25,512 bases of DNA from a virus. The DNA is taken from positions 1 to 25,512 of the IMG/VR virus record IMGVR_UViG_3300028800_000294; one strand, 5' to 3'. A model generated the notes under the pieces. That model was not told the DNA's origin. It saw nothing but the letters and a program-made list of their open reading frames with translations, and did no database searches. The position numbers and the translations under genes are program-made. How positions within the stretch are numbered: the stretch's first letter is position 1; the number at the start of each line of letters is the position of its first letter. Shown here piece after piece: positions 1 to 25,512 of the stretch.

Positions 1-209
1 ATATTTCGACCACGAGCTTCGTCTTGACCGAGCGGCGGCAGCGGCTGACCGGGGCCGAAATATCCGTTCGCATCCTTGCCGGAGAGCGCGAATTTCACCC
101 CAGCGACGAGTCTGGCGATTACTCCTGGCTGTATCGGCGTCGCCACGGCATCGGAGCGCGCAGCTCCAGGATTCGCCGCTTTGCGCAAAGGGGAAGGGGT
201 CCAAACCAT
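1..209 (-). CDS. Phage portal protein, N-terminal fragment
   Basis: Partial gene running off the left edge. The portal forms the dodecameric ring at the head vertex through which DNA is packaged. Translating the minus strand from the ATG at 209-207 gives about 69 residues beginning MVWTPSPLRKAANPG and reaching a segment that reads GYFGPGQPLPPL. That segment resembles the N-terminal WFGPGxPLxP-type stretch common in portal proteins encoded beside PBSX-type terminases. The ATG overlaps the terL stop by one base (TGATG), with a GGAG about 8 nt upstream, so the two are translationally coupled. Position directly after terL is the canonical portal position. The assignment rests on this short segment and on synteny; the catalytic or structural core is outside the window. 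Confidence 0.7.
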   Translation of the reverse strand, partial: MVWTPSPLRKAANPGAARSDAVATPIQPGVIARLVAGVKFALSGKDANGYFGPGQPLPPLGQDEARGRN

Positions 210-1471
210 CAAGTAGACTCCGGTCGCCGGCGTGCGTTCATTGCTTCGACCTCGTTTTTCATGAAGGTCAGGAAGCCCGTATTGACGTTGCGGATGAGCG
301 GCTGCAGCGCGTAGCGGATCGCGTCGATGCAATGGTTGAGCATGTCGAGCACTTCCGGCAGCACATCGCCCGTCAGCCGATCGGTCTTGTAGCTATAGAG
401 CCGAAATTCATCGGCCGTGTGCGTGCAGCGTGGGTGCACCACGATGCGCTCATAACTCCGCATGTGCGCGATGCCGTCCTCGACGCTGCCGGCCCACTTC
501 TCGACGCCGGTGACGTTCGGGAAGCCATGCTGCTGCATGTAGCTGATCGTCTCAGGCCGCGCGTTGTCGGCGCGGATGGTGTGCTTGCGGCTACCGGGCA
601 CCAGGTCGAACAGCTCGCCGGTCTTGTGGATGTCACGGCCAATCGCGTACGCCTCGTACTCGATGAACAGCGTCCGCTCGTAGATCCAGCAGCGCACCAG
701 CGTCGTCGGGTCGACGGCGAAGCCCCAGTCAGCGCCGAGGTAGGGTCCGTCCCAGTCCTTGCCGGGCTCGAAGGCCTCGATGACGTACTTGTCGCGGAAG
801 ATCTGTGCATCGTTCTGCGCCGTGCACTCGCCTTCCCAGACGTGCGCGTACGCTGCCGGATCCACGCGGGCGAGATAGTCCTTCTCGCGTCGCTGGCCTT
901 CGCTGAAGTACGGGTTATCGCGCCAGCTGACCTTGCGCACGATCGCCCCGGGCGGCGGATTGAGTACGAAGCGCTGGTACGTCGGATCGCGAATCGCTCG
1001 CGGGTTGAACGTCACCAGGATCTCGCTCGGCTCGCGCCGGAACATGGTCGGGATCAGCTTCTCCCAGCTGTCGTTCGAGATGTTCTCGGCTTCCTCGACC
1101 CAGACGTAGTTCAACGCCTCCATCGACTTGAGCTTCGTCACGTTCGAGCGCAGCCCAGCGAACAGGAAGGCCGAACCCGTGCGGCTCTCGATGTACTTGT
1201 CGCGGACCGTGAACCAGTCCTCAAGTCCCATCAGGCCGACCTGCTCGGCCAGGAGATGGTGCACCGACTCATCGATGCTGTTCTGGATCTCGCGGGTGCA
1301 TAGGATGCGCAGCGGGCTCTGGTAGGCCAGCAGGATCAGTGCGCGGGCGAAGTTCCAGCTCTTGCCAGAGCCGCGGCCCCCATATGCGACCTTGTAGGGC
1401 GCGGGGCGAAACAGGAAATCGAACGCCCTCGGGACCTCAACCTTCAGCGTCTGGCGTGCCGAAGCTGACAT
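209..1471 (-). CDS. terL: Terminase large subunit (PBSX/Terminase_3 type)
   Basis: ATP-driven DNA packaging motor with a C-terminal nuclease that cuts the concatemer. The protein is 420 aa, normal for the family. The ATPase half shows a Walker A motif GGRGSGKS (residues 31-38) and a Walker B VWVEEAE (123-129). An ILVTFNP segment (151-157) fits the coupling motif. The nuclease half starts near YLGADWG (244-250) with candidate metal-binding Asp248 and Asp302 (RADNARPE). The start overlaps terS by 35 nt without a strong Shine-Dalgarno, so expression is probably coupled to terS. The portal gene follows with a 1-nt overlap. Confident family call; no frame damage seen. Confidence 0.95.
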   Translation of the reverse strand: MSASARQTLKVEVPRAFDFLFRPAPYKVAYGGRGSGKSWNFARALILLAYQSPLRILCTREIQNSIDESVHHLLAEQVGLMGLEDWFTVRDKYIESRTGSAFLFAGLRSNVTKLKSMEALNYVWVEEAENISNDSWEKLIPTMFRREPSEILVTFNPRAIRDPTYQRFVLNPPPGAIVRKVSWRDNPYFSEGQRREKDYLARVDPAAYAHVWEGECTAQNDAQIFRDKYVIEAFEPGKDWDGPYLGADWGFAVDPTTLVRCWIYERTLFIEYEAYAIGRDIHKTGELFDLVPGSRKHTIRADNARPETISYMQQHGFPNVTGVEKWAGSVEDGIAHMRSYERIVVHPRCTHTADEFRLYSYKTDRLTGDVLPEVLDMLNHCIDAIRYALQPLIRNVNTGFLTFMKNEVEAMNARRRPEST

Positions 1472-1730
1472 GAATGGATGGTGGCGTCAGAGGCGCGCCG
1501 CCTGGTCCGCTCACTTCCGTCGAGGACAGCTTCGCATGCACGAATGGGGCCGCGGACTTGGCGGCGTCGAGTCGTATCGATGCCGGCTGTGAAACATCGC
1601 GCATAACTCCAAGCAGGTAATCGAGGGGAGTAACACCGCCTCTTTCGACTGCAGCCAGCTGCTTAAGCGTCTTTTCGCTTCGGCGACCCTTGGGTCGTCC
1701 TGCTCCGGGGCGGGCCCCTCCGACGGCCAT
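1437..1730 (-). CDS. terS: Putative terminase small subunit
   Basis: Probably recognises the packaging site and loads TerL. I chose the ATG at 1730 (protein begins MAVGGARPGAGRPKG, 97 aa) because a GAGGA lies about 8 nt upstream. The GARPGAGRPKG opening is typical of phage small terminases and related DNA-binding packaging proteins. It is followed by a predicted helical segment (TLKQLAAVERGGVTPLDYLL) and a region rich in Ala and Lys. It is short for the family, which is often 100-180 aa. It overlaps terL by 35 nt. The gene is also overlapped in another frame by the 3' part of the GIY-YIG reading frame (1511-2107), which is unusual. Assignment is from position and the N-terminal motif. Confidence 0.75.
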   Translation of the reverse strand: MAVGGARPGAGRPKGRRSEKTLKQLAAVERGGVTPLDYLLGVMRDVSQPASIRLDAAKSAAPFVHAKLSSTEVSGPGGAPLTPPSIHVSFGTPDAEG

Positions 1731-2107
1731 TTGATTCCTCGTGAATTTAATTCGACCTTTGCGAAGTTCGCGGCGATCAGCCGATCGATCCAATTGCCTG
1801 TTCTGTCTTCCTTTTCGTACGCCTCGCGCTCCCATCTGATTCCGATGCGAGCATCCTTGGCGGCCTGAAAAGCTTCAGTGAAGCTGCGCCCCTCTCCGCC
1901 AGCTGTTTTATTCAGACGCGGCCGATACTTAGCGATCAGATCTATCTCGCGCAGGAGCGCTTTGCGCTCATCGCGAAACCATTCCAAGATTCCCGCGATA
2001 CCGCCAATGCGCTTGGCGCTGCCGATGTAGCGATCTCCGCAGCCTTTGCCGATGTAGACCAGCTCGGCCCCGATATTCACTCGATAGACGTACCAGCGTG
2101 CGCTCAT
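1511..2107 (-). CDS. GIY-YIG family endonuclease (homing-type?)
   Basis: Predicted nuclease with an N-terminal GIY-YIG-like domain. The sequence begins MSARWYVYRVN, continues ELVYIGKGCGDRYIG, and contains a helix with the partner Arg/Lys and the distal KYRPRLNKTAGGEG segment typical of this fold (about residues 5-80). The frame continues to 198 aa, but its last ~70 residues overlap terS in a different frame. Those residues (ending in SPRPHSCMRSCPRRK) look like a read-through of terS DNA, so the functional protein may end in the linker or carry an appended tail. The ATG at 2107 lies directly after a terminator, and the frame is open upstream to 2284, so the start is uncertain. GIY-YIG genes next to terminase genes often behave as free-standing homing endonucleases; that role is inferred here. 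Confidence 0.7.
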   Translation of the reverse strand: MSARWYVYRVNIGAELVYIGKGCGDRYIGSAKRIGGIAGILEWFRDERKALLREIDLIAKYRPRLNKTAGGEGRSFTEAFQAAKDARIGIRWEREAYEKEDRTGNWIDRLIAANFAKVELNSRGIKWPSEGPAPEQDDPRVAEAKRRLSSWLQSKEAVLLPSITCLELCAMFHSRHRYDSTPPSPRPHSCMRSCPRRK

Positions 2108-2108
2108 G

Positions 2109-2133
2109 AAAAAAACGCCCCGGTTGCCCGGGG
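2109..2133 (-). terminator. Rho-independent terminator
   Basis: Read on the minus strand, CCCCGG-GCAA-CCGGGG forms a 6-bp G+C stem with a GCAA tetraloop, followed by CG and seven T. It lies downstream of the Q-like gene (2281-2712) and immediately before the GIY-YIG ATG at 2107. It would separate the early operon from the packaging genes, which is where a Q-type antiterminator would act. Confidence 0.85.
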
Positions 2134-2280
2134 CCAGGTTACCGCTGACCCACTGGGGGTCTTGGGGCCAGCGGCGGTATCGACAGGGAGATCTCTGCAG
2201 TGGCAACTTTGAGACACTGACAGAGTGCGCGCGTTGTGATGGTTGGACCATGCGCTTGTCAAGTGTCGCAGTCCACAAAA

Positions 2281-2712
2281 TCAAGCTTCTACGGCGGTTG
2301 AGGAAATTGTGAGTCGCGCCGCGATCCAGTAATAGCCTCGATCCAGCTCGCGCCAGTACTCGCCCTGAGTGATACCGAGGGATTTGATCTGCTCTCGATA
2401 AGGCTCATGGCTCAAGTATTTGGCGTGGATTACCTCGCGAGGCGAGATCGGCATATCGAACATTGCGCGCCAGACCAGAAGAGCATCGCCGGTATAGACA
2501 TCTGCGAATGTCTGCGCGCGCGTTCCCTGAGCGGCGCCTTCGCCCTCCATGCGCACTTTGCCGAGCACGGTAGCGGTCGGCCAGCCGTCGAAGTGCCAGA
2601 CCCGATGCCCTTTGGCGTCCGTCACCCAACGGCCGGCGTTACGGATGCGCGAGTACTGCCTCGCCCATTCCTGCAGGTAACGCGGTAGCCATTCCTTGGG
2701 TTCAAGACTCAT
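2281..2712 (-). CDS. Q-like late gene regulator (putative antiterminator)
   Basis: 143 aa. It resembles phage antitermination Q-type or sigma-region-4-like regulators. The C-terminal half (about residues 88-135) reads PREVIHAKYLSHEPYREQ then SLGITQGEYWRELDRGYYWIA, a helix-turn-helix-like arrangement typical of these short late regulators. The ATG at 2712 overlaps the upstream stop (ATGA), favouring this start over the ATG at 2733. The gene is last in the minus-strand early block and is followed by a terminator and then by terminase. That is the position where lambda-like phages keep Q. Function is inferred from position and resemblance; a generic HTH regulator is the alternative. Confidence 0.6.
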   Translation of the reverse strand: MSLEPKEWLPRYLQEWARQYSRIRNAGRWVTDAKGHRVWHFDGWPTATVLGKVRMEGEGAAQGTRAQTFADVYTGDALLVWRAMFDMPISPREVIHAKYLSHEPYREQIKSLGITQGEYWRELDRGYYWIAARLTISSTAVEA

Positions 2713-3311
2713 TTGCGCCGCGCCCTTGACCATTGGTCATAGGCGCCAGCGAGAAACCCCGATACGGCACAATCGCGCGAACTCCGCGCTTCTTTCGCTT
2801 CCATCCGGCCAACAGTAATAACGCACGCGCATTGGTGAGCAACAAGGCTCCGTTTCTCAGCGGGGTGACCACTCCCAACTTCGATAATTGCAAGCGCCGA
2901 CAACGTGCGACTGGCATGAAACACTAAGCGGTCATAGACGACCTTAAGTGAACCCTGGTGGTATATAAAAGGAGCATGCGCCTCGAATTCGATCGTCATA
3001 TATTCCAGGCAGTGCAAGAGCAACTCTCGCGCGTCCCAATAGCGATTTCTCGCCGATTCTTGGCGCCGGGGCGGCAAACGTTCGCACTGCTCCCACCGCC
3101 TTAGGAGGACCTCTGATCGATTCAGAAGAGAAGCCAACTCCATAATTCTGATTTTCAAGCCAGAATCCATCGCACTTGTCAACTTTCTATTCGCACGGCA
3201 GAAGTGCAGAAGTTCCCGTATCAATTGATCCATGTGCGGCCGAATATCTTCGGCGTCGTCACCACCGGCACCGGAGTCACCAATGTCTCTATCAGCGCCA
3301 TCAGCAGACAT
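2709..3311 (-). CDS. Hypothetical phage protein
   Basis: 200 aa with no recognised family. The ATG at 3311 has a strong GGAG in AGGGGAGAAGTAA upstream, which supports this start over a later ATG at 3233. The N-terminus is acidic (DGADRDIGDSGAGGDDAED), followed by helical, charged sequence with Arg-rich stretches (about 65-95) and Cys residues scattered through the C-terminal half. The 3' end overlaps the Q-like gene (ATGA). The 5' end overlaps by 29 nt, in antisense, the start of the plus-strand HNH gene. It could be a small DNA-associated protein, but nothing specific can be claimed. Confidence 0.6.
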   Translation of the reverse strand: MSADGADRDIGDSGAGGDDAEDIRPHMDQLIRELLHFCRANRKLTSAMDSGLKIRIMELASLLNRSEVLLRRWEQCERLPPRRQESARNRYWDARELLLHCLEYMTIEFEAHAPFIYHQGSLKVVYDRLVFHASRTLSALAIIEVGSGHPAEKRSLVAHQCACVITVGRMEAKEARSSRDCAVSGFLAGAYDQWSRARRK

Positions 3312-3627
3312 TTACTTCTCCCCTTCCTACCTGCGCGCTCGCAAGATAGCCCTGATCCGCGCGCACTGGCGGTGCGAGGATTGCGGCAAGGGTCCGCACT
3401 GCGGCGTCGACCTTGAAGTCCATCACATCAAGCCTGTCAGCCGGTTCCCTGAACTGGTGGCAGATGAGGCAAACCTGCAGGTGCTCTGTCCTCCATGTCA
3501 CATGGGCGGCCACTGGCTCGAATGGGGCATCAAGCAGAAAGCCGCGAACGATCCGCGCTATCAACTCCCACGACGCAGACAGAGGGAGAGCGAGCAAGTC
3601 CCCGAACAATTGAGGCTGCCGATGTGA
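3283..3627 (+). CDS. HNH endonuclease
   Basis: 114 aa plus-strand gene inside an otherwise minus-strand block. ATG at 3283 is preceded by GGAG at 6-nt spacing. The protein shows a complete HNH core: CEDCG near residue 32, EVHHIKPVSRFPEL (the H-H pair), EANLQVLCPPCH (N and the second zinc Cys pair). The zinc knuckle is CxxC...CxxC and the catalytic His sits in VHHIKP. HNH genes beside terminase genes often assist packaging-site cleavage in cos phages, but many are homing endonucleases. The opposite orientation and the antisense overlap with the 5' end of the neighbour favour an acquired, free-standing element. The family call is firm; the role is open. Confidence 0.88.
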   Translation: MSLSAPSADIYFSPSYLRARKIALIRAHWRCEDCGKGPHCGVDLEVHHIKPVSRFPELVADEANLQVLCPPCHMGGHWLEWGIKQKAANDPRYQLPRRRQRESEQVPEQLRLPM

Positions 3628-3632
3628 CACGC

Positions 3633-3806
3633 TCAACTCCTTACCGCCCCACTCTTGCTCTGCAAGTCCAGCCACTCGAAGAAGCAGCGCTTGCATAGCC
3701 ACCAGCCCGTATCGACATCGCGACAGACTTCGAGCGCATGCACCTTTCCCTCCGCGTCGCGATAGTCGCGACGGCAACACTGCTCGCATTGCCTGTTCCA
3801 TCCCAT
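3633..3806 (-). CDS. Small zinc-finger protein (CxxC ... CxxC)
   Basis: 57 aa. The minus strand from ATG at 3806 reads MGWNRQCEQCCRRDYRDAEG and later GWWLCKRCFFEWLDLQ, stopping at TGA 3633-3635. The two pairs CEQC (7-10) and CKRC (38-41), plus Cys28, would bind one zinc ion. The start lies 1 nt after the stop of the gene at 3808-4116, so it belongs to the same operon. It is convergent with the HNH gene, 5 nt away. Small treble-clef or ribbon proteins of this kind are common in phage early operons; the partner is unknown. Confidence 0.65.
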   Translation of the reverse strand: MGWNRQCEQCCRRDYRDAEGKVHALEVCRDVDTGWWLCKRCFFEWLDLQSKSGAVRS

Positions 3807-3807
3807 C

Positions 3808-4116
3808 TCATCCCCGTATCGCCTCTCGCACGCTGCTCACGACCATGATCTTCTTCTTGCGCCGCTCCATTTCGAACTCGGCTGCCGACAGCGCGCGGTT
3901 CACTGCGCGCGATGCCGAGAACGCCAGTTGCAACCGCTCAGTGCAGGCGTGCAGCTCGCCGAGGGCCTTCTGGTCGTTCATGACCGCCTCGTTGTAGAAC
4001 TGCTGCAGCTGCGGGTCCGACATGTCGCGCAGCACGTGCACGACGCCATCGGCGGCGCGGTACTGAAACAGCTCGTCCGGCGGCGCTGGCGAGCCATTGG
4101 TGCGCTTGTCGGCCAT
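3808..4116 (-). CDS. Hypothetical helical phage protein
   Basis: 102 aa from ATG 4116 (MADKRTNGSPAPPDE). The stop of the upstream gene overlaps this ATG by one base (TGATG). After a Pro-rich start the protein is almost entirely helical and charged: SDPQLQQFYNEAVMNDQKAL, then SAAEFEMERRKKKIMVV. It is probably an alpha-helical or short coiled-coil protein. No domain recognised. Position in the replication/early operon suggests a small accessory role. Confidence 0.7.
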   Translation of the reverse strand: MADKRTNGSPAPPDELFQYRAADGVVHVLRDMSDPQLQQFYNEAVMNDQKALGELHACTERLQLAFSASRAVNRALSAAEFEMERRKKKIMVVSSVREAIRG

Positions 4117-4271
4117 CACATCACCCTGATGAAGTAGGCCGTCAGCCCAATCAGGACACCGACTGCGATCAGCCAGACGATCCAGTCGGCGGCTTCGGTC
4201 GATGGCGGGTCGCGCGAGTACATCCATTCCTCGTCGGGTCGATCGTCCTGGTCGTGTTCGTGAAGGCGCAT
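4116..4271 (-). CDS. Small single-span membrane protein
   Basis: 51 aa, ATG at 4271 with GGGGAG about 7 nt upstream. The N-terminal 30 residues are hydrophilic and acidic (MRLHEHDQDDRPDEEWMYSR). The rest is one hydrophobic helix (WIVWLIAVGVLIGLTAYFI) followed by RVM. Spacing and the 1-nt stop/start overlap with the next gene place it firmly in the operon. Function unknown; phage early membrane peptides of this form sometimes act in superinfection exclusion, but there is no direct evidence here. Confidence 0.7.
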   Translation of the reverse strand: MRLHEHDQDDRPDEEWMYSRDPPSTEAADWIVWLIAVGVLIGLTAYFIRVM

Positions 4272-4286
4272 GGTTTCTCCCCTGGG

Positions 4287-4610
4287 TTAGCTGATATCGA
4301 CTTCCCGCAATTGCCAGCGCCCGGCCGCGTTCTTCTTCCAGCCGTGCACCAGCATCCGGATGTTCGCGACCCGAAGATGTGCAATGGCGTCGCTGTCTTG
4401 AACCTTCTTCACCCGGCTCGATACGTTAGAGTCACTCGTGGCCTGCACCGCGATGACCTCCCCGTCCTGGCCGATCGCCAGCACGTCGATGATCCCGAAC
4501 AGGTCCTGGCGGACCTTCGCGTGCGGATTCCACTTCTCGGTGACCGCGACCAGGCGGCAGCCACGCTTACGCAGCTCCGCGAGCGACCTGGTTGTCGGAC
4601 TGCCGCTCAC
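4287..4610 (-). CDS. Putative PD-(D/E)xK-type nuclease-like protein
   Basis: 107 aa. GTG at 4610 overlaps the upstream TGA (GTGA), indicating coupling. The order of elements fits a minimal PD-(D/E)xK (Holliday-junction-resolvase-like) fold. An N-terminal helix and strand (AELRKRGCRLVAVTEKWNP) are followed by KVRQDLFGIIDVLAI with Asp in the expected position, then GEVIAVQATSDSN, in which Gln replaces the usual Glu-x-Lys centre, and SSRVKK. Such proteins are widespread in phage replication operons. The ExK signature is not canonical, so the activity is uncertain. Confidence 0.55.
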   Translation of the reverse strand: MSGSPTTRSLAELRKRGCRLVAVTEKWNPHAKVRQDLFGIIDVLAIGQDGEVIAVQATSDSNVSSRVKKVQDSDAIAHLRVANIRMLVHGWKKNAAGRWQLREVDIS

Positions 4611-5179
4611 TGCGCTGTCGGCTGATGCCCGTTGCCGCGCCGGCGTGACTTCGGCTTCTCGTTTTCCTCGTCATCACCCGCTTCGCCGAGCGCCAGGTCG
4701 CGCTGCTTGTCGGCCTTCTCGATGCGCTCACCGATCTCGAGCGCGGCGTGAATCTCCCGTCCCATGAACTCCATGACGAGTTCGACTTCGCCGTTGAGCT
4801 TCGGATGGCACTGCACCTGCACCGACAGGTTCGTGAGGCCGCCGGCGAGCGGCTCGATCTTCAGCTTCGCGAGCGTCACGTCCTTGAGCGCGATCGACTT
4901 CTCCGCAAGTCCCAGATGCAGCGTGACGCTGGATTCCTTGAACTTGTCCTTGAGCGTGAAGGGATTGAACTGCCTGAACATCGGCTCGCGTGTGCGACCG
5001 CGCGTGTTGAACAGCGCCTTGTCGGCATGCTCATCGCCGAGCAGTTCGTTCAACTCCTCGGCATCGAGCAGGATGTCGATCACCGGAATGTCGAATGCCG
5101 GCACCGGTTCATCGCCGTGCTTCTCCGTGCGGCAGTTGATCGAATCGCCGAGCTTGCAGGGCCGTTTCTTCAGCTTCAT
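4607..5179 (-). CDS. Hypothetical protein of the replication operon
   Basis: 190 aa from ATG 5179, preceded by AAGGGG at about 8 nt. The first part (KLKKRPCKLGDS, then FDIPVIDILLDAEELNELLG) is followed by strand-rich sequence (SVTLHLGLAEKSIALKD, TNLSVQVQCHPKLNGEVEL). The protein ends in a charged, disordered tail with KSRRRGNGHQPTAQ. No catalytic motif is visible. It is co-transcribed with the helicase upstream and the nuclease-like gene downstream (4-nt overlap). Proteins of this shape in related operons are uncharacterised; a single-stranded-DNA or annealing-related role would be a guess. Confidence 0.75.
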   Translation of the reverse strand: MKLKKRPCKLGDSINCRTEKHGDEPVPAFDIPVIDILLDAEELNELLGDEHADKALFNTRGRTREPMFRQFNPFTLKDKFKESSVTLHLGLAEKSIALKDVTLAKLKIEPLAGGLTNLSVQVQCHPKLNGEVELVMEFMGREIHAALEIGERIEKADKQRDLALGEAGDDEENEKPKSRRRGNGHQPTAQ

Positions 5180-5211
5180 CGTTATTCCCCTTGTCGTGGT
5201 TGTGCGGATGG

Positions 5212-6204
5212 TCATCCAACTTTCCCGATCACTTGGTCCAGCGTCAGGAACGCATCGTCCGGCAGGTAGCGGGTCGCAGTGCTCGGGAACTGCACCAGGC
5301 TGAACTGGCGCATATCGCGCTGGAACCAGCCCTCTACATCGCCCAGGTAGCCGTTGAAGTGACGCTGCTTGCGGATCGAGATGCACATCGGCGTCGCCTG
5401 AGCATTGTTGCCGTAATCAGGCTTACTGCTGCTGCGCCGGACGAAGATCACGTTATCCGCCATGCCGCCGATCTCGCGCGCGCCGGCCACATCGTTCAGG
5501 TCCGGTTCCTGATTCGCGCTGACCAACTTGCGCGGATGTGCGACCAGGTGCAGGTGGATCTTCGCGGCCCGCGCAATGGTGGCGAGCAGGTTCGCGAATT
5601 TGCGCTGCTCCTCGAAGTCATCGTTCGCGACATCCAGGCACATCAGACTGTCGATCACCGCGTGCCTGATGCCTTCCTCGGCGAGCTTGCGGATCACGGC
5701 CAGGAGCTTCAGGTGGCGCGCTATACCTACCACTCCCCAGAGCCGGAAGCGCTTTGCGTAGGCGTCGATGAACCACTGCAGCTGATGCACGCTCGGTTCC
5801 TGCACGCCCGCAGCGGTAGCTGCAAGACGCACCAGCATGTCTGCCGGGTCCTCCTCGAGCGATGCGAGGAACACCGAACTACCGCGATGCAAGATCTGGC
5901 ACACGAACTGCCGTAAAAGCGTGGTCTTTCCGGCTCCCGGGAAGCCTGACCAGATCGTGACGCCGCCCGGGTAGAGACGCAGCAGATTGCCATCCGGATC
6001 GAATGGCGTTGTGCCGTACTTGGCGGCTCTCGCCTTGAACTTCGCGAGCAGTTCCTTGCCATCGAGTGGCTCGATGTCGACCAGCAGCTCGGGCTCGATC
6101 TCGAACTCCGGCGAGCCCTCGGTGACCAGCATTTCACCCACGCGCTTGGCGCGGTACGCGTCGATACGCGCAACGAGCTCGGGCGGATACGGGTCAGTAG
6201 CCAT
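5212..6204 (-). CDS. RecA/DnaB-like replicative helicase
   Basis: 330 aa from ATG 6204 with GGAGG about 7 nt upstream. It has an N-terminal helical segment of about 75 residues and then a RecA-like ATPase. Walker A is GFPGAGKT (87-94), a VFLASLEE strand (111-118) carries the acidic residues, and Walker B is AVIDS (182-186). HLHLVAHPRK (217-226) matches the sensor-like segment of the DnaB/Gp4/RadA helicase group. The order after a stand-alone primase zinc domain suggests a split primase-helicase. The start overlaps the upstream gene by 11 nt. It should unwind the phage fork after initiation by the O-like protein. Confidence 0.85.
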   Translation of the reverse strand: MATDPYPPELVARIDAYRAKRVGEMLVTEGSPEFEIEPELLVDIEPLDGKELLAKFKARAAKYGTTPFDPDGNLLRLYPGGVTIWSGFPGAGKTTLLRQFVCQILHRGSSVFLASLEEDPADMLVRLAATAAGVQEPSVHQLQWFIDAYAKRFRLWGVVGIARHLKLLAVIRKLAEEGIRHAVIDSLMCLDVANDDFEEQRKFANLLATIARAAKIHLHLVAHPRKLVSANQEPDLNDVAGAREIGGMADNVIFVRRSSSKPDYGNNAQATPMCISIRKQRHFNGYLGDVEGWFQRDMRQFSLVQFPSTATRYLPDDAFLTLDQVIGKVG

Positions 6205-6613
6205 GCACGACCTCCAGGGCTGCGGTGATACGCGCGGATGCCGTGAAGGCGCGCGCCAGATCTTCGCCAGAGACTGGCTTGCCGTCAGTGATCTGCGATC
6301 CAACCAGACACAACACGAACGATTCGTTCTTCAAACATTCGAGCGCATCGCGATCCGTGAACGGACGACGTACTTTCGGGAAGTGATGGCCGAGCGGCTT
6401 CGCGAACAGGTCGGAGAATTGCATGCCGATCGCCGAGAGCACCGATTCGGTCTCGCAGCCAGCGAAGCAGTGCATCAGGATCCGCTCGTCAGGGAGCACC
6501 TTGACCGTGAGGCTCGGGTGCCGGTCCTTGTGCGCCGGGCAGCGTGCCACCCAGGTCCAGCGCTGAGTTTCCTTCACGCCATCGAGACGCGAGAGCAGGT
6601 CGGCGATGTCCAT
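6194..6613 (-). CDS. Primase zinc-binding (CHC2-like) protein
   Basis: 139 aa. ATG 6613 overlaps the upstream TGA (TGATG); an upstream GTG at 6622 is possible but less likely. Near the N-terminus it carries the DnaG/Gp4-type zinc ribbon: CPAH (25-28), then PSL, and CFAGC (49-53). No TOPRIM catalytic domain follows, because the protein ends about 85 residues later. It is therefore either a template-recognition module working with another primase or the zinc half of a split primase-helicase. It sits directly before the helicase gene, which supports a replication role. Confidence 0.82.
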   Translation of the reverse strand: MDIADLLSRLDGVKETQRWTWVARCPAHKDRHPSLTVKVLPDERILMHCFAGCETESVLSAIGMQFSDLFAKPLGHHFPKVRRPFTDRDALECLKNESFVLCLVGSQITDGKPVSGEDLARAFTASARITAALEVVHGY

Positions 6614-7389
6614 CACTCCCACCGCCTGGTCGTCGCTTGCTTGCGGGCGTAGCTGCCTCGGTCGATGCCGTTCAAAATCCAGCTACGCCATGTCGCCTCC
6701 CAGTCGAGTTTGGTGCCGGCGTTGCCGGGCTTCGCGGTCCAGTAATTTTTAAACTTCTCGAACTCGATCGAGGCATCGAGGTCCGGAGCGCGATCCGATC
6801 CGTACGCGAGGTCGGGGGAGAAGTCGGCAGGGAGCCTGATGCCTCGGGCATGCTTGCCGTTGATCCGTGGGCCGCGAGCGGAGCGAGCCGGCTCTCGATC
6901 TCGATTCTGTTCCTGTTCCTGTTCCTGTTCCTGTTCCTGTTCCTGATTCGGCAACCCTTCGCCAAGGGTTTCGTAACCGTTTCCTTTACTCGGTATCTCT
7001 CCTGACTCCAAAGTGGATAAAAATGCTGTGAATTCAGATACCCACGAGCATTGTGGGGGTATCTGCGCAATCAATTTTCGCGCGGCCTTCCATTGGTTCG
7101 GGTTTTCCGGAAGGTTCCAGCTCAAAAAGCGTCGAATCCACACCCATTTCGACGTTTCGCAACGGTTAGCCCAACCCTTCGCGAACAGTTCCTTAAACCC
7201 TTTCGAAACCCTTGCTTGAGGCCATCCCAAGTCCTCGCTCGCGTACCCGTCCGGTAGTCGAAATGCACCAATGATGGTCCCGTGGGGACAGCTCAGGAGG
7301 TAGAGCGCGAGGAGCTTTCCGTCGTCCGATAGGACGCGAATGTCCTGGCTGCACCAGAACGCACAATGGATGCGGCCATAATCGCGCAT
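6613..7389 (-). CDS. Replication initiator-like protein (lambda O / DnaT-like)
   Basis: 258 aa from ATG 7389 with GGAG at 6 nt. The N-terminal part (MRDYGRIHCAFWCSQDIR... KLLALYLLSCPHGTIIGAFR) has the look of a winged-helix initiator or DnaD/phage O-like domain: it repeats the theme of a domain that reads 'growing to N cells, host genome copy' elements. Residues about 150-175 form a (Gln-Glu)6 linker, encoded by a hexanucleotide repeat. The C-terminus (FEKFKNYWTAKPGNAGTKLDWEATWRSWI) is the DnaT-like segment that in related proteins contacts the helicase or primosome. It is immediately upstream of the primase and helicase genes, as expected for an initiator. Confidence 0.75.
   Translation of the reverse strand: MRDYGRIHCAFWCSQDIRVLSDDGKLLALYLLSCPHGTIIGAFRLPDGYASEDLGWPQARVSKGFKELFAKGWANRCETSKWVWIRRFLSWNLPENPNQWKAARKLIAQIPPQCSWVSEFTAFLSTLESGEIPSKGNGYETLGEGLPNQEQEQEQEQEQEQNRDREPARSARGPRINGKHARGIRLPADFSPDLAYGSDRAPDLDASIEFEKFKNYWTAKPGNAGTKLDWEATWRSWILNGIDRGSYARKQATTRRWE
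6910..6945. repeat. Hexanucleotide tandem repeat (TTCCTG)6
   Basis: Six perfect copies of TTCCTG on the plus strand (CAGGAA on the coding strand). They encode alternating Gln-Glu in the linker of the O-like initiator. Copy-number change keeps the frame and would change only linker length. Confidence 0.95.
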
Positions 7390-7489
7390 CAGCCGCTCCG
7401 TACGTTGCCGCACATACAGACGCGCGCAGGTTGTGGATGCTGTCGTTGCGGAACTGCATGCCGACGGGTTGGTGGCGACATAATCAATC

Positions 7490-7738
7490 TCATCGGCGCC
7501 CCTTCCGGCTCGTTCCGTCGTCTTCCGTGTCGAGTCCTGGCAGCTCCGGCTGCAGTCCATTGGCCCTCATCCGGCGCCATGCGACCTTGTGCTCATGAGC
7601 CTTGCGGTCAGCCCACTCCTGCAGCACGTCGCGCGCGATAGCGGCTTTATCAGCACTATTCGCGACGGCCACTGCATCGAGCCAGATGTCGATGGCTTCG
7701 GTGATTCCGAGGCGGAAATCCTTGAGCGGGAGGGCCAT
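7490..7738 (-). CDS. Hypothetical small phage protein
   Basis: 82 aa starting MALPLKDFRLGITEAID. The protein is helical and Ala-rich (DIWLDAVAVANSADKAAIAR), with the conserved-looking tail RDVLQEWADRKAHEHKVAWRR and a polar end. I recall similar short proteins next to Cro-like genes in proteobacterial prophages, but no function is known. It starts 3 nt after the Cro-like stop, so both are on the same transcript. About 100 bp with no convincing gene separate it from the O-like start at 7389. Confidence 0.72.
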   Translation of the reverse strand: MALPLKDFRLGITEAIDIWLDAVAVANSADKAAIARDVLQEWADRKAHEHKVAWRRMRANGLQPELPGLDTEDDGTSRKGRR

Positions 7739-7741
7739 GCG

Positions 7742-7981
7742 TCAGATGGCCGCGGGTTCCGGAGATGTGCCGCGGATTACGGCCCAGTCAACGTCGGGGC
7801 GCAGGTCCTCGCATCGAAGACGGCCACCGGTCTCGCGCTCGAGCTCGATCGCGAGCTTCTCCGCGCAGGTACGGTCTCCATAGCTGACATTGCGAAGGTG
7901 GCCGGGTGTGGTGCCGCAGGCTTTTGCGAGCGCCTCCCGTTCTTCCGTGGATAGCGCCGAGAGGTATGTCTTCAAGTCCAT
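7742..7981 (-). CDS. Cro/YdaS-like HTH repressor
   Basis: 79 aa starting MDLKTYLSALSTEEREALAK. The sequence ALAKACGTTPGHLRNVSYGD is a Cro/YdaS-type helix-turn-helix, followed by LAIELERETGG, a family hallmark. It is the first gene of the minus-strand early operon and is divergent from the CI-like gene, so it should act as the lytic-side repressor. ATG 7987 is an alternative start. I favour 7981 because a promoter with TTGATT-17-TGATAT (minus strand) would start transcription at or next to 7981, making the message nearly leaderless. YdaS family members can also act as antitoxin-like proteins, but the operator context favours a Cro role. Confidence 0.8.
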   Translation of the reverse strand: MDLKTYLSALSTEEREALAKACGTTPGHLRNVSYGDRTCAEKLAIELERETGGRLRCEDLRPDVDWAVIRGTSPEPAAI

Positions 7982-7987
7982 GCGCAT

Positions 7988-8016
7988 ATATCACCATACG
8001 GTGATATGTAAATCAA
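7988..8016 (-). promoter_or_regulatory. Putative PR-type promoter for the Cro operon
   Basis: On the minus strand a TTGATT -35 (8016-8011) and a TGATAT -10 (7993-7988) are separated by 17 nt. The spacer and -10 are covered by the first operator palindrome. Transcription would start close to 7981, next to the Cro ATG. Confidence 0.65.
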
Positions 8017-8044
8017 CACCGTTTGGGGAATTCACCGGACGGTG
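7988..8044. promoter_or_regulatory. Three-operator switch region (CACC-N4-GGTG)
   Basis: Three palindromes lie between the divergent Cro-like and CI-like genes. The first is ATATCACCATACGGTGATAT (7988-8007, 8-bp perfect arms), the second is imperfect CACCGTTTGGGG (8017-8028), and the third is CACCGGACGGTG (8033-8044). Centres are about 25 and 16 bp apart. The arrangement resembles the right operator of lambdoid phages. Two more copies occur at 8666-8700. Confidence 0.8.
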
Positions 8045-8066
8045 TAGCACGGGCAAGAATATTCGC

Positions 8067-8471
8067 GTGGGAATTCAGGACGTTCGGAGACAACGGCTGC
8101 GCGAATGGATTCTGCGTCGCTTCGACGACAATCAGTCGAAGTTTGCGCAGGCGTGCGGGATCAGTCAGCCGCAAATAGCCGATACGCTGGCAGGGCGTAA
8201 ATCATTCGGCGAGAAATTGGTGATGCGCCTGGAGCGCGATGCTCACATTCCGAAGGGCTGGCTCGACGGCGATGACAGTGTCAGCGAACCTACGCTGCTC
8301 TATTACGGCGCGAGCCTTACGCGTGCCGGCGCGCTACTGGCGGCGGAATGGGAGAAGCTCGACGTCGCTGATCGCGCCGAGATTGAATCAGAGATTCACA
8401 TGCGCGTTGCGCGTACGGTGCGCGAGCGCCGATCCCGCGGAAGCCACCACCAGGATCCGCCAGCGGAGTAA
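8067..8471 (+). CDS. CI-like repressor (HTH only, no peptidase domain)
   Basis: 134 aa from GTG 8067. The HTH reads DDNQSKFAQACGISQPQIAD then TLAGRKSFGEKLVMRLE and KGWLDGDD, the typical Cro/CI fold followed by the 'GWLD' element. The remaining ~60 residues contain no LexA/S24 Ser-Lys peptidase motifs, so RecA-triggered self-cleavage is not expected. It is divergent from Cro with three operators in between. No Shine-Dalgarno precedes the GTG; an AATATT element (8058-8063) ends 3 nt before it, so the message could be leaderless, as lambda cI is from PRM. An ATG at 7980 is in frame but lies next to the first operator and is a poor start. Induction would need another mechanism, such as an antirepressor. 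Confidence 0.8.
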   Translation: MGIQDVRRQRLREWILRRFDDNQSKFAQACGISQPQIADTLAGRKSFGEKLVMRLERDAHIPKGWLDGDDSVSEPTLLYYGASLTRAGALLAAEWEKLDVADRAEIESEIHMRVARTVRERRSRGSHHQDPPAE

Positions 8472-8474
8472 CCC

Positions 8475-8633
8475 ATGCGTCGCCTGCCATTCATTCTCGC
8501 CGCGCTGGTGCTGTTCATTGGCTGGGGCGCAAATGAAGCCTTCGCACGGTTCGGCGAGCACTCCGCGCCCGCGTTCCTGCTATTCGGCGGCTTCCTGATC
8601 GCAGTCGGTCTGGCCCTGCAAAAGACACCGTAG
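8475..8633 (+). CDS. Small two-helix membrane protein
   Basis: 52 aa, ATG 8475 with GGAG about 6 nt upstream, 3 nt after the repressor stop. Two hydrophobic stretches (LPFILAALVLFIGWGA and PAFLLFGGFLIAVGLAL) flank a short polar loop (ARFGEHSA). It is co-transcribed with the repressor and so probably expressed in the lysogen. A superinfection-exclusion or membrane-guard role is a reasonable guess from that position, not shown by sequence. Confidence 0.7.
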   Translation: MRRLPFILAALVLFIGWGANEAFARFGEHSAPAFLLFGGFLIAVGLALQKTP

Positions 8634-8635
8634 AA

Positions 8636-8653
8636 ACCCGGCCTAGACCGGGT
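8636..8653 (+). terminator. Hairpin after the repressor unit
   Basis: ACCCGG-CCTAGA-CCGGGT, a 6-bp perfect stem 2 nt after the small membrane gene stop. No T-run follows, so it is a weak or factor-dependent terminator at best. It separates the repressor transcript from the PL-like promoter. Confidence 0.5.
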
Positions 8654-8665
8654 CGCGCTCTCTAT

Positions 8666-8706
8666 CACCAAAAGGTGTTGACACCTATCACCATCCGGTG
8701 ATACCG
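8666..8706 (+). promoter_or_regulatory. PL-like promoter with two repressor operators
   Basis: Perfect -35 TTGACA at 8678-8683, with a weak -10 (ATACCG at 8701-8706, 17-nt spacer). It lies between CACCAAAAGGTG (8666-8677) and ATCACCATCCGGTGAT (8687-8702). Both operators share the CACC-N4-GGTG core of the switch operators, with centres 23 bp apart. The repressor should therefore silence the whole plus-strand operon, including the DGR, in the lysogen. The first gene downstream is the first DGR target (ATG 8740). Confidence 0.75.
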
Positions 8707-8739
8707 TCTCTCCCACGCCATTTCGGCCTGGAGAGACAG

Positions 8740-9174
8740 ATGCCCGCAAAGCCCAAAGCCCGCTTCGTCAAGATCGGCGAGGACGGCAAGCAGCTGCGCC
8801 TCAATGCCCCCGCCTGGGTCGCGGTCCTCGATCGCGAGACCAGCCTGATCTGGACGCGCGACGATCTTCCGTGCGGCAGCGTCAACTGGAAGGCTGCGAA
8901 GAAAGCCTGCACTGACCTGACGCTCGCCGGCGCCGCCGACTGGCGCCTGCCCACGCGCAAGGAGCTGCTGACCCTCGTCGATGACACGCGCCACTCGCCG
9001 GCGATCGACACGACGTTCTTTCCTGCCTGCAAGTCCGACTGGTACTGGACCAGCACACCCGCGGCGTATTCGCCCGGCGATTACGCGTGGTTCGTCGACT
9101 TCCTCAACGGCAATTCCGACTGGGACAGCCAGAGAAGCGGCTATCACGTCCGCGCCGTGCGCTCCAGTCAGTGA
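8740..9174 (+). CDS. DGR target protein 1 (DUF1566, variable C-terminus)
   Basis: 144 aa. ATG 8740 is chosen because GGAGAG lies about 6 nt upstream; an in-frame ATG at 8698 falls inside the operator/promoter. The body has DUF1566 (Lcl C-terminal, C-type-lectin-like fold) signatures: AVLDRETSLIWTRDD, LTLAGAADWRLPTRKEL, SPAIDTTFF and SDWYWTSTPAAYSPGDYAW. The last 35 codons before the final Gln form variable repeat VR1, and the invariant end VRAVRSSQ closes the fold. No signal peptide or membrane helix is visible, so the product appears cytoplasmic unless exported otherwise. It is the first gene after the PL-like promoter, in an operon of recombination genes. Diversified residues cluster in the FVDFLNGNSDWDSQRSGY stretch, the presumed ligand-binding surface. 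The natural ligand is unknown. Confidence 0.92.
   Translation: MPAKPKARFVKIGEDGKQLRLNAPAWVAVLDRETSLIWTRDDLPCGSVNWKAAKKACTDLTLAGAADWRLPTRKELLTLVDDTRHSPAIDTTFFPACKSDWYWTSTPAAYSPGDYAWFVDFLNGNSDWDSQRSGYHVRAVRSSQ
9064..9168 (+). repeat. DGR variable repeat VR1
   Basis: Aligns without gaps to the template repeat at 13648-13752 over 105 nt. There are 8 differences, all at template adenines (A to G, C or T). The block ends with the shared G+C-rich GTCCGCGCCGTGCGCTCCAG. The next base is C (9169), where the template has G (13753), a candidate IMH/IMH* difference. Confidence 0.97.
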
Positions 9175-9194
9175 TTGGGCTTTTGGGTAGCACC

Positions 9195-9569
9195 ATGAAT
9201 CCAAGTCACTACCACTGTCAGAGCTGCAGCGCCCTCTTCCCGAAGCGCGAGGCGCATTTCCGCACCGAATATGAGACCGGCGAGTTCTGGGGCGAAGTGC
9301 ATACGCGCGCTGTCCAGATCGATCGCTGCAACGCCTGCGGGTCTGAGGAGATCGACGAGGTCAGCCCCTGCGTCGAGTGCCACAAAGCGCTCCCGGCCGA
9401 AGGCACCGACCTGTGCCAACCGTGCCTCGAGCACGTCGAGACCTACTGGGACCGGCGCGTCGCCGAGGCCAAGGTGTCAAAGGTCGCGCGGCTGCGTGCG
9501 ATGCAGTCGTTCCTTGCTGAGATCCAGCGCGAGCCACTCGATGCGTGCGCTGGAGAGGGTGAAGTATGA
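9195..9569 (+). CDS. Multi-CxxC zinc-ribbon protein
   Basis: 124 aa from ATG 9195 (MNPSHYHCQSCSALFPKREA). It has four Cys pairs: CQSC (8-11), CNAC (around 45), CVEC (around 58) and CQPC (around 74). These point to two zinc ribbons, followed by a helical tail (VETYWDRRVAEAKVSKVARL). It starts 20 nt after DGR target 1 and ends in a 4-nt ATGA overlap with the next gene. Proteins with a short zinc-ribbon head and helical tail are frequent in phage early operons and often have unknown partners, typically nucleic acid or RNA polymerase. Confidence 0.78.
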   Translation: MNPSHYHCQSCSALFPKREAHFRTEYETGEFWGEVHTRAVQIDRCNACGSEEIDEVSPCVECHKALPAEGTDLCQPCLEHVETYWDRRVAEAKVSKVARLRAMQSFLAEIQREPLDACAGEGEV

Positions 9570-9769
9570 GCACCGACCCATCCTTCGCGACTCGTCAGAC
9601 CTCCTCGCAGATCACGATGCAGGTGAAGCTCAAGGCGCTCGAGCTTTTCACAGGCTCGCCCCTGACGCCCACCCAGGAAGAACTGCGCCAGCTGATCGAA
9701 TTGGCCATATCGACCGGCGTCGATATCGGACTGCGGGCCGCTGGCGAATTGGCAAGGGCGCTGCCATGA
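9566..9769 (+). CDS. Small hypothetical phage protein
   Basis: 67 aa from ATG 9566, overlapping the upstream stop by 4 nt. Helical: QVKLKALELFTGSPLTPTQE then LRQLIELAISTGVDIGLRAA. No motif recognised. It is coupled to its neighbours on both sides, so it is a normal operon member. Confidence 0.68.
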   Translation: MSTDPSFATRQTSSQITMQVKLKALELFTGSPLTPTQEELRQLIELAISTGVDIGLRAAGELARALP

Positions 9770-9924
9770 GCGAGTCCATCGAGGGAGCGTACGCCACGGT
9801 CCTGATCCTACTGGCGATCGTGAGCGCGCTTACCTGGATCATCAGCAGCGTCTGGCCGAAGAAGCGCGAGCCGCTGCCGCCACCTAACAATTTGTGCAAT
9901 CGCGATTACCGGAGATCCAGATGA
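9766..9924 (+). CDS. Small single-span membrane protein
   Basis: 52 aa from ATG 9766 (overlaps the upstream TGA). One hydrophobic helix (YATVLILLAIVSALTWIISSV), then WPKKREPLPPP, a basic and proline-rich tail. Its stop overlaps the ATG of DGR target 2 (ATGA at 9921-9924), so target 2 is translationally coupled to it. That physical link makes it a candidate membrane partner for the target, but this is inference. Confidence 0.7.
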   Translation: MSESIEGAYATVLILLAIVSALTWIISSVWPKKREPLPPPNNLCNRDYRRSR

Positions 9925-10439
9925 ACTCACTTGCCAGCGATATTCGAGCGCTGATCGCGCGCCGCGTCGAGGCCGCGCCGGCGTCCTATATTCTTAGCAT
10001 AGCCAGCAACCTCTGCGCGGCCGAGATACTGCCGTCACTCAATCCGGCGCCGCTGGATACCGGCGAGCGCTTCGCGCTGATCGGCGATGACATCGTGGCT
10101 GATCGCACCACGGGACTGAGCTGGTCGCGCGGGAACGTCGGCACCGAGCCCATGATCTGGTCAGCGGGTGCAAACGTCTGCAAAGTGCTCTATCTCGGAG
10201 GTTTCACCGATTGGCGGCTGCCGACGGTGCGCGAGCTGCTCACGCTCGTCGACTACGAGCGCCACGAGCCGGCGATCGATCCGATTTTCCGGTGCGTTCC
10301 CAGCTACTACTGGACCAGCACACCCGCGGCGTGTTCGCCCGGCGATTACGCGTGGCTCGTCGGCTTCGGCGACGGCTATTCCGACTGGTACGGCCGGAGA
10401 GGCGTCTATCACGTCCGCGCCGTGCGCTCCAGTCAGTGA
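9921..10439 (+). CDS. DGR target protein 2 (DUF1566, variable C-terminus)
   Basis: 172 aa, ATG 9921 with GGAG 6 nt upstream, coupled to the small membrane gene. An extra N-terminal region of about 50 residues (MNSLASDIRALIARRVEAAP ...) is not present in the other two targets and could be a helical adaptor. The DUF1566 core follows: DDIVADRTTGLSWSRGN, FTDWRLPTVRELLTLV, EPAIDPIF, then SYYWTSTPAACSPGDYAW and the variable block ending VRAVRSSQ. The VR differs from the template at 15 adenines. A Cys replaces the usual Tyr early in the block. No signal peptide. The most divergent target body of the three. Confidence 0.92.
   Translation: MNSLASDIRALIARRVEAAPASYILSIASNLCAAEILPSLNPAPLDTGERFALIGDDIVADRTTGLSWSRGNVGTEPMIWSAGANVCKVLYLGGFTDWRLPTVRELLTLVDYERHEPAIDPIFRCVPSYYWTSTPAACSPGDYAWLVGFGDGYSDWYGRRGVYHVRAVRSSQ
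10329..10433 (+). repeat. DGR variable repeat VR2
   Basis: 105 nt aligned without gaps to the template at 13648-13752; 15 differences, all at template adenines. The base after the block is C (10434) where the template has G. Confidence 0.97.
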
Positions 10440-10461
10440 TTTTGGCCTATAGGAGAATTCA

Positions 10462-11196
10462 ATGAGCGCAGAGACAGCGGTGGCAATGCGGCCCGACGCG
10501 CCGGCCGAAGCCACCTCCATGATCCAGGTGATCGAGCGCGTGGCGCTCAATCCACACGTCGACATCGACAAGATGCAGCGGCTGCTCGATATGCAGGAGC
10601 GCATCATGGCGCGCACCGCGAAGGCATCCTATGCCGCGGCGCTCTCTCAGCTGCAGCCCGAACTGCCGATCGTGGCCGAGCGTGGCTCGATCAAGAACGG
10701 CTCGGGGAACGTCCAGAGCAAGTACGCGCTCTGGGAGGACGTCGTCACCGCGATCGTGCCGGTGCTCGCGCGTCATGGCTTCAGCCTATCGTTCCGGACC
10801 GCGAATGACGACAAGGGCGTCACGGTCACCGGCGTGCTCTCGCACTCGGCGGGGCACAGCGAAGAAACGAGTCTCAAGCTTCCGATCGACACGTCGGGCT
10901 CAAAGAATGCCGTGCAGTCGGTCGGTTCGAGCACTTCCTATGGCAAGCGCTACATCGCCGCCGCTCTGCTGAACCTGCGCACTGGCGACATTGACGATGA
11001 CGGCCGCAAAGGTGGCGACAAGGGGGGCGAATGCATCAGCGAGCGCCAGGTGGCAGATATAAATGCGCTGATCCAGGAGGTCGGTGCCGATAAGGCGCGG
11101 TTCCTGCGCTACATCAAAGCCGACCGGCTCGAGGACATTCTGGCGGTCAATTACAGCACCGTCGTCAGACAGATCGAAGCGAAGAGGAAGCGGTAA
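10462..11196 (+). CDS. ERF-family single-strand annealing protein
   Basis: 244 aa, ATG 10462 with AGGAG about 7 nt upstream. The recombinase core spans residues ~25-180: a helical start, then SYAAALSQLQPELPIVAERG, SKYALWEDVVTAIVPVLARH, FSLSFRTANDD and the family hallmark SVGSSTSYGKRYIAAALLNL (residues ~152-171). ERF proteins anneal complementary strands during phage recombination and circularisation. It is paired with the YqaJ exonuclease that follows (1-nt overlap), the equivalent of lambda Bet-Exo. The C-terminal segment (SERQVADINALIQEVGAD) is an ordinary tail. Confidence 0.92.
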   Translation: MSAETAVAMRPDAPAEATSMIQVIERVALNPHVDIDKMQRLLDMQERIMARTAKASYAAALSQLQPELPIVAERGSIKNGSGNVQSKYALWEDVVTAIVPVLARHGFSLSFRTANDDKGVTVTGVLSHSAGHSEETSLKLPIDTSGSKNAVQSVGSSTSYGKRYIAAALLNLRTGDIDDDGRKGGDKGGECISERQVADINALIQEVGADKARFLRYIKADRLEDILAVNYSTVVRQIEAKRKR

Positions 11197-11840
11197 TGGA
11201 ACAGCCTGAGTCAGCGCCCCAACTCAGCGAGCAATGGTTCGCCGCCCGGCTCGGCTGCGTCACAGCCTCCCGCATGGGAGATCTGATGGCGAAGACCAAG
11301 AGCGGCTATGGCGCATCGCGCGAGAATTACATGGCCGAGCTCATCGCCGAACGGCTGACCGGCACGCGCCAGGAGCGATTCGAGAATGCGGCCATGAAAT
11401 GGGGCGTCGAGACGGAAGCACAGGCTCGGATCGCCTACGAGTTCCTGCAGGATGTGACGGTCGAACAGGCCGGCTTCATCCCGCATCCGGCATTGACCTA
11501 TGCCGGCGCGTCTCCGGACGGCCTGGTCGGCGCTGAAGGCCTGGTCGAGATTAAGTGCCCGAACACCGCCATGCACATCGACACGCTGCTCTCCAGCACG
11601 ATCGCTGCGAAGTACGTGTATCAGATGCAATGGCAGATGGCCTGCACCGGTCGCAAGTGGTGCGACTTCTTCTCTTTCGATCCGCGCATGCCAGCATCGA
11701 TGCAGGTGTTCCAGAAGCGCGTATCCCGCGACCCCGCTCTGATCGATGAGCTCGAGCGCGAGGTCAGGACTTTCCTCGAGGAGCTCGCGCGCAAGGTGAT
11801 GGCGCTGACCGCCAAGTATGAGACCGCGCAAGCCGCATGA
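11196..11840 (+). CDS. YqaJ/lambda Exo-like recombination exonuclease
   Basis: 214 aa, start overlapping the ERF stop (TAATG). Family motifs are clear: EQWFAARLGCVTASRMGDLM at the N-terminus, MKWGVETEAQARIAYEF, YAGASPDGLVG (SPDG around residue 107) and GLVEIKCPNT (ExK around residue 117), plus YQMQWQMACTG. These are the PD-(D/E)xK catalytic residues of lambda-Exo-type enzymes. It degrades the 5' strand to make 3' single strands for ERF. Length is normal and no damage is seen. Confidence 0.95.
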   Translation: MEQPESAPQLSEQWFAARLGCVTASRMGDLMAKTKSGYGASRENYMAELIAERLTGTRQERFENAAMKWGVETEAQARIAYEFLQDVTVEQAGFIPHPALTYAGASPDGLVGAEGLVEIKCPNTAMHIDTLLSSTIAAKYVYQMQWQMACTGRKWCDFFSFDPRMPASMQVFQKRVSRDPALIDELEREVRTFLEELARKVMALTAKYETAQAA

Positions 11841-12010
11841 GCCAGGGGCTTCGAAATCTGACGCCCCAGCAGCGCGCCGAGCTGAAGGCGGCACTCTTGG
11901 AACGATACCGGATGCGCACGCAGTACACGCTCAAGGCTCTGGTGCGCCGGTTCGGTGTGCATATCGATGCCATCCGGCGCTTCGAGCAACGCGAGGGGCT
12001 GCGGGAATGA
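11837..12010 (+). CDS. Small HTH-like phage protein
   Basis: 57 aa from ATG 11837 (ATGA overlap with the exonuclease). After LTPQQRAELKAALLERYRMR comes TLKALVRRFGVHIDAIRRFE, which has the spacing of a helix-turn-helix: the A-L-V-R-R-F-G-V turn resembles 'tvReLArrfGVS' repressor elements. The stop overlaps the next ATG. Likely a small DNA-binding protein. Confidence 0.68.
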   Translation: MSQGLRNLTPQQRAELKAALLERYRMRTQYTLKALVRRFGVHIDAIRRFEQREGLRE

Positions 12011-12483
12011 AAGTCTGGCTCAAACGCACCGCCTTCGGTCTGATTCCTGACAACGAGGAATCCGCGCAGCAGCTCGCCAAGATCAAGCCGGACACGACGA
12101 TCGAGTGCGAGGTTGTCCTGAGAAAAGCGCGCTCGCTTGCCTTCCACCGCCGCTATTGGGCGCTCCTCAAGCTGCTCTCTGAGAACGTCGAGCGCGTGAA
12201 CATCGCGACGACCGAGCTGGATGAGTGGTGGATGGTGATCAACGACGTCCAGGACATGCACGAGGCGATGAAGTATCTGACCGGTTTCTACGATCGGCAG
12301 GTGTTCCGATACAAGGAGAAAACGCTGATCGCCCTCAAGACACGCTCGATCGCCTTCGATGCGATGGACGCTGAGCAGTTCGCACTGTATTGGAAGAAGG
12401 TCACCGATGCCGTCTTTCAGCGGGTGCTTCCTGGAGTCGATTCATTTGCGCTCGAGGAAGAGGTTGCGAGGCTGGCCTCATGA
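12007..12483 (+). CDS. DUF1367-like phage protein
   Basis: 158 aa from ATG 12007 (ATGA overlap). It shows the family pattern: MKVWLKRTAFGLIPDNEESA, then TTIECEVVLRKARSLAFHRR and YWALLKLLSENVE. These match the RN-x-x-FHRKFFALL type signature of DUF1367, which is common in proteobacterial prophage recombination operons. The C-terminus (MDAEQFALYWKKVTDAVFQR) is also typical. The family's function is unknown; its neighbours suggest recombination or DNA processing. Confidence 0.75.
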   Translation: MKVWLKRTAFGLIPDNEESAQQLAKIKPDTTIECEVVLRKARSLAFHRRYWALLKLLSENVERVNIATTELDEWWMVINDVQDMHEAMKYLTGFYDRQVFRYKEKTLIALKTRSIAFDAMDAEQFALYWKKVTDAVFQRVLPGVDSFALEEEVARLAS

Positions 12484-12704
12484 GCTTCGAGGATCTCAAC
12501 GACACCAACGAAGCGCACGAGCGTCGGATCGTCCGGTGCCGCTCCTGCCGCGCAAAGATCATCTGGTTCAAGACCGCAGCCGGCAAGAATATGCCGGTGG
12601 ATGCGGACACGGTTGAGCCTGACGACGACGAGCTCGACCTCGAGCGGCACGTGTCGCACTTCGCGACGTGTCCGCAAGCAGATTCTTTCCGCCGCAAAAC
12701 CTGA
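12480..12704 (+). CDS. Small zinc-binding phage protein
   Basis: 74 aa from ATG 12480 (ATGA overlap). It contains CRSC (20-23), then IIWFKTAAGKNMPVDAD, an acidic stretch, and HVSHFATC with a second Cys/His set. This is a recurring proteobacterial phage module in which the two halves of one zinc site are split by an acidic loop. It is directly upstream of DGR target 3, with a normal Shine-Dalgarno for the latter. Function unknown. Confidence 0.75.
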   Translation: MSFEDLNDTNEAHERRIVRCRSCRAKIIWFKTAAGKNMPVDADTVEPDDDELDLERHVSHFATCPQADSFRRKT

Positions 12705-12715
12705 AGGAGCACTCG

Positions 12716-13135
12716 ATGGGAGCCAGATTTACGAAGATCGGAACGGACGGCGCGGAGCTGCCAGAGGACGCAACGCAATGGGTCGCGGTTCGCGACAGCA
12801 CCAGCGACCTCATATGGTCGGTCGAGGAGGTCAAGAAGCCGCTGACATGGAAGAAGTCGATCGAATGGGCGAAGAAGCTCACCGTCGCCGGCTTCACGGA
12901 CTGGCGGCTGCCGACGGTCGAGGAGCTGTTCCTCCTGGCCGACCGCACGCGCCACTCGCCGGCGATCGACACGACGTTCTTCCCAGACTGCAAGTCCGAC
13001 TGGTATTGGACCTCGACGCCCGCCGCGTATTCGCCCGGCGTTTGCGCGTGGTTCGTCGACTTCGGCGGCGGCGGTTCCGGCTGGGGCAGCCAGAGGCACG
13101 ACTGTCACGTCCGCGCCGTGCGCTCCAGTCAGTAA
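12716..13135 (+). CDS. DGR target protein 3 (DUF1566, variable C-terminus)
   Basis: 139 aa, ATG 12716 with AAGGAG 6 nt upstream; an in-frame ATG at 12668 lacks that. DUF1566 signatures: QWVAVRDSTSDLIWSVEE, TVAGFTDWRLPTVEELFLL, SPAIDTTFFPDCKSDWYWTS, then the variable block and VRAVRSSQ. VR3 is the most diverged of the three (17 adenine changes) and is strongly Gly-rich (FGGGGSGWGSQRHDCH). It shares a 36-nt identical run with target 1 (8985-9020 versus 12946-12981), so the two probably arose by duplication or exchange. It is the target nearest the Avd-TR-RT cassette, the usual position of the cognate target. No signal peptide. Confidence 0.92.
   Translation: MGARFTKIGTDGAELPEDATQWVAVRDSTSDLIWSVEEVKKPLTWKKSIEWAKKLTVAGFTDWRLPTVEELFLLADRTRHSPAIDTTFFPDCKSDWYWTSTPAAYSPGVCAWFVDFGGGGSGWGSQRHDCHVRAVRSSQ
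13025..13129 (+). repeat. DGR variable repeat VR3
   Basis: 105 nt aligned without gaps to the template at 13648-13752; 17 differences, all at template adenines. The base after the block is C (13130) where the template has G. Confidence 0.97.
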
Positions 13136-13156
13136 ATCGGCTATTGGGACTGTGCC

Positions 13157-13591
13157 ATGGGCTATCAGCTTCCTGAGATCGTGAAAGCCGCGGAGCGAAT
13201 ACTTGTGGAAGTCGAGAAGGCCGTCCGGGCCTTCCCCCGATATCACAAGTATGCGCATGGCGCGCGGCTACGCGATCAAGCGATGGCTGTGGCCCAGGCA
13301 GCGCACCGCGCCTGGCGCGATCGTGCGCACCAAGTCGTAGCCATCGAGCGACTGAGCGATGCAATCGATGATATGAAGATCTCGCTCCAGCTGGGCAAGC
13401 AGATCGAGGCATTCGCCAGTTTCGCGCAGTTCGAAATGCTCGCGCGGCTGGTCTCAGAATTAGGACGGCAGTGTGGAGGGTGGCGGAGGCAGAAGCGCCG
13501 CAGAGGCCAGAATGCGATTGAGCCGAGCGCATCTTCGCAGCGCGCCCAGGTACTGAGTTCCCGCGACGCCTCCTCCGAGGCATATTCATGA
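13157..13591 (+). CDS. avd: DGR accessory variability determinant (Avd-like)
   Basis: 144 aa from ATG 13157. Avd proteins form pentameric four-helix barrels that bind the reverse transcriptase and the template RNA. The sequence fits: LPEIVKAAERILVEVEKAVR, FPRYHKYAHGARLRDQAMAV, a third helix with SDAIDDMKISLQLGKQIEAF, and FEMLARLVSELGRQCGGWRR, the typical end. A basic tail of about 35 residues (RRQKRRRGQNAIE ...) extends beyond the usual length. It starts 21 nt after target 3 and its stop overlaps the RT ATG at 13588 (ATGA). Position between VR3 and TR/RT is canonical. Strong call from pattern and context. Confidence 0.9.
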   Translation: MGYQLPEIVKAAERILVEVEKAVRAFPRYHKYAHGARLRDQAMAVAQAAHRAWRDRAHQVVAIERLSDAIDDMKISLQLGKQIEAFASFAQFEMLARLVSELGRQCGGWRRQKRRRGQNAIEPSASSQRAQVLSSRDASSEAYS

Positions 13592-14922
13592 CGAGCCCGC
13601 GCTACCTGAGAGGCTGTGCGGGCGAGTCCAAAGCGCGCGGGATAATGGCGTATTCGCCCGGCGATTACGCGTGGATCGTCGACTTCAACAACGGCAATTC
13701 CAACTGGAACAACCAGAGAAACGACTATCACGTCCGCGCCGTGCGCTCCAGTGAGTATCACGGCGTTCCGAGCTTTCGTTCCCTCCACGCTGCCTGGCGC
13801 GAAGCACGCCGCGGCAAGAAACCCAGTCCGAATCAGATGGACTTCGAGAGCCTCTGGCTCGACGGGCTGCTCGAGTTGCAGGGGCTCCTCGAGGCCGGGA
13901 CCTGGTCGCCGAAGCCGACCATCTGCTTCATCGCGAAACAGCCCAAGGCGCGCGAGATCCACGCGCCGGACTTCTCCGATCGCATCGTGCACCACTGGCT
14001 CGTGCCGCAGCTCGAGGCGATCTACGAGCCCGCTTTCGTCTTCGATAGCTATTCGAACCGCATCGGAAAGGGCACGCACGCGGCGGTCGAACGCCTGCAG
14101 GCTTTCGTCCGCCAGGTGCCGGGCGGATGGTATCTGCAGCTCGATATCGCGAACTTCTTCAATTCGATCCATCGACCGACTCTCTGGGGAATGCTCAGGC
14201 GACGGATGGAGCGCTTTGCTGTGCCCCTCACGACGCAGCAGGCGACGCATGCGCTGCTGCGGCACTCGCCGGCCGACCAGGGCGTGCGCTATGCCTGCAC
14301 GGCCGCCGAACGCACCGCGGTGCCGGCGCACAAGCGCCTGGAGAACGCTGCACCAGGCTGCGGGATCGCTATCGGCAACCTTTCGAGCCAGTTCTTCGCG
14401 AACGTCTATCTGGATGCGCTCGATCAGTTCGTGAAGCACGAGCTGCGCGCGCCGCGGTATCTGCGTTACGTCGATGACTTCGTGCTGATCGATCGAAGGC
14501 GTGAGCAGCTCGAGGCGGCGCAGGCCTCGATCGAGCGCTTCCTGGCCGAGAGGCTTCGCCTGAAGCTGAAGGCAGACATAAAGCTTCGGCCGGTTTCCGC
14601 CGGCGTCGACTTCTTGGGTTACGTCGTTTTTCCGACGCATACAGTCGTGCGCCGGCGCGTCATCGGTCACGCGCGAGCGAAACTTGCGGCCTGGGAGAGC
14701 CAGCACATATCGAATGGTGCGATCCGGGCGACGCCCGTCCAGCTGCGCGAACTCCAGTCCGTGGCAGCGAGCTATGAGGGCCACTTCAGACATGCGAACT
14801 CGTACCGATTGAGGCAGCGGATCAGGAGGCGCTTTCCATGGCTGGAGGCCGCACTCTTACCGCGGGATGCGGCGTGGCATGAGGATCACCTTTCGATTTC
14901 CATTCGTGGGGTATGGCAATGA
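13588..14922 (+). CDS. DGR reverse transcriptase (template repeat in its N-terminus)
   Basis: 444 aa from ATG 13588, which overlaps the avd stop (ATGA) with GAGG about 7 nt upstream. Residues 21-55 are encoded by the template repeat itself. The RT proper begins near residue 62 (SFRSLHAAWREARRGKKPSP). Motif A is LQLDIANFFNS with Asp186, motif C is YVDD (294-297), and GIAIGNLSSQ (259-268) is the DGR-type motif 4 that differs from the QGxxxSP of group II introns and retrons. FLGYVVFP (342-349) fits the downstream RT element. It copies TR RNA into cDNA with adenine-specific errors. Later starts (ATG 13645, GTG 13741, ATG 13837) lack a Shine-Dalgarno, so how much of the TR peptide is made is uncertain. 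Confidence 0.96.
   Translation: MTSPRYLRGCAGESKARGIMAYSPGDYAWIVDFNNGNSNWNNQRNDYHVRAVRSSEYHGVPSFRSLHAAWREARRGKKPSPNQMDFESLWLDGLLELQGLLEAGTWSPKPTICFIAKQPKAREIHAPDFSDRIVHHWLVPQLEAIYEPAFVFDSYSNRIGKGTHAAVERLQAFVRQVPGGWYLQLDIANFFNSIHRPTLWGMLRRRMERFAVPLTTQQATHALLRHSPADQGVRYACTAAERTAVPAHKRLENAAPGCGIAIGNLSSQFFANVYLDALDQFVKHELRAPRYLRYVDDFVLIDRRREQLEAAQASIERFLAERLRLKLKADIKLRPVSAGVDFLGYVVFPTHTVVRRRVIGHARAKLAAWESQHISNGAIRATPVQLRELQSVAASYEGHFRHANSYRLRQRIRRRFPWLEAALLPRDAAWHEDHLSISIRGVWQ
13648..13752 (+). repeat. DGR template repeat TR
   Basis: 105-nt template, homologous to VR1-3 and ending in the shared G+C-rich GTCCGCGCCGTGCGCTCCAG. It holds 26 adenines, including seven Asn codons (AAC/AAT) placed at the diversified positions. 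It lies in the RT reading frame and in the same codon frame as the VRs. The base after it is G (13753) where all VRs have C, so the VR stop context is absent and translation continues into the RT. Confidence 0.97.
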
Positions 14923-15491
14923 TCGAGGCCTATCCGCTGACCTGGCCGCCAGGACGGCCGCGCCAGCGCAGCCGGCAGTCGGCTCGATTCAAGACTACGC
15001 TCGGCGTCGCGATCGTGAACGTGCGCGAGGAGGTCGAAAGGCTCGGCGGCCGCGAGCTCGTGATTTCCTCGAATATCCCGCTGCGGCGCGACGGGATGTC
15101 ATCCGCGCGCGCCGGCGGAATCTTCGATCCTGGCGTCGCGGCCTATTTTCAGCTCAAGGGTAAACCGATGGTATTCGCCTGCGATCGATGGGACGGCGTC
15201 GAGGCCAATATGCAGGCGATCGCGAAAACGATAGAGGCGTTGCGCGGGATAGAGCGATGGGGTTCCGGCCAGATGGTCGAGCAGGCCTTTACGGGGTTCT
15301 TGGCGCTTCCGGCTCCGGAACAATGGTTTCAGGTCTTGGGCGTCGGCGCGGGCGCGAGCAAAGAGGAGATCGAGCGCGCCTACCGACTCCTCGCCTCCGA
15401 GCATCATCCGGATCGCGGCGGCGACTCGCATAGGATGGCGCGCATCAATGCGGCGCGTGATGATGGTTTACGTCAAAGGCGGCCCGCATGA
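14919..15491 (+). CDS. J-domain (DnaJ-like) phage protein
   Basis: 190 aa. ATG 14919 overlaps the RT stop (ATGA) and has GGGG at 7 nt; an in-frame ATG at 14913 is the alternative. The N-terminal 125 residues (MIEAYPLTWPPGRPRQRSRQ ..., AAYFQLKGKPMVFACDRWDG) match a phage-type domain seen fused to J-domains. The C-terminal 60 residues are a J-domain: WFQVLGVGAGASKEEIERAY, then HPD at 163-165 and GGDSHRMARINAARD. J-domains stimulate host DnaK. Coupling to the RT makes it part of the same unit, although similar proteins occur in phages without a DGR. Confidence 0.82.
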   Translation: MIEAYPLTWPPGRPRQRSRQSARFKTTLGVAIVNVREEVERLGGRELVISSNIPLRRDGMSSARAGGIFDPGVAAYFQLKGKPMVFACDRWDGVEANMQAIAKTIEALRGIERWGSGQMVEQAFTGFLALPAPEQWFQVLGVGAGASKEEIERAYRLLASEHHPDRGGDSHRMARINAARDDGLRQRRPA

Positions 15492-15799
15492 GTCTGCTTC
15501 GCGACAGCGCCCGCGAGCAGGAGTGCCTCATCCGCATTCCCCACTGCTGCAACTTCAAATCTGACACGGTCGTGCTCTGTCATTACCGCTTGGGCGGTTT
15601 GAGCGGTATGGGCTTCAAGGCGAGCGACATTCTGGGAGCGTTTGGCTGCAGCGCCTGTCACGACCTGGTCGACGGTCGCACGCACTCGCAGCATTTCACG
15701 CGCAAGGAGATTCTGCTGATGCATGCCGAGGGCATATTTCGCACGCAGGCGTGGTGGCTCGAACATGGGTTTATCAAGGCGGGAGGGGATGAGCGGTGA
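15488..15799 (+). CDS. YbcO/DUF1364-like nuclease
   Basis: 103 aa from ATG 15488 (overlaps the J-domain stop). It shows the family order: SAREQECLIRIPHCCNF, TVVLCHYRLGGLSGMGFKAS, ILGAFGCSACHDLVDGRTHS and a helical end (KEILLMHAEGIFRTQAWWLE). The Cys pairs and the H-Y/R and CSACH segments match the HNH-like zinc site of the DUF1364 (YbcO) group, which are Ref-like recombination-linked nucleases. It ends in a GTGA overlap with Xis. Confidence 0.85.
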   Translation: MSLLRDSAREQECLIRIPHCCNFKSDTVVLCHYRLGGLSGMGFKASDILGAFGCSACHDLVDGRTHSQHFTRKEILLMHAEGIFRTQAWWLEHGFIKAGGDER

Positions 15800-16155
15800 G
15801 CACGCTGACAATCGAGCAGGCGGCCGAGCTCGCCCATTGCCATCCGGACACGATGCGCAAGCTGATGAAGACCAGGGCTGCCCCGGGTGCAAAGATTGGG
15901 CGCCGGTGGGTAGTATCCGCCGAACTATTCCAAGAATGGCTGGACCAGCAATGCCGCTCTACCGCCGTCCTGGCTCCGACAACTGGTGGGTCCGCATATC
16001 CGTCGCTGGCCGAAAGAATCGCCGCTCAACCGGCACATCCGACCGGCAGCAGGCGGAAGAATTCGAACGCGTCGAACGCGACCGCCTCTGGCGGCTCTAC
16101 AAGCTCGGCGACCGTGGTGCCGTTCTCTGGAAAGAGGTCGCAACGCGATGGCTGA
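15796..16155 (+). CDS. xis: Excisionase-type HTH protein
   Basis: 119 aa from GTG 15796 (GTGA overlap). Residues 1-53 are a MerR/HTH_17-type winged helix: TIEQAAELAHCHPDTMRKLM, then GAKIGRRWVVSAELFQEWLD. That is the usual excisionase and recombination-directionality fold. The remaining 66 residues are Ser/Thr/Ala-rich and lie entirely over the start of int in another frame, so they may be a dispensable tail. Immediately upstream of int, as in most phage xis-int modules. Other HTH-type small regulators are possible. Confidence 0.75.
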   Translation: MSTLTIEQAAELAHCHPDTMRKLMKTRAAPGAKIGRRWVVSAELFQEWLDQQCRSTAVLAPTTGGSAYPSLAERIAAQPAHPTGSRRKNSNASNATASGGSTSSATVVPFSGKRSQRDG

Positions 16156-16973
16156 CAGACAGCGACCGGGCGCGATCCCGGGACCGGGAGATTGTGAAAT
16201 GGCTATCTCGATATCTGGACAACGATCCGGTGCGGGCCGTAGACGAGACTGCGATCGAGGCGCTGCGCCAGAAGGCGCTGGCTGGCGGCATGAGCCGCTC
16301 CACGGTCGATCGCTTCATGAACACACTGCGGGCGATCCTGCGCAAATGCGTGGAATGGCGTTACCTGGAAGCTCTACCGAAGATCCCGATGTATCGGCCC
16401 AGGGCACCGGAACCGCGCTGGCTGACGCCAGAGGAGTTTTCCAGGCTTCGGGCGCAGCTACCAGCGCACCTGCAGCTGGCAGCGGACCTGGCCGTCCAGA
16501 CGGGGCTGAGAATGCGCTCCATGCTGTCTCTGCGCTGGGAGCGGATCGATCTGAAGGCGCGCCGGGCATGGATCCCAGGCGAGCAGATGAAGGCAGGCAG
16601 GGCTCACGGCATCCCGCTCTCGCCGGCCGCCGTACGGACGTTGCGCGCGCTCAGGCGCCTGAATCCGGAAGGATCGGCCGTGTTCCAGTGGAACGGGAAA
16701 GCGATCGACAACTGCCACACCAAGGCCTTCAGGAAGGCCGTGGAGGCCGCCGGGCTGGTGCCGCTACGATGGCACGATCTGCGGCACACCTTCGCCTCCT
16801 GGGCCGTCCAGAGCGGCGTCACGCTGCAGGAGTTGATGCAGCTCGGGGGCTGGTCAAGCTACGTAATGGTGCTGCGTTACGGGCATCTGGCGCCGGACCA
16901 ATTGGCCTCGGCGGCTGCCAAGGTGGGCACGTTCGGGGCACAGAAGAAACGGCGCCGACGGGCCGCTGCCTGA
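15951..16973 (+). CDS. int: Tyrosine-type phage integrase
   Basis: 340 aa from ATG 15951 (MPLYRRPGSDNWWVRIS); earlier in-frame codons to 15723 overlap other genes. An N-terminal arm-binding-like domain and core-binding helices (about 60-150) precede the catalytic domain. Catalytic residues: Arg187 (QTGLRMRSM), His275 and Arg278 (WHDLRHTFASW), Trp301 (GGWSS) and nucleophile Tyr310 (LRYGHL). Carboxy end QKKRRRRAAA. It integrates and excises the genome, reading towards the tRNA-Val attP core that starts 27 nt downstream. Overlaps xis by 205 nt. Confidence 0.95.
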   Translation: MPLYRRPGSDNWWVRISVAGRKNRRSTGTSDRQQAEEFERVERDRLWRLYKLGDRGAVLWKEVATRWLTDSDRARSRDREIVKWLSRYLDNDPVRAVDETAIEALRQKALAGGMSRSTVDRFMNTLRAILRKCVEWRYLEALPKIPMYRPRAPEPRWLTPEEFSRLRAQLPAHLQLAADLAVQTGLRMRSMLSLRWERIDLKARRAWIPGEQMKAGRAHGIPLSPAAVRTLRALRRLNPEGSAVFQWNGKAIDNCHTKAFRKAVEAAGLVPLRWHDLRHTFASWAVQSGVTLQELMQLGGWSSYVMVLRYGHLAPDQLASAAAKVGTFGAQKKRRRRAAA

Positions 16974-16975
16974 AA

Positions 16976-16991
16976 TGTTCCACGTGGAACA
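16976..16991. promoter_or_regulatory. parS-like 16-bp palindrome
   Basis: TGTTCCACGTGGAACA is a perfect palindrome, 3 nt after the int stop and 9 nt before the tRNA core. It agrees with the bacterial chromosomal ParB-binding consensus TGTTnCACGTGnAACA. No T-run follows, so it is not an ordinary terminator. Confidence 0.75.
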
Positions 16992-16999
16992 AAGGCTTA

Positions 17000-17053
17000 T
17001 GGTGGGTGCTGAGGGACTCGAACCCCCGACATTCGCCGTGTAAAGACGAGCGT
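17000..17053 (-). other. attP: attP core: 3' part of a tRNA-Val(UAC) gene
   Basis: On the minus strand this is the 3' half of a tRNA, from the anticodon stem to CCA. It has a TTTACAC anticodon loop (anticodon UAC, Val), a stem TCGTC/GGCGA, a T-arm GGGGG-TTCGAGT-CCCTC, and the acceptor AGCACCC followed by ACCA. The 5' half (D arm and 5' acceptor) is absent. Phage integrases commonly use tRNA 3' ends, and the fragment is next to int. It is therefore the core of attP, not a functional tRNA. Confidence 0.85.
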
Positions 17054-17063
17054 TTCAAGGGAT

Positions 17064-17133
17064 TTCAAGCACTTGGGACAGTCAGACCAGGCCAAAACAG
17101 GCCACATTCTGGCACGTTCAAGCACATTCTGGG
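17064..17133. repeat. Integrase arm-type direct repeats
   Basis: TTCAAGCAC occurs at 17064-17072 and 17117-17125, with TTTCAAGG just before the first copy. CACATTCTGG occurs at 17103-17112 and again at 17123-17132. Short direct repeats beside an attP core are typical integrase/Xis arm sites. Confidence 0.6.
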
Positions 17134-17536
17134 CACAGCGCTGATCTGTCTGTTACTGGCGGGCTGCGCAGAGCTTTCGACCGAGACGAAAGTCGAGGAA
17201 GGGCTATTTCAGCTCAGCAACGCCGTCGATACGGCGCAGACGATCGCCGCTCAGCGTGAGGGGTGTTACGTCGAGAGTGGGGAACTAGGCCTCACCGGCC
17301 CGCACCCGAGCTCAGCTGCGATCGTTGGCTATCAGCTGGCCTTCGGCCTGGTGCACCTTGGCATCACCGAGCTGCTGCAGCGCTACGTGCATACGCCATG
17401 GATCGAAACCGCCTGGCAGATCAGCTCGATCGGTTATGACTTGACGGGGCCTGTCGGCAGCTACTGGCAGTTCGGCGGCAGGATGTTCCCAAATCGCGAA
17501 GCTGATGCCAAGCGTGGGTGCGTGGGTCGGCCATGA
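17126..17536 (+). CDS. Small lipoprotein without a clear start codon
   Basis: About 136 aa, translated from the ATT at 17126 for reporting. A signal peptide with lipobox is plain: FKHILGTALICLLLAGCAEL, cleaved before Cys. The mature part (ELSTETKVEEGLFQLSNAVD, then GYQLAFGLVHLGITELLQRY and IETAWQISSIGYDLTGPVGS) is of unknown function. No ATG, GTG or TTG with a Shine-Dalgarno lies close upstream in frame; the next candidate is a GTG at 17006 inside the tRNA core. The start is therefore unusual (ATT or CTG at 17126-17131). It is just across attP from int and its stop overlaps the next ATG. It could be a lysogenic-conversion lipoprotein. Confidence 0.6.
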   Translation: MLGTALICLLLAGCAELSTETKVEEGLFQLSNAVDTAQTIAAQREGCYVESGELGLTGPHPSSAAIVGYQLAFGLVHLGITELLQRYVHTPWIETAWQISSIGYDLTGPVGSYWQFGGRMFPNREADAKRGCVGRP

Positions 17537-17814
17537 ACAGCGCCGCGGTTACAACGCGTTCCGCCGCCGCAGGCGAGGCGCTGAACGCCTGCCCGCAGTG
17601 CGGCGCCGTCTTTATTCGTCGCCGCCCACATCAAGAGTTCTGCGCCGCCAAATGCCGCTCAGCCTATCACGCTGACCATGGCATCGAAGGGACGGTAAAC
17701 CGTCTGCAGCGGGTCAAGGGGGGGGTATCGCTAGCGATCAGGCTTGAGGGTCCAGCGGCCGAAGCAGCCATAAAGCTGCAGCTGCATGAGAGGGTGCGCG
17801 TGGTGAAGCTATGA
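17533..17814 (+). CDS. Small zinc-finger phage protein
   Basis: 93 aa from ATG 17533 (ATGA overlap with the lipoprotein). Zinc site: CPQCGAVFIRRRPHQEFCAA then KCRSAYH, giving CxxC ... CxxxC. It ends in a strand-rich part (GGVSLAIRLEGPAAEAAIKL). Similar 'CPxCG ... QxFCSxxCR' proteins are common in prophages as uncharacterised small genes. Its stop overlaps the next ATG. Confidence 0.72.
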   Translation: MNSAAVTTRSAAAGEALNACPQCGAVFIRRRPHQEFCAAKCRSAYHADHGIEGTVNRLQRVKGGVSLAIRLEGPAAEAAIKLQLHERVRVVKL

Positions 17815-17990
17815 GCATGGCGCGCGAGTTGCTAGACGAGGCGTGCGAGCTACTGAAGGCCCACGTGCTCGATGCTTGCGCCGAGGATCAGGACACGTGC
17901 TTTGAGGGCGCGGACTGCACCTGTGCCAAGGTGTGCCAGTTCCTCACGCGCGCGGCCGGCTCCCCTGAAGAAACCAGCGCGGCCAGGTAA
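17811..17990 (+). CDS. Small Cys-rich protein
   Basis: 59 aa from ATG 17811 (ATGA overlap). MSMARELLDEACELLKAHVL is helical, followed by DACAEDQDTC and EGADCTCAKVCQFL, with six Cys in total. Codon usage and coupling support it, but it overlaps by about 100 nt, in antisense, the reading frame at 17888-18076. Both may be real. Confidence 0.5.
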   Translation: MSMARELLDEACELLKAHVLDACAEDQDTCFEGADCTCAKVCQFLTRAAGSPEETSAAR

Positions 17991-18076
17991 TCGTCGAAAC
18001 GCTCGACGACTTCGGTCTTGGGGCCGCCATGCAGAAAGCCCCAAACCTCGCGCAGCTCCTCGAGTGTGAGATTCAC
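17888..18076 (-). CDS. Small hypothetical protein after the spanin gene
   Basis: 62 aa from GTG 18076, which overlaps the Rz stop (GTGA). It opens with LTLEELREVWGFLHGGPKTE and RFDDYLAALVSSGE, acidic and helical. The 3' half is antisense to the Cys-rich gene 17811-17990. The coupling makes it a candidate last gene of the lysis operon, but one of the two overlapping frames may be spurious. Confidence 0.5.
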   Translation of the reverse strand: MNLTLEELREVWGFLHGGPKTEVVERFDDYLAALVSSGEPAARVRNWHTLAQVQSAPSKHVS

Positions 18077-18555
18077 GGCGCTACGGGCTGCTGCTGGAAA
18101 CGCCGATATCTGATAGCCAGCTCTGCAGCGCTTTGCAGGAGGGTTCGCTGTTCGGGGCCGACGTCGATGGCCTCTCTTGCGCTTCCTCCCAGCACTTCGG
18201 GAACAGAAGCGGGTCCGGTCCCGGCACCAGCTGGTCCGGTGGCGGCTGCGGGGGCGCTGGGCAGTCCCTGGCCGCTATGACTCGCGGGCTGCTTGCACAC
18301 GAGCACAGCACCAACGGGATGAGCAGCCATATAAGCGTTGAGGCTTTGCGTTGCATCGAGTTTCTCCTTATCGGCAGCGCTCGCAAGGCCCCGCAGTCGC
18401 GCTGCCTCGACGGTGGCGTCTGTGTGCGCCTTGTTGAGCGCGGTGGCATCGGTGAGCAGGATCTGGTTGATCCGCCCCTGGTCGATCTCGTGCGTGATCC
18501 AGGCAGCGCCTATGGCGCCGATTACGACCATCGCGATCAGTACATATGGATTCAT
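18073..18555 (-). CDS. Inner-membrane spanin (Rz-like)
   Basis: 160 aa from ATG 18555 with GGGGGAA upstream. A single N-terminal hydrophobic helix (YVLIAMVVIGAIGAAWIT) anchors it, followed by a long helical, charged region (NKAHTDATVEAARLRGLASA, SAADKEKLDATQSLNAYM) suited to a coiled coil. It is immediately after the holin-like gene (4-nt overlap). A second frame inside it encodes the Rz1-like lipoprotein, the diagnostic arrangement. It disrupts the outer membrane together with Rz1. Confidence 0.82.
   Translation of the reverse strand: MNPYVLIAMVVIGAIGAAWITHEIDQGRINQILLTDATALNKAHTDATVEAARLRGLASAADKEKLDATQSLNAYMAAHPVGAVLVCKQPASHSGQGLPSAPAAATGPAGAGTGPASVPEVLGGSAREAIDVGPEQRTLLQSAAELAIRYRRFQQQPVAP
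18081..18356 (-). CDS. Nested outer-membrane spanin lipoprotein (Rz1-like)
   Basis: 91 aa from ATG 18356, with TAAGGAG upstream, entirely inside the Rz frame. MQRKASTLIWLLIPLVLCSC is a lipoprotein signal with lipobox L-C-S-C, and the mature part is Pro-rich (CPAPPQPPPDQLVPGPD) as in Rz1. The embedded +1-type frame and the features are those of lambda Rz1. The earlier in-frame ATG at 18449 would put the signal in the middle of the protein and is rejected. Confidence 0.85.
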   Translation of the reverse strand: MQRKASTLIWLLIPLVLCSCASSPRVIAARDCPAPPQPPPDQLVPGPDPLLFPKCWEEAQERPSTSAPNSEPSCKALQSWLSDIGVSSSSP

Positions 18556-18827
18556 GGCTTTCCCCCGTTCTGCTGAGCCGTCCAGTCGCGGCCGTTCTCG
18601 CTATAGATCTTGAAGATCCATGGCGAGAAGCCCGCAATGGCCGTGAATACCACGCTCACGACGGCGCTTTCCTCAGCCCCTCGAGCCGTCGCCGGCTCAT
18701 GGGTGTACCAGACGAGCAAGTACATCGTGACGTGGTAGACGAACCATCCATAGACGGCCAGGATCAATCGCGGCACGACGCGCCAGCTATCGAATAGCTC
18801 AGCCCACTTTAGCCACGTCTCCTTCAC
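18552..18827 (-). CDS. Holin-like membrane protein
   Basis: 91 aa. Two hydrophobic helices: RLILAVYGWFVYHVTMYLLV and ESAVVSVVFTAIAGFSPWIF, with a charged N-terminus (MKETWLKWAELFDSWR) and a polar tail (YSENGRDWTAQQNGGKP). Located between the small TM gene and the spanins, overlapping both by 4 nt. A two-helix holin of the S21/T-type class is the likely role. It is the best holin candidate in the cassette. Confidence 0.7.
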   Translation of the reverse strand: MKETWLKWAELFDSWRVVPRLILAVYGWFVYHVTMYLLVWYTHEPATARGAEESAVVSVVFTAIAGFSPWIFKIYSENGRDWTAQQNGGKP

Positions 18828-19012
18828 AGTCTCACGACCGCCAGCGTTGCCAGGGTGCCAAAGACCAGGCCGGCCAGACCGCAGATCACCGAGATCTTCA
18901 GATTCGCATCGATCTTCGCTTCGAGCGCCGAGACGTACTCGACGCCATCGGCCCTGAGCGTCGCGAGCTCCGCGGCCGCCTTCACCTTCAGTGCACTGAG
19001 AATGTTGCTCAT
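18824..19012 (-). CDS. Small single-span protein of the lysis cassette
   Basis: 62 aa from ATG 19012 with AAGGAG upstream. A helical segment (ILSALKVKAAAELATLRADG) is followed by a C-terminal membrane helix (ISVICGLAGLVFGTLATLAV). It could be an antiholin, a second holin or a spanin-associated helper. Overlaps neighbours by 4 nt on both sides. Confidence 0.65.
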   Translation of the reverse strand: MSNILSALKVKAAAELATLRADGVEYVSALEAKIDANLKISVICGLAGLVFGTLATLAVVRL

Positions 19013-19224
19013 CGCTTCTGCTCCTTGGATTGAGTGTCGGAAAACCTGAAACGCTGAATGATGCTGTCGGTCCAGCTGGTCGGCTTGACCTCGAAGCCGT
19101 CCTCGTCGAGCGGCTTGACCATCAACGCCGGGTGTTGTGTCTCGACCTGGCTTGGCTGCACGCGCCCGAGCATCCGGTCGCGGCGCAGTTCCTCCTGGCG
19201 CGCCTGCCACTCCCAGAAGTCCAT
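19009..19224 (-). CDS. Hypothetical protein of the lysis cassette
   Basis: 71 aa. MDFWEWQARQEELRRDRMLG is strongly charged and helical, followed by a polar C-terminal half with no motif. Starts at the endolysin stop region (overlap at 19224) and ends with a 4-nt overlap. Function unknown. Confidence 0.65.
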   Translation of the reverse strand: MDFWEWQARQEELRRDRMLGRVQPSQVETQHPALMVKPLDEDGFEVKPTSWTDSIIQRFRFSDTQSKEQKR

Positions 19225-19691
19225 CAGGCCAGTTCCGCGCCGGCTTCCTGAGCTGGTCCGATGTCGACGATTGATCCAGGAAGGCCCACGTCACTCGCCA
19301 CCTGGTGGACGTAGTTCTCGGTCTCCAGCGGCAGTGCGCGCTGGCCCTTGAGCCACATGTCGATGTTGCCGCCGCCGTCGTTGTAGGCCGCTACCGCGAC
19401 CTGCCAGTCCTGAAAGCGCTCATGCAGACCGGAGAGCAGCCGCGCCGCGGTTTCAATGTCCGCCAGCCAGCTTGCTCCGGCACCTGGAAAGTCTGACGGT
19501 TCGAGCTGCATCAGCCCGACCGCGCCAGCAGGAGACCGCACCGCGCCGCTCACGATGTCGAATCGGAAATGGCTCTCCTGGTAGGCGATCCGGGCGAGTA
19601 AGTCGAGCGGGATGCCATGCCGGATCTCGGCCGCATGAAGCGCCGGCAGGTAGACCGGTGCGTTCGGAGCGTTCTTCCAGTTGATGTTCAT
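19224..19691 (-). CDS. Endolysin, lytic transglycosylase (SLT-like)
   Basis: 155 aa. Catalytic Glu39 in AYQESHF (36-42), then GAVGLMQLEP (57-65) and AVAAYNDGGGNI (99-110). These three motifs define the SLT/lysozyme-like transglycosylase fold. Cuts peptidoglycan glycan strands at the end of infection. No signal peptide, so it needs the holin. The stop is followed by the 19009-19224 gene, and the start overlaps the 19688-19906 stop. A tail-associated lytic enzyme is a less likely alternative because the gene lies in the lysis cluster. Confidence 0.88.
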   Translation of the reverse strand: MNINWKNAPNAPVYLPALHAAEIRHGIPLDLLARIAYQESHFRFDIVSGAVRSPAGAVGLMQLEPSDFPGAGASWLADIETAARLLSGLHERFQDWQVAVAAYNDGGGNIDMWLKGQRALPLETENYVHQVASDVGLPGSIVDIGPAQEAGAELA

Positions 19692-19906
19692 TTCAGTGTC
19701 GCCTTTATGGCCTTGTCGAGGTAGAAGCCGGCCAGCTCCATGTGCTCGCGCGCTTTCGCCAGTCGCTCCTGCGCCTCGAACTTGTTGAGCCCGCTGGCAA
19801 CGTCGGCAGCGCGCTGGATCTCCTCGACCAGGAGCGCGGCTTTGCGCAATTCTTCAACACAGCGCTCGAACTGATCGGAGGGAATCGGTTGTGACTTCAT
19901 TTCCAT
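19688..19906 (-). CDS. Small coiled-coil phage protein
   Basis: 72 aa from ATG 19906, with AGGA 5 nt upstream; ATG 19900 overlaps the upstream stop and is the alternative. The sequence is a helical hairpin: QFERCVEELRKAALLVEEIQ and EAQERLAKAREHMELAGFYL. No motif. Overlaps the endolysin start by 4 nt. Confidence 0.62.
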   Translation of the reverse strand: MEMKSQPIPSDQFERCVEELRKAALLVEEIQRAADVASGLNKFEAQERLAKAREHMELAGFYLDKAIKATLK

Positions 19907-20253
19907 ATGTGTCCTAGCCATGCGGCCAACACGAGCGCTCCAAGCTTCCAGAAGAAGCTGAGCACCTGCTTTCGGATGTTCTTTGTCTCGCGCTGAGCGG
20001 CCTCCAGCGCCTCCACGCGAATGCGCAATCTGTCCTGCGCGCTCTGCTTTGCCCACAGCTCGCGCTCGGCCTGCAGCTCGATGACGGCGCGCTCCAGCTG
20101 CACGCCTGCCTTGACCATTGAAATGACCGGTTTGCGCCAGTCGCGCCAGTCGTCATGCGCGGCGTTCTCGCGCAGCCGCTGAATATCGGGATAAGTGCGA
20201 ATGAAGCTCTGGTCTGGGTCGTCCTCATCCTCTGGTCTGTAGGATGGAGTCAT
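19897..20253 (-). CDS. Coiled-coil protein with a C-terminal membrane anchor
   Basis: 118 aa. After an acidic start (MTPSYRPEDEDDPDQSFIRT) come about 60 residues of helix with heptad-like spacing (QLERAVIELQAERELWAKQS, RIRVEALEAAQRETKNIRKQ). A terminal hydrophobic helix follows (VLSFFWKLGALVLAAWLGHI). This resembles phage membrane-anchored coiled-coil proteins found near the lysis genes. Function unknown; antiholin-like or superinfection-related is possible. Confidence 0.68.
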   Translation of the reverse strand: MTPSYRPEDEDDPDQSFIRTYPDIQRLRENAAHDDWRDWRKPVISMVKAGVQLERAVIELQAERELWAKQSAQDRLRIRVEALEAAQRETKNIRKQVLSFFWKLGALVLAAWLGHIWK

Positions 20254-20664
20254 TCACAGCTGCGCCCGCAGCGCCTTGATCTGATCGTCGATCGCCTTGA
20301 GCGTGGCGGCCGCGGCCGGATCTCCCAGCGCCGCCTCGCGCACGGCGCGATGTTGGGATGCCTCGAGCATGGCGATCTGGCCGAGCGCTGCCGCGCGAGC
20401 CGCCTGCTTCGCCGCGACCGCGGCGGTAAGCTGCCAGCGCTTGCTAGCCGCGTTCCACTCGTGATCGCTCGAGGGCTGCGGCGGCTGATAGTCCACGACG
20501 GCGCCGGTCGCGAGATCGACACGGTGGCTCAGATGGTCGAAGGAGCCCTCGATCGCGACCTCGTGATCGGCTGTATTAGTGGCCACATGACTATCTTCGG
20601 TAGCGGCGAATGTGCGGCCAAGGAATAGCCCGGTGGCGGGGTCGTACATAGACCATATCTTCAT
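20254..20664 (-). CDS. Tail-fibre assembly-like protein
   Basis: 136 aa. The N-terminus (MKIWSMYDPATGLFLGRTFA, then HRVDLATGAVVDYQPPQPSS) has the look of phage tail-fibre assembly and fibre-associated proteins that pair with the host-recognition protein upstream. The C-terminal half is a helical KQAARAAALGQIAMLEASQH region ending in IDDQIKALRAQL. Its start overlaps the stop of the tail-tip gene (ATGA). Role is inferred from similarity of layout. Confidence 0.65.
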   Translation of the reverse strand: MKIWSMYDPATGLFLGRTFAATEDSHVATNTADHEVAIEGSFDHLSHRVDLATGAVVDYQPPQPSSDHEWNAASKRWQLTAAVAAKQAARAAALGQIAMLEASQHRAVREAALGDPAAAATLKAIDDQIKALRAQL

Positions 20665-23600
20665 CGCTTGATCGCCTCGCCCTTAAAAACCGCGTTCGAG
20701 ATATTGCACGACGATCCTGGCGCGCTGATGCCTCCGGCCCACGACGTGAAGTAATAGGTCTGCGTCGTGTTAGCGGCAAGCGATAGCGACTTCTCGTAGG
20801 AGAATGAATGCGCGTCTGTGGGAAGCGCGGTGCTAGGGTTGCGCGCCATGAGACCGTCGCCGGTACCCATGGAGCCGCCGCCAAAATTGAAGGAGCCAAT
20901 CGAACTGAAAGCAGAAGCTTGGCCTGAGACCACCTCCAGATCTACATACCCCTGCACCGTGAGAATCACGGTCGTGGCGAACGGATAGGGGCCGATCGTT
21001 ATTGTGGCGACGGTGACCGATGTGGTCCCGGTCGTGTTCCACACGTTCGTCGGACCTGACACCGTCGTGGAGACGATATCGCACACCGCGTTCGGTGCGA
21101 TCTGCGAGGTGTCCTGCAATGGCAATATGCAGCCAGCGCCGAACTTCAGCGAGTTAATGCCGCCGGGGCCATCAACATTGTTGATGGCGACCTGGCCATA
21201 GAGCGTAAGGCCAGAGACTGACACCGTCCGGATCGCCGTGCCGTTCAGCCAGTAGGTGATTGTCGAGGCGTTGGCGTTATAGGTTATGCCGACGAAGTCT
21301 GAGATCGCGACAGTACCGCGCGAGCCGCCGACGAGCGTGCCGCTCTCATAGATCTCCCACGTGCCGGCGGCGTTGTACCAGGCATAATTGATATTCGTGT
21401 AGCTGACCGATGCGCTAGGCGTCGTCGTCAAGCCAAGCATCCAGGTGTCTAATACGTTGGTCGCCTTACCCTGGATATAGGCCGAGGAAAAGCCCGTCAT
21501 CGTAAATCCGCCAGAGTCCCAGGCTGCGCTGCCAGTGGGCTTGCAGGCGTTGTCGTCGTTGATCGTGCACGTGCCAGTCTGCTCCCACGCCCACGGCGTC
21601 GCCTGCGGCACGCTGGCGAAGTACACGTCGGCCGCTATATCGAGCGCGTTGTGGGATGTGAAATATCCCGAGAGCGTCAGGCCAGGCACCGGCGGGCTCG
21701 TGCGCACCAGAACGCCGTTGAAGTAATAGCGGACATAGAAGCCGTCATACTCGACCGACATGACATCGGTCGCCAGGATCGCGGTGGACACCAGGCCATA
21801 GGTCGTCGCGGTGCCGTTGATGACCTCGATGATCGCGCGCTGCACGCCCCCGGCATTGTTCGGGAACCACAGGAACTGATAGGTGCTCCCGCCGCCCGCC
21901 GAGGGGTTATAGGGCGTACCACCGGACAGCGCCGTCGTCAGGCCGGCGGCAAGGTTCTGGCAGACTGCACCGCGGAAGGAAAACGTCGCGCCGTTTCCAT
22001 AGCTCTGCTGCGTGTAGGCATCCACGACGCCCCAGCCGGTCGTGTTGTTGTTCGCCTGCAGCTGGTTGCCGGCGATGGCGACGCCGTTGGTGCCGCGCGT
22101 GACCCAGCTCGCGTTGTTCTGCTGGGCCGTGATCTGGTTGAAGGTCACGTCTATATAAATGCCGCCTGGAGTCGAGCACGGAATGAAGAGGTAGAGCGTG
22201 AGCCCCACAGCTGGCGTCGTATGCAGCAGCGCGCCATTGTGGAAATATCGAACGTTGGCGCCGTCGTAGGTGATGGCGATCTGATCGCCGACAACATAGG
22301 TTCCAAAGTCAGCGATATGCGTCCCGGATTCGTAGATCTGCAGCAGCGCGTGTCCTGCGCCATCGTTCCCGGTATAGAGCGCAAAATTAGCGTTGGTATA
22401 GCTGCTCGACGCCGTCGGAGTCGTCGATAGACCCAGCATGCCCAGGGCAGTTTGCCATGGCGTCTGCACCCGCGCCGTCGCCTGACATGCAACAAATCCG
22501 ACCTTGGAATAGACGGCAGAGTCCCACGCATTGGCGCCAGTCGTGGGCTTAATGATCGATGTCGGGCTGTAGATCACCGCAGAGCCGGTAGCAACCCACG
22601 TGCCCTGCCCTCCGGTGTTATAGGCAGCGGCGCTGGTAGATGGCGTGTACGTGTAATCCGTGACGCCAGAGATCTGCTCGAACGCGCGACCGTACAGATT
22701 GAAGCTGCAGAACTTGAAGTGCAGCGTCTGGCCGATCCAGCCTGGATCGAGCGGCAGCGCGAGCATGGAGCCATCGAGGCGCACGAACTGCGCACTGGAA
22801 CTGTGCGCCTGGCTCGTGGTGCCGAACTGGCCTCGACGTAAATAGGTGATGTTGTACTGGCCAGCGGTGACCAGCGTCGCGGTCTCGTAGCTCATGAACT
22901 CCAGCGTCGCCCCGCTGCCGACCGCGACCAGGATGCGGTCATTGTCGGCATCCGCGACCGTGCCTGAATCGAGCACGGAGAGCGTGTTATTGAGCGTCAC
23001 CCCCATCGTGGTCGTGGTATCAGGATCAGCCACCGCGGTGATGCTGCCATTGAGTGCACCGTATTTGGCCGGCGAGCTGACTGTGCCGATCAGGTTGTAG
23101 GTCGTACCGTCGAAGCTCATATAGACCTGGCAGCCGCCCCAGCTCGCCGAGCCACTCGGTCCGCAAACGCCGATCCATAGCTCGCGGCCGCCGTCCGCAG
23201 CCACCAGGGTCGAAGCCGCCTCGATGAACACCGGCGCCTGTACGCTGCCAGGGCTCACGGCGAAGTTCGCGTTGTAGCCCTGCACCGCCTGCCAGTTGTA
23301 CTGCGGGGTCGTGCGCACAGTCCCCGGCACTTCCATGGCCTCGATCTCGATCACGTCCAGATCATCGTCCGTCACCTTCGTGATGCGGCAGACTTGGCCT
23401 GCGAGCCCGAGGCCTGAATCCGTGATCGCGATGTAGTCCATCGGCTCGAGCAACCAGTAATCGGCGCGCACCCGGAATGTGTAGGTATTGCGCTCGTACA
23501 GACTCGCCTGCAGCAGCAACTGTGCTGCCGTGCGCGCAGTCGCCAGCACGCAGATACCGTGCAGGCTCACCGTATCCATGACGCGCTCGCCGTTCACGGC

Positions 23601-24764
23601 AATATCGCCCAGGTCGGTCGCTTCCGCGATCGAGGTCTGGTAGCTGTTGGTGCGATCGAGGTACTCGACCTTCACATGGTTGAAGGTCTCGGACAGCGGC
23701 TTGCGGGTAAGCTTGACCGGGGGGTCAGAACTGTCCTGGATGAAGTCGTCATCCGTGAAGCTGTAGATCGGCGTCAGGTTCGCCGCATAGCTGAAACTAT
23801 TGCCGCTGACGGACCCGTCGCAGTAGGGCAGCACTTTGAGCTGCCCACCGCTCCACACTGCATCCGAGTTCGTCGCCTGCAGGACTTCGCGCAGGAAGTC
23901 GGACGGCTGTCGCTGCGTGCTCTCGCAGGGACTGAGCAGCAGCGCCAAGGACTGCACATACCCCTGATAATTGTTATTGCCGGACAGATTCGCGACGTAG
24001 GACGCCGGGAGCCCGAGCCCATGGTTCGGATCCGTCAGATAATCGACGACGATCTGGGATGGATCAGCGTCTACGATACCGCCGCCGATGTTGTAGCCCA
24101 GGAAGCCGTCGACCTCGAAGGTCAGATTCGGCATCTGTGCGGAATCGCCCAGCGATTTGTTCTGTGCCCCAACGTACGCAATGTGGTCGTACGGGATGGC
24201 CTGAGAGGAGAAGTTCGTCGACAGGTATGTCCATGTCGCCTGGCCGCCGAGCACCGCGCTCGCGCTGACCGAATTCGCAAGCCCTGGCGACCAGGTCGCG
24301 ACACCGCCGCCGGTGATCGAGGCGAGGCGGAACTCCCCATCGCTGAAGGTAATACCCCAGTTGGCGGCGGCGAGCGGGAAGGAGGTGATCGTGCCGCCCG
24401 TGGCACCGGAGCTCGGCGCGCTGGAGAACGTGCAGGGTGTTCCCCCGCTGAAGGCCGTGAGGCCCTGCGCCGCGAGCGTGGTCAGATCCTTATCGAGCCA
24501 GACCGTCGTGATGCCGTTGATCGGCCCCTCGCATAGCGCTGCTGCGAAGGAGGCCGAGTACTGGTATCCCTGCGGGCTCCCGCCGCCGCCCTTGCCACCG
24601 CCGCTGTTGCTCGGCGTGGACTTGAAGCTGCCGTACCAGACCAGCGTGAAGGGCATGCGCTGGCGGCCGTAGAGCAGCGGCACGGCCCCGCCGTACTGGC
24701 TCGAGCCGATCTGGATGCCGTTGTAGCGCTGCGGCGTGACGGAGTTTGTCGGCCCGCTACCCAT
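20661..24764 (-). CDS. Tail-tip / host-specificity protein (TipJ-like)
   Basis: 1367 aa, the host-recognition hub at the end of a siphovirus tail. The first ~500 residues are the tail-tip core: N-terminal SVTPQRYNGIQIGSSQYGGA, then ALCEGPINGITTVWLDKDL, both typical of the gpJ/'megatron' family. The C-terminal half contains three tandem beta-rich modules of about 130-145 aa at about 740-880, 905-1045 and 1075-1210. Each has YTxxNFALY or similar, a Gly-Thr run and a TYWLNG / RYFHNG / RYYFNG hairpin, like concanavalin-type jelly rolls. The end is Ser/Thr-rich. It follows NlpC/P60 with an 8-nt overlap. It carries no DGR VR, so this is not the diversified adhesin in this phage. Confidence 0.88.
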   Translation of the reverse strand: MGSGPTNSVTPQRYNGIQIGSSQYGGAVPLLYGRQRMPFTLVWYGSFKSTPSNSGGGKGGGGSPQGYQYSASFAAALCEGPINGITTVWLDKDLTTLAAQGLTAFSGGTPCTFSSAPSSGATGGTITSFPLAAANWGITFSDGEFRLASITGGGVATWSPGLANSVSASAVLGGQATWTYLSTNFSSQAIPYDHIAYVGAQNKSLGDSAQMPNLTFEVDGFLGYNIGGGIVDADPSQIVVDYLTDPNHGLGLPASYVANLSGNNNYQGYVQSLALLLSPCESTQRQPSDFLREVLQATNSDAVWSGGQLKVLPYCDGSVSGNSFSYAANLTPIYSFTDDDFIQDSSDPPVKLTRKPLSETFNHVKVEYLDRTNSYQTSIAEATDLGDIAVNGERVMDTVSLHGICVLATARTAAQLLLQASLYERNTYTFRVRADYWLLEPMDYIAITDSGLGLAGQVCRITKVTDDDLDVIEIEAMEVPGTVRTTPQYNWQAVQGYNANFAVSPGSVQAPVFIEAASTLVAADGGRELWIGVCGPSGSASWGGCQVYMSFDGTTYNLIGTVSSPAKYGALNGSITAVADPDTTTTMGVTLNNTLSVLDSGTVADADNDRILVAVGSGATLEFMSYETATLVTAGQYNITYLRRGQFGTTSQAHSSSAQFVRLDGSMLALPLDPGWIGQTLHFKFCSFNLYGRAFEQISGVTDYTYTPSTSAAAYNTGGQGTWVATGSAVIYSPTSIIKPTTGANAWDSAVYSKVGFVACQATARVQTPWQTALGMLGLSTTPTASSSYTNANFALYTGNDGAGHALLQIYESGTHIADFGTYVVGDQIAITYDGANVRYFHNGALLHTTPAVGLTLYLFIPCSTPGGIYIDVTFNQITAQQNNASWVTRGTNGVAIAGNQLQANNNTTGWGVVDAYTQQSYGNGATFSFRGAVCQNLAAGLTTALSGGTPYNPSAGGGSTYQFLWFPNNAGGVQRAIIEVINGTATTYGLVSTAILATDVMSVEYDGFYVRYYFNGVLVRTSPPVPGLTLSGYFTSHNALDIAADVYFASVPQATPWAWEQTGTCTINDDNACKPTGSAAWDSGGFTMTGFSSAYIQGKATNVLDTWMLGLTTTPSASVSYTNINYAWYNAAGTWEIYESGTLVGGSRGTVAISDFVGITYNANASTITYWLNGTAIRTVSVSGLTLYGQVAINNVDGPGGINSLKFGAGCILPLQDTSQIAPNAVCDIVSTTVSGPTNVWNTTGTTSVTVATITIGPYPFATTVILTVQGYVDLEVVSGQASAFSSIGSFNFGGGSMGTGDGLMARNPSTALPTDAHSFSYEKSLSLAANTTQTYYFTSWAGGISAPGSSCNISNAVFKGEAIKR

Positions 24765-25191
24765 CGTTCAGACTCCAGAGGCTATCGAGCTCGCCGTGCT
24801 TGAGCGGCGCGCGTCGCTCGACGAGCTCCACCTGGCCGGCCGGCAGGTACGCGTGGATCATCAGATGGTCGTTCACGACGATCGCCCCGTGAGCGGCAGC
24901 GCGCCCGAAGCGGTACACGGCGATGTCACCCGGAAGCGCCATATCGACCCGATGGCAGCTCTTCTCAATCCAGGCGAGATATCGCTCCTCTGTGTGATGC
25001 AGATACCACTGGGCGGCGTATGGCCTGGGATCGAAGGGAGGCACCAGGCGGAGGTCGCAGTAGACGCGGACCAGAAGCATGGCGCAGTCGACGCCGTGTC
25101 CATTGACGTCCTGGCCGTGCTCATAACGCGTTCCTAGCCACGTCCGGGCTTCCTCGACGACGAGTTGCCGCCATGCCTCTGGAATTTCCAT
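24757..25191 (-). CDS. NlpC/P60-type tail peptidase
   Basis: 144 aa. Catalytic Cys36 in HGVDCAMLL, His101 in AAHGAIV and third residue His113 in MIHAYLP. The fold is a cysteine peptidase that cuts cell-wall peptides during DNA entry. Length fits a stand-alone phage NlpC/P60. Gene order DUF2163 - NlpC/P60 - tail tip is conserved in many siphoviruses and in gene-transfer-agent-like tails. Overlaps the tail-tip start by 8 nt. Confidence 0.92.
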   Translation of the reverse strand: MEIPEAWRQLVVEEARTWLGTRYEHGQDVNGHGVDCAMLLVRVYCDLRLVPPFDPRPYAAQWYLHHTEERYLAWIEKSCHRVDMALPGDIAVYRFGRAAAHGAIVVNDHLMIHAYLPAGQVELVERRAPLKHGELDSLWSLNDG

Positions 25192-25193
25192 GC

Positions 25194-25512
25194 TCAGCCC
25201 TGGACCCGCCCTGAGGGGCCGCTGCGCGAGGTATTGCCGATCTGGGCAGCAATCGGCTGCGGGTTCGGCGGATTGCTGGTGCCACCGTCGTACAGGGTCT
25301 CGGAGACCGGCACGTACGGCGTGCCCTTGAAGTGGATTAGGTTCGAGAACTTAGCTGAGCAGGTCGCCTGCTGGTGATCGCAGCCGGGATAAATGCTGAA
25401 GGCATCCCCGGAGGCAATTGCATTCGGGAACGGCAGGCAGGTCTGCACGTTTCCACTGGCGTTCTTGTGGATCTTCACCGTGGCCTGGAAGCCGGAGTTC
25501 GCCCCGCTGGTG
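25194..25512 (-). CDS. DUF2163/BR0599-like tail protein, C-terminal part
   Basis: Partial gene, cut at the right edge; about 105 aa visible. The C-terminal signature AFSIYPGCDHQQATCSAKFS then NLIHFKGTPYVPVSETLYDG matches the phage minor-tail DUF2163/BR0599 end (GCDxxxxTCxxKFxNxxxFxGxPxxP). A GTG at 25476-25478 lies within the gene; the frame stays open to the edge (...GFQATVKIHKNASG). It is the distal tail/hub partner of the NlpC protein 2 nt downstream. Confidence 0.85.
   Translation of the reverse strand, partial: TSGANSGFQATVKIHKNASGNVQTCLPFPNAIASGDAFSIYPGCDHQQATCSAKFSNLIHFKGTPYVPVSETLYDGGTSNPPNPQPIAAQIGNTSRSGPSGRVQG

Follow-up and report, generated by a model that had tools for sequence, protein, structure and literature searches.

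Three Lcl_C proteins diversified by a phage retroelement are encoded in an early operon and probably act inside the host cell

The viral DNA analysed here (IMG/VR record IMGVR_UViG_3300028800_000294, 25,512 nucleotides; in the following, the window) belongs to a temperate phage and carries a complete diversity-generating retroelement (DGR) with TR, Avd and reverse transcriptase (RT). Its targets are three stand-alone proteins of the DUF1566 family (Pfam Lcl_C). This machinery of targeted mutation probably helps the phage to act inside its host cell rather than to choose its host, because the targets derive from an early operon, and not from the tail genes, in more than 90 related phages. The original prediction had likewise regarded the diversified proteins as early products in the cell rather than tail components. 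This core is strongly supported by comparison and, as far as sequences can tell, the comparison across loci argues for a non-tail role far more strongly than a single window, whereas three of the arguments originally brought forward for it did not stand.

The retroelement and its targets are located as follows:

8740 to 9174, + strand: target 1 (T1), leading the operon and carrying a VR at its 3' end; PF07603 Lcl_C, E 5.4e-34
9063 to 9172, + strand: VR1; 9 mismatches to the TR, 8 of them at A
9921 to 10439, + strand: target 2 (T2), with a two-helix N-terminal module (residues 1-34); PF07603, E 2.3e-26; AlphaFold2 pLDDT 91
10328 to 10437, + strand: VR2; 16 mismatches to the TR, 15 of them at A
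12716 to 13135, + strand: target 3 (T3); PF07603, E 5.7e-30
13024 to 13133, + strand: VR3; 19 mismatches to the TR, 17 of them at A
13157 to 13591, + strand: Avd accessory protein; PHROG Avd, E 1e-14; Pfam bAvd, E 1.4e-6, under the curated cut-off
13588 to 14922, + strand: DGR reverse transcriptase; PF00078, E 1e-14; phrog_1423, E 5e-96
13647 to 13756, + strand: TR, within the RT reading frame and in the same frame as the VRs

As is characteristic of DGRs, a DGR-type RT and Avd adjoin the TR, and the VR forms the 3' end of a CLec-fold gene. TR adenines carry 40 of the 44 TR/VR mismatches of the three VRs, with A accounting for 27 of the 110 TR bases; the binomial chance of this bias is about 1e-19. 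The remaining mismatches are all G>C, and three of these share one base at the 3' end. An AlphaFold2 model of the RT, which concerned the role of the translated TR, was poor (pLDDT 52, shallow alignment), and Rfam and tRNA scans of the window gave no matches. The range of 8740 to 13135 first assigned to the system is right for the targets, but the full system reaches 14922 and its control region extends from about 7988.

The targets are short (139-172 aa) and score 117.4, 92.8 and 104.4 bits against PF07603, for which the curated cut-off is 34.9; besides Lcl_C, the Pfam scan found no second domain in T1-T3. A PDB sequence search with T2 gave no match, and a fold search succeeded instead, with the C-terminal domain of Legionella Lcl (PDB 8q4e; Foldseek E 1.2e-4) as the closest solved fold, in line with a modelled Lcl_C fold of the targets. 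Lcl, a member of the same Pfam family, features a helical N-terminal region in its full-length form, comparable to T2, and is a trimer (PMC11162425). By analogy, the phage targets may be trimeric as well. In contrast to this extracellular collagen-like adhesin, they possess neither a collagen repeat nor an export signal. The extra N-terminal helix region proposed for T2 was recovered in the AlphaFold2 model as a two-helix segment (residues 2-18 and 21-33), with a pLDDT of about 88-94 across residues 1-20. Modules of this kind were also considered as docking modules common to other phage proteins, for which bearers other than the targets were not found.

Pfam, PHROG and the T2 model revealed no tail-docking or structural domain in T1-T3. 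Likewise, no hydrophobic stretch of transmembrane or signal-peptide strength occurs in them, the maximum Kyte-Doolittle values (19 residues) being 0.53, 1.27 and 0.71. This check has power, as the cell-encoded outgroup targets L140, L143, L149, L152, L155, L161 and L167 show signal-peptide-like N-termini. Thus, the lack of signal peptides, membrane helices and tail-type domains noted earlier holds as an observation, but not as a discriminator: tail proteins also lack signal peptides and membrane helices, so that their absence cannot separate cytoplasmic from virion proteins. No homologue of T3 was found in the annotated phage collection at 1e-5, and the RT query retrieved distant relatives. 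PADLOC, which holds mainly defence and not anti-defence families, gave no match for the three targets.

All three targets belong to an early operon on the integrase side, whose strand is opposite to that of the tail genes. As stated in the original prediction, they are surrounded by early genes, on the + strand, namely those for ERF, YqaJ, DUF1367, Avd, RT, DnaJ and the integrase. Further features of the operon and its control region are:

7742 to 7987, - strand: YdaS/Cro-like HTH gene, divergent from the repressor; Pfam YdaS_toxin, E 1.5e-9
7989 to 8006: operator-like palindrome TATCACC-ATAC-GGTGATA, a perfect match, in the cro/repressor intergenic region
8067 to 8471, + strand: putative repressor with HTH-like sequence, assigned by position and sequence, no Pfam match
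8663 to 8680: third copy of the palindrome, degenerate, with 2 mismatches
8686 to 8703: the other perfect copy of the operator palindrome; T1 begins 36 nt downstream of it
9766 to 9924, + strand: 52-aa one-helix membrane protein, a neighbour of T2; maximum hydropathy 2.35; not conserved
10462 to 11196, + strand: ERF ssDNA-annealing protein; PF04404, E 3.9e-17
11196 to 11840, + strand: YqaJ exonuclease; PF09588, E 5e-27
15951 to 16973, + strand: tyrosine integrase, closing the operon; PF00589, E 3e-27

The motif ATCACC-N4-GGTGAT is present exactly twice in the window, with 0.01 occurrences expected. A predicted repressor operator, identical as a palindrome to the one between cro and repressor, hence precedes the first gene, and recombination genes (ERF, YqaJ) and the integrase lie within the operon, which resembles the lambda PL type. 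Operators in related loci were sought by a paired-palindrome search, a longest-common-word search being too blunt for degenerate palindromes. Of the 23 loci tried, 18 gave a negative result or could not be evaluated; in the window, L051, L060, L085 and L113, the cI/cro palindrome was repeated upstream of the first target, in five different sequences and in 0 of 100 shuffles. The recurrence of repressor-type palindromes before the first target in five lineages therefore suggests that T1 heads a repressor-controlled, PL-like operon. The negative and non-evaluable loci count against this model, as do the lack of any sigma-70 promoter passing the consensus scan and of a Pfam match for the repressor gene of the window.

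This predicted control bears on the idea that a resident prophage makes the targets, which would bind components of incoming phages, while the DGR would supply the lysogens, as a population, with a repertoire. In lambda, rexAB is situated just downstream of the repressor, as is T1 in the window. Moreover, many carriers of the clade are prophages in bacterial genomes, and a function as antigen sensors has been put forward for DGR targets of cells (PMC10907252). However, the operator-like palindrome before T1 and an operon shared with recombination genes and the integrase predict repression in lysogens; besides, no constitutive promoter was seen. Lysogenic exclusion is accordingly considered improbable, and the exclusion factor offered as an option in the original prediction is disfavoured on the same grounds, since lysogeny appears to keep the operon repressed.

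Even less credence, close to none, can be given to an envelope-acting factor formed by T2 in complex with the small membrane protein at 9766-9924. The genes were originally described as translationally coupled, and the T2 start and the stop of its neighbour do overlap as ATGA; in addition, the small protein has one strong hydrophobic segment. Nevertheless, this overlap is unspecific, as adjacent genes overlap by 1-4 nt at 10 of the operon's 14 junctions. No homologue of the small protein was detectable in about 170 related loci, whereas the N-terminal module of T2 was matched in ten of them (two identical in sequence), each without that protein, and in L015 another target precedes the T2 homologue. 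As the presumed partner is not conserved and start/stop overlaps are general in the operon, the envelope link fails and the membrane-partner idea was rejected.

For the clade-wide comparison, 95 non-redundant loci were used, which belong to the DGR clade of the window and derive mainly from Lysobacterales phages and prophages. Nearly all small targets (203 of 204) lie upstream of the RT on its strand, Avd directly precedes the RT in 89 of the 95 loci and a recombinase follows downstream in 54, with a same-strand upstream gene of at least 700 aa in just one. The recurring gene order is CI - T - small genes - RecT/YqaJ/RdgC - T - T - Avd - RT - INT, and the isolated phages Magia, Haboob, Cruim01 and LPPA56 feature a comparable early or integrase-side layout. 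Adenines account for 3117 of 3231 mismatches in 236 targets of the clade. A decaying or unused DGR of no current function, for which an in-frame stop in one G052 target outside the main pattern could be cited, appears very unlikely: reading frames are open, the median dN/dS outside the VR is 0.23 (purifying selection), and close relatives diverge mainly, and apparently recently, in the VR, with 9-13 of 41 residues at the VR end differing in close pairs. The high dN/dS of the VR end is no proof of selection, because the mutation mechanism itself produces high values.

The tail is represented in the window by one large gene:

20661 to 24764, - strand: tail-tip protein, Phage-tail_3; PF13550, E 8.8e-37; contains no VR

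Both the lack of a VR in this gene and the separation of the targets from the tail, claimed earlier for the window, were confirmed, the latter also by the clade-wide pattern: the tail-tip family was found in 18 of 43 long records, on the opposite strand in 18 of 18, and no Lcl_C match occurred outside the DGR region in the 43 records. The arrangement of BPP-1-type tropism switching, a target encoded with the tail genes, is thus not found here. Early synthesis could still precede assembly on the virion, be it at the tail tip, on a fibre or on the capsid surface, where trimeric, Mtd-like lectin adaptors would let the DGR switch receptor or surface binding. Mtd of Bordetella phage BPP-1, the phage DGR target of proven function, is such a separate receptor-binding lectin protein of the virion. 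Its DGR (mtd-avd-TR-brt) has RT, Avd and TR in common with the window, and in both, a gene for a C-type lectin fold carries an adenine-directed VR at its 3' end. In accordance with this precedent, Roux et al. (2021; PMC8144416) attributed the majority of targets in viral clades 1, 4 and 6 to tails, DUF1566/CLec domains also occur in some large phage tail-type proteins, and missing signal peptides are equally compatible with virion proteins. Yet BPP-1 diversifies one 381-aa virion protein docking on tail fibres (PMC10743442), whereas the three proteins of the window (139-172 aa) lack a docking domain and are encoded in an early operon under predicted repressor control, opposite to the tail as wherever a tail tip was found, and the RT is only about 32% identical. 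Furthermore, near-identical targets occur in phages with mostly unrelated virion genes. G036 and G037 have targets (87-89% aa), Avd (94%), RT (95%) and YqaJ (95%) in common, but do not share portal, terminase, major head and tail-fibre genes, although one endolysin-like, possibly virion protein is common to both (45-52%). Across the clade, different virion types are represented, with a P22-type portal in some records and a contractile sheath or the tail tip of PF13550 in others; the tube family PF17212 was uninformative, since neither the records nor the controls gave a match. A role as virion accessory proteins is therefore considered unlikely, at about one chance in four.

The preferred early, intracellular role can be set against the closest known systems. 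The DGR of the temperate Burkholderia phage Magia (MT701587, PMC7883833) likewise shows Cro/repressor followed by small lectin-fold targets (genes 57 and 47), which are separated by RecT and nuclease genes, and then Avd, RT and integrase. It differs in its RT (38% identical), its two targets (126 and 120 aa) and the lack of a shared operator in the stretch tested; its authors suggested adaptation or host range, a proposal which would also suit virion proteins. Clade-5 DGRs, putative antigen sensors of multicellular bacteria, also diversify CLec proteins, several of them predicted to be cytoplasmic, for which a role in biological conflict was proposed (PMC10907252). These targets are cell-encoded and fused to or beside NACHT, MoxR or vWA systems, whereas those of the window are stand-alone proteins from the early operon of a phage. 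Phage DGRs with two targets (nd4/nd12, PMC10743442; Faecalibacterium prophages, PMC11792537) resemble the window in having several small CLec targets per DGR and, in one form, an additional helical motif at the N-terminus as in T2, but their targets belong to other families (DUF6273, Ig-like or Mtd-like) and presumably serve structural roles.

According to the proposed mechanism, lifting of the repressor at infection or induction would lead to transcription of T1 first, and subsequently of T2, the recombination genes, T3, Avd and the RT. The TR would be copied by RT and Avd, with errors directed to adenines, into a cDNA that takes the place of the VR at the 3' end of each target as the phage DNA replicates, resulting in variant progeny. 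Early inside the cell, presumably in the cytoplasm, the target proteins would bind a variable host or rival-phage factor, most likely with the effect that defence proteins are neutralised. That the targets are early intracellular binding proteins of the PL-like operon with such a counter-defence action is held with slightly better than even confidence. More tentatively, and somewhat short of even confidence, a widespread class of temperate phages may hypermutate early intracellular binders against variable host defences, i.e., maintain a self-renewing counter-defence repertoire and not a tropism switch.

The usual view of phage DGRs is that they switch host range. In a clade of more than 90 loci, the mutated proteins are encoded in what appears to be a repressor-controlled early operon, off the tail and common to phages with differing virion genes, and thus the host-range reading is not general. 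As the carriers include several isolated phages and prophages in sequenced bacterial isolates, the proposed role is directly testable. If the targets act on defence, these DGRs would represent a system of directed evolution at work within the phage-cell arms race.

The 25,512-base window represents an entire virus record, linear in IMG/VR, and harbors one diversity-generating retroelement (DGR), in which adenines of the template repeat (TR) account for 40 of the 44 mismatches between TR and variable repeats (VRs). The three target proteins, T1 to T3 in operon order, feature one Lcl_C domain (PF07603, DUF1566) apiece, far over the curated cut-off, and a Pfam search revealed no other domain in them. 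The gene preceding RT is Avd.

Features of the control region and the DGR in the window
7742-7987, minus strand: YdaS/Cro-like gene
7989-8006: exact palindrome TATCACC-N4-GGTGATA, between the YdaS/Cro-like and putative repressor genes
8067-8471, plus strand: putative repressor, assigned by position and sequence
8663-8680: palindrome copy with two mismatches
8686-8703: second exact copy of TATCACC-N4-GGTGATA, 36 nt upstream of the T1 start
8740-9174: T1, VR-bearing gene (144 aa)
9063-9172: first VR
9921-10439: T2, VR-bearing gene (172 aa)
10328-10437: second VR
12716-13135: T3, VR-bearing gene (139 aa)
13024-13133: third VR
13647-13756: TR

The YdaS/Cro-like gene and the putative repressor are transcribed divergently, and a Pfam search of the latter gave no match. 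The core ATCACC-N4-GGTGAT occurs at two sites only in the window, compared to 0.01 expected. As the palindrome is shared by the repressor/Cro region and the site preceding T1, T1 is most simply read, judging from the sequence, as the opening gene of an operon under repressor control. From T1 onward, this operon comprises T2, ERF, YqaJ, DUF1367, T3, Avd, RT, a DnaJ protein and the integrase (15951-16973), while the genes for lysis and for the tail, among them that of the tail-tip protein, are carried by the opposite strand. Within the record, the integrase separates the early genes from the lysis/tail genes (15951-25512), and the terminase at the far left faces outwards (1-1471), so that this DNA resembles a fragment of a circular or permuted phage genome and not an integrated prophage with host flanks. 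A GIY-YIG-like gene (1511-2107) and an HNH-like gene (3232-3627, on the strand opposite to its neighbors) were recognized by sequence only.

Altogether, 23 loci were examined for a palindrome common to the divergent control region of the repressor and the stretch preceding the first target. Five of them featured a strong one, each with a distinct sequence, and this score was reached in 0 of 100 shuffles.

Palindromes shared by the two control regions
Window: ATCACC..GGTGAT
L051, related DGR locus: TACAG..CTGTA
L060, related DGR locus: TGTAAG..CTTACA
L085, related DGR locus: TTAAAC..GTTTAA
L113, related DGR locus: GAAACC..GGTTTC

The remaining loci showed no palindrome match or no suitable pair of regions, and none was shared in the examined stretch of the isolated phage Magia. 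Since independent palindromes recur at the same two places, they are hard to explain except by a putative control of the first target by the repressor.

RT-based scans yielded 80 viral loci and 54 loci in bacterial genomes. Close loci (RT identity of about 50% or higher) belong for the most part to phages and prophages of Lysobacterales, i.e., Stenotrophomonas, Xanthomonas, Dyella, Rhodanobacter, Lysobacter, Arenimonas, Luteimonas, and Pseudoxanthomonas. Own gene calling and profile search detected between one and three small targets at each locus. When duplicates and distant loci had been discarded, 95 loci were retained. In these, 203 of the 204 targets are encoded upstream of RT and on its strand, Avd immediately precedes RT (89/95) and a recombinase gene follows downstream (54/95). 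A VR is present in 236 of 242 targets of the clade, and 96.5% of the TR/VR mismatches fall on TR adenines. A recurring gene arrangement runs from CI and a target through small genes, RecT/YqaJ/RdgC, two more targets, Avd, RT and a methylase or ParB-like gene to the integrase. The interval between RT and integrase often contains typical accessory early genes encoding a C5 DNA methylase, ParB-like proteins or a HerA-like ATPase (e.g., L074:11921-13786; L063:11353-13329; L070:12560-14200; L044:14302-16026). A 4-nt overlap of the Avd and RT genes was seen in 58 of 89 loci. In the window (RT start to TR end, 13588-13756) and across the clade, the TR is located inside the RT reading frame, which is a known DGR class (PMC3521204), and shares the frame of the VR in 198 of 199 pairs with this location; thus, translation of RT appears to place an unmutated copy of the lectin C-terminal segment at the N-terminus of the enzyme.

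An AlphaFold2 model of T2, built with 73 additional sequences (mean pLDDT 91), shows N-terminal helices (2-18 and 21-33), a linker of lower certainty and finally the lectin-like domain. The best solved match was the C-terminal domain of Legionella Lcl (8q4e, E 1.2e-4), followed by Bdellovibrio Bd2740 and C-type lectins. Because Lcl forms trimers and has a helical region at its N-terminus (PMC11162425), it is reasonable to infer that the phage protein may be trimeric as well. Longer targets carry short N-terminal extensions which differ from phage to phage and are helical or open with beta-like segments (e.g., L064:8401-9078; L080:8978-9538; L100:8371-8919; L113:8854-9540), as if modules were exchanged before a constant lectin domain. 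In close pairs, 9-13 of the final 41 residues differ and the remainder differs by a few per cent. The median dN/dS outside the VR is 0.23 (44 pairs), which means that the scaffold is maintained; the value of 3.5 at the VR end is mostly an effect of adenine-directed mutation of AAC codons.

The original prediction had placed the targets apart from the tail genes, and this separation was confirmed by the operon strand as well as by a survey of 43 long records. There, every Lcl_C match falls in the DGR region, while the tail-tip family PF13550, present in 18 records, is encoded on the opposite strand in all 18, about 8 kb or more from the DGR with circular records allowed for. The main rival explanation is an incorporation of the targets into the virion, and predicted viral structures with the T2 fold include both stand-alone DUF1566 proteins and portions of large tail-type proteins. 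An export signal had been reported missing from T1 to T3, and none was found; this absence stands, but it cannot tell cytoplasm from virion. The check can detect such signals, as targets of some distant cell-encoded DGRs showed signal-peptide-like N-termini in the same search. In several distant, apparently cell-encoded DGRs (L140, L143, L149, L152, L155, L157, L161, L167), RT is adjoined by a 169-183 aa target whose N-terminus is signal-peptide-like or strongly hydrophobic, located downstream of RT except in L161; some also encode a protein of >1000 aa that terminates with the same domain. Within the window clade, one record contains a contractile sheath and two a P22-type portal, so one DGR type serves different virion types. 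The records G036 and G037 share T1 (87% identity), a T3-type target (89%), Avd (94%), RT (95%), and YqaJ (95%), whereas their genes for portal, terminase, major head and tail fibre bear no relation to each other. The exception, a large endolysin-like protein with 45-52% identity, is possibly a component of the virion. In another record (G052, locus L111), a target at 46805-47158 on the strand opposite to RT contains one in-frame TGA and is probably a decaying copy. A further record (G010; L033:11250-12507) features three weak Lcl_C-like genes in tandem, and no RT homologue was found in it.

Phage DGR targets are prevailingly regarded as host-attachment proteins (Roux et al., 2021; PMC8144416), with a less clear role in the mixed DGR clade 3. 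The authors describing Magia remarked that its two targets are short and proposed a role in adaptation or host range (PMC7883833); the map of this phage shows the gene layout of the window clade, and those of the isolated phages Haboob, Cruim01, and LPPA56 are similar. In contrast, phiWae15 has large genes immediately before its DGR. The literature searched, with subscription journals mostly outside its coverage, did not describe any DGR class placed in an early operon under repressor control. For multicellular bacteria, cytoplasmic DGR targets were proposed as antigen sensors (PMC10907252). Based on genome organization, the predicted departure from receptor tropism switching is well supported but not proven. 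As the best mechanism, the targets would bind early and inside the host cell, which would most likely serve counter-defence.
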